Assembly (NCBI GenBank): GCA_003576845.1
Contig: QEVJ01000027.1
Coordinates: 1 to 49,429 of the forward strand
Reading direction: 5' to 3'
Length of the DNA stretch: 49,429 nucleotides
DNA from: Planctomycetota bacterium
GTDB taxonomy: Bacteria; Planctomycetota; Planctomycetia; Pirellulales; PLA5
Shown: positions 1 through 49,429 of the stretch, piece by piece
Position numbering within the stretch: the stretch's first letter is position 1
How the letters are laid out: the number at the start of each line of letters is the position of its first letter
Program-made: the position numbers and the translations under genes
Notes under the pieces: model-generated
Seen by the model: only the letters and a program-made list of their open reading frames with translations
Databases searched by the model: none
What the model was told of the DNA's origin: nothing

Positions 1-2279
1 AGCGACTGCGCGAAGCCTTCATTGGCCGTCTCGAACTCGATCATCCCGTCGTTGTCGTCGTCTTTGGCAACGAGAAAGTCGCCGAGATCGAGGACGCCCA
101 GATACGGCACGCTGGCGAGCGCGTCGTTATTGAGCTCATTGAGCCACGCCGCGGTGTTGGCATACGTGCCCGCGTCGACGGTCACTTCATACGGATTTCC
201 GCCGTCGAAGATGACGAAGAACGGCGTGGCGGGAATGGCGGCGCTGGAGGCCACGCCTTGTCCTTCGACGTTGGCTTTCTGCACGAGCCGCGTCTGCAAG
301 TCGTCGAAGACTTGGACGATGTCGATGAGTTCGCCGAAGTTCTCCTTGACGAACGGAATCTCGGCCAGGCCGAGAATGTTCAAGTTGCCGGCCGACGGAC
401 TTCCCGCGGGAGAACCCGCTGGCGGCGATGCGCTGGCCGAGGGATCGTCCGCGGTCAATCCCGGCAGGATGTTCTGAAAGAACGCGCCGAGTCCACCCAG
501 CAGGCCGCGCTGTTCGTCGCCCGCCACGAGCGCCGGCTTTTGGACGTTGACGTGAAAGTGCCCGCCGTGGCCGCTGGAGAACGAGACCGGAACGCCGGTC
601 GTCGTCCACGTTCGCGGGTCGTTGTAGTACACCGAGGCGACCGCGCCGGTTCCTTGGTCGCGGAAGGCGTCGATCTTCGCTTGCTCCGTGGCAAGGACAT
701 ACCCCGGCCCGTCGACGATCAGGTCCTTGATTCCGGCGAGCACGCTTTGCTGGTTCACGGTCGCCGCGGCGTCGGTCGACGTAGCGCCGACGACGTGCGC
801 CACGGCGCCCGCCGGCGCCGCGGCCAGCACCCATGTGCCGCCGCTCGTATACGCGCCGTTACCCACGGAGCCAACCAACTGGAACGTATTGGCCGTGACG
901 TTTGCCACGGCAAAGGCGCCGTTGGCCGCAGTATTCCCGAGCACGCCGGAAATCGTCACTTGCTCGCCGTTCGACAGGCCGTGGCCGTTCGAGGTAATCA
1001 CGATCGGGTTGGCATTCGTCGCGCCGGTCACGCTTCCGCGGAATCGCTTGGCGACGTAATTCGAGCCGACGAGCTGCGCGATGTGGTTGTTCGCCGCGGT
1101 GTCGCCGGCTGCCTTTGCCGCCACATAAGCCGCGCTGGCGATCGAGTTCGTCTTATAGAACGGCGTGCTGCCGGTGTTCGTGCCGACGGTGTCGATGTCG
1201 ATGTCCATGCCCGCTTCGTGCGAAGCGTGCCCCGGCGTGTCGCCGCCGCCCTTGGTCGTCGCGCCGATGAACGGCAGGACGTGCGTCGTGTTGGCGTCGG
1301 CGGCGGTGAGCACGGCCTTCGCCAGGTGCGTCATGTAGTCTTCGGTCGAACCAGCGTTGGTGATGCCCGCGCCGTACGTTACGGGCACCCAGCGTGCAGC
1401 GGCTTCGCTGTTGATCGCGGCATTGGGCGTAGTGCTGTTCTCGTCAACCGTCGTATCCGTCGTGGCCGCGTTGAACACCCCGACCGCGTGCTTCGTCTGG
1501 GCGTTGAGATCTCCGTTTACCGCGAGTAGATTCGCCGCGTTGCCGATCGCGTCGTGATAGCCCAGGTATCGCAGCCGCTGCTGCATCCGGTACGTTTCCA
1601 GCCGCGACGAACCAAACGTGGCTATCTCGCTGCCGACCGACGAATAGCCGTTCTCGGGCGTTACGTCGATCGATACGTTAATGTCGCCGGAGTAGACGAT
1701 TTCGTCGGAATTGTCCGTCGCGTCGATGAAATGCAGGTCGTAGGTCGCGACGTCCGACGTCGAACCGGTCGCCAATACGCCCGGGTTGGTCGAGGGCGTG
1801 ATGATTTGCGGAATGTAGTACAACACGCCACGATCGACGAACAACTCGTTGTCGTCGCTCAAGTAGTTGGCGACGGTATTGCCGAATCCGTCGGTCGCCA
1901 CGGTCCCGGTGACGAACGGGGCCGCGATATCGAACTCGTAGTACCCGAGTAAGGGGTCGATTTCGAGATCGACATCGTCGGCGAGCTCGATCAGATCGCG
2001 GAGGTCGATGCGCGTCACGTCGCCGTAGCGGACCGTTACGTTCAGATCGAGCGGCGTGAGGAGATTCCCCGCGGCGGGAGCGCCGGCCGCGAGAACGTGC
2101 GGCTGATCGGCGTCGAGCGGGCTATGCGCGAGCACGACGCGCTCTTCGAGCCATTCGAGATGCGTTCGCCGCGGAGCGATCTGACGCAACGTGCGCCGCT
2201 CCCGGCCTTGTGACGATTGACGGCGATCCTTGCCACGACCGAACCCGCCCGGGCTTTTGCGAGAGAACATAGTAGCCAT
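1..2279 (-). CDS. LEPR-XLL surface protein with peptidoglycan-binding-like and LAS-type metallopeptidase signatures (3' truncated)
   Basis: The frame is open from the ATG at 2279 to the window edge (about 759 residues visible), so the C-terminus is missing. The N-terminus is Arg-rich with no hydrophobic signal peptide, followed by LEWLEERVVL (residues 41-50), an LEPR-XLL-type motif. Residues about 226-271 (RMQQRLRYLGY, then VNGDLNAQTKHAVGVFN) look like a PG_binding_1 repeat. SHEAGMDIDI (353-362) and GHGGHFHVN (570-578) match the two metal-binding motifs of LAS peptidases such as MepA/M15/M74; likely zinc ligands are H354, D361 and the HFH histidines 574/576. Between them, residues about 412-486 form a module like the repeat annotated as ubiquitin-activating E1 FCCH. 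A murein-directed peptidase is the best guess; activity is inferred. A later in-frame ATG at 2270 is an alternative start. Confidence 0.75.
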   Translation of the reverse strand, partial: MATMFSRKSPGGFGRGKDRRQSSQGRERRTLRQIAPRRTHLEWLEERVVLAHSPLDADQPHVLAAGAPAAGNLLTPLDLNVTVRYGDVTRIDLRDLIELADDVDLEIDPLLGYYEFDIAAPFVTGTVATDGFGNTVANYLSDDNELFVDRGVLYYIPQIITPSTNPGVLATGSTSDVATYDLHFIDATDNSDEIVYSGDINVSIDVTPENGYSSVGSEIATFGSSRLETYRMQQRLRYLGYHDAIGNAANLLAVNGDLNAQTKHAVGVFNAATTDTTVDENSTTPNAAINSEAAARWVPVTYGAGITNAGSTEDYMTHLAKAVLTAADANTTHVLPFIGATTKGGGDTPGHASHEAGMDIDIDTVGTNTGSTPFYKTNSIASAAYVAAKAAGDTAANNHIAQLVGSNYVAKRFRGSVTGATNANPIVITSNGHGLSNGEQVTISGVLGNTAANGAFAVANVTANTFQLVGSVGNGAYTSGGTWVLAAAPAGAVAHVVGATSTDAAATVNQQSVLAGIKDLIVDGPGYVLATEQAKIDAFRDQGTGAVASVYYNDPRTWTTTGVPVSFSSGHGGHFHVNVQKPALVAGDEQRGLLGGLGAFFQNILPGLTADDPSASASPPAGSPAGSPSAGNLNILGLAEIPFVKENFGELIDIVQVFDDLQTRLVQKANVEGQGVASSAAIPATPFFVIFDGGNPYEVTVDAGTYANTAAWLNELNNDALASVPYLGVLDLGDFLVAKDDDNDGMIEFETANEGFAQS

Positions 2280-2698
2280 CGCCTCCGACGCGATATGCAC
2301 GGCCCGATTGCGGTCACCCGCGGCCGGGCCGAAAGGAAATTTGAGAGTCTGCGCGTTTGCCACCTGCCTGGCCGAAGCGACCCGCGGTCGGAACGGACCG
2401 GGAGCGCGACGGCGCAAAATGAGCCAAGTTCCTATTCTGACTGGGGATCGGGGGAACGCAAGTATTTTAGCGGAGCTATGTTCGGTTTTTTCTTGCGACA
2501 CTCCCTCATCGGAGCCCAATCGGCATGACTCGGATAAACGACCGATGATCCGTCGCTCGCAAGTAACGGCCACCGGCCAAATATGAGTCTTGAGGCGCAA
2601 CATGAAGGGCCGCGGCCATCGCCAGGGTTACTGAAACCCCAGCGACAACCACGGCCCGCGCCGAACAAGAAATTACGTGCCCGTTCGACCGAGCTGCC
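2280..2698. other. 419-base intergenic region
   Basis: This gap lies between the start of the LEPR-XLL peptidase gene and the end of the MuiA-like gene, both on the minus strand. It must carry the promoter of the downstream gene and the transcript end of the upstream one. I see no convincing small gene, RNA gene, terminator hairpin or strong sigma-70 box. The short frames crossing it overlap one another and have no family resemblance. Confidence 0.5.
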
Positions 2699-4543
2699 TT
2701 ACCGCTTGAGCCGCTCGCGCTGGAGCTTCTCGAACTCCTGCATCTGCTGCTGGGCCTCGTTCGACGCCATCGTAAGCTGCATGTTCCGGTCGAACTCGAG
2801 CCGGACGGAGTATTCGACCATCCGCGACTTGTCGGCAGTGGACTGGGCCGGCACTTCGATATCCCACCGCAGAATCCCCTTCGGGCGCTCGCGGCGCTGA
2901 TAGACCTTATCCTCGCTGATCGGATCCTCGCCCGCCGACAGCGTCACGCGCACGTCCGTGGACCGGTCCGAATACGGCAACCGATCGAACACGCGCACCG
3001 CCGCCGCTTCCTGCTTGTAGTTCTCGATCACCAGCCGATTCTTGAACTCGATCTGGCGGTTGCCACCTTGGATGTCGTCGGTCTTGCTGGCCAGTTCGTG
3101 CCGGGCGCGAAGTTGCGGATCGGCGCCGAAGCCGACGACGAAGTTCTGGCCCCGCGCCACCGTCGGAATCTCGCCGCGGCCCACGAACCGCCCGTCGAGA
3201 TACACGCTGATCGGCCCGGCGAGCAAATCTTCGTTGCCGTCGTTCGTCAGTTCCGCCTCGCGGTAGACGTAGCTCGTCAACAGCGGCGTCGCGACGTGGT
3301 AGAACTGGCTCGCCATCTCCGACTGCACGATCCGCACCATCTGCTGATCGCTGCGGCTCGCCAGACTCACCGTTCCGGCGAGCGAATAACTAAGATTCGG
3401 CCCTTCGCCGTCGGCGTTCGACGTGTCGACAGAAGTTAGCGAGTCGATCGGGTTGGTCAGCACGAGGCATTGAAAATCGTTCGCGGCCGAGTTGATCGCC
3501 CAACTCGACGTGTAGTTCATGCCGAAGCTGACCGCGGCGCGGTTGTCCACGTTCGCCGCCGTTTGCCGGCCGCGGACTTGCGCCACCTGCTGGGCGATGT
3601 CGCCTTTGGCCATAGGCGCGATCGTTCCCGCCGCGACGAGCGATACGTGAAACGGCGCGAGGCCAGGTCCCGCGGAACTGAGCGCAGGCGATGCCGTCGA
3701 GAGCGTCAGGCTCACGTCCTGCCAGTCTTCGCCGGTAAGCTGTTGGATGAGCGCGTTGTATTCGACCTTCACCTTGGTGCGATCTTTGTCCGCGCGGAAG
3801 CTGTACGTCGGCGACCAACCGGCTTGATTGACGAGATAGTTGAGCCGGACGTTTTCGACGCCGTCGGCCAGCTTGTCGAGAAACACGACCGCTTCGCGAA
3901 TAGTCTTCGACGACCCGGCGGCGATTTCCGCACGCTTGCGTTCGGCGAGCGAAAGCTGCTCGGCGAGCGTTTTGGCTTCCTTTTCGAGCGTCACCTGCTC
4001 GGCCAGAATGGCCTTCCGTTGCTCGAACGAGAACGTCGTAATCTCTTGGAGCGCTTTCGCGTCGAGCACACCCTTCGACAACTCGGTTTTGGCCGTCGGC
4101 GCGACGAAACCTTCGAGCTGATCGAGGTACGCGGCGCGTTTGGCGAGCATCTGTTGATTCTTGCCATTCACGTCGATCTTCTCGCGAATCGCGGCGATTT
4201 CGTCGTCGAGCTTGCGGACTTCCTCCCGCGGCTCGTCGCTCACGGCGCGGCTTCGGAACCGCACGGCCCGCACGACGACCTTGTCGCCGGCTTCGGCGAA
4301 CAGGCTGTCGGGCACGACCTGTTCGGGAAGGTCGCCGATGACGAGGTCGACGATCCCTTTCTCGCCGTCGACGGGCACGGTGCGGGTAATCATTGCCTGG
4401 CCGCGGTAGAGCGTGACGTGCGTCACGCGGCCAGAGGCGGTTTTGTTGATGGCGTTGACGCGCTCGGCGCGGGCCGCGTCGGCAAAGACCGCCAAAAACA
4501 GGGCGGCCGCCGCGAATGTCGATTTCGTGATTTGCCTGGACAT
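2699..4543 (-). CDS. DUF4139 / mucoidy-inhibitor MuiA family protein
   Basis: 614 residues. The frame stays open to 4816, but the ATG at 4543 is chosen because a GGAG lies just upstream and a clean signal peptide follows it (MSRQITKSTFAAAALFLAVF... to about residue 26). Next comes the N-terminal DUF4140-like segment (THVTLYRGQAMITRTVPV, about 35-130), a charged coiled coil (about 95-230, EEVRKLDDEIAAIREKI and later heptads), then the DUF4139 region with LNYLVNQAGWSPTYSFRAD and VEYNALIQQLTGEDW. This order and length fit the MuiA family. The protein is predicted to be secreted; its molecular function is not known. The gene is divergent from the small membrane protein at 4801. Confidence 0.85.
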   Translation of the reverse strand: MSRQITKSTFAAAALFLAVFADAARAERVNAINKTASGRVTHVTLYRGQAMITRTVPVDGEKGIVDLVIGDLPEQVVPDSLFAEAGDKVVVRAVRFRSRAVSDEPREEVRKLDDEIAAIREKIDVNGKNQQMLAKRAAYLDQLEGFVAPTAKTELSKGVLDAKALQEITTFSFEQRKAILAEQVTLEKEAKTLAEQLSLAERKRAEIAAGSSKTIREAVVFLDKLADGVENVRLNYLVNQAGWSPTYSFRADKDRTKVKVEYNALIQQLTGEDWQDVSLTLSTASPALSSAGPGLAPFHVSLVAAGTIAPMAKGDIAQQVAQVRGRQTAANVDNRAAVSFGMNYTSSWAINSAANDFQCLVLTNPIDSLTSVDTSNADGEGPNLSYSLAGTVSLASRSDQQMVRIVQSEMASQFYHVATPLLTSYVYREAELTNDGNEDLLAGPISVYLDGRFVGRGEIPTVARGQNFVVGFGADPQLRARHELASKTDDIQGGNRQIEFKNRLVIENYKQEAAAVRVFDRLPYSDRSTDVRVTLSAGEDPISEDKVYQRRERPKGILRWDIEVPAQSTADKSRMVEYSVRLEFDRNMQLTMASNEAQQQMQEFEKLQRERLKR

Positions 4544-4800
4544 GGTGTGTCTCCGTTCTGCTGGGCTTTGGGTGAGGATTCTGCGTGGCGCGTTGCCGTC
4601 GCCGGCTGCGTCGCTACATTCATCTTTGAGATAGAGACGCTCGTCGGGCAAGCCGAGTTGCGTAACGGGCTTGTAACGGCAGGGCCGATTGTGCGGCTTT
4701 GGCTCAAAGCGCGCGGAGACGACCGCGGTGGACGTGCTATCTTTGCACGGGCACGCTCGCTGAATCAGAGTCTTTATTGCCGCCCGTTTTGGAGACGAGC

Positions 4801-4992
4801 ATGACGATTCCGACATACGTCATCGCAGCGCTGGTGTTCGTGGGTGCGGCATTGATGATCCTCGCCTTGTGCGATCGCGGCGATCCGCGGAAGCAAGACG
4901 CAGACGGCGGCTACGATTCGAGCGGCGAAGGCTGGTCGTTCGGCGGCCCGACCGAATACGACGACAGCAGCATCTTTACGATCGACGACTGA
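4801..4992 (+). CDS. Small single-pass membrane protein, unknown function
   Basis: 63 residues starting at ATG 4801, with GGAG about 7 bases upstream (ttttggagacgagcATG). An in-frame start at 4699 is less likely because it lacks a good ribosome site and overlaps the divergent promoter region. Residues 4-22 (PTYVIAALVFVGAALMILA) form one hydrophobic helix. The rest is short, acidic and Gly/Ser-rich, ending EYDDSSIFTIDD. I do not recognise a family. It stands alone on the plus strand between two minus-strand genes. It could be a non-conserved frame, but the ribosome site and the membrane-then-acidic-tail pattern make it plausible. Confidence 0.55.
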   Translation: MTIPTYVIAALVFVGAALMILALCDRGDPRKQDADGGYDSSGEGWSFGGPTEYDDSSIFTIDD

Positions 4993-5085
4993 GTCGTCGT
5001 AGTTGTAGCTCAGCCCAAGCGGAAATACCGGTTCCAATCGCCCGCGAACGTAACCCGCGCCGGCCCGACGACGCGACGGCGCCGG

Positions 5086-6726
5086 TTATTGGGCCGCCTT
5101 GACGATGCCGAGCAAGTCGAGCGTCGACATCACGGCCAGGCACGCAAAGAACGTTCCGGCCATCACGAGTCCGATCCGGCTCAACCAACCGGGCCGCAGC
5201 TCCTTGGGAAGCAGCGTCATGTTGACGTACAGTGCGTGCCAACAGCTAAAGCCGAGGGCGTAGTTGTAGATGTTCGTTGCCCATTCGAGCAACTCGCCCG
5301 GCTTGGGCATGAGCGTCAGCGTCGTGACGCCGAACGCCGCGTAGCCGCAAAGCACGAAGAAGTACAGCTTTCGTATGCCTTTGGAGTCCCATTTTCGCAG
5401 GCGCGGGCTGCTAGTCCAGAAGACGTCGACCCATCGCCGCAGAATCCCGTCCGCCGTGCTCGCCATGGTGGTCGAGAGCACGAGAAACCCGCACAGCATC
5501 ACGCCGTACCAGAACAGGTTGCCCCACTGCGAGCCGACGGTATCGCGCACGCCGTCGGCGGTCATCACGGCGATTCGCCACTTGTCCACTTCCGTCCCGC
5601 GCTGCAGGAATTGAACCGACAGCATGCTGGGCAGGGCGATTCCGATAAAACAGGCGGGCATCCAGACGATCAACTGGTCGCGCCCCACGTGGCGCAGCCA
5701 GCCCTTCCAGCGCCGCAGCGACTCGGCCGTCACGTGAAACACCGTGCCCATGTGCGAGAGCGCGATCTTGCGGCCGCCGACGGCGCTGGGAATCGCCCCG
5801 ACGTGCTTGCCCATGCCCCAGCCCTGGTCGCGGGTGTAGCCGGAGAGCGCCGTGTTGGTCAAGCCGCCGGAACCGGCAATCGACGCCAGCGCGGCGAGCA
5901 TCGCGACCATCGACCAATCGAGTTGCGGGAAGCCGCGCCCTTCCCACAACGAGACGAACACGTTGTCGGTCGCGTAGCCGCTGGCCGTCGGCGCATCGGC
6001 GGCGCTGACCGGAATGGTGCCGAACTTGAAGAAGCCGCTGAAGATCTGGGACCACGTGTCGGGCTTCGAATAGAGCGCCGCGATTACGAGCAGGAACCCG
6101 AGCACGGCGACGATCTTGAACGTCATCAGCGCTTTGAGCGAGTTGTACACCTTGCCGCCGAACACCAGCGGCGTGAGCGCGGCCAGGAACAACACGTACG
6201 CCAAAAGCCGCATCAGCGCCTGGTCGGTCAGCCCGATGCCGAGTATCGAAACGTTGATGTCGTTCGACGCGGCATTTGGCAAGTCGCCAAGGATTACGGC
6301 GGCGAGCGGCGTCGACGCTCCTGCGGCCGCATACGGAAAGACGGAACCGAAGTCCAGAAACAAGTACGCGATAAGCCAGAACCGTGGACCGGGCAGCGAG
6401 CGGAACTTGCCGGTGAAGATCGGTTCGCCGCTGTACAGCGTGTAGCGGCTGATCTCGAAGTTGTAGACGACCTGGCCGAGAATGCTGAGCGTTGCCAGCC
6501 ACAGCATTGCCGCGCCATACCGGGCCGTCACGGCGGGACCGGCCAGCCATTCGCCCGCTCCGATCGCCGCGCCGCCGCTGACCAAACCCGGGCCGAGCAG
6601 CAGCGCGAGCGTGCGCCACGTCACCTTCGGCGGTTCGGGCAACTTGCCGATGTTCCACCGCGGCATCTGCTGCGACCCAGGATGCGGCGCCGGCGGCAAT
6701 TCGGCAACGGCGGACGGCTCGCTCAT
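5086..6726 (-). CDS. Nramp-like multi-pass membrane transporter
   Basis: 546 residues from ATG 6726, which has AGGAG 8 bases upstream; an upstream TTG start at 6750 is less likely. The protein has about 11 hydrophobic helices. It resembles the planctomycete branch of the Nramp family: LGPGLVSGGAAIGAGEW in the first helix, then GGAMLWL-like and ISRYTLYSGEPIFTGKFR segments. The classical first-helix DPGN is absent, and the central helix reads SIAGSGGLTNTALSG rather than the metal-binding MPH motif. Transport of divalent metal should therefore not be assumed. The 359-base gap to the small gene's end is convergent. The protein probably sits in the inner membrane with substrate unknown. Confidence 0.75.
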   Translation of the reverse strand: MSEPSAVAELPPAPHPGSQQMPRWNIGKLPEPPKVTWRTLALLLGPGLVSGGAAIGAGEWLAGPAVTARYGAAMLWLATLSILGQVVYNFEISRYTLYSGEPIFTGKFRSLPGPRFWLIAYLFLDFGSVFPYAAAGASTPLAAVILGDLPNAASNDINVSILGIGLTDQALMRLLAYVLFLAALTPLVFGGKVYNSLKALMTFKIVAVLGFLLVIAALYSKPDTWSQIFSGFFKFGTIPVSAADAPTASGYATDNVFVSLWEGRGFPQLDWSMVAMLAALASIAGSGGLTNTALSGYTRDQGWGMGKHVGAIPSAVGGRKIALSHMGTVFHVTAESLRRWKGWLRHVGRDQLIVWMPACFIGIALPSMLSVQFLQRGTEVDKWRIAVMTADGVRDTVGSQWGNLFWYGVMLCGFLVLSTTMASTADGILRRWVDVFWTSSPRLRKWDSKGIRKLYFFVLCGYAAFGVTTLTLMPKPGELLEWATNIYNYALGFSCWHALYVNMTLLPKELRPGWLSRIGLVMAGTFFACLAVMSTLDLLGIVKAAQ

Positions 6727-7043
6727 GACGACGGCTCCTCGCACGCTCAATGCTCAAGTCGCGGCGAGGCCCGAAATCTCAACCACAGTGGACACGGAGG
6801 ACGCGGAGAAATGCCAAAGGCAAAATGAAGAATGCAAAATGAATCGCAATGAGGGCGACGAACTTTTCATTCTTCATTCTTCATTTTGCATTCTTCATTC
6901 CTACTTCCGTGCCCTCTGCGTCCTCTGTGGTTAAGGTTGTCGACTCCGCCAGATGAGCTGCCAGAATCGCACACCGCGGCGCGCGGTGCAACCCTTTTTC
7001 CGGCCGACGCCGGGAGACCGCCGACAGGCACGCGGAGTAATCG
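6727..7043. other. 317-base intergenic region carrying a nested inverted repeat
   Basis: This gap lies between the end of the sulfatase gene and the start of the Nramp-like gene, both minus strand. Most of it is filled by the nested inverted repeat at 6781-6932. The remainder (6933-7043) shows no gene. Any promoter of the transporter gene would lie next to or inside the repeat. Confidence 0.6.
6781..6932. repeat. Nested inverted repeat, MITE/REP-like
   Basis: The outer arms are 6781-6808 and 6914-6932. They pair as aaccacag + aggacgcggag against ctctgcgtcctctgtggtt with one mismatch, and the left arm has 9 extra bases. An inner perfect 20-base inverted repeat lies at 6824-6843 / 6880-6899. 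The right inner arm is preceded by tandem ttcattc units (from 6866). Base composition is much more AT-rich than the flanks. No coding sequence is inside. This looks like a small non-autonomous intergenic repeat, and its role is unknown. Confidence 0.75.
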
Positions 7044-8486
7044 TTACAGCTTGCCCGGCTCGCGGACGCCGCTGCCCTTGCGGTTGGCAAGCGCGTCGCC
7101 GAGGTCGGCGCGTGCGTCTTCGGCGAGCGCGGTAAGCCGGGCGACGACTTCGGGATTGTCCGCGGCGAGGTCGTGCTTCTCGCCGACGTCGGCATCGAGA
7201 TCGTAGAGGACGAGTTCCGTCTTCTGCTCGGAATAGCCGTGCGGTTTGCCGTCGCGGCCCGGCTTGCCCGTAAGCGCGCGGTAGGGATGCGGAAAATGGA
7301 GCTTCCACTTGCCGGCGCGGATGGCGTGCAATTCGCGGCCCCAGTAGAAGTAGTATGCGTCATGCGGCGATTTCGCGTTCTTCTCTCCGGCGAGCAGCGG
7401 CCAGATGTCCTTGCCGTCGATCTTCCGCTCGGGCAGCGGCGCTCCGGCCAGCTTGGCGAGCGTCGGCAACACGTCGATCGTCGCGGCAGTCTCGCTCGAT
7501 GCCGTGCCCGCGGGAATCTTCCCCGGCCACCGCGCGGCGAACGGCACGCGCACGCCGCCTTCCCACGCGGTTCCCTTGCCCTCGCGCAGCGGCCCAGCCG
7601 AACCCGCGTGATTGCCGTACGACAACCACGGCCCATTGTCCGAGGTGAAGATGACGAGCGTGTTGTCGTCGAGGCCGTGTTCCTCGATCGCCGCAAGTAT
7701 CTGCCCGACCGACCAGTCGATCTCTTCGATCACGTCGCCGTATAGCCCGGCCTGCGACTTACCGGCGTGTTTTTCGGAAACGTAAATCGGCACGTGCGGC
7801 ATCGCGTGCGGCACGTAGAGAAAGAACGGCTTGTCCTTGTTCGCCGCAATGAATTTCACCGCGTGCTCCGCGTACCACGTCGTCAGTTGCGATTGATCCG
7901 GATTCTTGTCGACCACCTTCGTGCCCGACAGCAGCGGCAGCTCCGGATAGGTTCCCGGCGGCGCGGCGGGGTGCTTGGGCCACATGTCGTTCGAGTAGGG
8001 CAGGCCGAAGTAGTCGTCGAAGCCGTGATTCGTGGGCAGAAACTTCTCGCGGTGGCCCAAGTGCCACTTGCCGTAGATGGCCGTGGCGTAGCCCCGCGCC
8101 TTGAGCACTTCGGCGAGCGTCGTTTCGTCCGCGTGAATACCGATCTGCGACTGCGGCCCGAGCGCCCCGAGAATCCCGAGGCGATTCGGATAGCACCCGG
8201 TGAGCAGGGCCGTCCGCGACGCGCTACACACGGCCTGAGCGACGTAGAAGCTCGTAAACTTCGCCCCTTCGTTTGCCAGCCGGTCGATGTTGGGAGTGCG
8301 AATCCCCTTCGCCCCGAAACAGCCCACGTCGGCGTAGCCGAGATCGTCGGCGTACACGATCACGAAGTTGGGCAACCGCGCCGCGTCGGCGGCGATCGCT
8401 TGACCGTCGGCGACAAGCCACAACCACGCCCAAACCGCGCACGCGGCCACGAAACGCAGGTTGATCGAGCGAGCAGAGCGACACAT
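7044..8486 (-). CDS. Secreted sulfatase (arylsulfatase A-like, formylglycine type)
   Basis: 480 residues from ATG 8486, with AGGAG about 7 bases upstream; a GTG at 8534 is the alternative. A signal peptide covers residues 1 to about 34. The sulfatase signature CSASR (87-91) fits the C-x-[PA]-[SC]-R rule, so Cys87 should be converted to formylglycine. Other active-site elements are present: DD at 47-48, GKWH at 139-142, SDNG with D283/N284. Length is normal for a single-domain sulfatase. It lies 98 bases downstream of the giant LTD/CotH/dockerin gene on the same strand and may be co-transcribed with it. The likely substrate is a sulfate ester on a polysaccharide, but specificity cannot be read from the sequence. 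Confidence 0.93.
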
Positions 8487-8584
8487 TGCCAGGCTCCTGG
8501 GCGAAGCGGTTGCGGGTGGGCGAGCAAAACGCACTCGCGCCCGCGGCCAGTATCGACCGGAGGCACGCTCGCGTCAACGTTTCG

Positions 8585-11500
8585 CTACCTGCGAGCGATT
8601 CGCCGCTGGGCGCGAAGCGGCGTGTCGGTCGTGGAACTCGAGTCGCCCGTCAATTCCCCCAGTGCCCGATCGACGTGGGCCGTGTCGAGCCGCAGGCGCG
8701 CGGAGGCGGCTACGCGTCGGCGTGCGGTCGCTTGGAGCGTCTCCTTGCCGAGCGACGCGGGCCCGGATGCACGCCGCGTCGTTCCCGTGATGACGACCGA
8801 AGCCGCCGCGGGCGGAGACGGTGGCGCGCTGCCGCGGCCGAAGTTGCGGGCGAGGATTGCCGCGTCGGCGCCGTTTACGGCTCCGTCGCCGTTGAGATCG
8901 CCCATTTCCGGCGTCGCGCCGCTCGCCGTGCCGAGCGACCGTTGCAGAATTCCAAGGTCGACGAGATCGACCCTCCCGTCGCCGTCGACGTCGCCCTCGA
9001 CGCCGGTTTGATCTTCCGTTCCCGGCGATCCGCCGATTTGACCGCTTGGCCGCCAGGCGGAGCCAACGCTCCACTGGCTCGTTTCGCCGAGCACGTCGAC
9101 GATGACGAGCGAGTATCCGTCGCCATCCGTCGTGGGATGCCAATCGGGTCCGTTGTCGTCGTAAGTAAACGATTGGATGATGGCGTTGTTGCCGTCGACG
9201 ATGGTTAGAGTCTCGCCGGCGTTATCGAGTTGACCGCCGTACGAGCCGGCGACGTTGAGTCCGGCGCCGTAACGGAAGGCGAACGCGGCTTCGTTTTTGA
9301 CGAGCAACAATCGCTCGCCGGGAGCGAGCGTCGCGACGCTCGCCGTCGCGAAGTCGAACTGTACGCCGGCGATCAGCCGAACGCCGGAAAGATCGAGCGT
9401 TTCGGTCGTGCTCGTGTTCTGGAACTCGATGAACTCGAATTCGTCGGCATCATTAAAGCCCGCCGCCAGCTCTTCGGCCGTCTCGTCCGCCGGGTGATAC
9501 ATCAATTCGCTCACCCGCAGGAAATCCTGCAACGGTCGAACGGATATCGTGCTGGTCACGGTGATCGAATCGGTCGCGATTTGATTGCCTTGGAAGTCGA
9601 AGGCTTCGAGCGCGATCGGATTCGGGCCGAAGTCGATCGGCAGCGTCAATTGCCACGTGTTGTTGTTCACCCAAGTCACCGGCAGATTCGTGTCGTCTCC
9701 GTCGAGCCGAATGTTGCGGACGTTCACCCAGCCCGTCCCTTGCAGCGTCACGGTCGGCGCGTTCACCGTGTGGTCCGCGCCGCCGTTGGTCGTGATGGCA
9801 AACGAAACCGGCGGAATCGCCGCGTTGATCTGGCTCAGCGCGCTCGACGCGCGGCTGGAAATGTAGCTGATGAACGACGTGAACGACTCGGAGGGCAGCA
9901 GCGCGTCGTAGTGGTTGATCCACGGCGTCATATACGTCGCGTTGAACGTCGTCGTGACGATGTCCTGGACGTGGCCGTAGTAATGGTGGCCGTTGCCGGG
10001 AATCGACAGCATCTTGTTCAAGTCGCCGTTCGGCGTCAGGCTGCTCGTCGCGCCGGCCGAGAACGAAAAGTCCATGTCGTGCGGGAAGAGCAGCACGCGG
10101 TCGTCTTCCGGCCGGACGTAGACTTCGAGGTTGTGCTGCGCGCCGGTGAAGTAACTGTCGCCGATGCCGGTGAGTATCCCGACGGCGAAGGCCCGCAGCC
10201 ACTGGTCGACGTCGATCACCGAGTTGATCTGGTTGCTGTAACTCGCTCCGGAAAGGGCGAACGTCTTGGCCATGTCGATCAGCCGCGAGTAATCGTCGGC
10301 ATCGCGATTGTTCTTGATCAGGAACGGCCAGCGATAGCGTTCCTTGTCGTCGCCGAGGTTGGTGATACTCACTCCGACGACGCCGTCGGCGTTCGGATAG
10401 GGCAGCTTGGGGCTTTCCGGATTGCCGTCGGTCGTGCCCGCCGGATAGTAAATCAACTCGTACTCGAACAGCGTGCCGTCGCCGCCGTTCTCGAACTGTG
10501 AGTCGAGGAACACGTCGCCGTAGCGGGCCATCATGAGCATGGCGGTGCCCGTATGCGTCGTGCGCGGGGTAATCGCCCGAATGAGGTCGCTGTATTCGTG
10601 CGGAATGTCGCCGGCGCGGGTCACGATGTGCTCGACGATGATCTCCTTCTGGCTGAACTGGTCGCCGGCGCCGCTGCGATCGACCGCCACGTTGTCGTGC
10701 ACGCCGCGGAAGAGCTGATCGGGCTGGAACTCGACGTTGAAGCTGATCCGCACGTCCTGCCGGCGGCCGCGCTCGCTGCCCTTGAGGCGGATGCCGGCGT
10801 CGTAGAACACTTCGCCCTCGTCGTAGATGATCGTCGCGCCGATGCGGTCGTTGCTCAGCGCGTTCGTCGGCGCGTGGAGCAGGTTGGCGTCGGTCGGCGT
10901 CATCACGATTCGGAAGTTGTGCAGGGCCGTCGCGCCGGAGAGCTGCGCCCGGCCGTCTTCGACCTGGTACAATGCCCGCGATTCGCGGCCCAGCGCCGGG
11001 AAGGTCGCGGTCGCGCCGAGTCCGTCGGTCGATTCGACGTAGAACTGCACGACGGCGCCCGCCGCCTGGCCCGGAATCTCGCCGGAAAGGCGGCCGCTTG
11101 CGCCGATCTGCATCGCCACGCTCTGCCACGTGCCGCTATTGACCGAGTACCACAGCACGGCGCTCGCCACGCCGTCGGGATCGGCCGCATCGACCGACAC
11201 ACTGACGGTCTGGCCGGCCGCCGGGACCGTCGGCGAATGCATCAGGCCGGAATGCGTCGGACCGATGTTCGTTTCATAGCGCGAATTTTGCGCGCCCGGC
11301 GTGCCGCCGAGCTGCGGCGCGTCGATGATCGTCGTCTTGGGCAGCCGGTTGAAGTACAGCCGCGTGTTCACCTGCCGGTCGCCGGTGATGTGCTTGACGC
11401 GGTAAGAGATTTCGTACTCGACGCCGTTGGTGATCGTGGCGATCGTCGCCCCGTTCTTGAGGGTCGTTTCGATGTGGTTGAACATGTGCTCGCTGGCGCT

Positions 11501-14500
11501 CGTGGCGACGAGGCGCAGCACTTTGTTCGTCGGGTTGGTCGGATCGGCGACGACGACGCTCTTACCGTGGCTGCCGTGCGTGCCGCCCAAGCGCCACGCC
11601 GCGGGAAGCGCGCCGATCGAGTCGCCTTGGAACGTGCCGTTCTGAATCAACTGGATCGGTGTCGCCGACGACGGGTTCTGCGTCACGCGGATGTCGTCGA
11701 GCAGCACCTCGCCCGCGTCGAGCAGGCCGAGGAGAAACTCCTGCCATTGTCCGTCCGGACCCACGCTGCTGGACGTCGCCACGCCGCGATAGGTTACGGT
11801 CTGCCACGCGGTCTGGTCGCTCTCGTCGCTTGCCGCCCATGCCTGGGCCTGCGCATTATCCGCGTCGGGATCGCGCAGTTCGAGGCTCGAACCGCCGCCG
11901 TCGGCGAATTCGTGCCAGCGGCCGGAATCGAAGAACTCGACCACGTCCGCCGGATTATCGAGCGCGTCGCGCAGCTCCAGCTTCTCGCCGCCGCGTTGGA
12001 TTTCGCCCGCGAACGGACCGAGAATGCGGATGCTTGGATAGTCCGCGGCGAGCGTGACCACGTCGCGGGCGACGACGAGGTACTCGCCCGGAGCAATCGT
12101 CGTTCCCATGGGGAACTCGTAATCGACGCCGTTGATCTCCCACTCGGTCAGGTCGACGGTCGTCTGGCTGCGATTGTACAGCTCGATCCACTGCTGTTCG
12201 TTGTCGCGATACGGCTGGCCGGGGATGAAGGGCGTCAGCTCTTCGCGGAGCAACATTTCCAACCCGAACACCGTGTCGCTGCTCGTGGCGTTGATCTGAT
12301 GCACTTCGACGGAGAGGACATTCGTGCCGACGTTCAGGATCGCGGGATTGAGCGCGATGTACCCGCTGTAGTTGGCGTTGTCGATCGAAGTCGACGCGAA
12401 CGTGCCGCTCGTTACGGCTCCGGCGGGCATCCCGAACCGCGTGGACCCGCCGCCGATGTCCGCCAGCTCGACGCCGTTGAGATAGAAGACGGCGCCGTCG
12501 TCGATGACGTGCCGGAATACCAATTCGGATCCGGCCGGCGCGCCCGCGAACGTGAACTCCTTCTGATAATAGTACGTCGTCACCGCCTGCGAGTAGTCGC
12601 CCCACGTCGTGCGCAACGGTTCCGGCAAGGCGCTGCTTTCGACGCCGATCAACGTCTGCCCGGTCTGCCAGTCGCCGCCGACGGGCTGATTCGTCTGATA
12701 CCACGTCGCGCCGAGATTCGCGCCGGAGCGGTTGAATTTCCACGTGTCGGCAAACGAAACGAGCGACGTGGTCTGATAGGTCGCCGGCATATCCGGCGTG
12801 CCCAGGAGACCGCGCGGATTGTACATGATCTCGTTAATGACGATCTCGTCGTGGAGCGCGAAACTGTTCGCCGCGCCCGGCGTGGGGACGTCCGGCGTGA
12901 GCCAGCGGTCGCCGAAATCGGGATGGCGGCCTTGCAATCGATTCCGCATGAGCACCGCGTCCGCCACCGCGTTGCCGCCGGGACGGAACAGGAACAACTT
13001 GTCGTTGTCGACGACGGGGAAGCCCAGCGTCGCCGCGTCGACGATGATCCTCTCGCCTGGTTGCACGAATTGCGACGGGAAGACGTAGGGGGCCGTCATT
13101 TCGTTCGACGAACGGATCTCGTAACCGCCGACGTCGATCGCTTGCGAATGAACGTTGGTCAGCTCGATCCAGAACGGAGCGAGCGCGGAGGCGACTTCGT
13201 CGAACTTCAGCGAACTCGGCTGCCGCGGGTCGACGGGCACGACGACCGCCCTTAGCGACGCCGCCATCGCCATGTCGTCGCTGTCGAGCGACGCCTGGTG
13301 TACTTCGACGGCCAGCACGTTGCGGCCGGCGACCAGCGCCGACGACGGAATGCTCACGGGCAAACCGGCCGCGGGCGAGCCGATTTCGGTCGACGCCAGC
13401 GTTCCGTAGCCGATCGCACCGGCGGGCATGTTGCGGCGGTAGACCTCGGCGCCGTTGAGGTAGTACACGGCGCCGTCATCGGCGAGCGGCGTCAGTTCCA
13501 AGAGCGAGACTTGTGCGGCGGCCGCGTCGAGATCGAACTCGTGGCGGAAATAGTGCGTCGTCGGGCCGAGGTCGACGATCGTGTTGCCGGTTACGGTCGT
13601 GGCCAGCACGTCCATCCGGAAGGCAAACCCGCCCGCGTTTCCGCTCTCCGCGCTCGTGTTGCGCACGGCCAAGATGATCTCGTTCGTGCCGACGTTCCAG
13701 TTCGTGAACGAGGCGGCGCTGGAATCGAACTTGGTCACGCTCACCGCGCCGTTTTCCTCGATCGTAATCGACGGATAGGGCGACAAGAACGGATCGCCGG
13801 AGAACGTGACTTCCGTGGCGAGCAACTGGCCGTTGAGATAGACCTGCGCCCCGTTGTCGACGGCCATGCGGATATTCGCGCTCACCGCGCCGAACTCGGG
13901 TAACTCGAACGTCGTGCGATAGTAGCGCACGTTGTTCTGGGCGACGATTCCTTGCACGCCCATCGAATTGGCCGCGGTGTTGATCGACGGAACGACGAGC
14001 GGGCCGGTCGCGGTGGGAACGAGCGTGAACGTCGAGGCGGCCGGCGGAGGCGGATTGCCGCTCGGGTCCCAGTTTCCGGCCGGGCCGCCGCTGATCGTCT
14101 CCGTGCTCAGCCGCCACGTGGCCGTGCTCGACCCGACGGTTATCGGCAACGAAACGGAGATCGGATTCGCAGCGCCGGTGGCCAAGGCTTGAATCGACGC
14201 TTGCGGCAGTGCGATGTTCCACATTGCCACGTCGTCGACGTTGCCGACGAAGCCCTCCGTGGTGTTCGTATGCCGCGTGCCGATGTTCATCAGCCCGATC
14301 GGGCTGATTGCTCGAGAAGCCGCGTATACCGGTTGGCCATTGGCATAGATGGTGAGCATCGACCCATTGGCGACGTACGCCATGTGAATCCATTGATTGG
14401 GCGTCGTCGTGAAGGTCGTCTCGGTCCAGCCGTTGGAGTGAAACTTGATGCTCGAATTGCCGCCGGCCGCGGCGTTGTTGCTGACGGCGGTCTCGAACGA

Positions 14501-15589
14501 ATCGTTCGCGCGGCTGGTGATGCGGTTGTGGCCGATGTTGCCGGAACCGGAGTTTCCCGTGCCCGTGGTTTGGCCGGGATCCTTGATCCAATAGGCGAGG
14601 GTGAAGACGCTCGAGTTGAGGCTGGCGTGGGGCGCGATCGCGACGCGGCTCGCGCCGCCGGAAAAACTCATCGACTTTCCGCTGCCGATGGCGGCCGGCA
14701 CGCTCGTGTCGTAGGTCGCGCCGACGATCGTGCCGTCGTTGACGCCGGTCGCGGAATGGTCGTCCACGTTGTCGTCGAAGTTCCAATACGCGACGAGCGA
14801 CGCAGGCGGCGTGGTCGGCGGCGTGCCGATATTGCCGGCCACGATCGGCGCCTCGCCGCTGGACCAGCTTGCATCGTCGAAGTTGCTTTGCGACCAACTC
14901 GTGCCGAGGTCTGTGCCGGTATCGTCGTACCGCCACGTGGCGTTTTGCTGCACCAGCGTTTGCGACTGCGGCGACAGGTCGACGACGGGAAAGTTGGCGG
15001 CGCCGGGCGTTCCGCCGATTTCGAGACTGGCGGACCAGTTGTCGACGTCGCCGCTACCGGCGTTGGGAGTTCGCTTGGCGAGACTGACGCCCGATCCATC
15101 CGCGGCGAGGGGCCAAGGCTGGTCGTCGGAATAGTCGACCTCGTCCATGACGCGGTCGCTGTTGTTGACGAGCGCAAGCGTTTCGCCGCCATTCGAAAGG
15201 TTGCCCACGTAGGGCCCGAGCGCGCCGGCGAAACCGGCGCTCGCCAGCGCAGCGGGGTCGGCGGCGACGACGAGATAGCCGAACCGCGGGATCGTCGTGC
15301 CGGCGGGGAAGCGATAACTAACGCCCCGGTCGAATCCCCAACCGGAGATGTCCATGTCGACGCCCTGCTGGTTGTGCAGTTCGATGAATTCGAGCGATTC
15401 GTCGCTGCCCGCGGGGTTGTACATGATCTCGTTGAGAACGACGGTGCTGTCGAGCACGTAGCGGTTTTCGAGCGGCTCGATCGTTCGCACGCGGCGGCCG
15501 CGATGCGCGTTCTGCGACGCGCGGCGTGCGGCGGCGCGGAGGTAACGATTGCCGTTGCCGAATGAACCCAGCGAGCGTTTGCCAGACAT
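8585..15589 (-). CDS. Giant LTD / LamG / CotH-kinase / dockerin surface protein (paralog of 32530-40398)
   Basis: 2334 residues. ATG 15589 is preceded by GAGGAG at about 10 bases. Domains in order: Arg-rich N-terminus with IEPLENRYVL (37-46, LEPR-XLL type, no classical signal peptide); lamin-tail domain (about 48-200); galactose-binding-like jelly roll beginning about 205 (TWRYDDTGTDLG), interrupted by LamG (about 265-475) and a second jelly roll, resuming near 680; second LTD (about 790-910); jelly roll (about 950-1117); third LTD (about 1130-1250); carbohydrate-binding-like and Ig-like segments (about 1290-1535); CotH kinase-like region (about 1553-1900, with GIRLKGS and LFPHDMDFSF); fourth LTD (about 2017-2190); dockerin type I with two Ca-binding loops (DVDGDGRVD, DLNGDGAVN, about 2197-2247); and a basic C-terminal tail ending RAQRRIARR. 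It probably acts at the cell surface; the CotH region suggests protein phosphorylation, which is inferred. Confidence 0.9.
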   Translation of the reverse strand: MSGKRSLGSFGNGNRYLRAAARRASQNAHRGRRVRTIEPLENRYVLDSTVVLNEIMYNPAGSDESLEFIELHNQQGVDMDISGWGFDRGVSYRFPAGTTIPRFGYLVVAADPAALASAGFAGALGPYVGNLSNGGETLALVNNSDRVMDEVDYSDDQPWPLAADGSGVSLAKRTPNAGSGDVDNWSASLEIGGTPGAANFPVVDLSPQSQTLVQQNATWRYDDTGTDLGTSWSQSNFDDASWSSGEAPIVAGNIGTPPTTPPASLVAYWNFDDNVDDHSATGVNDGTIVGATYDTSVPAAIGSGKSMSFSGGASRVAIAPHASLNSSVFTLAYWIKDPGQTTGTGNSGSGNIGHNRITSRANDSFETAVSNNAAAGGNSSIKFHSNGWTETTFTTTPNQWIHMAYVANGSMLTIYANGQPVYAASRAISPIGLMNIGTRHTNTTEGFVGNVDDVAMWNIALPQASIQALATGAANPISVSLPITVGSSTATWRLSTETISGGPAGNWDPSGNPPPPAASTFTLVPTATGPLVVPSINTAANSMGVQGIVAQNNVRYYRTTFELPEFGAVSANIRMAVDNGAQVYLNGQLLATEVTFSGDPFLSPYPSITIEENGAVSVTKFDSSAASFTNWNVGTNEIILAVRNTSAESGNAGGFAFRMDVLATTVTGNTIVDLGPTTHYFRHEFDLDAAAAQVSLLELTPLADDGAVYYLNGAEVYRRNMPAGAIGYGTLASTEIGSPAAGLPVSIPSSALVAGRNVLAVEVHQASLDSDDMAMAASLRAVVVPVDPRQPSSLKFDEVASALAPFWIELTNVHSQAIDVGGYEIRSSNEMTAPYVFPSQFVQPGERIIVDAATLGFPVVDNDKLFLFRPGGNAVADAVLMRNRLQGRHPDFGDRWLTPDVPTPGAANSFALHDEIVINEIMYNPRGLLGTPDMPATYQTTSLVSFADTWKFNRSGANLGATWYQTNQPVGGDWQTGQTLIGVESSALPEPLRTTWGDYSQAVTTYYYQKEFTFAGAPAGSELVFRHVIDDGAVFYLNGVELADIGGGSTRFGMPAGAVTSGTFASTSIDNANYSGYIALNPAILNVGTNVLSVEVHQINATSSDTVFGLEMLLREELTPFIPGQPYRDNEQQWIELYNRSQTTVDLTEWEINGVDYEFPMGTTIAPGEYLVVARDVVTLAADYPSIRILGPFAGEIQRGGEKLELRDALDNPADVVEFFDSGRWHEFADGGGSSLELRDPDADNAQAQAWAASDESDQTAWQTVTYRGVATSSSVGPDGQWQEFLLGLLDAGEVLLDDIRVTQNPSSATPIQLIQNGTFQGDSIGALPAAWRLGGTHGSHGKSVVVADPTNPTNKVLRLVATSASEHMFNHIETTLKNGATIATITNGVEYEISYRVKHITGDRQVNTRLYFNRLPKTTIIDAPQLGGTPGAQNSRYETNIGPTHSGLMHSPTVPAAGQTVSVSVDAADPDGVASAVLWYSVNSGTWQSVAMQIGASGRLSGEIPGQAAGAVVQFYVESTDGLGATATFPALGRESRALYQVEDGRAQLSGATALHNFRIVMTPTDANLLHAPTNALSNDRIGATIIYDEGEVFYDAGIRLKGSERGRRQDVRISFNVEFQPDQLFRGVHDNVAVDRSGAGDQFSQKEIIVEHIVTRAGDIPHEYSDLIRAITPRTTHTGTAMLMMARYGDVFLDSQFENGGDGTLFEYELIYYPAGTTDGNPESPKLPYPNADGVVGVSITNLGDDKERYRWPFLIKNNRDADDYSRLIDMAKTFALSGASYSNQINSVIDVDQWLRAFAVGILTGIGDSYFTGAQHNLEVYVRPEDDRVLLFPHDMDFSFSAGATSSLTPNGDLNKMLSIPGNGHHYYGHVQDIVTTTFNATYMTPWINHYDALLPSESFTSFISYISSRASSALSQINAAIPPVSFAITTNGGADHTVNAPTVTLQGTGWVNVRNIRLDGDDTNLPVTWVNNNTWQLTLPIDFGPNPIALEAFDFQGNQIATDSITVTSTISVRPLQDFLRVSELMYHPADETAEELAAGFNDADEFEFIEFQNTSTTETLDLSGVRLIAGVQFDFATASVATLAPGERLLLVKNEAAFAFRYGAGLNVAGSYGGQLDNAGETLTIVDGNNAIIQSFTYDDNGPDWHPTTDGDGYSLVIVDVLGETSQWSVGSAWRPSGQIGGSPGTEDQTGVEGDVDGDGRVDLVDLGILQRSLGTASGATPEMGDLNGDGAVNGADAAILARNFGRGSAPPSPPAAASVVITGTTRRASGPASLGKETLQATARRRVAASARLRLDTAHVDRALGELTGDSSSTTDTPLRAQRRIARR

Positions 15590-15646
15590 CGGTCAGATAC
15601 TCCTCGAGCGGCCGTGGGTGGAATGCGGCGCTTGCCGCGGGGCGTT

Positions 15647-15688
15647 CAACAAACAAGCCAGCGCCGACGCTCCGGCCGGCACTGGCTT
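15647..15688 (-). terminator. Probable Rho-independent terminator of the LamG PEP-CTERM gene
   Basis: Arms at 15655-15666 and 15677-15688 pair over 12 bases (aagccagcgccg against cggcactggctt, one G-T mismatch) with a 10-base loop. Read on the minus strand, the hairpin is followed by a T-rich run (gtttgttg). It lies about 36 bases past the stop codon of the 15724-17694 gene and before the start of the giant gene at 15589, so the two genes are probably transcribed at least partly separately. Confidence 0.55.
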
Positions 15689-15723
15689 CGATTCAAGGTT
15701 GTAGCGGATTTGCCGAACGATTC

Positions 15724-17694
15724 CTACGACATTCGGCGTGCCCATGCCGTGCGGCGGCGGACGAGAGCCAGGGCCCCGATGCCGAGCGCCCCGAGCATGA
15801 ACGAGCTCGGCTCCGGAATCGGGACCGCGGTTCCACCGAGATCGACGCGAATGCCGCCCGGATTGACCGCTGTACCGTCGTTGGTCATCACGAACTCCAG
15901 CGAATTGATGCCGGCCACGAAGCCCGTGTTGAGCTTGAACGTCTTACCGCCGCCTACGGCGAACGTTTGGTTCGCGGCGGGCGTTCCTGCGGGAGCCGAC
16001 AACGTAATCCCCGTGCTTTGCCCATTGATCAACACGTCGACCAGCGTGTTGTCGACGAACACGGTCATAACGATTTCCGCCGTGTTCTCCTGGAAACCGG
16101 TCAAGTCGAAGGACGTGGCAAAGCGATATTCGCCGACCGCGACATTCGTCGCGCCCGGATCGACGACGCCGATAAAGCCGCTCGAAGCGTCGTTCGGCGC
16201 CCAGACCGGATGGTTGATGATCGCGATGGCCTGCGAGCCTTGCGGGGCAGAGACGAGCACGTAGTGTGGATCGGGCTGGCCGCCGAGCAACCGCGCGCCG
16301 CTCGCGTCCAAGCCCGTGCTGAACAGCGAGTCGATCGGCCGGCGATCCGTCACCTCGTTCGTCAGGCCGTAAAGATGGAATGTCGCGTTTCCGACGATCT
16401 GGTTCGCGCGAATCGTGAGCGTCGGGCTGTCGGCGACAAACGTGTACGACAGGGCATACGCCTGGTTGATGTCGGCAAAGCCGGGCGCGTTGTTCGTCGC
16501 GTTATCCTCGTTGATCCGCGTGACGCGCTCGGCAAGGCCGTCGCCGTCGGTGTCGAACTCGATCATGTTCTGCCGCGAACCGGCGGCGGGCGCTACCCAG
16601 TTGCGGATGTAGAGCCGCGTGTCGTAGCCTTCGCCGGGCGTGAGGCCGGTCAGCGTAATCACGCCCTCGCCGGCGTTGTAGAGCATGTCCTGGAACAACG
16701 CGCCCACGCTGCCCATGCCGTTGTAGGCATTGTTTCCGCCGTGGATGGCGGGCAGGTTCGTCGATCCGTTGCCGGACGGAAAGTTGCCCACCACGCCGGC
16801 GTCGAATTGCACGCCGTTGACGTTTGCGGCGCCGAGCGAGCCGGTTCCGAAGTCGATCGCGTGCGTGTAGGTTTTCGCGGCGCTGATCTGCGAATCGGCG
16901 TCGTTGGTGATCGGAATGTAGTTGAGCGCGCCGTGCCGATCGGGTCCGGCAATCGCCAGCGGCGACGTGCCCGTCGCCAGGGCCGAGACTTGAGCGGGCG
17001 TCAGCGCATAGTTGAACACCGACACGTCGTCGATGAAGCCGTTGGTGTGCTCGCTGCCGCCGTTGTAGCGCCCGATGTTGATTTCGTGGGCGTTGTCGAA
17101 GAGCAGCGGTTGCAGAATGGCAGTATTGGGCGTGTAGACGCCGCTGGCTGCCTGCGAACCATTGACGTAGGCCCTCCACCGCGTCGGCGTTACGACGTAG
17201 GCGACGTGATACCATTGGTTCAGGTTGTAGGCGAGCGCCGCATCGGCCGCCGTATTTCCCCAGGCGGCGGTGCCGGCCTGGTTGTAGCCACCGATGTCGC
17301 CGTGAATGAGCGTGCCGTTCTGAAACTTCACGTCGAAGCTCTGATCGGCCGGCCGCCGGGTGGAAAAGATGTTGTTCGGATTGGCGTTCGACCGAATGTT
17401 CGCCCAAGCGGAAACGGTATACGAGCCGCTGACCGAGCCGATCTGCGGCGTCACGCCATAATAAGAACCCACCGCCCCGTCGAGTTCGAGCGAGGCGATG
17501 TTGCCCGGGATTGGGGCAACGTCCAGAAACGAATAGGTCGCGCCGCCGTTAAGAACGCCATCGCTGGGACCGACGACGTCGTCGGGAATGGCGTCGAACG
17601 TCCAATAGGCGACCGGCGCGGCTCGACCCGCCGTCGCCGAAAATAGCGCAGCAGCAAGCGCGATGGCTAGGAGATAAAACCTGCGCAGCGTCAT
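15724..17694 (-). CDS. LamG-containing PEP-CTERM exported protein
   Basis: 656 residues from ATG 17694, with GGAG about 9 bases upstream; the frame stays open to 17793 but nothing recognisable is encoded there. The signal peptide is MTLRRFYLLAIALAAALF... to about 26. A LamG/concanavalin-like domain follows (about 28-240, PVAYWTFDA ... NGFIDDVSVFNYALTPAQ), then a beta-rich middle region with FDTDGDGLAER. The C-terminus IPEPSSFMLGALGIGALALV then RRR is a PEP-CTERM sorting signal, normally cleaved by an exosortase; none is encoded in the window. It precedes the giant LTD/CotH gene, an order that recurs at 30497 / 32530 on the other strand. Confidence 0.88.
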   Translation of the reverse strand: MTLRRFYLLAIALAAALFSATAGRAAPVAYWTFDAIPDDVVGPSDGVLNGGATYSFLDVAPIPGNIASLELDGAVGSYYGVTPQIGSVSGSYTVSAWANIRSNANPNNIFSTRRPADQSFDVKFQNGTLIHGDIGGYNQAGTAAWGNTAADAALAYNLNQWYHVAYVVTPTRWRAYVNGSQAASGVYTPNTAILQPLLFDNAHEINIGRYNGGSEHTNGFIDDVSVFNYALTPAQVSALATGTSPLAIAGPDRHGALNYIPITNDADSQISAAKTYTHAIDFGTGSLGAANVNGVQFDAGVVGNFPSGNGSTNLPAIHGGNNAYNGMGSVGALFQDMLYNAGEGVITLTGLTPGEGYDTRLYIRNWVAPAAGSRQNMIEFDTDGDGLAERVTRINEDNATNNAPGFADINQAYALSYTFVADSPTLTIRANQIVGNATFHLYGLTNEVTDRRPIDSLFSTGLDASGARLLGGQPDPHYVLVSAPQGSQAIAIINHPVWAPNDASSGFIGVVDPGATNVAVGEYRFATSFDLTGFQENTAEIVMTVFVDNTLVDVLINGQSTGITLSAPAGTPAANQTFAVGGGKTFKLNTGFVAGINSLEFVMTNDGTAVNPGGIRVDLGGTAVPIPEPSSFMLGALGIGALALVRRRTAWARRMS

Positions 17695-17887
17695 TAGCGT
17701 GACTCCGAAATGCTTGAAATCCGACGGCTTTGCGAGCCGCTGGTTAGAGAACATCCAGGTTCTGAGACTATTCGCACAGCAGGTAATAGTCAAGCGCCGA
17801 ATCGCGAGAAGTCGGCCGTTTTTTTATTGCCTGTGAGCGACGCCGGGCGATCGCCGAAAACGAGCGTGCATCCGGCGAGCCCGAGCC

Positions 17888-18868
17888 TCACCGCCGCCGC
17901 GCAAAATAGAAGATCGCGGCCGCCACGACTTCGGCAACCAGCCAGACGAGCCGCAGGAGCACCGCGGTCGACAGGGCGGCCGCTTCGACGCTGCCCACGT
18001 CCGTAGCCGCCAGAAACGGGCGGAGCATTTCGATCAACACGGCGTCGCGCACGCCGAACCCGCCCGGGATAAGCGAGACGAATCCCGCTACGACCGCGAG
18101 CGCCGATGTGGCAGTGAGGGCGACGATCGACTCGGCAAGCGTGAACGTGTCGATGCCGATGCCCTTGAGCACTGCCCATAGGCTCACGCCGTAGAGCACC
18201 CACGAGGCGAGCGTGGCAATCCAGCCAATAATGACGACCCGAGCGTTGAGACCGCGGAGTTTCGCGTCGATATTCGGGTCGCGGCGGCCGACGCCCAGAC
18301 GCCGCACGATAAAGCGAAAGATCGGCGGCAACGTTGGACCAAAGGTTATCGCCGCGAGTCCTATAGCGAGGAGCGAGAACTTCCAGTGGTCTGCAAAGTT
18401 AAACGCCAAGACGACCGCCGCGAACGCGGCCCCGGACGCCATCATCGTCAGCGTTTCTAGAAAGACGCAAGCCGCGGCGACGCCGCCATCGGCGGTTTGA
18501 CTGCGGACGAACGCGGCTCGCATGATAACGACAAGCGCCTTACCCGGGACGTATTTTCCCAAATGCCCAATGACGTAGGCCCGAAACGCCGTGAAGAACG
18601 GCGTTTGCTGGCCGAGGGCGTGCATCGAGTAGTACCAGAACCAACCACAGGGCAGATTCGCGAGAATGTAGACGACGGCGGAAACGACGAGCCAACCCCA
18701 TTGGAGGTCGAACGTCGCGTGCCGCAGTTGCTCGACGCCGTCGGCGAGCGTTCCGCGGATTCCCCAGGCGACCGCGCCGATGATCAGCAGCTTCGCGGCG
18801 AGAAAGAGCCACTTGCGGCCGCTGGGCTTCGGCGGCTCGATTTCGGTGAGGTCCTCAAGCGTCGACAA
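17888..18868 (-). CDS. Lysylphosphatidylglycerol synthase-type / UPF0104 integral membrane protein
   Basis: 326 residues from a TTG start at 18868 with GGAG 8 bases upstream; no ATG lies near it. There are about 8 hydrophobic helices. The family signature is clear in FFTAFRAYVIGHLGKYVPGK and in SLIPGGFGVRDAVLIEML near the C-terminus, as in the flippase-like half of MprF and in UPF0104 proteins (PF03706). There is no aminoacyl-transfer domain. Many homologs sit in lipid or glycan-lipid gene sets, but the substrate here cannot be told. It is the first gene of the minus-strand block; the next gene downstream starts 193 bases later. Confidence 0.85.
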   Translation of the reverse strand: MSTLEDLTEIEPPKPSGRKWLFLAAKLLIIGAVAWGIRGTLADGVEQLRHATFDLQWGWLVVSAVVYILANLPCGWFWYYSMHALGQQTPFFTAFRAYVIGHLGKYVPGKALVVIMRAAFVRSQTADGGVAAACVFLETLTMMASGAAFAAVVLAFNFADHWKFSLLAIGLAAITFGPTLPPIFRFIVRRLGVGRRDPNIDAKLRGLNARVVIIGWIATLASWVLYGVSLWAVLKGIGIDTFTLAESIVALTATSALAVVAGFVSLIPGGFGVRDAVLIEMLRPFLAATDVGSVEAAALSTAVLLRLVWLVAEVVAAAIFYFARRR

Positions 18869-19322
18869 GCGGGCGGCTCCGGCGGAGAATGCGAACGGCG
18901 GGGGCAGAAACCGGGCGGAATCCGCTGCCTGGCCCGCCCGTAAGAATATACGCCGCGGTGCGAGCGTGCTCGACTTCGTATCAGGGAGTCCGGGTCCACA
19001 GCCCGTTGGCGACTCTCACTGGTGGACAAGCCACCAGTGACACCCCAAAAGCGCCGTGGCACCCCAAATGCGCCAGGGCGGAATTCTAGCGTCGCCGCCA
19101 AATCGGCACAAACCCACGTCGTTTGCCAGCGCGTCGTGGGCACAGCTTACGATTCTGGGCACATGGGCAGGAATAGTGGGCAGTGGACCGTGGACAATGG
19201 GCAGAGGAGAGAGATGCCGTTTTTCGGGAGTTCTCCCTCTTTGGCGGAGTTACAATGGCGGGCGATACGAGTCCCGTTGACTCGCCGCCGGTTACGATTT
19301 CGCGGCCCACTTGGAGCGCGTC
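18869..19322. other. 454-base divergent intergenic region
   Basis: This gap separates the minus-strand block from the plus-strand block, so both divergent promoters should lie here. It contains a 10-bp hairpin (19016-19040) and, just after it, a short direct repeat (caccccaaaagcgcc / caccccaaatgcgcc, 19041-19076). Around 19176-19208 there is a 'gtgggcagtggacc...' stretch of the kind common in planctomycete gaps. No gene is evident. Confidence 0.55.
19016..19040. repeat. Small hairpin repeat with acaag loop
   Basis: Arms 19016-19025 (tcactggtgg) and 19031-19040 (ccaccagtga) are perfectly complementary around the 5-base loop acaag. A related copy with the same loop lies at 40924-40942 (ctgctgg-acaag-ccagcag). 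Two copies with the same loop and similar arms in one window indicate a dispersed intergenic repeat family. Confidence 0.65.
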
Positions 19323-22250
19323 ATGGGTTTTACTTCGATATTGCGGGCGGTCGTTCTTTCGATATGGATCGCGGCTGCGGCGGATGCGAACGCCCCGGCA
19401 GAAACTGCAAGGCGGCCGAACGTCGTGATTCTTCTCGCGGACGACGCCGGTTGGGGCGATTATGGGCATAGCGGCAACCGGCAGGTCGCCACGCCCGTTA
19501 TCGACTCGCTTGCCAAGTCGGGAGTGTCGCTCGACCGGTTCTTTGTGTGCCCCGTCTGCTCGCCCACGCGGGCCGAGTTCCTTACCGGGCGTTACCATCC
19601 GCGGGGCGGCGTTTACGGCGTCTCTACCGGGCAGGAGCGGCTCGACCCGGACGAGAAAACCATCGCCGAGGCGTTCAGGAAGGCCGGTTATGCGACGGGG
19701 GCGTTCGGCAAGTGGCACAATGGTACGCAGTGGCCCTATCACCCGATGGCGCGAGGATTCGACGAGTATTTCGGCCATACGTCGGGGCATTGGGGCGAGT
19801 ACTTCGATGCGCCGCTCGAAGACGGCGGCCGGATGGTTCGCACCGAGGGCTATATCGTCGACGTTTGCACCGATCGGGCGCTCGCTTTCATCGAAAAGCA
19901 CAAGGGTGGGCCGTTCTTCTGCTATGTCCCGTTCACGACGCCGCACTCGCCGTGGGCCGTGCCGGACGAGAATTGGCAGCGGCACAAAGACAAGCCGATC
20001 GACCAACGCGCGACGAATGCCGATCGGGAAAAACTCGACGAAACTCGCTGCGTGCTGGCGATGATGGAGAATCAGGACGGCAACGTGGGGCGGATTCTCG
20101 CGAAGCTCGATGAGCTCAACCTGAGCGAAAACACAATCGTGCTCTATTTTTCCGACAACGGGCCGAATTCGCACCGCTGGAACGGCGGGATGAAGGGGAT
20201 CAAGGGCGGGCTGGACGAAGGGAGCCTGCGGAGCGTTTGCTATTTCCGCTGGCCGGGGAAACTTCCGGCGGGGCATCGGGTAACGCAAATCGCCGGGGCG
20301 ATCGACCTGTTGCCGACGCTGTTGGCGCTCACCGGCATCGAGCGCGTCGGCGATAAGCCGCTCGATGGGCGCGACCTTTCGCCGATTCTCGACGACAAGA
20401 AAGACGTCGACTGGCCCGAGCGGATGCTTTTTACGGCGTGGACAGGCCAAGTGAGTGTGCGCTCGCAGCAGCATCGGCTCGATGCGCAAGGCCGGCTTTA
20501 CGACGTCGACGCCGATCCGGGGCAGAGCAAGCCGCTGAACGACCGCGAAGGGGAATCGGCGAGGCGGATGCAGGAGGCGGCGAGGGCATGGCGAGAGGAT
20601 GTGTTTGCGGAAGCTCGCGAACGGAGTGCGGCGACGGATACGAAACCGTTGTCGGGGGTGTTCGCGGGAAAAGCCGTCGATCCGCGGCCGATTCCCGTCG
20701 GTTATCGCGAGTTTCCGATCACAATGCTTCCGGCCCGAGATGGCGAACCGCAGGGCGGGGTCAAGCGGAGCAGCGGCGCGCCGAATTGCTCGTACTTCGT
20801 GAATTGGAAGTCGAAGGACGACCGGATGGTGTGGCTCGTCGGCGTGAACACGGCCGGAACGTATGAAGTCGTCGTCGACTATACGTGTCCGGTCGCGGAT
20901 GCGGGGGCGACGGTCGAATTGAGCTTTGGCGGAGAGCGGTTGACCTGCCGCGTGGCGCCGGGCTGGGATCCGCCGTTGTATACGAACCAGGACACGCTAC
21001 CGCGGCCGCACGGCGAGTCGCCGATGAAGGAGTTTCGGCCGCTGAAGCTCGGGCGAATGAAGCTCAAGCAAGGCGAAGGACCGCTCGTATTGCGGGCAGT
21101 GGAGATTCCGGGGAAGACCGTGATGGACGTGCGCCGCGTGACGCTGACGCTCGTCGACGAAGAGGCGTCGTCGGGCGCCAAGGCACAAGGAGCGCTCGAC
21201 CGCAAACGACTGCTCGAATACGTGGACGACGACGGCCGCGTTCAGCCGGTAAAGACCGCGGCGGATTGGCGGCTGCGGCGTGCGCAGATTCTGGCGGCGA
21301 TGCAAGAGGCGATGGGACCGCTGCCCGATCGGACGAAGCTCGCGCCGCTCGACGTGCAGGAGACGAAGCGGGAAGCCGGCGAAGGTTACGAGCGGAAAAC
21401 GCTCACGTTTGCGGCGCATCTGGCCGACGCGCCGGTCGATCGGGTGCCGGCTCATCTGTACTTGCCCGAAGGTTTCGACGAGGCCAAGCCGCGGGCCGCG
21501 ATGCTCGTCTTGCATCAGACTTCGGCTGCGGGGAAGCACGACGTGGGCCCCGAGACGATTCCGCAGAACCGCGGGCTGGCGGCGGAGCTTGCACGGCGCG
21601 GGTACGTGGTGCTTGCGCCGGATTATCCGTCGTTCGGCGAGTACAAGTTCGACTTTGCGGCCGAGTTTCGCGCGGGGCGATATACGTCGGGGACGATGAA
21701 AGGCGTTTTCAACCACATGCGGGCCGTCGACTTGCTGCAAGAACTCAAAGGCGTCGACAAGGACCGGATCGGCGTCATCGGGCATTCGCTCGGCGGGCAC
21801 AACGCGATGTTTCTGGCCGCGTTCGACGAGCGTGTGAAGGTCGTCGTGTCGAGTTGCGGCTGGACGCCGTTCGAGGATTATTACGGGGGCAAGATCGCCG
21901 GCTGGACCAGCGACCGGTACATGCCGCGGCTGCGCGACGTTTACAAGCTCGATGCCGCGAAAGTTCCCTTCGATTTTTACGAAGTCGTCGCGGCGATCGC
22001 TCCGCGGCCGTTTTTCTCGAATTCGCCGGTGGGCGACTCGAACTTTGATGTCGCCGGGGTGAAAAAGGTTGTGCCGCTGGCCGGTGAGGTGTATCGCCTG
22101 CTCGCGCCGGACGCTGCGTCACCGGAGGCGAAATCGGGCGACGGCCATCCGTCGCTGGTGGTCCGGTATCCGGACTGCGGCCACGATTTTCCGCCGGACG
22201 TGCGCCAAGAAGCTTATGCGTTCATTGACGCGGTACTGCGTCCGCGTTGA
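19323..22250 (+). CDS. Sulfatase - alpha/beta-hydrolase (esterase) fusion protein
   Basis: 975 residues from ATG 19323, with GGAG 6 bases upstream. A signal peptide ends near residue 22. The sulfatase part (about 30-450) has CSPTR (79-83), so Cys79 is the predicted formylglycine and Thr replaces the usual Ser. DD at 40-41, GKWH at 129-132 and SDNG with D278/N279 are also present. A beta-rich segment follows (about 475-620). From about 625 to the end there is a complete alpha/beta hydrolase of the acetylxylan-esterase/dienelactone-hydrolase type: AADWRLRRAQILAAMQEAMG at its start, nucleophile Ser822 in GHSLGG, and His954 in GHDF. The frame is open without interruption across the junction. A protein removing both sulfate and acyl groups from one polysaccharide is the natural inference. 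Confidence 0.92.
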   Translation: MGFTSILRAVVLSIWIAAAADANAPAETARRPNVVILLADDAGWGDYGHSGNRQVATPVIDSLAKSGVSLDRFFVCPVCSPTRAEFLTGRYHPRGGVYGVSTGQERLDPDEKTIAEAFRKAGYATGAFGKWHNGTQWPYHPMARGFDEYFGHTSGHWGEYFDAPLEDGGRMVRTEGYIVDVCTDRALAFIEKHKGGPFFCYVPFTTPHSPWAVPDENWQRHKDKPIDQRATNADREKLDETRCVLAMMENQDGNVGRILAKLDELNLSENTIVLYFSDNGPNSHRWNGGMKGIKGGLDEGSLRSVCYFRWPGKLPAGHRVTQIAGAIDLLPTLLALTGIERVGDKPLDGRDLSPILDDKKDVDWPERMLFTAWTGQVSVRSQQHRLDAQGRLYDVDADPGQSKPLNDREGESARRMQEAARAWREDVFAEARERSAATDTKPLSGVFAGKAVDPRPIPVGYREFPITMLPARDGEPQGGVKRSSGAPNCSYFVNWKSKDDRMVWLVGVNTAGTYEVVVDYTCPVADAGATVELSFGGERLTCRVAPGWDPPLYTNQDTLPRPHGESPMKEFRPLKLGRMKLKQGEGPLVLRAVEIPGKTVMDVRRVTLTLVDEEASSGAKAQGALDRKRLLEYVDDDGRVQPVKTAADWRLRRAQILAAMQEAMGPLPDRTKLAPLDVQETKREAGEGYERKTLTFAAHLADAPVDRVPAHLYLPEGFDEAKPRAAMLVLHQTSAAGKHDVGPETIPQNRGLAAELARRGYVVLAPDYPSFGEYKFDFAAEFRAGRYTSGTMKGVFNHMRAVDLLQELKGVDKDRIGVIGHSLGGHNAMFLAAFDERVKVVVSSCGWTPFEDYYGGKIAGWTSDRYMPRLRDVYKLDAAKVPFDFYEVVAAIAPRPFFSNSPVGDSNFDVAGVKKVVPLAGEVYRLLAPDAASPEAKSGDGHPSLVVRYPDCGHDFPPDVRQEAYAFIDAVLRPR

Positions 22251-22400
22251 GGCAGGGATTGTGCGATGTCGCGCGGCGGGGCTGCCAGCGGCGCGTTAAA
22301 ATGGGCAGTCTCTCCGCACTTCTGGGGAGGCGTTCGGCGGGTGTTCGCGGGCGATTGGCTGTACAGAAACGGCGTGAAGGCGACGAATAGAGGTAGTCCG

Positions 22401-22970
22401 ATGCGACGCGCTCAAGCGCCACCTTCCTCCGCCGCGTCTTCGCCGATGGGTTTGGAACACGACGAAATCGTGCGGTTGCTCCTTTCGGGGCGGGTGTTGC
22501 TGCTGGCGTACATCCATTCGATCGTGCGCGACAGCCACCTCGCCGAGGACGTGCTGCAAGAGATTTCGGTGCTCGCGATCCGCAAGCGGGAGGAGATCGT
22601 CGACGAAGCGCATTTTCGGGCGTGGATTCGCCGGGCGGCGCGGCTCGAAGCGATGAACGTGTTGCGGCGGCACCAGAAGCTATCGACGGCCATGCCCGAG
22701 CCGGTGCTCGAAGCGCTCGAAGTGCATTGGGACAATCGCGACGAAGAATGGGCGGCGGATCGGATCGACGCCCTGCGGCAATGCGTCGGGCGGCTGACGT
22801 CGAATTCGCAACAGCTTTTGCGAATGCGCTATCACGAAGGGGTGAGCGGCATCTCGCTGGCCGAGCGGTTGGGCAAGCCGGTGAATACGATATATGTCGC
22901 GCTGAGCCGGATTCATCGGGCGCTGGCGGATTGCGTCGCGCGGCGGATGGCGGCGCAGGGGAACGTTTAG
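22401..22970 (+). CDS. ECF-type RNA polymerase sigma factor (Rhodopirellula/Verrucomicrobium type)
   Basis: 189 residues from ATG 22401, with GAGGT 8 bases upstream; the upstream in-frame extension to 22266 is unlike sigma factors. Region 2 covers about 18-90: EIVRLLLSGRVLLLAYIHSI, then DVLQEISVLAIRK and FRAWIRRAARLEAMNVLRR. Region 4 covers about 120-185: LRQCVGRLTSNSQQLLRMRY, then LAERLGKPVNTIYVALSRIH. This matches the sigma-70 subfamily common in planctomycetes. It is followed 67 bases later by the FecR-LamG gene, the usual arrangement of an ECF factor with its membrane partner, so that protein is the likely regulator of this sigma factor. Confidence 0.92.
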   Translation: MRRAQAPPSSAASSPMGLEHDEIVRLLLSGRVLLLAYIHSIVRDSHLAEDVLQEISVLAIRKREEIVDEAHFRAWIRRAARLEAMNVLRRHQKLSTAMPEPVLEALEVHWDNRDEEWAADRIDALRQCVGRLTSNSQQLLRMRYHEGVSGISLAERLGKPVNTIYVALSRIHRALADCVARRMAAQGNV

Positions 22971-23037
22971 TGCAAGGTCACGAGTCAGAAATCAGCTCTT
23001 GAATTGAAATCGAACGGCAACGATTCGAGTGGGTGCG

Positions 23038-24879
23038 ATGAATTGGGATTCGTTTCGCGATCGCGATGAGACGAGCCCGCCGGGCGACGGTTCGCCGTCG
23101 GGCGAGGAGTTTGTCGAACTGGCGCTGCGGTATCTCGACGGTCTGACGACCGACGGCGAGGCCGTGAGGTTGTGCGAATTGCTCGCCGCCAGTTCCGCTT
23201 GGCGCGAACAGTACGTCGAGTTGTGTGCGACGCGGGCGCTCATGGCCGAGACGGTCTGGTCCGCGCCGCTGCCGATGCGCCCGGCGAACGAGCGGCCGAT
23301 CGACGCGCCGGCGGCGCTGCCCGTCGAAGTTTCGGCCGATGTACCGATCGGCGGCGGAACGTGGTTCGGCCGCGCCTGGGCCGGCGATTTGCCGTCGCTG
23401 CCGTTGCTCGGCCTGGTGTTCCTGGCGTGTGTCGCGGTGGCGACGTTCGCGGTCGATCGCGTGCGACAGGCTTGGAGCGAAGCGGATCGCCAAACGGGTG
23501 AGGCGACGATCGCGGCCGCGCGGCCATCGTTCGCCACCGACTACGTGGCCACGATTGCCCGAACTGCGAATTGCCGCTGGGAACTTGGCGGCGGCTCGAC
23601 CGAAGTCGGGTCGCGGTTGCCGACGAGCGAGATTCACCTGGCGAGCGGCGTGGCGGAGATCGTGTTCGATCAAGGGGCGCGGGTGATTCTGGAAGGCCCG
23701 GCGTATTTCACGCCGCAGTCGGCCCATGCCGGGTTTCTGCGGCGCGGGAAGCTCGTGGCGCACGTGCCGCCGCGGGCTGAGACCTTTGCGATTCAGACGC
23801 CGTCCGGGGTGGTGACGCATCGCGGCGCGGAGTATGGCCTTGCCGTGGACGACGGCGGGGCTACGGACTTGCACGTGTTTTCCGGCGGCGTCGAGGTGGC
23901 TGTGCGGCGCGATTTGCTTTCGCCGGCCGCCGGATTGGCGTACGGCGAAGGGGACGCGGTGCGGATTTCCGCGCGGAGCGACGCTGCGCCGCAGGGGATT
24001 GCGCTCGACGCAGAGGCGTTCGTTCGCCGCGTGCAGCCGGTCAAGCTCGAATTCCCGGCGAGTTTGATCTCCTATTGGAACTTCGACGAGCAGGGCGGAC
24101 CGGCGGGCGATCTGGTCGGCCGCAACGACGGGGCGCTGCAAGGCGTAACGCGGACCAAGGGCCTCGTTGGCCGCGGGGCCATCGCCTTCGAGGACCGTCA
24201 TGGGCAAATGGTCAACGTCGGCGGCGGCGACGGCTCGTTCGACTTCTCGCAAGGCATCACGATCGAGGCGCTCATCGTCTCGCGGTGGGACGGCGTATCG
24301 AATCTCGACGCCGACGGACACAACTACGACGAGATCTTCCGCAAGGACAACGGCCAGCAGTTGATCCTGCTGGGGCTGCAATACGACGGCAACCAGAATC
24401 GCTTTGCCTTTCCGCCGGGCAAGCAGGGGCACGTATTGTCGTTCGGTTTGCACGTCGACGGGCGGTACGAAGAGCTCGATATGCCCCTCGACGGCGAAGA
24501 GGGGCGGCCGTCGCTGGCCGAACTGACCGACGGACGCCCGCACCACGTGGCGGCGACGTACGACGCGGCCTCGGGGGAAAAGGCGGTCTACGTCGACGGC
24601 CGCAAGCGATTTGGCTACCTGTATCCGTCCGGGGCCCCGCTTCGCATGGGCGGGCGTCGGGCCGCGGCGATCGGCAACGCGGCCGATTTGCCCTGGGAGC
24701 CGTTTCATGGGACGATCGATGAAGTGGCGATTTACCGGGCGGCGCTGCCGGCGGAGGAAATCGCCGAGCATTGGTCGCGGGCACAACGCGGGCAGGGTTA
24801 CTTCGAATCGGCCGGGCCCGTAGATCGCGGCGATGCACAGGACGCGGCGCAGGCGGTCGTGAACGGCGATGCGATTTGA
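23038..24879 (+). CDS. FecR-domain and LamG-domain membrane protein, probable sigma-factor regulator
   Basis: 613 residues from ATG 23038; the ribosome site is weak, and a GTG at 23029 is possible. Residues 1-115 are cytoplasmic: an anti-sigma-like helix region with FVELALRYLDGLTTDGEAV and a following WREQYVELCATRALM. One membrane helix lies at about 119-139 (LPSLPLLGLVFLACVAVATF). Outside it are a FecR domain (about 198-312, VILEGPAYFTP and TPSGVVTHRGAEYGL) and a LamG domain (about 341-600, ASLISYWNFDE ... GTIDEVAIYRAALPAEE). FecR proteins carry surface signals to ECF sigma factors, and the sigma gene is directly upstream. The LamG carries the rare signature ELDMPLDGEEGRPSLAEL, shared with downstream secreted proteins. 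Confidence 0.9.
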   Translation: MNWDSFRDRDETSPPGDGSPSGEEFVELALRYLDGLTTDGEAVRLCELLAASSAWREQYVELCATRALMAETVWSAPLPMRPANERPIDAPAALPVEVSADVPIGGGTWFGRAWAGDLPSLPLLGLVFLACVAVATFAVDRVRQAWSEADRQTGEATIAAARPSFATDYVATIARTANCRWELGGGSTEVGSRLPTSEIHLASGVAEIVFDQGARVILEGPAYFTPQSAHAGFLRRGKLVAHVPPRAETFAIQTPSGVVTHRGAEYGLAVDDGGATDLHVFSGGVEVAVRRDLLSPAAGLAYGEGDAVRISARSDAAPQGIALDAEAFVRRVQPVKLEFPASLISYWNFDEQGGPAGDLVGRNDGALQGVTRTKGLVGRGAIAFEDRHGQMVNVGGGDGSFDFSQGITIEALIVSRWDGVSNLDADGHNYDEIFRKDNGQQLILLGLQYDGNQNRFAFPPGKQGHVLSFGLHVDGRYEELDMPLDGEEGRPSLAELTDGRPHHVAATYDAASGEKAVYVDGRKRFGYLYPSGAPLRMGGRRAAAIGNAADLPWEPFHGTIDEVAIYRAALPAEEIAEHWSRAQRGQGYFESAGPVDRGDAQDAAQAVVNGDAI

Positions 24880-24932
24880 CGATCCGCGACGTCCGGTTGC
24901 GTTTTTGTTTCGTCGCGAAATACGTCGATCGC

Positions 24933-24959
24933 GGTGGGCCTCACTTCGTTCGGCCCACC
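24933..24959. repeat. Small inverted repeat between FecR-LamG and PSD1 genes
   Basis: Arms 24933-24940 (ggtgggcc) and 24952-24959 (ggcccacc) are perfectly complementary with an 11-base spacer containing a further ttcgttcg. It lies about 50 bases past the FecR-LamG stop and before the PSD1 start. There is no T-run, so it is not a convincing terminator. It looks like another dispersed planctomycete intergenic repeat. Confidence 0.55.
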
Positions 24960-24985
24960 CTACGGAATATGTGAGATTGAGCCGG

Positions 24986-27900
24986 ATGGATGCGATGCGG
25001 TTAGCGATGGCGATTGCGGCGCTGGGCCTGAGTTGCTGCGGCGCGGCGGTGGCGGATGACGGCGCCGCGGAGAAGCTGTTTCGCGAGCGCGTGGCGACGG
25101 TTTTCGAGCGGCGGTGCGTGCAGTGTCACGGCGCCGAAGAATCGCACGGCGGGCTGCGGCTCGATTCGGCGGCGACGGCGCTCGGCGAAAGCGACAGCGG
25201 CAAGGCGATCGAGCCGGGCGATCCGGATGCGAGCCTGCTCGTCGACTATATCTCGGGCGACGAGCCGGAAATGCCCAAGAAAGGCAGACCGCTTTCGGCC
25301 GAGGAAGTGGCGGCGATTCGCGAGTGGATCGCGGGGGGCGCGAAATGGCCCGCCAACCTGAAGCTCGAAGACAAGCGGTTCGAGGGCGACAGGTGGTGGT
25401 CGCTGGCGCCGCTGGCGAAGCCGGCCGTTCCTAATCACGATTCGCCGTGGGTTCGCACGCCGGTCGATGCGTTCGTGCTGGACGCGCTCAAGAAGAACGG
25501 TCTTGCGCCGTCGGCCGAAGCGGATCGCCGGACGCTCGTTCGCCGGCTTACGTTCGACCTGCACGGTTTGCCGCCGAGTTATGAAGAAGTCGAAGCGTTC
25601 GTGGCCGACCAGGATCCGCGGGCATACGAAAAGCTCGTCGATCGCTTGCTCGACTCGCCGCGATACGGCGAACGCTGGGGCCGGCATTGGCTCGACGCGG
25701 TGCACTACGGCGACACGCACGGCTACGACAAGGACAAAGTGCGGCCGAATGCCTGGCCGTATCGCGACTACGTGATTCGCTCGTTCAACGCGGGCAAACC
25801 GTACACGCGGTTCGTCGAGGAGCAACTAGCCGGCGACGTGTTGTATCCCGAGACGAGCGACGGCGTCGTGGCGACGGGTTTCATCGCCGCCGGGCCGTGG
25901 GATTACGTCGGCCACGTCGAGCTGCGCGAGGGAACAACCGACAAGGAGATCACCCGGTCGCTCGACCGCGACGACATGTTGATGAACGCGATGTCGACGT
26001 TCACGAGCCTGACGGTGCATTGCGCGCGATGTCACAACCACAAGTTCGACCCGATTCCGCAGAAGGATTATTACCGGTTGCAGGCGGTGTTTGCGGGCGT
26101 TGAGCGGGCGAACCGGCCGTACGACGCCGATCCGAGTCTTGCGGCGCGGCGGCGGAAGCTGGACCTCGAACGGCGGCAACTGGAAGCCCGGCAACGCGAT
26201 CTCGTGGCACAGGCGGACGCCCAAGCGACGCCGGAGCTGCGGGCGATCGACGCGCGGATACAGGCGGCGCGATCGAAGGCTTCGCAGGCGGCAATGGAAT
26301 TACCCGCGGCGGACAATCGCACGCTCGGGTTTCACAGTCAGATCGAACCGAAAGCAGACGCGACGAAATGGGTGCAAGTCGATCTCGGGGCGCCGCGGCC
26401 GATCGAGCAGGTAGTGCTGTTTCCGGCGCACGAGGCGTATGCGGGTTATCCCGGCCCGGGTTTTGGATTTCCGCCGCGGTTCAGGCTGGAGGCCAGCGAT
26501 GACGTGGAGTTTGGCAAAGATGTGGTCGCGATCGCGGACCGCACGGCGGCCGACGTGCCGAACCCCGGCGATGCGCCGCAGGTGTTCGTTCTCGACAAGC
26601 CCGCGAATGCCCGATACGTGCGATTGACGGCGACGAAGTTGTGGGAACGGACGAACGATTTTGCGCTGGCGGTTTCGGAATTGGCCGTGCTTTCCGGCGG
26701 CGAGAACGTGGCGGCGGGAAAGCCCGTGACGGCGCTCGATTCGATCGAAGGGGGGCGAAGCTGGGGCCAAGCGCATCTCGTCGACGGGTTCTTCGCGAAG
26801 AGCAGCTTGGAACTGGCGGCGACGAGTGCGGGCAAGAGTCCGTCGAACGGCTATCACAGCGCGATCGAGCCGGCACCGGAGCGCGTGAAGTGGGTGCAGG
26901 TCGATCTGGGCGAAAGCGCGGCGCTCGATGAGCTCGTCCTCGTCCCGGCAAGGCCGGTGGACTTTCCCGACACGCCGGGTTTCGGCTTCCCGCTGCGATT
27001 TCGGGTTGAGTTTTCGGACGATCCGCGCTTCGAGCGGGCGACGGTCGCGTTCGATCACACGGCGAGCGACATGGAGAATCCGGGAGATGCGCCGCTGCGG
27101 GTTTCGCAATCGGTGCTGGGCAAGGCAAGCGGCCGCTACGTGCGGGTGACGGCGACGAAGCTCTGGAAGCGGACGGGCGACTATGCGTTCGCGCTGGCCG
27201 AGTTGCAGGCGTGGAAGGACGGACGAAATCTGGCCGCGGGCGCGGCGGTCGACGCGAAGGATTCGATCGAGCAGGGCTTGTGGGCGAAGCGGTATCTGGT
27301 GGACGGCTTTTCGAGCCGGGCGGCGCTCGATGGCGCGAAGGGGTTCTTCGACCGGCTGATTGCTTCGAGCGCGGCGCGGCGGGAGTTGGCAGAGCTCGAG
27401 AACGAGCGGCGGCGACTGGCCGCGGCGGCGATTCCCGCGGCGGTGCGAACGGAGATGGATTCCGTGGCCGCACGGCTCGACGCGGTGCGGAAGGAAATAG
27501 CAGCGCTTCCGCCGCAGCAACTCGTGTATGCCACGGCGGCGCAGTTCGCGCCGGAAGGCAGCTTCACGCCGCCGCCCGGCGGAAAGCCGCGGGAGATTCG
27601 GCTGTTGCACCGCGGCAACGTCGGCGCGCCCGGCGAGGTCGTCGCGCCGGGGACCGTGCAATGCGTGACGACTCTCAAGTCCGATTTCGCGATCGAGAAC
27701 GCCGGCGACGAAGGGGCGCGGCGAGCGGCGCTGGCGCGGTGGATCGTCGATCGCGAGAATCCGCTCACCTGGCGGTCGATCGTCAATCGCGTTTGGCAGT
27801 ATCACTTTGGCATGGGGCTGGTCGCCACGCCGAACGATTTTGGCCGCATGGGCGCGGAGCCGACGCATCCGGAGTTGCTCGACTGGCTGGCGGTCGAGTT

Positions 27901-28555
27901 CCGCGACGGAGACCAGTCGTTCAAGTCGTTGCACCGGTTGATCGTCACCAGCGCCGTCTATCGGCAGGTGAGCACCGAGGACGAAACGAAGGCGAAGATC
28001 GACGCGGGTAATCGCTTTTTGTGGCGGATGAATCGCCGGCGGCTCGAATCCGAGGCGATTCGCGACGCCACGCTCGCGGCGGCGGGGAAGCTCGATTTGG
28101 CGATGGGCGGGCCGGGCTTTCGCGAGTTTGGCTTCAAGGACGACCACTCGCCGCACTACAAGTATCAAGAACACGATCCGGACGATCCCAAGTCGCAGCG
28201 GCGGTCGGTGTATCGGTTCATTGTCCGCAGCGTGCCGGATCCGTTCATGGACACGCTCGACTGCGCCGACGCGTCGCTGATCGTCGCCAAGCGGAACGAG
28301 ACGGTGACGGCCTTGCAGGCGCTGGCGCTTATGAACAACAAGTTCATGCTGCGGATGGCGGAGCACCTGGCCGAACGGGCGGAAAAGGCCGGCGACGCGC
28401 TGCCGGCGCGGGTCAACGCGGCGTTTCGGCTGGCGCTGGCGCGCGAGGCGAACGACGAAGAGCGTGCGGTGTTGACGGAGTACGCGCAGATCCACGGGCT
28501 GGCGAATGCTTGCCGGGTGATTCTGAATCTGAATGAGTTTGTGTTTGTGGATTGA
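24986..28555 (+). CDS. PSD1-type cytochrome protein (PSCyt1, DUF1549, two F5/8C domains, DUF1553)
   Basis: 1189 residues from ATG 24986; ATG 24995 is also possible, and the upstream open frame overlaps the previous gene and encodes nothing recognisable. The signal peptide ends near residue 24. Domains: planctomycete cytochrome c-like domain (about 28-130) with heme motif CVQCH (44-48); DUF1549/PSCyt2 (about 165-385) with a second CARCH motif (346-350); a coiled region (about 390-440); two discoidin/F5-8C-like domains (about 447-575 and 622-745, both with KWVQVDLG); another coiled stretch (about 800-850); and DUF1553 (about 905-1185). Such proteins are almost always paired with DUF1501, as here. 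Electron transfer in the periplasm is expected; the discoidin pair suggests carbohydrate binding. Confidence 0.93.
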   Translation: MDAMRLAMAIAALGLSCCGAAVADDGAAEKLFRERVATVFERRCVQCHGAEESHGGLRLDSAATALGESDSGKAIEPGDPDASLLVDYISGDEPEMPKKGRPLSAEEVAAIREWIAGGAKWPANLKLEDKRFEGDRWWSLAPLAKPAVPNHDSPWVRTPVDAFVLDALKKNGLAPSAEADRRTLVRRLTFDLHGLPPSYEEVEAFVADQDPRAYEKLVDRLLDSPRYGERWGRHWLDAVHYGDTHGYDKDKVRPNAWPYRDYVIRSFNAGKPYTRFVEEQLAGDVLYPETSDGVVATGFIAAGPWDYVGHVELREGTTDKEITRSLDRDDMLMNAMSTFTSLTVHCARCHNHKFDPIPQKDYYRLQAVFAGVERANRPYDADPSLAARRRKLDLERRQLEARQRDLVAQADAQATPELRAIDARIQAARSKASQAAMELPAADNRTLGFHSQIEPKADATKWVQVDLGAPRPIEQVVLFPAHEAYAGYPGPGFGFPPRFRLEASDDVEFGKDVVAIADRTAADVPNPGDAPQVFVLDKPANARYVRLTATKLWERTNDFALAVSELAVLSGGENVAAGKPVTALDSIEGGRSWGQAHLVDGFFAKSSLELAATSAGKSPSNGYHSAIEPAPERVKWVQVDLGESAALDELVLVPARPVDFPDTPGFGFPLRFRVEFSDDPRFERATVAFDHTASDMENPGDAPLRVSQSVLGKASGRYVRVTATKLWKRTGDYAFALAELQAWKDGRNLAAGAAVDAKDSIEQGLWAKRYLVDGFSSRAALDGAKGFFDRLIASSAARRELAELENERRRLAAAAIPAAVRTEMDSVAARLDAVRKEIAALPPQQLVYATAAQFAPEGSFTPPPGGKPREIRLLHRGNVGAPGEVVAPGTVQCVTTLKSDFAIENAGDEGARRAALARWIVDRENPLTWRSIVNRVWQYHFGMGLVATPNDFGRMGAEPTHPELLDWLAVEFRDGDQSFKSLHRLIVTSAVYRQVSTEDETKAKIDAGNRFLWRMNRRRLESEAIRDATLAAAGKLDLAMGGPGFREFGFKDDHSPHYKYQEHDPDDPKSQRRSVYRFIVRSVPDPFMDTLDCADASLIVAKRNETVTALQALALMNNKFMLRMAEHLAERAEKAGDALPARVNAAFRLALAREANDEERAVLTEYAQIHGLANACRVILNLNEFVFVD

Positions 28556-28584
28556 AGATCGGGGGTCGGGGGTCGGGGAGTATT

Positions 28585-28620
28585 TGAGATTTGAGATTTG
28601 AGATTTGAGATTCGAGATTG
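28585..28620. repeat. Tandem gatttga heptamer repeat with G-rich leader
   Basis: After the PSD1 stop, a tcggggg-type tandem (about 28559-28582) leads into about five near-perfect tandem copies of the 7-mer gatttga. The gap to the next gene has no other feature. Copy number is low and there are no spacers, so this is a simple tandem array rather than a CRISPR. Its position inside the PSD1-DUF1501 pair could affect transcript stability, which is speculation. Confidence 0.7.
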
Positions 28621-28717
28621 AAATCCTGGCGATACCGATTCGCGACGATGCGACGTCACTTTTTCTTCGCGTCTTTGCGACTCGGCGGTTTGAGACGCGA
28701 TTTTGCCGAGCGAGACG

Positions 28718-30262
28718 ATGATGCGATACTCGAACAGGAATTGGGGGATGCCAGCGGCGAATGGGTTGCTCGACCGCCGGGCGTTTTTGTGGCAATCCGG
28801 CGGCGGACTGGGCGGGATTGCTTTGGCGGCGATGCTGGGGCGGGATCGGTTGTTGGCCGATGAGTCGGCTGCGACGCCGGCGGACGCGCCGATGGGGAAG
28901 GCTTCGCCGGGGGTGCTCGGCGGCGTGTTGCACCATCCGGCCAAGGCGAAGCGGGTCGTGCAGCTCTACATGTCGGGCGCGGCGAGCCAGTGCGATCTGT
29001 TCGACTACAAGCCGATGCTCGAAAAGCTGCACGGTGCGAAGTTCGATCCGGGCGAGAAGGTCGAACTGTTTCAGTCCGCGCCGGACAAGGTGATGCAGTC
29101 GCCGTTCAAGTGGAAGCCGTACGGCAAGTGCGGCAAGTATCTCGCCGAGCCGGTGGCGCCGCTCGGAGAGTGCGTCGACGAGATGGCGTTCGTGCATTCG
29201 ATGGTGTCGAAGTCGAACGTCCACGGCCCGGCGACGTTCATGCAGGCGACGGGGTTCGTGCTTCCGGGTTTTCCGGGCGTCGGGGCGTGGGTGAGTTATG
29301 CGCTGGGGAGCATGAACGACAATCTGCCGACGTTCGTCGTGCTGCCGGACCCGCGGGGGTTCGCGCCGAACGGGCCGAAGAACTGGTCGAGCGGTTTCTT
29401 GCCGGCCGAGCAGCAGGGGACGCTGATTCGTCCTTCGGCGAAGAACCCGATCGCCGATTTGTTTCCGGCGGAGGGTGGCTACGTCACGAAAAAGAGCGAT
29501 GCGGACGCACAGGCGGCGCTGGCCGCGCTCAACCGGCGGCATTTGGAATCGCGGCACGGGGATACGCGGCTCGATGCGCGAATTCGGTCGTATGAGCTGG
29601 CCGCGCGGATGCAGCTTTCCGCGCCGGAAGTGCTCGACATTTCGCGGGAAACGGCGGACACGCTCAAGATGTACGGCCTGGACCGCGAGCCGAAAGTCGT
29701 GGGCACGGAAATCAACGAGGAGCAGGAGATTGCGTACTTCGGACGGAATTGTTTGATCGCCCGGCGGCTGTTGGAGCGGGGCGTGCGGTTCGTGCAGGTG
29801 TGGAGCGGAGCGGACAACGGGTTTCCGCGGCGGAATTGGGATTCGCACGAGGACCTGGCCCGCGATCACGGTCCGCTCGGCCGCGGTTTGGGCGTGGGAG
29901 CGGCGGCGCTATTAAAGGATTTGCAGCAACGGGGGCTGCTCGAAGACACGCTCGTGCTGTGGACGACGGAATTTGGGCGGATGCCGTGCAATCAGGGTTC
30001 GCTCGGGCGGGATCACAATCCGTTCGTGTTCACGAACTGGCTTGCGGGGGGCGGGATCAAGGGCGGAACGACGTTTGGCGAGAGCGACGAATGGAGCTAC
30101 AAGCCGCTGGACCGCGACAAGCCGACGTACTGCTACGACATCCACGCCACGGTTTTGCACTTGTTGGGCATCGATCACGAGCGGCTTACGTTCCGGCACA
30201 ACGGGATCGACCGGCGGCTGACGGACGTGCACGGGCACGTGATTCGGGAGATTCTGGCGTAG
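28718..30262 (+). CDS. DUF1501 protein (sulfatase-fold, Tat-type signal)
   Basis: 514 residues from ATG 28718 (ATG 28721 equally possible; ribosome site GAGCGAG). The N-terminus has a twin-arginine-like segment LLDRRAFLWQSGGGLGG (R20, R21) followed by a hydrophobic stretch, suggesting Tat export. Family marks: VVQLYMSGAASQCDLFDYKP, FVHSMVSKSNVHGPATFMQ, GFPGVGAWVSYALGS, TEFGRMPCNQ and GRDHNPFVF with the HxxT/HATVLHLLGIDHERL end. DUF1501 proteins have an alkaline-phosphatase/sulfatase-like fold, but a catalytic activity has not been established for the family. It lies 162 bases after the PSD1 gene, forming the classic planctomycete pair. Confidence 0.93.
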   Translation: MMRYSNRNWGMPAANGLLDRRAFLWQSGGGLGGIALAAMLGRDRLLADESAATPADAPMGKASPGVLGGVLHHPAKAKRVVQLYMSGAASQCDLFDYKPMLEKLHGAKFDPGEKVELFQSAPDKVMQSPFKWKPYGKCGKYLAEPVAPLGECVDEMAFVHSMVSKSNVHGPATFMQATGFVLPGFPGVGAWVSYALGSMNDNLPTFVVLPDPRGFAPNGPKNWSSGFLPAEQQGTLIRPSAKNPIADLFPAEGGYVTKKSDADAQAALAALNRRHLESRHGDTRLDARIRSYELAARMQLSAPEVLDISRETADTLKMYGLDREPKVVGTEINEEQEIAYFGRNCLIARRLLERGVRFVQVWSGADNGFPRRNWDSHEDLARDHGPLGRGLGVGAAALLKDLQQRGLLEDTLVLWTTEFGRMPCNQGSLGRDHNPFVFTNWLAGGGIKGGTTFGESDEWSYKPLDRDKPTYCYDIHATVLHLLGIDHERLTFRHNGIDRRLTDVHGHVIREILA

Positions 30263-30359
30263 CAGCCTGTTGAAAAAGGGGACAGACCCTTTGGAAAGCG
30301 CGTTTTCGCCGCAGTTTGCGACGTGCCTGAGAGGGTCAGTCCCCTTTTTCAACAGGCTG
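30263..30359. repeat. 28-bp inverted repeat directly abutting the DUF1501 stop codon
   Basis: Arms 30263-30290 and 30332-30359 pair at 27 of 28 positions around a 41-base loop. The left arm begins at the base after the TAG stop. Both arms contain the palindromic core gttgaaaaaggggac / gtccccttttt. The element is non-coding and looks like a MITE- or REP-type repeat. It may also act as a 3' end structure for the DUF1501 transcript. Confidence 0.75.
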
Positions 30360-30496
30360 GTCGCTGTGGGCGGTGGAAAGTGGGCGGTGGGCAGCGGAAT
30401 TGGGCATGACGAAAGTGGCTCGGAAACGGGTGGCACCGCCAACCGGGCGGTAGCGGCCGCGGGAACGTCAGGTTATGGTACAAGAACGGTGGGATC
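30360..30496. other. Short leader between the inverted repeat and the LamG PEP-CTERM gene
   Basis: It holds a Gly-codon-like tandem stretch gtgggcggtgg (about 30366-30396) and no gene. It gives the GTG at 30497 its ribosome site (ggtggg). No clear promoter boxes are seen, so it is open whether the gene is read from the upstream operon or from here. Confidence 0.4.
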
Positions 30497-32314
30497 GTGC
30501 GGTTAGTCGGAATTTTGCCGATTTCACGGATTTTGTGTACAGGCCGGGATCGACGGCGACGTGTTCTCCTTTTTGGCGCTGCCGGGCTTTGCGCCGGCGC
30601 GCTGTCCAGCGCCGCGTCGGCTGCGGGCGTGATGGCGGGCGGTTCGAGCCTCTTCGATACTCCGGACTACACGGACACATTTACCGGCACGGATTCCGGC
30701 GGTATTCCTGGGCGTCCCTATATTGCCGCGGGTTTGCCGGAATATCGGATCGAAAGCAACTACGGCAACCCGAGCACGCACTTCATTCAGCAGCCGGGGA
30801 GCGTGTTCAGCATTGCGTCGGACGCCGGTCCGGGATTCGTGCAGGGGGGCGCTCCGGCGTATCCCACGTCGCTGGGCGCCAACGCGAGCGGCGCGGGGAG
30901 CGACACGGGCTTTACGCAGACGGGCGGCAATAATCTCGGTTACGGGGTCGAGTATTACCTCCGCGACGAGTACGTCGTGCAGGTCGACGCGATCCAAGTC
31001 ACCGACCGCGTGGATATCACGTCGGGAAATATCCCGGCGGGCAGCCACATCTTTGCGGGCAATTCGATCTCGGTGTTCTTCCGCGGCGACGGATCGGGCA
31101 ACGCCTCGGTGTTCAACGGCGCCGTCGACACGCCGATTGCCGGGCAGCCGGGATTTGAGTCGTTCAACACGGGCATCGCGGCGTGGAATGCGGCGGCGAA
31201 CGGCGGACAAAGCCGCTGGTACAACTACGCCGTGCGGTTCGATCGACCCGACAACGAAATCGAACTGTACGTGAACGAAGTTTCGCTGGGCGTGGTCGAC
31301 CTGGATACGTTCGCGGGCGGGATTTACTCGGCCGGCTTCTCGAATCAATTCGTCGGCGTGAGCACAAACACGGGAGACCGGACCTGGACCGACAACTTTC
31401 AGGTCGGCGGCAACGGGCCGACGACGGGATTGCCCCCGCTGCCGCATCCGAATCCGGGCGTGATTCCGAATCTGCCGGCCGGTCTGGTCTCGTTTTGGGA
31501 CTTCGACGAAGCGGCTGGGCCCGTTCCCGGGCGAACGTTGAACTTCGCGTACGATCGGGCCGGCGGCGGCAATCACGGCAGCTTCGTCGGGGCGGCCGAG
31601 CGCTTTCCGGGCTTGATCGGCACGGGGTCGGCACTGTTTCACGATGCGAACGGCGAAGGCGTGTCCGCCGGCGCGGGTGTGGGCAACAACTTCTCGATGA
31701 CCGGCGGGATCACGGTCGAAACGCTGTTCACGACGAACTACGACGGCAGCGATCAGGCCGAGTTCTTCCGCAAGGAAGACGGCGGCAACCGGATTCTGCT
31801 CTCGTTCCAGTCGGATGCGAACACGAACAACGCGTTCGGCCAGTTGATCGGCAGCGACGCCGGTTTCGCGGGGATTTCGCTGGGCTTGAACACCGGCGGA
31901 TACGCCGAGATGGACGTGGCGCTGGATGGCCAGGATGGTCGGCCCTCGCTGGCGCAGATTGCGGACGGTTCGGTGCATTTCCTGGTTGCGACCTACGACG
32001 CTTCGACGGGCGTGAAGGCGATGTACATCGACGGCGTGCTGGTGGGTTCGATCGACGGTCCGGACAACGTGCCGATCGTCAGCGGCGGCGCGGCCGCGGC
32101 GTTCATCGGCAGCACGAACGGCGGCGAGCCGTTCCCGGGCATTCTCGACGAAGTGGCGGTGTGGAACCGGGCGATCTCGCCGGAGGAAGTGCAAGCCCAC
32201 TATGCGAACGTGCTGGCCGGCAACAACTACTTCGTGCCGGAGCCTGGAACGACGACGCTGGCGGTGCTGGGCGCGATGGGACTCGTCGCCCTGCGGCTGC
32301 GGCGGCGCAAGTGA
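30497..32314 (+). CDS. LamG-containing PEP-CTERM exported protein
   Basis: 605 residues from GTG 30497. No suitable ATG precedes the signal peptide, which is RRRRVLLFGAAGLCAGALSS (about 18-43). A beta-rich N-terminal domain (about 55-300, with SVFFRGDGSGNASVFNGAVD) is followed by LamG (about 327-575: AGLVSFWDFDEAAGPVPG ... GILDEVAVWNRAISPEE). The C-terminus VPEPGTTTLAVLGAMGLVAL then RLRRRK is a PEP-CTERM sorting signal. The LamG carries EMDVALDGQDGRPSLAQI, the same subfamily mark as the FecR-LamG protein upstream and the giant protein downstream. A strong terminator follows 73 bases after the stop. Confidence 0.9.
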   Translation: MRLVGILPISRILCTGRDRRRRVLLFGAAGLCAGALSSAASAAGVMAGGSSLFDTPDYTDTFTGTDSGGIPGRPYIAAGLPEYRIESNYGNPSTHFIQQPGSVFSIASDAGPGFVQGGAPAYPTSLGANASGAGSDTGFTQTGGNNLGYGVEYYLRDEYVVQVDAIQVTDRVDITSGNIPAGSHIFAGNSISVFFRGDGSGNASVFNGAVDTPIAGQPGFESFNTGIAAWNAAANGGQSRWYNYAVRFDRPDNEIELYVNEVSLGVVDLDTFAGGIYSAGFSNQFVGVSTNTGDRTWTDNFQVGGNGPTTGLPPLPHPNPGVIPNLPAGLVSFWDFDEAAGPVPGRTLNFAYDRAGGGNHGSFVGAAERFPGLIGTGSALFHDANGEGVSAGAGVGNNFSMTGGITVETLFTTNYDGSDQAEFFRKEDGGNRILLSFQSDANTNNAFGQLIGSDAGFAGISLGLNTGGYAEMDVALDGQDGRPSLAQIADGSVHFLVATYDASTGVKAMYIDGVLVGSIDGPDNVPIVSGGAAAAFIGSTNGGEPFPGILDEVAVWNRAISPEEVQAHYANVLAGNNYFVPEPGTTTLAVLGAMGLVALRLRRRK

Positions 32315-32386
32315 TGGACGCGCGGCGCGTCGATTCGTCGCCGCGGCAATCGGTTATTGCAGAGTGTTCGTGATCGAGACTGAATT

Positions 32387-32430
32387 CGGGCCGCCCAATG
32401 CGCTTCGGCGTGCGGGGCGGCCCGTTTTTT
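32387..32430 (+). terminator. Strong Rho-independent terminator after the LamG PEP-CTERM gene
   Basis: A perfect 10-bp GC-rich stem (cgggccgccc at 32387-32396, gggcggcccg at 32415-32424) with an 18-base loop is followed at once by six T (32425-32430). This is the clearest intrinsic terminator in the window. It closes the sigma/FecR/PSD1/DUF1501/PEP-CTERM run and implies that the giant gene at 32530 has its own promoter in the 99 bases between. Confidence 0.85.
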
Positions 32431-32529
32431 GAGCCTTTCCTTTCTCGCGCCGAGTTGAGCGCAATCGCCGGCGGCAGGGCGTGCCGCTCGCTACATTTTC
32501 TCCTTTCATCTCGCTAAGCAGGGACCGCC

Positions 32530-35500
32530 ATGAAGCCGCGGCGCAAGCAACGCCATTGGACGCTGGAAACGCTCGAAACCCGGTGCGTGCTCGACAGCAC
32601 GGTGGTGCTGAACGAGATCGCGTACAACCCGCCGGGGAGCGGCGAGTCGCTCGAATGGATCGAGCTTCACAATCAGATGGCCGTCAACGTCGACATCTCG
32701 AAGTGGCAGTTGTCGGACGGCGTTTCGTTTACGTTTCCCGCCGGAACGGTCGTGCCGGGCGGCGGGTATCTCGTGGTTGCCGCGAATCCGGATGCGCTCG
32801 CGACGGCCGGTATTTTCGCAGGCGCGCTGGGTCCGTGGACCGGCGCGCTGGCCAACGGCGGCGAACAGATCGAGCTGCGCAACAACAGCGATCGCGTGAT
32901 GGACGCGGTCGAGTACGGCGACAACGGCGAGTGGTCGCCGGCGGCCGATGGCGGCGGAGTGACGCTGGCGAAGATCGATCCGCTCTCGGCGAGCGGTCCA
33001 GCGGCGAACTGGCGCGTGAGCCGCGAAGTCGGCGGCACACCGGGCGCGGAGAACTTTCCACCGCCGGGCGGAATCGTGCTGCCGGCCGGCGTCGTTTCAT
33101 ATTGGAGCTTCGACGAGGTCGCCGGTCCCGTGCTCGACCGCGGCGATAGTAACCACGGCGCGCTGGCGGCGGGCGCGACGCGAACGGCAGGACTCGTCGG
33201 CAGCGGCGCAGTGACGTTTGCCGATTCGAGCGCGGCCTACGTGAACGTCGGTCCTGGCACCAGCAACAACTTCTCCGTTTCCACGGGCGTGACCGTCGAA
33301 GCGGTGATCGAGTCGAACTGGGACGGCGTGGGGACGGCGACGGTTTTCCGCAAGGGCGAGAACGTCGGCGCGCCGCTGTGGTCGTATTGGTCGTTCGACG
33401 AATCGAACGGCACGCCGGCCAATGCGAACGTGCTCGACGCGATCGGGGGCAATCACGGCACGCTCGCGGGGACGGCGGTTCACACGACGGGCATTCGCGG
33501 CTTGGGGGCCGGGCGATTCAACAACGTGGCGGCCGAAGGCGTGGGGCTGGGGTCCGGGGCGATGAACGCCACGGCGGGCATCACGATCGCCGCGTGGATC
33601 AAGCCGGAGTGGAACGGGGCCACGTTCAACGCCGACACGATTTACTACAAGAACGACACGACAAACCGGATTTCGCTGGAGTTCCAGCGCGATTCGTCGA
33701 ACAGTCTGGCCGATCCGCCGGTGGCCGGCAGCGCGCCGCAGGTGTTGTCGTTCGCGCTCAACACGAGCGGCTCGGTGCGAGAACTCGATATGCCGCTGGG
33801 CGTTAATCTCGCGGCGCTGCCGAACGGGACGGCGAACGCGGGCACGATCTATCTCACGGCGCCCGGCGGCGCGCTGGGACCGAACGACGTCGTGCTGCGG
33901 GACGGGAGCGCGCATCACGTGGCCGCGACTTACGACGTCGCGTCCGGCGAAAAGGCGATCTGGATCGACGGCGTCAAACGGTGGTTCCGGGCGTATGCGG
34001 CGGGCACGGCGATGGCCGTCGGCGGCAGCGCCGGGGCCGCAATCGGCAATTCGCAGCCGGGCCTGTCGCGGGCATTCACCGGCGTGATCGACGAAGTGGC
34101 GGTCTGGGGCGACGCGCTGTCGGCGGCGCAGATCGCGGCGCTCGTTTCCTCGGCGTCGCCGGTGACGATTCCGTCGGGCGGCGTGAACAACAGCCTCGCG
34201 CTCGAGTTCCAGAACGACGGGAACAACGCGGCGGCGAATCCGCCGGTCGCGGCGGGACCCGTGTTGTCGTTCGGGCTCAACGTCGGCGGCGTGTATCAGG
34301 AACTCGACATGCCGCTCGACGGCGTGGGCACGCGGCCGACGCTCGCGGAGCTTCAGGACGGCAATCCGCACCACATCGCGGCCACGTACAACAGCGCGAC
34401 GGGCGCGAAGTCGATCTGGATCGACGGCGTGGAACGGTTCACGGTGAATCTTGCGCCGGGCGCAACGATCAACAGCGCCGGCGACGGGCTGGCGACGATC
34501 GGGAACCGCGGGGCGCTGGGCGATTCGCCGCTGGTCGGGACGATCGACGAAGTGGCGTTCTGGAACAAGGCCCTGCCGAGCACCGAAGTACAACAACACT
34601 CGGCGAGCGTGCTCGCGGGAAGCAACTATTTCGCCGAACTCAACGCCGGCGCCGCGCCGCTGGCATTTAATGAGACCGCGCCGGGCGTGGCGGGCTTTTG
34701 GGCTGAATTGGTCAATTTTGGCTCGTCGCCGGTGCAGCTTGGAGGGCACGTGATCGTCGGGTCGGAGTCGCCGGCACATCGTTACGTGCTGCCGGCGGGT
34801 ACGCTCGCGGCGGGGGCGTTCTTGACGATTAGCGAGGCACAACTCGGCTTTACGCCGGTCGATACGGAGCGGTTGTTTCTGTACAACCCGGCGGAGAATC
34901 TCGTGCTCGACGCGGTGGCGGTCGACGACGAGCTGCGCGGCCGAGAGCCGCAGGCGACCGGACCGTGGTTGTTCCCGGACGTCGCGACGCCGGGTGCGGC
35001 GAACAGTTTTGCGCTCAACGACGGCGTAGTGATCAACGAGATCATGTACCACGCGCAGCCGACGTATGCCCAGGAAGGTCAGCAGCAAACGTCGCAGCCC
35101 ATTTCGCTCGGCGGGACGTGGCAATACGAGCAGTCGGACACGGACCTCGGCGCGACGAATTGGAAGGACGTGGGCTTCACGCCCACCGGTTGGTCGACGG
35201 GTCAGGCGAGCTTCGGCGCGAGCACGGGCGGAGCGAGCTATCAGAGCATCGTCGCGGCCGACGCGCCGCTTGCCTATTGGCGGCTCGGCGACGCGGGGCC
35301 GAGCGTCGCGGATTCGTCTGGCAACGGCCGCAATGGCACGGCCGACGCGGGCGTGTTGTTCGGGCAGACCAGCTTGCTTTCGGACCTGACGAACAACGCG
35401 GTCAACACGGTCGGCACGGCGCGGATTACCGTGCCGGGGTTCGAGAAGTTTCCGGCCGGCTCGACGGGGTACTCGGTCGAATACTGGATCGAGGTGCTCT

Positions 35501-38500
35501 CGCCGCCGACGAGTTTCAGCAATATCGTGGGCGACGGCGAGTCGGGCGGCGATTTCTACTTGATGAACTACCTGACGAGCGGCGGGCAAATCCGACCGCA
35601 CTTCAACGGGGCCGGCACCGTTTCGACCGACAGCAACGCGACGCTGCAAGTCGGCCAGACGTATCACGTCGTGACCACCTGGGATCGCACGACCGGCATC
35701 GGCTCGATTTACATCAACGGCGCGCTCGACAAGGCGATCAGCGTCGGTACGGGCGCCCCGGTCAACTCCAATAACCCAATCTACATTGGCCGCGACAATC
35801 GCGAGCCGGGGAGCAGCTTTCTGCTCGACGAAGTGGCGATCTACAACCGGCCGCTGAACCAAACGGAGGTTTCCGAGCACTTCAACGCGGGCGGCGGCGT
35901 CGCGTTCGCCACGACGCTCGATCTCGGGCCGACGACGTATTACTTCCGCAAGGAGTTCAACTTCGCGGGCAATCCGGCCGCGACCGAGCTGTCGCTCCGC
36001 ACGTATATCGACGACGGCGCGGTGATCTATCTCAACGGGCAGGAGATTCATCGCCAGAACATGCCGGCCGGCGCGATCGGGCACGAGACGTTTGCCGTCA
36101 CGGCCGTCAGTTCGCCGTCGCTGGGAACGACGATCGCCGTTCCCGCGGGAATTCTGCAAAGCGGGACGAACGTGCTGGCCGTTGAAGTGCATCAGGTCGA
36201 CAGCGGCGACAACGACGTGGCGTTCGACGCGCTCTTGACGGCGATGGAGGATATTGCCTCGTCGACGGACTTCATCGAGTCGGACGAGGAGTGGATCGAG
36301 CTTTACAACCGGTCGGCGGCAGAGGTCGATCTGTCAGGTTGGCATATCGAAGACGCGATCAACTACACTTTCCCGGCGGGGACGACGATCGTGCCGGGCG
36401 AATATCTGGTCCTGGCTCGCGATCCGGTCGCGCTGGCGGCGGCACATCCGGGCATTCGGATCGTCGGCGGTTATTCGGGACAACTGTCGAATGGCGGCGA
36501 GCGGATTACGCTCAAGGACGCAAGCAAGAACCCGGCGGACGTGGTGACGTATGCCGACGAGGGGCGCTGGCCGATTCATGCCGACGGCGGCGGTGCGAGC
36601 TTGGAACTGCGCGATCCGCACGCGGACAATTCGCTCGCCGAAGCTTGGGCGGCGAGCGACGAGCGCGGCAAGTCCGACTGGCGAACGTACACGTATCGGG
36701 GCGTGGCGGCGGTTCCGCCGAATTCGCCGAATCCGACGACGTACAACGAGTTCGTGCTCACGCTGCTCGACGCGGGCGAAGTGCTGCTCGACGACATCAG
36801 CGTTCGCGAAAACCCGAACGGGGCGAACACGCAGTTCATCCAGAACGGCTCGTTCCAGGGCGACGCGCTCGGCGCGGCGCCGGCGACGTGGCGGATCGCG
36901 GGCACGCATCGCGGAACGGTGATCGCCGATCCCGATAACGGGGCGAACAAGGTCTTACGGCTCGTGTCGACGGGGCAAGGTGAGCATCTGGCGAATCACG
37001 CCGAGACGACGCTCAAGGCCGGGGCGACGTTCGAGACGGTTTTGCTCGGCACGGAATACGAGATTTCGTTCAAGGCGAAGTGGATCGCCGGTTCGCCGCA
37101 ACTCAACTCGCGGCTGTTCTTCAATCTGCTGCCGAAGACGACGATACTCGACACTCCGGCATCGGGCGGAACGCCGGGCGCGCGGAACTCGACGCTCGCC
37201 GGTGCGACGGAAGCGGCGGCGAACGTCGGGCCGACGTATGCGAATCTGGCGGCGACGCCGGTCGTGCCCGCGGCGAACGAGCCGGTTGTGGTGTCGGTCG
37301 AAGCGGCCGATCCCGACGGCGTGCAGTCGATGACGCTGCGGTACTCGGTCAACGGCGGCGCGCTACAGAGCGTGGCGATGGCGCTCTCCGGCGGCGCGTA
37401 TCGCGGCGCGATTCCGGGTCAAGCGGCCAATGCCGTCGTGCAGTTTTTCGTCGAGGGGCGGGATGCGCTCAATGCGCTCTCGTCGTTTCCCGCGGCGGGG
37501 GCGGCGTCGCGGGCGCTGTACAAGGTCGGCACGACGGCGACTTCGGCGAGCTTGCACAACTTGCAAATCGTCGTCACGGCGGCCGACGCGGCGGTTCTCG
37601 GCGCGTCGACGAACTTGATGAGCAACCAGCCGGTCGGAGCGACGGTCGTATACGAAGGCAAGGCGTACTACGACGTGGGCGTGCGGCTTAAGGGGAGCGA
37701 ACACGGGCGGCCGGACCTTAATCGCCGCGGGTTTTTCCTCGTTTTTCCGCCGGACAACTTGTTCCGCGGCGTACACGGCTCCGTCGGCATCGACCGTTCC
37801 GGCGGTTGGCGCTATGGGCGGCAGAACGGACAGGAAGAGATCGTCATCCACCACTTCATCAACGCGGCCGGCGGCGTGCCCGGCTCGTACAACGATCTCG
37901 TGAACGTCGAAGCGCCGGGCGTGACGACTGGGACGGCGATCTTGCAGATGGGGCGGTTCACCAACACGTTCCTCGATTCTCAGTACGAAAACGGCAGCGA
38001 CGGCACGCGGTGGGAATACGAACTCATCTACACGATGGGCACGAGCGCGGGCGTGGAAAGTCCGAAGGTGGCGGCGGAAGGGCCGTCGGTGTTCGGCACG
38101 CCGATTCGCGACAAGGGCGAAGACAAGGAATCGTATCGCAACAACTTCCTGATCAAAAACAACACGGACCGCGACGATTTCGAGCCGATCGACGTGCTGG
38201 CCGAGGCGTTCGGGCAGCCGGCGGGAAGCGCGGCCTATCACGCGGCGGCGCAGCAGGCGATCGACGTCGACCAGTGGCTGCGGGCGTTTGCGGCCGTGGC
38301 GCTCGCCGCGGTGAGCGACAGCTACTTCAACAACTCGAACGCCCACAACGCGACGTTCTACGAGCGGCCGAGCGACGGCAAGGTGCTGCTCTTCCCGCAG
38401 GACATGGATTTTGCGTTCGTCAACGGAGCGACGAGCTCGCTGGTGGCGAACAGCGATTTGGCGAACCTGCTCACGCTGCCCCAGAACAATCACTTCTATC

Positions 38501-40398
38501 TCGGCCACGTTCAGGACATCGTGACGACGAGCTTCAACGCGGCGTACATGGGGACGTGGGTCAATCACTACAACAGCCTGTTGCCGGGGCAGAACATCAC
38601 GGACCTGACGAGCTTCATCAACACGCGGGCGAACTTCGCGCTATCGCAGATGCCGGCGCAGGTCGCGTTTAGCGTGGCGGCGAATCCGCCCGCGCCGGTG
38701 ACGACGACGCTGGTCGGCGAGTTCGCGGCGGCGACGGCGTTCGTGCCGAGCGGCGACATCGGGACGGCGTGGACCGGCGTGGGATTCGACGACGCGAGCT
38801 GGACGAGCGGCGACACGGGCGTGGGGTACGAGACGAGCCCGGCCGATTATCAGAATCTGCTCGGTCTCAACGTCGGTTCGATGCTCAATACGAACGGTTC
38901 GGCTTATGTCCGCGTGCCGTTCGACTTTTCCGGAAGCGGGGCGGATTTCGACAATCTCAAGCTGCGGATGCGGTACGACGACGGGTTCGTGGCGTACTTG
39001 AACGGGGTGCGCGTCGCGGCGGCGAATGCGCCGGCGACGCTGGCGTGGAACTCGCTGTCTACGCAGTCGCACGACGACGTGAACGCGGTCGTGCGGCAGG
39101 ATTTCGACATCTCGGCGTTCAAGGACCTTCTCGTCGACGGCGAGAACGTGCTCGCGTTCCAGGTGCTCAACCAGGCGCTCAACAGCAGCGACTTGCTGTT
39201 GCTGCCGGAATTGGTCGGCGAGACGATTCCGGACACGGGCGGGGAAGTCGTCGTGCCCGGGCCGACGGCGACGATCGGCGGGCAAGGTTGGGTGAACGTC
39301 CGCGAGATTCGGTTCGCGGGCGATTCCGCGCCGGTGAATACGACGTGGCTTTCGACGACGGCCTGGCAGGCGACGATCCCCGTGCAGCCGGGCACGCACG
39401 ACTACACGTTCGAGGCTTATGACTTCCAGGGGAACTTCATCGGTTCCGACACGATCGCGATTACGAGCACCGAGCCGCAGCCGCTGCTCAACCACCTGCG
39501 CATCGGCGAGCTCATGTATCATCCGGCCGATCCGTCGACGGCCGAGATCGCGGCGGGTTTCAACGACGCCGACGATTTCGAGTTTGTCGAACTGGTCAAC
39601 ACGAGCACGACCGAAACGCTGCAACTCGACGGCGTGACGATTTCGGCGGGCATTTCCTTTACGTTCGGCAATGTGTCGCTGCCGCCGGGCGGGCGCGTGG
39701 TGGTGGTCGAGGACCTGGCGGCGTTTGCCCAGCGGTATGGCGACGCGATTGTGCCCGTCGGGCAATACACGGGGCGGCTCAACAACGCGGGCGAGCAACT
39801 GCGGCTGGCCGATGCGAACGGCAGCACGATTTTGGACTTCGTGTACGACGACACGGGCACCGGCTGGCATCCGACGACGGACGGCCAGGGGTATTCGCTG
39901 GTGATCGTGGACGAGAGCGGGCCGGCTGCGAGTTGGAACGACGGCGCGGCGTGGCGGCCGAGTTTCGCGATCGGCGGCTCGCCGGGGTTGCCGGATGAGC
40001 CTGTGGGTTTGCTGGGCGACTTCGACGGCGACGGGCGGATCGGTCTGGCGGATCTGGCGATCCTGCAAGCGCACTTGGGGACGGCCAGCGGGGCGACGTC
40101 GCTTACGGGCGATATGAACGGCGACGGGGCGGTGAATCGGCTGGACGCGGCGGAGTTTGCGCGGCGGTTTGGGCAGGGCGGGGCGATACCTTCGGCGCCG
40201 GCGGCGGTTGTGGCCCGACAGAGGGCGGTGTCGGCGAACACGGCGCCATCGTTAAACGCCCAGCGGCGGCGGGTCGACCGGCAAGCGGCAGCGGTGGATC
40301 GGGCGATCGACTCGCTTTCGGCGGACTACGCGGGATCGTCGGCGGCCGGGGGATTGAGAAGGGCAATGAGCGCGGGTAAGAGGCGTATTGCAAGATGA
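32530..40398 (+). CDS. Giant LTD / LamG / CotH-kinase / dockerin surface protein (paralog of 8585-15589)
   Basis: 2622 residues from ATG 32530 (gggaccgcc upstream). Order: Arg/Lys-rich N-terminus with LETLETRCVL (12-21), no classical signal peptide; LTD (about 24-180); LamG first half (about 178-282), a whole second LamG inserted (283-553), LamG second half (554-700); LTD-like (about 709-830); jelly roll (from about 854) interrupted by another LamG (about 903-1124), resuming with TTYYFRKEF; LTD (about 1255-1370); binding-like and Ig-like segments (to about 1665); CotH kinase-like region (about 1670-2040; VRLKGSEHGRP, LFPQDMDFAF); inserted jelly roll (about 2057-2236); LTD (about 2320-2490); dockerin type I (DFDGDGRIG, DMNGDGAVN, about 2496-2545); tail ending KRRIAR. 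Extra modules relative to the paralog explain most of its added length. Confidence 0.9.
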   Translation: MKPRRKQRHWTLETLETRCVLDSTVVLNEIAYNPPGSGESLEWIELHNQMAVNVDISKWQLSDGVSFTFPAGTVVPGGGYLVVAANPDALATAGIFAGALGPWTGALANGGEQIELRNNSDRVMDAVEYGDNGEWSPAADGGGVTLAKIDPLSASGPAANWRVSREVGGTPGAENFPPPGGIVLPAGVVSYWSFDEVAGPVLDRGDSNHGALAAGATRTAGLVGSGAVTFADSSAAYVNVGPGTSNNFSVSTGVTVEAVIESNWDGVGTATVFRKGENVGAPLWSYWSFDESNGTPANANVLDAIGGNHGTLAGTAVHTTGIRGLGAGRFNNVAAEGVGLGSGAMNATAGITIAAWIKPEWNGATFNADTIYYKNDTTNRISLEFQRDSSNSLADPPVAGSAPQVLSFALNTSGSVRELDMPLGVNLAALPNGTANAGTIYLTAPGGALGPNDVVLRDGSAHHVAATYDVASGEKAIWIDGVKRWFRAYAAGTAMAVGGSAGAAIGNSQPGLSRAFTGVIDEVAVWGDALSAAQIAALVSSASPVTIPSGGVNNSLALEFQNDGNNAAANPPVAAGPVLSFGLNVGGVYQELDMPLDGVGTRPTLAELQDGNPHHIAATYNSATGAKSIWIDGVERFTVNLAPGATINSAGDGLATIGNRGALGDSPLVGTIDEVAFWNKALPSTEVQQHSASVLAGSNYFAELNAGAAPLAFNETAPGVAGFWAELVNFGSSPVQLGGHVIVGSESPAHRYVLPAGTLAAGAFLTISEAQLGFTPVDTERLFLYNPAENLVLDAVAVDDELRGREPQATGPWLFPDVATPGAANSFALNDGVVINEIMYHAQPTYAQEGQQQTSQPISLGGTWQYEQSDTDLGATNWKDVGFTPTGWSTGQASFGASTGGASYQSIVAADAPLAYWRLGDAGPSVADSSGNGRNGTADAGVLFGQTSLLSDLTNNAVNTVGTARITVPGFEKFPAGSTGYSVEYWIEVLSPPTSFSNIVGDGESGGDFYLMNYLTSGGQIRPHFNGAGTVSTDSNATLQVGQTYHVVTTWDRTTGIGSIYINGALDKAISVGTGAPVNSNNPIYIGRDNREPGSSFLLDEVAIYNRPLNQTEVSEHFNAGGGVAFATTLDLGPTTYYFRKEFNFAGNPAATELSLRTYIDDGAVIYLNGQEIHRQNMPAGAIGHETFAVTAVSSPSLGTTIAVPAGILQSGTNVLAVEVHQVDSGDNDVAFDALLTAMEDIASSTDFIESDEEWIELYNRSAAEVDLSGWHIEDAINYTFPAGTTIVPGEYLVLARDPVALAAAHPGIRIVGGYSGQLSNGGERITLKDASKNPADVVTYADEGRWPIHADGGGASLELRDPHADNSLAEAWAASDERGKSDWRTYTYRGVAAVPPNSPNPTTYNEFVLTLLDAGEVLLDDISVRENPNGANTQFIQNGSFQGDALGAAPATWRIAGTHRGTVIADPDNGANKVLRLVSTGQGEHLANHAETTLKAGATFETVLLGTEYEISFKAKWIAGSPQLNSRLFFNLLPKTTILDTPASGGTPGARNSTLAGATEAAANVGPTYANLAATPVVPAANEPVVVSVEAADPDGVQSMTLRYSVNGGALQSVAMALSGGAYRGAIPGQAANAVVQFFVEGRDALNALSSFPAAGAASRALYKVGTTATSASLHNLQIVVTAADAAVLGASTNLMSNQPVGATVVYEGKAYYDVGVRLKGSEHGRPDLNRRGFFLVFPPDNLFRGVHGSVGIDRSGGWRYGRQNGQEEIVIHHFINAAGGVPGSYNDLVNVEAPGVTTGTAILQMGRFTNTFLDSQYENGSDGTRWEYELIYTMGTSAGVESPKVAAEGPSVFGTPIRDKGEDKESYRNNFLIKNNTDRDDFEPIDVLAEAFGQPAGSAAYHAAAQQAIDVDQWLRAFAAVALAAVSDSYFNNSNAHNATFYERPSDGKVLLFPQDMDFAFVNGATSSLVANSDLANLLTLPQNNHFYLGHVQDIVTTSFNAAYMGTWVNHYNSLLPGQNITDLTSFINTRANFALSQMPAQVAFSVAANPPAPVTTTLVGEFAAATAFVPSGDIGTAWTGVGFDDASWTSGDTGVGYETSPADYQNLLGLNVGSMLNTNGSAYVRVPFDFSGSGADFDNLKLRMRYDDGFVAYLNGVRVAAANAPATLAWNSLSTQSHDDVNAVVRQDFDISAFKDLLVDGENVLAFQVLNQALNSSDLLLLPELVGETIPDTGGEVVVPGPTATIGGQGWVNVREIRFAGDSAPVNTTWLSTTAWQATIPVQPGTHDYTFEAYDFQGNFIGSDTIAITSTEPQPLLNHLRIGELMYHPADPSTAEIAAGFNDADDFEFVELVNTSTTETLQLDGVTISAGISFTFGNVSLPPGGRVVVVEDLAAFAQRYGDAIVPVGQYTGRLNNAGEQLRLADANGSTILDFVYDDTGTGWHPTTDGQGYSLVIVDESGPAASWNDGAAWRPSFAIGGSPGLPDEPVGLLGDFDGDGRIGLADLAILQAHLGTASGATSLTGDMNGDGAVNRLDAAEFARRFGQGGAIPSAPAAVVARQRAVSANTAPSLNAQRRRVDRQAAAVDRAIDSLSADYAGSSAAGGLRRAMSAGKRRIAR

Positions 40399-40489
40399 AG
40401 CGCGCGACCACGGATTGCACGGATGACCACGGATGAATGCGTAGGCGGTTCGTCCTTTGCGACGCCTGGTATCATGCGTGCTGCTCTCG

Positions 40490-40670
40490 CTGCACGTCCT
40501 CGGTTCGTGGGAGGGTTCTTTGCCAATCGCGAAAGGGCGAAAGGACGAAATCGCGAAATACAGATGGCGACCGAGGGCTAATAGCCTGTCCTAATGCGCC
40601 AAGTCTTCGGTTGGTGGGAAAGTTCTTTGCCAATCGCGAAAGCGCGAAAGGGTGAAAGCGCGAAACACAG
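40490..40670. repeat. Direct duplication of a cgcgaaa-rich unit
   Basis: Copies at about 40490-40560 and 40603-40670 share ttctttgccaatcgcgaaag and a preceding 'cttcggtt.gtggga' segment, followed by runs of cgaaa-type 7-8-mers. Related cgcgaaa stretches recur at 40971-41008 and, inverted, at 41063-41106. No coding content is seen. It looks like a dispersed repeat that has expanded locally. Confidence 0.65.
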
Positions 40671-40923
40671 TGAGGGATGCGCTTCTTTGCGGATTTTGTC
40701 TGGAAAGTGGGCCACTTGTCTGGTATAAATAATGGCTCGCGGCAGGGGTGGTGGCGGTTGGCCGACGGCGGGTTTTCGGGGCGACAGGTTGGACCGGCCG
40801 AGCGAGGGAGTTTTTGAACGTTAACCCCCGATTTTCCCGGGATTTTGTTCAATAACCTCGCGTGAAGATGCGTTGATTGCGTGGTTTGGGTCGGATTGAA
40901 CTCGCCGAGCGGCGGGTAGGGCG

Positions 40924-40942
40924 CTGCTGGACAAGCCAGCAG
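40924..40942. repeat. Small hairpin repeat with acaag loop (second copy)
   Basis: Arms 40924-40930 (ctgctgg) and 40936-40942 (ccagcag) surround the loop acaag. This is the same design as 19016-19040, with the variable base of the arm changed on both sides (ggtgg/gctgg), a compensatory pattern suggesting that the folded form matters. Confidence 0.6.
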
Positions 40943-41374
40943 TGGCAGTCGTGCGCTGAGTCCCGGGCCATCGCGAAACCGCGAAAGTGCGAAATCGCGA
41001 AATCCAGGAAGCGCCGGCGCATTTCCAGCGGGAGCCGGACGCGCCGCTAAAATGCTGCTTCGCCGCGATCTTTTCGCCTTTTCGCTATTTCGCGCTTTCG
41101 CGATGAAAAGCCCCGCCTCCCGCGCCCCGCGTCTACTTCCGTCGGGTGGGCGCCGCCCAAGTCCATCTTTTCGCGTGGAACACATTTGCTTGATTTTGCG
41201 GGTTTTATCGGTTACGCTTAAGTCTATTCGCATCAAGGCATTTCTTGCGTTGATTGGCCGCGCGCACCCCATGTGCGTTTTGTCGGGTCGCTTGCTGGCA
41301 GTCGGCGGTGGGCACGCCGCGCTCGGCGACATGGGTGGGTTCTTTTCGCATTTCTCCAAAAATTGCGGTTGACC

Positions 41375-44300
41375 ATGCAATTCTCTTATCGGTCGAAGCA
41401 ACAGCCGGCGCGCCGCGCGCCGCAACGTCGTTTTGCGCGCTCGCCGCGCACTGTGCGCCGCGCGCTCGGGATGGAGCCGCTCGAATCGCGGGCCTTGCTC
41501 GCCGTGGTGAATCTCGTCACGGAGACGACGCCGTCGAAGGGCATCGTCGTCACGCAAGCGATCTACGACGACGTCGGCACCGACTGGAACGGCAGCGATC
41601 CGTCGTTCGACGACACGACGTGGGTCGGGTCGGCGGTCGGCGGACCGAACGGGATCGGCGCGCCGATTACGACGGGCGGCAAGTACGCGAATTTCGCGAG
41701 CATCAGTTCGGCGGCGATGGCCTTCGCGACGAACACGTCGTTCCTGCGCATTCCATTCCAGGTGTCCGGCGCCTCGGCGTTTTCGAAGCTGACGCTGAAT
41801 ATGCGGTTCGACGACGGGTTCATTGCGTATCTCAACGGCCAGGAAGTGGCGCGGCAGAACGTTGCTCCCGACTATCCGGCGTGGAACGCACCTGCGACGG
41901 CGTTCATCAGCCCCGCCGACGCGAGCGCGACGTTTACGACGTTCGACGTATCGAGCAGCGTGGGCGCGCTCCAGGACGGGACGAACATTCTGGCGATTCG
42001 CGGTTTCGATCGTCCCCAAGTCGGCAATTTCCCGTCGAGCCAGGATTTCTTGGTTCAGGCGACGCTGGTGGGCGAAAAGCCCGATGCGGTGATCACCGCG
42101 AACGACGATGCCGTTTCGTATCGGACGGACGCGGCCGACCCGGTGATCAACGTCCTGGCGAACGACACGGCGGGCAGCTATCCGATCGACCCGGCCTCGG
42201 TCCAGATCGTTCAACAGCCGACGGGCGGCACGGTGACGGTCAACGCCAATGGCACGATTAGGTACAGCGAGAACACGAATCCGCAGTTCGCGGGCGTGGA
42301 TACGTTTACGTACCGCGTGCGCGATACGAATCCGGCGCCGACGCCGGGCGGGACGACGACGCCCACGCCCGTTGTTGGCGCCAACGCAGCGCATCGCCGG
42401 CTCGTTCCCACCGCTGCCCAGGCTGCGACTTGGACGGGTTCGGGAACGTTCGACGACAGCACGTGGCTCGTGGGCCAGGGTGGCGTGGGCTACGACACGG
42501 ATGTGGCGGTCGACTACGAGCCGTATATTCAAAACGGGCTGGTGACGATGCAGAACGTCAACGCTTCCGTATACGCGCGATACCCGTTCACGCTGGCGGA
42601 TCCCACGAAGGTCGTTGGGCTTCGGCTGCAAATGCGGTATGAAGACGGATTCGTGGCGTGGATCAACGGCGTCGAGGTGGCGCGCGGCGGCGCGCCGACG
42701 CCGGCATTGTGGAACTCGCTGGCGAACGGAGGCGCGCGTAACGAGGCCATGGCCATCGCGCAAACCGAGTTTGTCGTCGATTTGGCTGCGGCAGGTTTGG
42801 TTCTCAAGGCCGGCCCTGGGGCGAATATCCTGGCAATTCAAGGTCTCAACGACACGTTGGGAAGTTCCGACTTGCTGATTCAGCCGGAATTGATCGCCGA
42901 CGTTGGGTCGACGGGGCTGTGGTCGAACGAGGCGACGGTGACGGTGAGCGTGACGGGTCCGGGGCCGGTGGCGGCGGACGATTTTCCGGAGACGATCAAC
43001 GTAATCGAGCAGCAGGACGGCGGCGTGACGGTGGACGTGCTCGCCAACGACACGCCGGGGTTTAGCGGCGAACCGATTCGGCCGGGGACGGTGGAAGTTA
43101 CCGTGCCGCCGGCGAATGGATCGGTGATCGTCGATGCGGCGACGGGCGCGATCAACTATCAGCCGGACACGGGTTTCTGGGGCGACGACGTGTTCACGTA
43201 CACGGTGCGCGACGCGGACATGGTTGGCGGCTCAGAGACGAGGGATTTGATTCCCGCGGGAGATATGTGGAAGTATCTCGATAACGGGACGGACCAGGGC
43301 ACCGCCTGGACGGGCACATCGTTCAACGACGCGTCTTGGGCTACCGGGCGTGCGGAGCTTGGATACGGCGACGGGGATGAAGCGACGATCGTCGCTTGCG
43401 TCACCGCCGGAACGCCTTGTGCCGGCAACCCGCCGAACAAATTCATAACGACCTATTTTCGCCGCACGTTCGACCTGGCGGACGCGAGCGCCGTGCAGTC
43501 GCTGGACGTGCGTTTGGAATATGACGATGGCGGCATTGTTTATATTAACGGCACCGAAGTCGCCCGCGTGAATATGCCGGCGGGGGCGCCAACCTACACG
43601 ACGCCCGCCACCGGCGCCGCCGACTACGCGCGTACTCCGACGTCGATCGCCATGCTGACGGGCGCTCAACTAGCGCCGCTACGCGACGGCACGAACGTCG
43701 TGGCCGTGGAAATACACCAGGGTAACGGCACGAGCAGCGACATGTCGTTCGATTTCCAACTCGTGGCGAATCTCTCGACGCCAACTGGCAACGTCTCCAA
43801 CCCCGCCCAGGTTCATATTCACGTCAACGCTCCGCCGGTGGCTGGGAACGACACGATTCAGGTCGGGCCATTTGGGACAATGGGCTCGGTTCCGAGTTCG
43901 ATCACGTTCGATCCTTACGTGAACGACAGCGACCCGGACAACTCGCCGGGACAGTCGCCGGGTCAGGTGGGGATCAACCGGACGCAGACGCTCATTACGC
44001 AGCAACCGCCCCCCGGCGACGGCCTGGTCTCGGTCAATCCGACGACGGGGCTGATTACGTACACGGCGCAAGCGGGCATGAGGAATCCGGAGACGGTGAC
44101 GTTCCGGTATCAAGTGTTCGACTATCAGAACGCGCACTCGAATGAAGCGACGGTGACGGTGAACCTGGTGGTGACGCCGCCGACGGCGGTCGACGACGCG
44201 GTTGCCACGCCGGAAGGGCAGACGGTGGTGATCAACGTGCTGGCGAACGACATCACGCGGGATTTGCTGCGGTCCGACGGGAGCATCGTGCCGACGCAGC

Positions 44301-46324
44301 CCGCCAATGGGACGGTGACGCTCAACACGGCGAACAACACGCTCGTGTACACGCCGAACCCGGGCTTCCGCGATCAGTTCGACACGTTCACGTACACGGT
44401 CTCCGACCTGGCCGGCAACCGCTCCGCGCCGGCGACGGTGACGGTGGATGTGTTTTCGCTGGCGCGGACGGCCGGGGACGGATTCTCGATTCCGACCGGT
44501 CAGGACTCGGTGACGATTCCGATCGCCGATATGCTGGTGAACGACTATTGGCCGACCGCTTCGTTCCAGCCGGTGGTGGTGATCGTTCCCAATAGCTGGA
44601 CGAACGGGTTGCAGCCGGTGATCAACGTGGTCGGCGGCGTGCAGCAATCGATCACGTTTACCAAGGCGACGGGCGCCGCGGGTGTCGGCGGGTTCAGCTA
44701 TTACCTGGCCGACGGCGTGCCCAATCCGACGCGGCCGAACTCGAACACGTCGCGGGTGGACGTCGCGCTTACGACGGTGACGGTCAGCGGCAAGGTGTAC
44801 GTCGACGTCAATCAGAACGGAACGTATGAATTCGGCGAGCGTCTGATACCCGATGCGACGATCGTGCTCCGACGGGCGGGCAACCCGCAATTCGTGCGGA
44901 CGACGATGACGAATTCGTTCGGGGAATACTCGTTCGCGTCGACGGCGGACGGCGTTTTGCCGCCGGACACGTACACGATCACGCAGATTCAGCCCGCGTT
45001 GTATCTGGACTTCACGACGGGTGCGGTGAATTCGTATACGGTGGCGCTGTCGGCGCCGGAGAACCCCGGTTTCGACTTCCGCGAGTGGACCGTCAACCCG
45101 CAGTTCTTCGTGGCGCTGGTCAGTTACGGCGGCGGGTTTTTGGCTTCGCAGCAACCGGTGTCGCTGTCGGCCGGGTCGATCGTCGTGCCGTACGACGTCG
45201 GCTGGAACGGCACGTTCGCGGCGAAGGCGACGTACAACCCGGCGCTCGGCGACGTGTCGGTGAAGCTGTACAACTCGGGCGGAGCGCTGCTCGCGAATTC
45301 GGCGACGAGCGGCGGTTCGACGCCGGGGAACTCGGTGATCAACTACTCGGCCAGCCCGTCGCAGAAGCTGGTGCTGGTCGTTTCGGGGACGAACCCGAAC
45401 GTGTTGGTGGACGCGCCGAGCCTGGCGACGACGTCGGGGGACACGACGCCGCCGTTCGTGTACAGCACGGCGCTTGCGAGCACGCGGTGGTCGAGCGGGT
45501 TCGCGGAGAATCTCGCCGAGCACTTCATGGGGACCGGCGGCTACAACGTGTCGGCGGGCGAGACGCTGCCGTGGCAGAACCTGGACCGGATCACGATGCG
45601 GTTCACCGAGCCGGTCGCGGTCACGCAGGGCGATCTGCGGCTGTGGGGCGTCGACGTGGCCGACTATCCGCAGACGGTCGGCGTGCAGAGCTTTTCCTAC
45701 GACCCGCTGTCGTTCACGGCGACGTGGACGCTCAGCGCGCCGATCGCGGCGGATCAGCTTCGCGTCGGATTGTCGGACGCCGTGCGCGACGTGTGGGGGA
45801 ACCGCGTCGGCGGCACGGGCTATTCGATGCTGTTCAATGTGCTGCCGGGAGCGATTCCGGGGACGGGTTCGACGGCGGGCGACGCGATCGCCGCGATGAT
45901 GTCGCGGCAGTTCGCGAGCGTCGGGCAGGCGCGGTACTCGCCGTTCTACGATCTCGACGGGAGCGGGACGATCAACTTCGTGGACGCGATCGCGCTGCGG
46001 AACGCGCTCGGTTCGCAGCTCCCGCTGGGGACGCCGGGCGGCGGTTCGACGAGCACGCCTTCGCCGGAAGCGCCGGCGGCGGTGGTCGTGTCGGCGGGGC
46101 GCGAGAGCGACGCCGTGCGGCGGCGCGACGCGGATACGCCGCTGGCCGCGAGCCGGGCGGTGGTGCGAGCGACGCGGGCCGCGGCGGTCGATGCCGTTGT
46201 CGATGCGGCCGTGAGCGCGGATGCGGGGGCGGGCGGTGGGGCGAGTTCGCTCAGTGCGCTGCGAGCGCGACGGGCGGCGCGATCGGCGGAGCGGGTGCTG
46301 GCGGGGCTGGATGGGTCGCTGTAG
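41375..46324 (+). CDS. LEPR-XLL multi-domain cadherin/Ig-like protein with interrupted repeats and dockerin-like end
   Basis: 1649 residues from ATG 41375; the frame is open to 41273, but the Arg-rich N-terminus and MEPLESRALL (33-42, LEPR-XLL type) fit this start. The ribosome site is weak. Order: jelly roll 1 (about 45-240); cadherin/Ig-like repeat 1 (about 240-320 and 515-528) split by jelly roll 2 (about 339-510); repeat 2 (about 530-620 and 803-818) split by jelly roll 3 (about 624-802); uninterrupted repeats 3 and 4 (about 820-1030) and a divergent fifth (to about 1140); SdrD B-like/Cna-B domain (about 1140-1235, VYVDVNQNGTYEFGERLIPD); two further beta-rich segments; a dockerin-like end with one good Ca loop (DLDGSGTIN, about 1525); and an Ala/Arg-rich tail. 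Probably a cell-surface adhesin or wall protein. Confidence 0.88.
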   Translation: MQFSYRSKQQPARRAPQRRFARSPRTVRRALGMEPLESRALLAVVNLVTETTPSKGIVVTQAIYDDVGTDWNGSDPSFDDTTWVGSAVGGPNGIGAPITTGGKYANFASISSAAMAFATNTSFLRIPFQVSGASAFSKLTLNMRFDDGFIAYLNGQEVARQNVAPDYPAWNAPATAFISPADASATFTTFDVSSSVGALQDGTNILAIRGFDRPQVGNFPSSQDFLVQATLVGEKPDAVITANDDAVSYRTDAADPVINVLANDTAGSYPIDPASVQIVQQPTGGTVTVNANGTIRYSENTNPQFAGVDTFTYRVRDTNPAPTPGGTTTPTPVVGANAAHRRLVPTAAQAATWTGSGTFDDSTWLVGQGGVGYDTDVAVDYEPYIQNGLVTMQNVNASVYARYPFTLADPTKVVGLRLQMRYEDGFVAWINGVEVARGGAPTPALWNSLANGGARNEAMAIAQTEFVVDLAAAGLVLKAGPGANILAIQGLNDTLGSSDLLIQPELIADVGSTGLWSNEATVTVSVTGPGPVAADDFPETINVIEQQDGGVTVDVLANDTPGFSGEPIRPGTVEVTVPPANGSVIVDAATGAINYQPDTGFWGDDVFTYTVRDADMVGGSETRDLIPAGDMWKYLDNGTDQGTAWTGTSFNDASWATGRAELGYGDGDEATIVACVTAGTPCAGNPPNKFITTYFRRTFDLADASAVQSLDVRLEYDDGGIVYINGTEVARVNMPAGAPTYTTPATGAADYARTPTSIAMLTGAQLAPLRDGTNVVAVEIHQGNGTSSDMSFDFQLVANLSTPTGNVSNPAQVHIHVNAPPVAGNDTIQVGPFGTMGSVPSSITFDPYVNDSDPDNSPGQSPGQVGINRTQTLITQQPPPGDGLVSVNPTTGLITYTAQAGMRNPETVTFRYQVFDYQNAHSNEATVTVNLVVTPPTAVDDAVATPEGQTVVINVLANDITRDLLRSDGSIVPTQPANGTVTLNTANNTLVYTPNPGFRDQFDTFTYTVSDLAGNRSAPATVTVDVFSLARTAGDGFSIPTGQDSVTIPIADMLVNDYWPTASFQPVVVIVPNSWTNGLQPVINVVGGVQQSITFTKATGAAGVGGFSYYLADGVPNPTRPNSNTSRVDVALTTVTVSGKVYVDVNQNGTYEFGERLIPDATIVLRRAGNPQFVRTTMTNSFGEYSFASTADGVLPPDTYTITQIQPALYLDFTTGAVNSYTVALSAPENPGFDFREWTVNPQFFVALVSYGGGFLASQQPVSLSAGSIVVPYDVGWNGTFAAKATYNPALGDVSVKLYNSGGALLANSATSGGSTPGNSVINYSASPSQKLVLVVSGTNPNVLVDAPSLATTSGDTTPPFVYSTALASTRWSSGFAENLAEHFMGTGGYNVSAGETLPWQNLDRITMRFTEPVAVTQGDLRLWGVDVADYPQTVGVQSFSYDPLSFTATWTLSAPIAADQLRVGLSDAVRDVWGNRVGGTGYSMLFNVLPGAIPGTGSTAGDAIAAMMSRQFASVGQARYSPFYDLDGSGTINFVDAIALRNALGSQLPLGTPGGGSTSTPSPEAPAAVVVSAGRESDAVRRRDADTPLAASRAVVRATRAAAVDAVVDAAVSADAGAGGGASSLSALRARRAARSAERVLAGLDGSL

Positions 46325-46353
46325 CCGGCCGCGTGCGAATCAACGAAAACGTT

Positions 46354-46424
46354 GTAGGAGGCGAATCCTTTCGCCGATGGAGCGCCGGTTGGCGGTTCCG
46401 TCGGCGAAAGGATTCGCCTCCTAC
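46354..46424. repeat. Perfect 24-bp inverted repeat between convergent genes
   Basis: Arms 46354-46377 and 46401-46424 are perfectly complementary over 24 bases with a 23-base loop. It lies between the stop at 46324 and the stop of the helicase gene at 46446, so it is placed to end both transcripts. There is no T-run on either side. It resembles widely scattered REP-like elements of this phylum. Confidence 0.75.
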
Positions 46425-46445
46425 AGTTCTTTGGTGGAGGCGGCG

Positions 46446-47723
46446 TTACCGGCTTGCGGCGGCGGGGCGGCGTTTCTTTTTGGCGTAGCGGGCGGGGCGT
46501 TTGCTGTAGCGGTTGAAGTGCGGCTTAGCGGGCGGGCTTTCGCGATGTGCGTCGTGCCGCGGCGGCGGGTCGAGGAGTTCTGCGTCGACGCCGGCGGGGA
46601 GTTCGTTTGCGACGGCGAGCGGCTTGCGCGTGAGGCGTTCGACGGCTCGGAGCATCGCCCGCTCTTCGTGGTCGCAGAACGTGAGGGCGATGCCCGCGGC
46701 GCCGGCGCGGCCGGTGCGTCCGATGCGGTGGACGTAGGTTTCGGCTTCTTGGGGCAGATCGAAGTTGACGACGTGCGAGATGCCGTCGACGTCGATGCCG
46801 CGGGCGGCGAGGTCGGTGGCCACGAGGATGCGGGTGCGGTTCGATTTGAAATCGGCGAGCGACCGGAGCCGGGCGTTCTGGCTCTTGTTGCCGTGGATCG
46901 CGTCGGCGGAGACGCCGGCGCGATTGAGCTGGCGGGCGACCCGGTCGGCGGCGTGCTTCGTGCGGGTGAACACGATCGCGCGGGTCACGTCCTTGGTCTT
47001 CAGCACGCCGGCGAGGAGCTGCGACTTGTTCCGCTGCGGGACGAAGTAGACCCGTTGCTCGATCAGCTCGGTCGTCGCCTTCACCGGCGCGACGCGGGCC
47101 ACGGCGGGATCGCGGAGGATTGAATTCGCCAAGTCGCTAACCGACGGCGGCATCGTGGCCGAGAAGAACAGCGTTTGCCGTTCGGCGGGCAGGAGCTTGA
47201 TGACCCGCTTGATTGCCGGCAGGAAGCCGATGTCGAGCATGCGGTCGGCTTCGTCGAGGACGAAAATTTCGACGTCGGCGAGGTCGACGTAGCCCTGGTC
47301 GTGGAGGTCTTCGAGGCGGCCGGGCGTGGCGACGAGGATGTCGACGCCGTTTCGCAGGGCCTTGACCTGGTTGTGCTGGCCGACGCCGCCGAAGATGACG
47401 GTGTGGCGGAGCGCGGTGTGGCGGGCGTAGACGCGGAAGCTGTCGCCGATTTGGGCGGCGAGCTCGCGGGTGGGCGAGAGGACGAGGACGCGAATTCGGC
47501 GGCCGCGGCCTTTGGGCGGATTGCCGGCGTGGGTGAGGCGGTGAATGACCGGCAGGGCGAACGCGGCGGTCTTGCCCGTGCCGGTCTGCGCGCAGCCGAG
47601 CAAATCGCGGCCGGCGAGGACGTGGGGGATGGCTTGGGCTTGGATGGGGGTGGGAGCGGCGTAGCCTTCCTCGGCGACGGCGCGGACGAGGGGCGCACTA
47701 AGCCCCAGTTGATCGAACGACAT
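46446..47723 (-). CDS. rhlE: DEAD-box RNA helicase, RhlE type
   Basis: 425 residues from ATG 47723. All core motifs are present: Q motif FDQLGL ... PTPIQ (3-28), Walker A AQTGTGKT (45-52), PTRELA (84-89), TPGRL (133-137), DEAD (157-160), SAT (188-190), and in the second RecA domain ARGIDVDG, then [10 protein letters not shown] (about 325-334). A short basic, Pro-rich C-terminal tail ([12 protein letters not shown]) is typical of RhlE helicases and helps RNA binding. The likely role is ATP-driven RNA unwinding in ribosome assembly or decay. The gene is monocistronic, with a structured leader. Confidence 0.93.
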
Positions 47724-47781
47724 GCAATGTCCCGTGGGTAGAGTCCCAGGACCGAATCAGCCGAACGCAGAAAGCGTTCTG

Positions 47782-47816
47782 AAAAAGGCCATTGGACCTG
47801 GCGGCGTTCCAATGGC
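47782..47816 (-). terminator. Terminator-like hairpin in the helicase leader
   Basis: On the minus strand gccattgga and tccaatggc (47808-47816 and 47788-47796) form a perfect 9-bp stem with an 11-base loop, followed at once by C and five T (47782-47786). It lies 60-93 bases before the helicase ATG. It may be an attenuator in the helicase 5' leader, or it may end the HEAT lipoprotein transcript 230 bases after that gene's stop. Confidence 0.6.
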
Positions 47817-47982
47817 GCACATGAGAGCACAAAGGACCGAACTGGTGTAAGTTTAGCAGACGGGCTGGGAAAGTCCAGGGGCGATTTTGGCAGGGTCATT
47901 TCGCCCGCGAGTCCCGCGATTGCGACTTGCCGGCGAAACCTAGTGTTGCATTTGCGACGAATCGACAGGTTCTAGCAACGCT

Positions 47983-48008
47983 GTAGGACGGATTGCAATC
48001 CGTCCTAC
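47983..48008. repeat. Perfect 26-bp palindrome
   Basis: The 26 bases read identically on both strands, with gattgcaatc at the centre and gtaggacg / cgtcctac at the ends. It lies 38 bases past the HEAT lipoprotein stop. There is no spacer and no T-run. It is a candidate protein-binding site or, more likely, another dispersed intergenic palindrome. Confidence 0.8.
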
Positions 48009-48045
48009 GAATGCCATTGCCCGTCAATTTCGCGTGGACGAACCA

Positions 48046-48750
48046 CTAATGCCACGGCCAGAGCTTGCTGGCGAGCGACGGCGTTTCGTCGACGGCGGGG
48101 CCGCGCTGGGCGTACTCGCGCCACGATTGGGCGTTGTCGCCGAAGTCTTGTCCGGAGACGCGCTTCATCGACTGCATGGCCGTGTGTTGGACGGCGATGC
48201 TGGAATCTTCGAGCGCGGCGGCGAGCGTTTGCATGTTGCCCTGGGTCTTGAACTTGCCCAGCGCCGCGGCCGCTTGCACGCGAACCTGGTCGTCGGTGTC
48301 GTTGGCCAGCGCCGCGGCGAGCGCCTCGCGGGCTTCGTCGCCGCCGATCCGGCCCCAGGCCTGACAGATGACTTCGCGGACTTCCGCGTCGGGATCGGGC
48401 CGCGGATACGCCAGACCGGCGCGGAGCACGGCGCTGCCCGAGCGGGTCTTGGCGTCACCGAGGGCTTTGACGATTTCCGTCCGCACCGAGGCGTCGGTTT
48501 CGGTCTTGATCCGTTCGGCGAGCTCGGCGGCGGTATGCTCGGCTTGGGCCGGATCGCTCATCTTCTCGCGCATGGTGCGCACGAGCGCGATCCGCTGGCT
48601 CGGCGTCGGGCCGATGCGGGCCAACAAGGCGGGATCGTCCGGCGGGTCCTTGCCGAAAATCCAACTCTGCCGGTCGAACAAGCCCGGGCCGGTGCAGCCG
48701 GCGCTCGCCGACAACCCTGCGACCGCAAACGCGAACAACAGCCAGCGCAT
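48046..48750 (-). CDS. HEAT-repeat lipoprotein
   Basis: 234 residues from ATG 48750, with GGGAG 7 bases upstream. The signal peptide ends in a lipobox SASAGC, with acylated Cys19. The mature part is mostly helical: HEAT-type repeats at about 50-190, for example TEIVKALGDAKTRSGSAVLR, VREVICQAWGRIGGDEAREA, VRVQAAAALGKFKTQGNMQT and VQHTAMQSMKRVSGQDFG. Such proteins are scaffolds for protein contacts; the partner is unknown. Its upstream region is cut short, within about 45 bases, by foreign-looking sequence. Confidence 0.85.
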   Translation of the reverse strand: MRWLLFAFAVAGLSASAGCTGPGLFDRQSWIFGKDPPDDPALLARIGPTPSQRIALVRTMREKMSDPAQAEHTAAELAERIKTETDASVRTEIVKALGDAKTRSGSAVLRAGLAYPRPDPDAEVREVICQAWGRIGGDEAREALAAALANDTDDQVRVQAAAALGKFKTQGNMQTLAAALEDSSIAVQHTAMQSMKRVSGQDFGDNAQSWREYAQRGPAVDETPSLASKLWPWH

Positions 48751-48791
48751 CGGGAACTCCCGAAACGAGCGGAAAAGACGTAAGGATATGC

Positions 48792-49429
48792 TCGCGCAAC
48801 GCCATCGACCGCTGGATCCTGTCGCGGCTCGACGGGACGGTCGACGGCGTGACCGAACGGCTCGAGCGGTTCGACGCCACCGGCGCCGGCCGGCTGCTCG
48901 AGGAGCTCGTCGACGACCTGAGCAACTGGTACGTGCGCACCGGGCGCCGCCGCTTCTGGGCGGGCCGCGGCGGCGCCGACGGCGACGGCGGGGGTCGCGG
49001 CGACGCGGTCGCGGCGTTCCACACCCTCCACGAGTGCCTGTCGACGATCGCCCTGCTGGTCGCCCCGTTCTGCCCGTTCGTCGCGGAGGAGATGTGGGGC
49101 ACGCTCGTCGCCGCGCACGACCCCGGGGCGCCCGAGAGCGTGCACCTCGCGGACTGGCCCCGGTCGAAGGGCCGCCATTCGCCCTCCCTCGAGGCGGCGA
49201 TGACGAGCTCCCGCCAGGCCGTGACCGTCGGGCGCGGCGCCCGCGCCGAGGCGAAGCTGAAGGTGCGCCAGCCGCTCGCAGAGGCGGTCGTGGCGTGCGC
49301 GCCCGCCACCGCCCGGGAGGTGGGGCGCCTCGTCGACCTCGTCGCCGAGGAGCTCAACGTGCGGCGCGTCCGCTTCGTCACCGACCCGGTCGGGCTGGTC
49401 GACGTGACCCTGAAGCCCAACTACCGCAG
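48792..49429 (+). CDS. ileS: Isoleucyl-tRNA synthetase fragment, actinobacterial-like (both ends missing)
   Basis: An open frame with no start runs from about 48792 to the window edge (about 212 residues). RNAIDRWILSRL, LLEELVDDLSNWYVRTGRRR, LLVAPFCPFVAEEMWG, ESVHLADWP, RAEAKLKVRQPL and LKPNYR follow the anticodon-binding and C-terminal regions of type-2 IleRS in the correct order. The catalytic half with HIGH and KMSKS is absent, so the gene starts in mid-protein. Codon third positions are almost all G or C, unlike the planctomycete genes. A chimeric assembly or cloning join is more likely than a true gene fragment. Confidence 0.85.

Follow-up and report, generated by a model that had tools for sequence, protein, structure and literature searches.

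Do whole folded modules sit inside other modules, instead of beside them, in a set of giant surface proteins, and how would such inserted modules be gained and replaced? The question is raised by a stretch of DNA of 49,429 nucleotides (the window), which is contig C209 of a 7.05-Mb genome. Search neighbours of this genome are planctomycetes, and the nearest one, G001, belongs to the same genus. Profiles were built from the modules of the window and refined on homologs, and split hosts show up in them as complementary halves on the two sides of a complete guest. Profile splits of this kind disclosed eight domain-in-domain insertions in four proteins: three in P0001, two in P0004, two in P0002 and one, less certain, in P0003.

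32530..40398, forward strand: P0001, 2622 aa, giant protein with LTD, LamG, JR, CotH and dockerin
8585..15589, reverse strand: P0004, 2334 aa, paralog of P0001
41273..46324, forward strand: P0002, cadherin-like (Big_9) protein with JR guests
about 1-2603, reverse strand: P0003, peptidase-like, truncated by the window edge

The first-pass annotation had proposed at least six nestings, a count that holds, as P0001, P0004 and P0002 together have seven, besides the one in the peptidase. They had been placed at 32530-46324, where five of them lie; the others are at 8585-15589 and 1-2603. Among suspected nestings, eight were retained. Two others, the CBM-like module that follows the third lamin-tail domain (LTD3) and the jelly roll (JR) behind CotH, have complete profiles on either side and are ordinary neighbours.

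P0001 and P0004 are comprised of lamin-tail domains (LTD), LamG, a CBM-like module, an FN/Ig-like domain, CotH, Ig and dockerin. The Lamin tail domain profile (PF00932) scores 186 and 168.7 bits, above its curated cut-off of 34.3. The CotH kinase family (PF08757, cut-off 23.8) is exceeded in P0004 (41.7 bits), and P0001 stays just under it (22.2 bits). In P0002, the bacterial cadherin-like Big_9 profile (PF17963) reaches 149.2 bits, exceeding the cut-off of 23.6. Modules of P0001, all on the forward strand, are arranged as follows.

33094..33357: host LamG, N-terminal part (residues 193-280, profile 2-93)
33376..34155: guest, complete LamG inside LamG (residues 287-546, profile 1-237)
34186..34608: host LamG, C-terminal part (residues 557-697, profile 96-236)
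35026..35049: first strand of LTD3, VVINEIMY
35101..35241: JR in LTD3, N-terminal part (residues 862-908, profile 4-50)
35269..35892: guest, complete LamG in JR (residues 918-1125)
35923..36249: JR in LTD3, C-terminal part (residues 1136-1244, profile 61-171)
36271..36690: rest of host LTD3 (residues 1252-1391, profile 14-153)
36661..37149: CBM-like module after LTD3, between complete profiles, no clear nesting
37534..38685: CotH-like domain
38707..39225: JR between CotH and Ig, between complete profiles, absent from P0004
40012..40167: dockerin type I

The second and third insertions form a three-level nest, LamG in JR in LTD3, in which the JR with its LamG splits the strand VVINEIMY from the remaining LTD3. 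The CBM-like module comes after LTD3 in nearly all homologs. For the LamG inside LamG, an uninterrupted relative of the host is present in the window at 24064-24786, and the host is closest to whole LamGs of neighbouring window genes (the FecR-LamG protein and the LamG protein upstream of P0001). Origin of this nest as a self-copy was rejected, as the host halves are nearer to these uninterrupted LamGs than to the guest. A LamG in LamG split 94/96, as in P0001, was also observed in a MAG that is labelled as Verrucomicrobiota, Pedosphaera parvula (L072:973-2424, forward strand); the two may reflect either transfer or deep ancestry.

The segment 22266-32314 (forward strand) includes a sigma-70-like regulator and the FecR-LamG protein upstream of the PSCyt gene, and a further LamG protein immediately before P0001. 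The PSCyt gene (24869-28555, forward strand) has the cytochrome-type architecture PSCyt1-PSCyt2-PSD1 (DUF1549/DUF1553), in which two F5/8C-like domains separate PSCyt2 from PSD1, and is followed by a DUF1501 gene. A link between sensing and display is possible for the regulator and FecR-LamG neighbourhood of P0001.

In the paralog P0004, one JR loop accommodates two guests, and LTD3 is interrupted by a JR that is itself whole (all on the reverse strand).

14822..14962: host JR1, N-terminal part (residues 211-257, profile 1-47)
14174..14797: guest LamG in JR1 (residues 266-473)
13637..14008: second guest, another JR, in the same JR1 loop (residues 529-652)
13244..13597: host JR1, C-terminal part (residues 666-783, profile 55-170)
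12821..12844: first strand of LTD3
12242..12769: guest JR in LTD3, itself uninterrupted
11798..12208: rest of LTD3

Orthologs of P0001 and P0004 in G001 show these insertions too, in LTD3 and in the JR loop.

In P0002, two of the cadherin-like domains are interrupted by a JR just before their last strand, and two more offer whole hosts for reference (all on the forward strand).

42095..42331: host cadherin-like domain 1, to strand F (profile 8-86)
42368..42904: guest JR1 in cadherin 1, complete JR
42923..42952: last strand of host cadherin 1, SNEATVTVSV
42962..43219: host cadherin-like domain 2, to strand F (profile 6-86)
43244..43771: guest JR2 in cadherin 2, complete JR
43796..43825: last strand of host cadherin 2, SNPAQVHIHV
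43820..44452: cadherin-like domains 3 and 4, uninterrupted (reference hosts)

Whole and split cadherin-like domains can be aligned column for column, the last strand of the whole ones matching the residues that follow the JR. The G001 ortholog has both JRs at the two corresponding places. Tandem duplication of a single cadherin unit already carrying its JR is disfavoured as the source of the two insertions, because JR1 and JR2 belong to different JR clades.

The further case that had been proposed in the peptidase was followed by Pfam match and ortholog comparison.

834..998, reverse strand: E1_FCCH-like module in the P0003 peptidase

The module is located between two putative metal-binding motifs, HASHEAGMDIDI and HGGHFHV, and the G001 ortholog matches across it. 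It also occurs elsewhere, with 71% identity in G020. Nesting in P0003 is weaker than in the other cases, because no uninterrupted peptidase homolog was found in 40 genomes; the insertion is nevertheless likely to be real, judging from the motif order and the ortholog.

Structures were predicted with AlphaFold2. In the model of P0001 826-1385, JR and LTD3 have pLDDT mostly above 90, and the separated first strand of LTD3 is formed (E8-14, pLDDT about 90). The LamG of this model has pLDDT mostly of 35-80, and its region 80-287 still matches ConA-like lectin folds with Z about 15. In the model of P0002 550-866, the strand following guest JR2 is formed (E296-302), and the JR resembles the GH2 sugar-binding domain 6d50, the N-terminal domain of a beta-glucuronidase (Z 13.8, 141 residues, rmsd 3.3). 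Combining profile continuity and DSSP assignments, we infer that host strands pair across their guests. Model-wide fold searches mainly returned LamG-like lectin domains from the binding regions of clostridial neurotoxins and from trypanosomal sialidases; a toxin reading of the neurotoxin matches was rejected, as only the ConA-like fold is shared.

Uninterrupted hosts were searched for in homolog alignments and were found. In homologs from several phyla, LTD3 is whole in 50 (profile start 2) and interrupted by a JR in 49 (profile start mostly 12-16), at the same point. In other loci of the C209 genome as well, the residues of a host continue on the far side of its guest, e.g. TPLDVLAA, then the JR, then GGVLLNDLDVDGD. 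Being common to two species, and partly to different phyla, the insertions are old.

The JR profile has 131 matches in the C209 genome. Among 119 genomes of the phylum, 40 possess the JR, mostly in one to seven copies, and three, this one included, in at least 30. No Pfam model matches the module well, no GH2 sugar-binding model matches it at E<=1, and the best PDB sequence match is a sialate esterase (E 0.0066).

Entry of guests through loops, as suggested in the first-pass annotation, is supported by split points that cluster in four loops genome-wide. In the examined loci of the C209 genome, breakpoints fall at JR 44-63 (n=13), JR 109-124 (n=3), cadherin 22-34 (n=6) and cadherin 86-90 (n=9, each then followed by the last-strand motif). 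Of the guest types named there, LamG and the jelly roll do recur, and the list has to be extended with F5/8C, PA14 and DUF4082-like guests in related proteins; the main JR loop holds LamG, F5/8C, PA14 and DUF4082-like guests, in addition to some without a model. Guests of the second JR loop (profile about 109-124) were observed in L221:393-7124 and L223:2-4540 (both reverse strand), L221 having two successive JRs with a complete LamG in the second loop of each. Cadherin-like domains split near profile 24, with JR and/or LamG guests, were seen in L154:743-4993 and L157:1-10203 (both reverse strand) and in L226:2864-6961 (forward strand). Guests often exceed their hosts in length: LamG of about 210 aa resides in JR of 170, JR with LamG (about 390 aa) in LTD of 150, and JR of 180 aa in a cadherin domain of 95 aa.

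Alternatively, the modules could simply follow one another, with split matches produced artificially by diverged tandem domains or by misassembly. Two suspected nestings do agree with this explanation: complete domains flank both the CBM-like module that follows LTD3 and the JR that precedes Ig. For the main cases it is contradicted by complementary profile halves that flank a complete unrelated domain at the same point in many homologs and independent assemblies, and by hosts continuous across the guest at residue level. Collapse of repeats during assembly is unlikely, because the two copies of the JR1 tract are not identical, 10-20% of their bases being different. We consider this alternative very improbable.

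The descent of host and guest was compared in the cadherin-like family. In the host tree, P0002 pairs with its G001 ortholog (100/99). The JR1 guest tree groups by genome, with three paralogs of the own genome together (98/97) and two G001 paralogs together (99/97). AU tests reject the swapped topologies for the host (p 3e-55), for JR1 (p 1e-7) and for JR2 (p 6e-12). P0002 and its paralog C128 agree in JR1 at about 90% of amino acids and 82% of nucleotides, and in the flanking cadherin halves at about 50% and 58%, respectively. At third bases of four-fold degenerate codons, JR1 of this pair agrees at 0.59 vs 0.37 expected by chance (0/500 shuffles), and the host flanks at 0.41 vs 0.43. Because synonymous sites of the guest exceed chance and those of the flanks do not, these data show, at the level of sequence, that at least one guest, JR1, passed by copying from one paralog to another while the split host around it remained intact. 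The synonymous signal is clear only for this pair, the remaining guest comparisons being saturated. Protein trees suggest that JR2 was likewise copied, with descent of the host retained.

One could object that guests within a genome resemble each other by convergence, under selection for one shared ligand, and not by copying of DNA. Guests are indeed domains of a ligand-binding type, and saturation at synonymous sites in most guest comparisons leaves room for it. Four-fold bases of JR1 in the P0002-C128 pair, far above the chance set by codon usage while host flanks stay at chance, speak against it, so that protein-level selection alone would not explain the likeness of this pair. Convergence is therefore unlikely for JR1, an argument that does not extend to JR0 and JR2, and improbable overall.

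Turnover of guests was also followed in LTD3 of the CotH family. With 88 proteins in the CotH tree, the state of the LTD3 insertion requires 16 changes (shuffled mean 28), gain and loss being inseparable. The tree of the LTD3 host itself requires 17, vs 16 on the CotH tree, and swapping of whole LTD3 cassettes was rejected as the only cause of the patchy distribution. A single origin of the JRs in LTD3 is rejected as well (AU p 0.0066). The LamG-carrying JR of P0001 has as its sister (97/90) a JR from a C78-lineage paralog, whose corresponding loop is occupied by an F5/8C-like guest. P0004 and its ortholog have a JR that groups as sister with the C78-lineage JR (98/97). CotH rejects the P0004/C78 topology of the guest (p 7e-5), and no such rejection comes from the LTD3 host beside the guest (p 0.3); for this reason, a larger cassette of host and guest together may have moved in the CotH family. 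Copying of JR guests in LTD3 of this family, with the host keeping its own descent, is suggested by the protein trees.

Ordinary domain insertion would explain the nests as rare events followed by vertical inheritance, the recurrent loops reflecting structural tolerance for beta-sandwich guests with close ends. Of multidomain proteins, 20% have a domain insertion, which is favoured when the termini lie close together (PMC13114784); vertical inheritance of the P0001 and P0004 guests is seen in the G001 orthologs. Short direct or inverted repeats, which had been suggested as a check for shared boundary sequences, do not exceed those at random place pairs at nine guest boundaries, in agreement with this explanation. 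Vertical inheritance is at odds with the strong conflict between guest and host trees in the cadherin-like family, with a guest tract synonymously younger than its flanks, and with the LTD3 slot, for which about 16 gains or losses on the CotH tree and more than one JR origin are required. Taken together, we regard it as rather unlikely. The recombination route proposed in the first-pass annotation is partly supported: the data speak for exchange of JR1 between existing slots and, by tree conflict, suggest the same for JR2 and the CotH family, the support concerning exchange and not the first insertion of a guest. No dedicated exchange enzyme was found.

The preferred reading, to which we assign a probability of roughly 60%, is that these are secreted giant proteins in which split Ig-like and jelly-roll scaffolds hold lectin-type guests, that guests are exchanged, and that the proteins function in adhesion. 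Complete lectin-type domains would interrupt the scaffold domains (lamin-tail, cadherin-like Big_9, JR and LamG) at fixed loops, and each interrupted scaffold would act as a socket for its guest. Homologous recombination (gene conversion) among the many JR copies of the genome would move guests between existing sockets. Guests would bind glycans or other surface ligands, and the split scaffolds would display these putative ligand-binding modules for adhesion or attachment, as in RTX adhesins. A wider form of this proposal is tentative: the JR family, with more than 100 copies, may serve genome-wide both as plug and as socket, unrelated lectin-type guests being exchanged at a few loops by recombination confined to the guest, which would provide combinatorial surface binding on an unchanged scaffold.

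In PMC12077191 and PMC10865825, the RTX adhesins AhLap, FrhA and MpIBP are described as having an Ig-like scaffold split by a ligand-binding domain (CBM, PA14 and others), which is projected from the fibre, and as including nested repeats, with vWFA in RTX and an insert in vWFA. Profile splits reveal the same principle here, a scaffold domain interrupted by a domain of ligand-binding type, and by this analogy the proteins are most likely adhesin-like, displaying ligand-binding modules from split scaffolds. The presence of CotH might indicate a modifying and not an adhesive role. Unlike in RTX adhesins, RTX repeats were not found in P0001, P0002 and P0004 (Pfam, E<=1), and a dockerin is located close to the C-terminal end of P0001 and P0004. 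The role of host is taken by lamin-tail, cadherin-like, JR and LamG domains. Slots recur in many paralogs with differing guests, and one guest was copied from one paralog to another; the available text of the two papers does not mention guest exchange.

The topology is identical to that of general domain insertion (A1-B-A2, and A1-B1-C-B2-A2 when nested), in which the smaller domain is the inserted one in 77% of insertions (PMC13114784), whereas guests studied here are often larger than hosts. The JR guest has its fold in common with the GH2 sugar-binding domain, a galactose-binding-like jelly roll (Z 13.8); it differs in having no Pfam match at E<=1 and in not being attached to a glycosidase. 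Gene conversion, for example in H. pylori bab genes and at M. genitalium MgPa, is reported to homogenise or exchange surface modules between paralogs of one genome in a similar way, but the unit exchanged here is a domain nested in a folded host whose halves stayed in place. Papers linking CotH kinase with a lamin tail were not found in the literature searched. Frequent domain insertion and split-domain display are therefore already known; what differs is the number of paralogs sharing slots, guests exceeding hosts, unrelated guests in one slot, and copying of the guest only.

Domain insertion is usually seen as a rare event followed by vertical descent. In the proteins studied here, a given loop of one domain family is found interrupted and whole in close relatives, and occupied by unrelated guest folds in paralogs, so that gain and replacement of inserted domains become testable. 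The results put a name to a heavily expanded jelly-roll domain for which there is no model and offer insertion points for domain engineering. They point to modular diversification of giant, poorly understood planctomycete surface proteins and suggest a socket-and-plug route to the diversity of such proteins.

Follow-up and report, generated by a model that had tools for sequence, protein, structure and literature searches.

Proteins in which one domain interrupts another, in the order A1-B-A2, have been surveyed across ECOD, where 48,551 such insertion events were counted (Schaeffer et al. 2026, PMC13114784). In 65.8% of these events the two domains come from different homologous groups; the other 34.2% are not of this kind, so nesting between related domains is known. 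Inserts are smaller than their hosts in 77% of the events. In the window analysed here, a planctomycete DNA stretch of 49,429 nucleotides, we found a LamG domain that interrupts another LamG domain. This arrangement resembles the ECOD insertions in that one domain is broken up by a second one, but guest and host are of the same family and, at 259 aa, the guest exceeds the host, which has about 238 aa. As in other domain insertions, the joined host is complete, the insert is complete and relatives are uninterrupted at the same place. Insertion of one domain into another is an established process that includes homologous pairs (PMC13114784); the LamG case is a well-supported, conserved and apparently rare instance. 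A limited literature search returned no description of a LamG within a LamG, and nothing specific on this type of locus. Since proteins of one architecture carry the same domain either nested or uninterrupted, they offer a clean natural test case in which the influence of a same-fold guest on binding and folding is directly measurable.

The family profile of these LamGs matches pentraxins (LamG/concanavalin A-like family), and Laminin_G_3 (PF13385) is matched by the guest, by the C-terminal half of the host and by a further LamG of the same protein, termed LamG3. In contrast to the LamG/concanavalin A-like family, the host LamG is discontinuous. PF13385 by itself recovers only C-terminal parts of host and guest, with the cut-off reached on the C-terminal half of the host alone; a full-length LamG match of the host was obtained with our own family profile after joining its halves. 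The "Planctosome" model of freshwater Planctomycetes (PMC6461901) shares with this locus large secreted LTD proteins and dockerin modules. The model comprises P-domains, thrombospondin repeats and cohesins; LamG and CotH lie outside it.

The interrupted LamG is part of a giant secreted planctomycete protein of 2,622 aa (Table 1), for which the earlier note had given the ORF, residues and sequences correctly, as re-reading confirmed. Pfam matches comprise four LTDs, three Laminin_G_3 domains and Dockerin_1, with CotH just below the cut-off; the galactose-binding-like domains were assigned with our own profiles. Preceding the giant gene on the same strand of the window are genes for a sigma-70-family (ECF-like) factor, the FecR-LamG protein, DUF1549/DUF1553 and DUF1501 proteins and a PEP-CTERM-type LamG protein. 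The LamGs of the giant, FecR and PEP-CTERM proteins form one family.

Table 1. Features of the giant protein and of the LamG proteins encoded before it (positions in the window)
Feature	Position	Strand	Details
FecR-LamG protein	23029..24879	+	Pfam FecR and Laminin_G_3; uninterrupted LamG, a single family-profile match at 5-248
Neighbouring LamG protein with PEP-CTERM-like tail	30497..32314	+	Pfam Laminin_G_3, PEP-CTERM just below cut-off; uninterrupted LamG, family profile 5-248
Giant protein	32530..40398	+	LTD, LamG1 with nested LamG, LTD, galactose-binding-like domain with nested LamG3, LTD, CotH-like, second galactose-binding-like domain, LTD, dockerin I
Host LamG, N-terminal half (N1)	33085..33363	+	residues 186-278; family profile 5-102, iE 1.7e-19
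Guest LamG, complete	33376..34152	+	residues 283-541; family profile 5-242, iE 1.3e-63
Linker, guest back to host	34153..34188	+	about residues 542-553; SASPVTIPSGGV; kept in G001 as SASPVTLPSEGV
Host LamG, C-terminal half (C1)	34189..34620	+	residues 554-697; family profile 104-248, iE 4.5e-55
Galactose-binding-like host of LamG3, N-terminal piece	35116..35235	+	profile about 1-39
LamG3, second nested LamG of the giant protein	35236..35898	+	missing in L075, in which the domain around it is unbroken
Galactose-binding-like host of LamG3, C-terminal piece	35905..36249	+	profile about 43-157

The order of pieces in the giant protein is N1-[N2-C2]-C1, where N2 and C2 belong to the guest. N1 breaks off after TVFRKGE, and ENVGAP (residues 277-282) links it to the guest, which is inserted at the FRK-(EDGGN)-R loop of the host, in agreement with the loop after FRK named in the earlier note. 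The family profile rests on 29 related LamGs; those of the FecR and PEP-CTERM proteins were excluded, both from the window and from the sister species. The three pieces score well past what chance would give (Table 1) and divide this profile at 102/104. Once the guest is removed, the joined N1 and C1 score 256 bits over positions 5-248, higher than the separate parts added together. Complementary profile pieces and a joined match exceeding their sum identify the host halves as parts of one domain, rather than each being a separate complete domain, and bear out the proposed nesting of one LamG in another. The guest is complete on its own, matching positions 5-242 of the 248 in the profile; its start had been placed correctly at residue 283, but the end moves from 553 to 541, the remaining residues being linker. 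Over its whole length, the joined host is 49.4% identical to the FecR-LamG, and 45% identical to the LamG of the PEP-CTERM-type neighbour. The full-length match anticipated for the FecR-LamG was thus obtained, although it is not gap-free: 14 gap positions occur, mostly in the FecR-specific LDADGHNY stretch and the linker. Alignments in which uninterrupted relatives fell on the guest, or on a combination of N1 and C2, were set aside as evidence. No direct repeats were found flanking both junctions, the strongest repeats reflecting host-guest homology. A complete LamG is lodged in a loop of a second LamG, and the split is real, old and conserved.

About 50 related LamGs show no interruption at the insertion loop; in LamGs of this family from other members of the order and phylum, the N part runs directly on into the C part, typically within about 10 residues at the loop. 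Most informative are proteins with the order LTD-LamG-LTD-LTD and an uninterrupted LamG, encoded at L075 and L094 (both genome G611), L077 (G631) and L081 (G359), as in IFRKEDGANRVLLSFQNDG. Of two further loci, L078 gives an LTD-LamG fragment and L079 starts within the LamG. With the L075 LamG, N1 and C1 each share 59% identity. We class the former four proteins as same-architecture relatives, short of proven orthologues. Among the loci examined, LamG-in-LamG was seen only in the genome of the window (G000) and in its sister species (G001). In L076 (genome G527; also in L133), a protein of similar architecture, the corresponding LamG is split in another, earlier loop by a different segment of 187 aa (L076 694-1254), for which Pfam and PDB searches gave no identification.

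How the nesting arose, and whether both LamGs are intact, can be weighed against several other readings. Pieces of two LamG genes might have been wrongly joined during assembly or binning; both the G000 and G001 assemblies are fragmented, and a contig of G001, the only other genome of the family compared, breaks at the first junction. Yet G001 carries the same nesting and reads through both junctions at 73% identity: it spans two contigs (L010, L011) whose overlap, exactly 141 identical bases in frame, covers the first junction, while the second junction lies inside a single contig. The whole is moreover a single reading frame under purifying selection throughout, with dN/dS values between G000 and G001 of 0.20 for N1, 0.21 for the guest and 0.23 for C1 (0.09-0.18 for the rest of the giant protein). 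The nesting shared with G001, together with purifying selection on all pieces, argues against both artefact and decay, and we give an artefact next to no credence. The same nesting in G001 also implies that the insertion predates the split of the two species. An overlap such as that of L010 and L011 is as expected of an assembly-graph branch with fixed word length. That the host halves are a decaying relic, with only the guest folding, could be read from the conserved loop residues gone around the insertion and from dN/dS values of the nested LamG pieces slightly above those of the LTDs. However, N1 and C1 are under the same constraint as the guest, and of the 63 strongly conserved positions the host keeps 52-53; seven of the 11 that are gone in G000 fall at model positions 97-111, around the insertion. 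We consider a relic improbable. A derivation from three tandem LamGs, cut by two deletions to N1-N2-C2-C1 in the absence of any insertion, finds a precedent in the tandem LamGs of the G000 genome (L108, L110, L111), but it requires two deletions ending at the same profile position, and a lone LamG stands at this place in proteins of matching architecture, which makes it highly improbable.

The guest may also be a copy of its own host, duplicated into itself. Host and guest both have an E at model position 111 that is otherwise not seen in the family, and forcing them into one clade, although worse by 17.4 log units, is not rejected (p-AU 0.0725). On the other hand, the guest contains a segment of about 21 aa (around TIYLTAPGGALGPNDVVL) as in LamGs of genomes G004, G014 and G030, which the host does not have, and it groups with this subtype in trees whether the indel columns are kept or removed (98/81 and 96/92 when removed). 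The GC content gave no sign of foreign DNA. A self-copy appears unlikely, and the guest probably derives from another LamG subtype.

From the general features of the LamG fold, the insertion loop would be a turn between two neighbouring strands, and the ends of a LamG would be close together; a turn and close ends would suit the roles of host and guest, respectively. The losses near the insertion fit a closed host fold in which the turn would be replaced by linkers, and we infer that N1 and C1 still close into one LamG sandwich, with the guest folding independently. Model positions 97 and 111 covary (Fisher p 6e-5), but this was set aside as a sign of N1-C1 pairing, because the rows are related and partly repeated, because T97 is likewise found in LamGs of this architecture that have no interruption, and because shared ancestry could explain it.

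With good confidence, we favour an insertion in frame as the best explanation of the locus: a complete LamG, related to the host but probably of a different subtype, would have entered the FRK-EDGGNR turn before the two known species of the genus separated. N1 and C1 would form one sandwich, with the guest as an autonomously folding domain standing on a surface turn. The likely result would be a secreted protein with a dockerin, in which two LamG binding surfaces are stacked, LamG3 coming in addition. LamGs of the same family in the FecR sensor-like and PEP-CTERM proteins suggest a common ligand class for the locus, which we conjecture to be glycans.

LamG insertion into other domains is common in the G000 genome, and the LamG-in-LamG is an unusual case of this wider local habit. 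LamG3 sits within a galactose-binding-like beta-sandwich: with LamG3 removed, the joined flanks match positions 1-163 of the corresponding profile with 151.6 bits. This profile was built from 40 one-piece copies and tested on sequences from which the LamG had been removed. We could confirm 12 LamG insertions into this sandwich at the loci examined, one of them in the giant protein itself. They use two sites, at about model positions 36-46 and about 103-107. Orthologous insertions in G000 and G001 account for some of them, and G027, which belongs to another family, contributes two of the loci. In a quick tree with many weak, long branches, the LamGs of the first site do not form one group. The sandwich of about 160 aa (DDGAVxYLNGxE...NVLAVEVHQ) is common in such giant proteins and has no Pfam family above the cut-off. 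The giant protein has two copies, at 35116-36249 (split by LamG3) and at 38755-39219 (whole). A second giant LTD/CotH/dockerin protein of the window (minus strand, ORF 8585-15589) has a LamG at 14177-14803, after the first ~38 sandwich positions; the continuation of the sandwich after this LamG is complicated by an extra partial copy.

On contigs of G000 with at least two LamG genes, 17 of the 32 LamGs have their nearest relative in a different gene of the same contig (mean 1.6, maximum 12 in 5,000 shuffles of contig labels). Among five small partner proteins scanned, PEP-CTERM scored above the Pfam cut-off in three and just under it in one, and was not detected in the fifth; both giant partners scanned contain LTD, LamG, CotH and dockerin. 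Tentatively, LamG modules might spread locally from gene to gene within a locus and settle time and again in fixed loops of beta-sandwich hosts, each locus holding a matched set (sensor-like FecR, PEP-CTERM and giant CotH/LTD proteins) tuned to one ligand class; the LamG-in-LamG would be the same process reaching a LamG host. A ligand shared by such a set is our conjecture, and local duplication or gene conversion with no shared function is an equally simple reading. Matched LamG sets would offer a handle on what uncharacterised planctomycete loci recognise. At L110 (contig C21 of G000), the two LamGs of a small PEP-CTERM protein clearly correspond, one to one, to the two that are nested in the giant protein beside it; the same pairing is weaker at L111 (contig C169).

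Follow-up and report, generated by a model that had tools for sequence, protein, structure and literature searches.

RTX adhesins are known to carry split Ig-like domains that project ligand-binding modules sideways (SBD-UKD in FrhA, a CBM in AhLap and PA14 in MpIBP; PMC10865825, PMC12077191). The PA14 domain of the Marinomonas primoryensis adhesin binds sugar and itself lies within a split Ig-like domain, while in the split domain of FrhA a single strand of about 12 residues precedes the exit of the guest (PMC10865825). This nested-module arrangement has so far been described mainly in RTX adhesins. For fibrillar adhesins, the part of the published account drawn on here names Big_9 among the stalk domains and treats adhesive and stalk domains as separate modules along the chain (PMC8286594). 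A literature search, mostly outside subscription journals, found no account of nested guests in planctomycete Big_9 repeats.

The window, by which we mean the whole stretch of 49,429 nucleotides that was analysed, encodes a multidomain surface-type protein of about 1,650 residues, hereafter the 41375 protein. Four repeats of Big_9, a bacterial Ig-type, cadherin-like domain, and an SdrD_B-like region were identified with Pfam, which also gave a weak match to dockerin. The Big_9 (PF17963) match reached 149 bits against a gathering score of 23.6, and each repeat was also matched separately. Tandem stalk domains are present as in fibrillar adhesins, and the likeness to the portion of that scheme cited above (PMC8286594) extends to the combination of repeated stalks with modules, whose adhesive role is putative here; two modules of the 41375 protein, however, are nested in stalk repeats. 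The first-pass annotation had proposed that repeats 1 and 2 hold a jelly roll of about 170 residues between strands F and G, and that repeats 3 and 4 are plain. All of the stretches concerned were found in place, and motif positions confirmed that repeats 3 and 4 carry no insert. A third jelly roll, absent from that annotation, precedes repeat 1. The features are as follows.

41375..46324, plus strand: CDS of the multidomain surface-type 41375 protein (ORF list, Pfam and motif positions; likely start ATG 41375)
41471-41503, plus strand: LEP-type N-terminal motif MEPLESRALLA (motif position)
41507..42076, plus strand: N-terminal jelly roll, free-standing, outside any repeat (jelly-roll HMM; no Big_9 part upstream)
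42092..42334, plus strand: host repeat 1 (Big_9), strands A to F (Big_9 match ends at profile position 80; AF2 pLDDT about 90-97)
42305-42325, plus strand: strand F of repeat 1, FTYRVRD (motif position)
42371..42901, plus strand: guest jelly roll 1, in the F-G loop of repeat 1 (jelly-roll HMM; fold match to GH2 N-terminal domains, Z about 10)
42917..42952, plus strand: strand G of host repeat 1, WSNEATVTVSVT (13.5 bits; model strand 281-287, block pLDDT 97; superposition over 1..288)
42923-42946, plus strand: SNEATVTV within strand G of repeat 1 (motif position)
42968..43225, plus strand: host repeat 2 (Big_9), strands A to F (Big_9 match ends at profile position 78-81)
43193-43213, plus strand: strand F of repeat 2, FTYTVRD (motif position)
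43238..43771, plus strand: guest jelly roll 2, in the F-G loop of repeat 2 (HMM and trees; GH2 N-terminal fold match, Z up to 12.9)
43790..43828, plus strand: strand G of host repeat 2, NVSNPAQVHIHVN (12.7 bits; model strand 281-287, block pLDDT 88)
43796-43825, plus strand: SNPAQVHIHV within strand G of repeat 2 (motif position)
43838..44167, plus strand: repeat 3, Big_9, divergent, unsplit (Big_9 HMM and motif positions; SNEATVTV ends at 44161)
44174..44452, plus strand: repeat 4, Big_9, unsplit (full-length profile match 1-91; FTYTVSD...APATVTVDV at 44387-44452)

In repeats 1 and 2 the Big_9 match ended at profile position 78-81 of 89-91, where the jelly roll begins, and across the genome the Big_9 matches preceding F-G guests ended at model positions 76-84 of 91. 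Using a jelly-roll HMM and a Big_9 HMM, both built from this genome, we found that each of the genome's 12 F-G jelly rolls is directly followed by strand G (10.0-16.9 bits), while none of the 63 jelly rolls without a Big_9 neighbour exceeded 8.0 bits for this strand. Eight of the 12 scores lay above the best of 400 random segments of the same length, drawn from jelly-roll proteins without Big_9 (Mann-Whitney p = 3e-8). These strand-specific scores were used instead of scores for the rejoined host pieces: when the jelly roll was excised and the flanks were scored with the Big_9 HMM, few gains over permuted pairs were seen because linker residues remained in. Alignment of the two units with unsplit Big_9 repeats agreed with the original reading, as in an unguided MAFFT run ten unsplit repeats had their strand G placed beyond the guest.

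AF2 models of both units were calculated from alignments of the window and related loci retrieved by homology search only; these alignments included unsplit repeats gapped over the guest, so the models do not give evidence wholly independent of the sequence argument. Unit 1 was modelled with a mean pLDDT of 86.0; values were near 90-97 in the host strands and 97 in strand 281-287 past the guest, with a weaker linker before that strand. The mean for unit 2 was 80.8, with strand G (281-287) at 88. The pTM was only 0.67-0.68 in the two models, so the orientation of the guests is not reliably predicted. With VIA-align, 83 residues spanning 1..288 of the unit 1 model superposed on the contiguous residues 69-153 of 8fwc (Z 10.7, rmsd 1.9 Å), an Ig domain of about 85 contiguous residues in the collar sheath protein of phage Milano. 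The same comparison with 8fwm gave an rmsd of 1.5, and several neck and collar sheath chains of this phage matched 82-83 residues of unit 1 (1..288 or 2..288; Z 10.4-10.7, rmsd 1.5-1.9 Å) over 84-85 contiguous residues (69-153 or 70-153). Since a contiguous Ig domain is matched over 1..288 while the guest lies at about 87-273, the pieces flanking guest 1 form one domain. The SNEATVTV strand of the unit 1 model thus belongs with the YRVRD strand and not to a separate domain, the outcome that would have spoken against the first-pass annotation. The 41375 protein contains an Ig-like fold split into two chain pieces around a guest. For unit 2, all the matches listed covered only the guest and none was informative on the host.

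That annotation had also suggested that the F-G loop is a preferred port, and the genome bears this out more widely: about 13 Big_9 repeats are split at F-G and about 30 at a second loop, alongside about 39 that are intact in the scanned part of the genome. The second port is the single loop after strand A of Big_9 (profile 11-25), and no clear inserts were seen at other Big_9 places in the stretches scanned in this genome. Thirty repeats of the scanned part start without strand A, which lies farther upstream, on the other side of one or two inserted domains. This upstream strand scored above the best of 400 null segments in 26 of the 30 cases (p = 1e-19) and, in 21 of the 24 repeats having a previous repeat, began 6-9 residues past it; the spacing in unbroken arrays is 3-10 residues. 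Cargo at the second port comprised jelly rolls (one or two at a time), LamG (7e-20), a propeller of the LDL-receptor type and domains without a name, with weaker matches to a C-type-lectin-like domain (2.5e-4, just below cut-off) and an L-type lectin (0.004). Guests occur there alone or in series, examples being L034 519-867, L033 917-1332, L045 398-727 and L052 456-789 (ORF residues). The F-G port can also hold a domain other than a jelly roll, as at residues 140-339 of L060, where the guest matched no Pfam family. Both ports are present in a second species as well, and an orthologue of the 41375 protein (L071) is carried by MAG OFTM264, taken to be a genome of the same genus. In samples of the order and the phylum, matches outside the genus mostly covered the guest, with few candidates scored per genome. 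One apparent split outside the genus (G359, model positions 1-194) turned out to be an intact repeat of Big_9 with a jelly roll after it. In a different planctomycete class, a possible F-G split holding another guest was seen at residues 742-1010 of L096 (ORF 7173-12149, Phycisphaerales MAG).

The anatomy of units 1 and 2 recalls the split Ig-like domains of RTX adhesins in that the stalk domain is discontinuous in sequence, a whole guest buds out with its ends adjacent, and the guest fold is similar (PA14-type). The place of exit differs: in FrhA and in the second split domain of AhLap the chain leaves after the first strand, whereas in units 1 and 2 it leaves after strand F, and only the second port of this genome, after strand A (profile 11-25), is like that of FrhA. 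Unlike those of RTX adhesins, the splits recur here in successive stalk repeats and across many proteins. No RTX beta-roll or RTX repeats were found in Pfam or NCBIfam scans of the 41375 protein. We do not claim membership of the RTX adhesins for this protein; the resemblance is strong for anatomy and moderate for function.

As modelled, the guest is a jelly-roll (galactose-binding-like) fold of the GH2-N/PA14 type. Structural comparison of the AF2 units 1 and 2 gave Z 10.9-12.9 against GH2 N-terminal jelly rolls, and Foldseek matched the PA14 domain of the Marinomonas primoryensis adhesin (6x8a, E 2.9e-4). Unlike GH2-N, CBM67 and PA14 domains, the guests of the 41375 protein matched no family at cut-off in Pfam and NCBIfam scans; neither guests 1 and 2 nor ten guest-type sequences gave a Pfam match to PA14 (PF07691). 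A search of the PDB with the sequence of one guest likewise gave no match, and the rhamnosidase 3w5m was reached by profile only: a ten-guest profile matched it over domain D with E 8e-9 for the whole sequence, the CBM67 match being weak per domain (17 and 15 bits). The Asp-Asp pair of the guests aligns with Asp179-Asn180 of this domain, a likeness to the CBM67 of SaRha78A, and in the original CBM67 paper Asp179 and Asn180 are reported to bind the sugar. Domain D of 3w5m is the calcium-dependent carbohydrate-binding module CBM67 (PMC4690510). Where PA14 domains bind sugar, the calcium in contact with it is held by an Asp-cis-Asp pair (PMC6650083). Asp-Asp was present at the motif site in 98 of 104 guests, and Asp-Asp-Gly is nearly invariant. 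It is replaced by Glu-Asp(-Gly) in guest 1 of the 41375 protein and of its two close paralogs, a change that may reflect an altered ligand or metal site; the orthologue L071 retains Asp-Asp. The jelly roll forms a large family in this genome, with 105 matches to guest 1, mostly outside Big_9 repeats and without a Pfam or NCBIfam name. Within the window, a neighbouring protein of 2,622 residues (32530-40398; LTD, LamG, CotH-like and dockerin domains) has two to three jelly rolls of the same family, none within a Big_9 repeat, and a large ORF on the minus strand (8585-15589) lacks Big_9 repeats and has two to four matches to the jelly roll.

Other readings of the split and of its guests can be weighed against these data. 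Strand G is only about 12 residues long and its sequence signal is short, so the SNxAxVxV stretch might be thought part of the guest or of a linker, the repeats being merely truncated. We hold this to be very improbable: the stretch is absent after jelly rolls without a Big_9 neighbour (0/63), the superposition over 1..288 falls on one Ig domain, and jelly rolls at the second port are not followed by strand G and instead carry the missing first strand on their far side. That the guest is a passive spacer or a shield against proteases, with no ligand, would agree with the loss of the first Asp of the pair in guest 1, and seems unlikely given that the fold and the near-invariant Asp-Asp-Gly agree with calcium-dependent sugar-binding modules and that guests of the second port include lectin-like families.

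The recurrence of the same insertion point had been read as the duplication of a host-plus-guest unit. The hosts do look like close relatives, but the proposal is not supported for the guests, which are unrelated at the subfamily level. In a tree of 104 jelly rolls, guests 1 and 2 lie on opposite sides of a 95* branch and are not closest relatives; guest 1 forms a group with its counterparts in the paralogs on contigs C128 and C228 (100*), and guest 2 is placed near the second guests of these two proteins. Constraining guests 1 and 2 to one clade cost 90 log-likelihood units (AU p 0.036), and the two are 28% identical. In the host tree, built on 79 columns only, hosts 1 and 2 cluster with their counterparts (one clade not rejected, AU p 0.83), and unsplit repeats fall within the same cluster. 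Guest 1 is 93% identical in amino acids and 84% in nucleotides between the window and C128, compared with 53% and 61% for host 1, and fourfold silent-site differences were fewer in the guest (40/97) than in the host (170/290; Fisher p 0.003). The conservation of guest 1 fits exchange or conversion of the guest alone, although stronger selection could explain part of it. Because two subfamilies occupy F-G and guest 1 is far more conserved between paralogs than its host, the guests have probably been exchanged as modules.

Simple duplication of the whole unit is disfavoured, and the duplication reading is incorrect or at best half-correct. A tandem duplication in situ would account for the identical port and order and for the close relationship of the two hosts, but we consider it improbable with guests that belong to separate subfamilies across a starred branch, differ at most positions and resist being joined in one clade. 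Since the hosts cluster and the guests do not, two histories are left. In the first, duplication of a split host would have been followed by replacement of one guest with a jelly roll from another subfamily, a cassette being exchanged in a fixed socket. We give this close to an even chance: it is what clustering in the hosts alone would look like, and the excess of guest over host conservation, with its fewer silent differences, is expected if guests move alone, yet the host tree is short and includes unsplit repeats inside the cluster, and selection on the guest protein could account for part of the excess. Independent entry of the guests into related but separate unsplit repeats has a substantial, though less than even, chance in our view. 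F-G hosts are also found at distant positions in the host tree (L060, L061), so the port has probably been filled more than once, and the starred branches of the guest tree require at least two changes of the F-G label; against this, the hosts of the window family cluster, and for them a single origin of the split is simpler.

On balance, we think it likely that the 41375 protein is a fibrillar adhesin-like surface protein in which Big_9 stalk repeats act as split domains bearing sugar-binding-like jelly rolls. In repeats 1 and 2 the chain exits at the hairpin between strands F and G of the Ig fold, forms a complete jelly roll of the galactose-binding-like kind as a guest, and then comes back to add strand G, which completes the Big_9 repeat. 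With both guest ends meeting at the stalk, the far end of the guest would be directed off the fibre axis and positioned for a ligand, most likely a carbohydrate, with a calcium ion probably held by the conserved Asp-Asp pair. While the split, its port, the fold of the guest, the use of two ports across the genome and the separate subfamilies of the two guests are shown by these data, we infer that the protein is located at the surface, projects its guests laterally, binds a ligand and uses calcium. More generally, the chances are about equal for and against the Big_9 repeat being a two-socket chassis, into whose two loops unrelated folds are placed singly or serially and swapped between paralogous fibres with the stalk undisturbed.

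Standard domain scans call the split repeats truncated and leave the guests nameless, so that the extent of nested adhesin architecture in planctomycetes is easily overlooked. In a broad survey, insertion sites were spread evenly over the thirds of host domains (32/34/34%; PMC13114784), whereas here inserts of several folds concentrate at two loops of one repeat family. This two-loop set is a natural test set for the features that make a loop an acceptable port, and the architecture offers a route to predicting ligand-binding modules in the giant proteins of planctomycetes.
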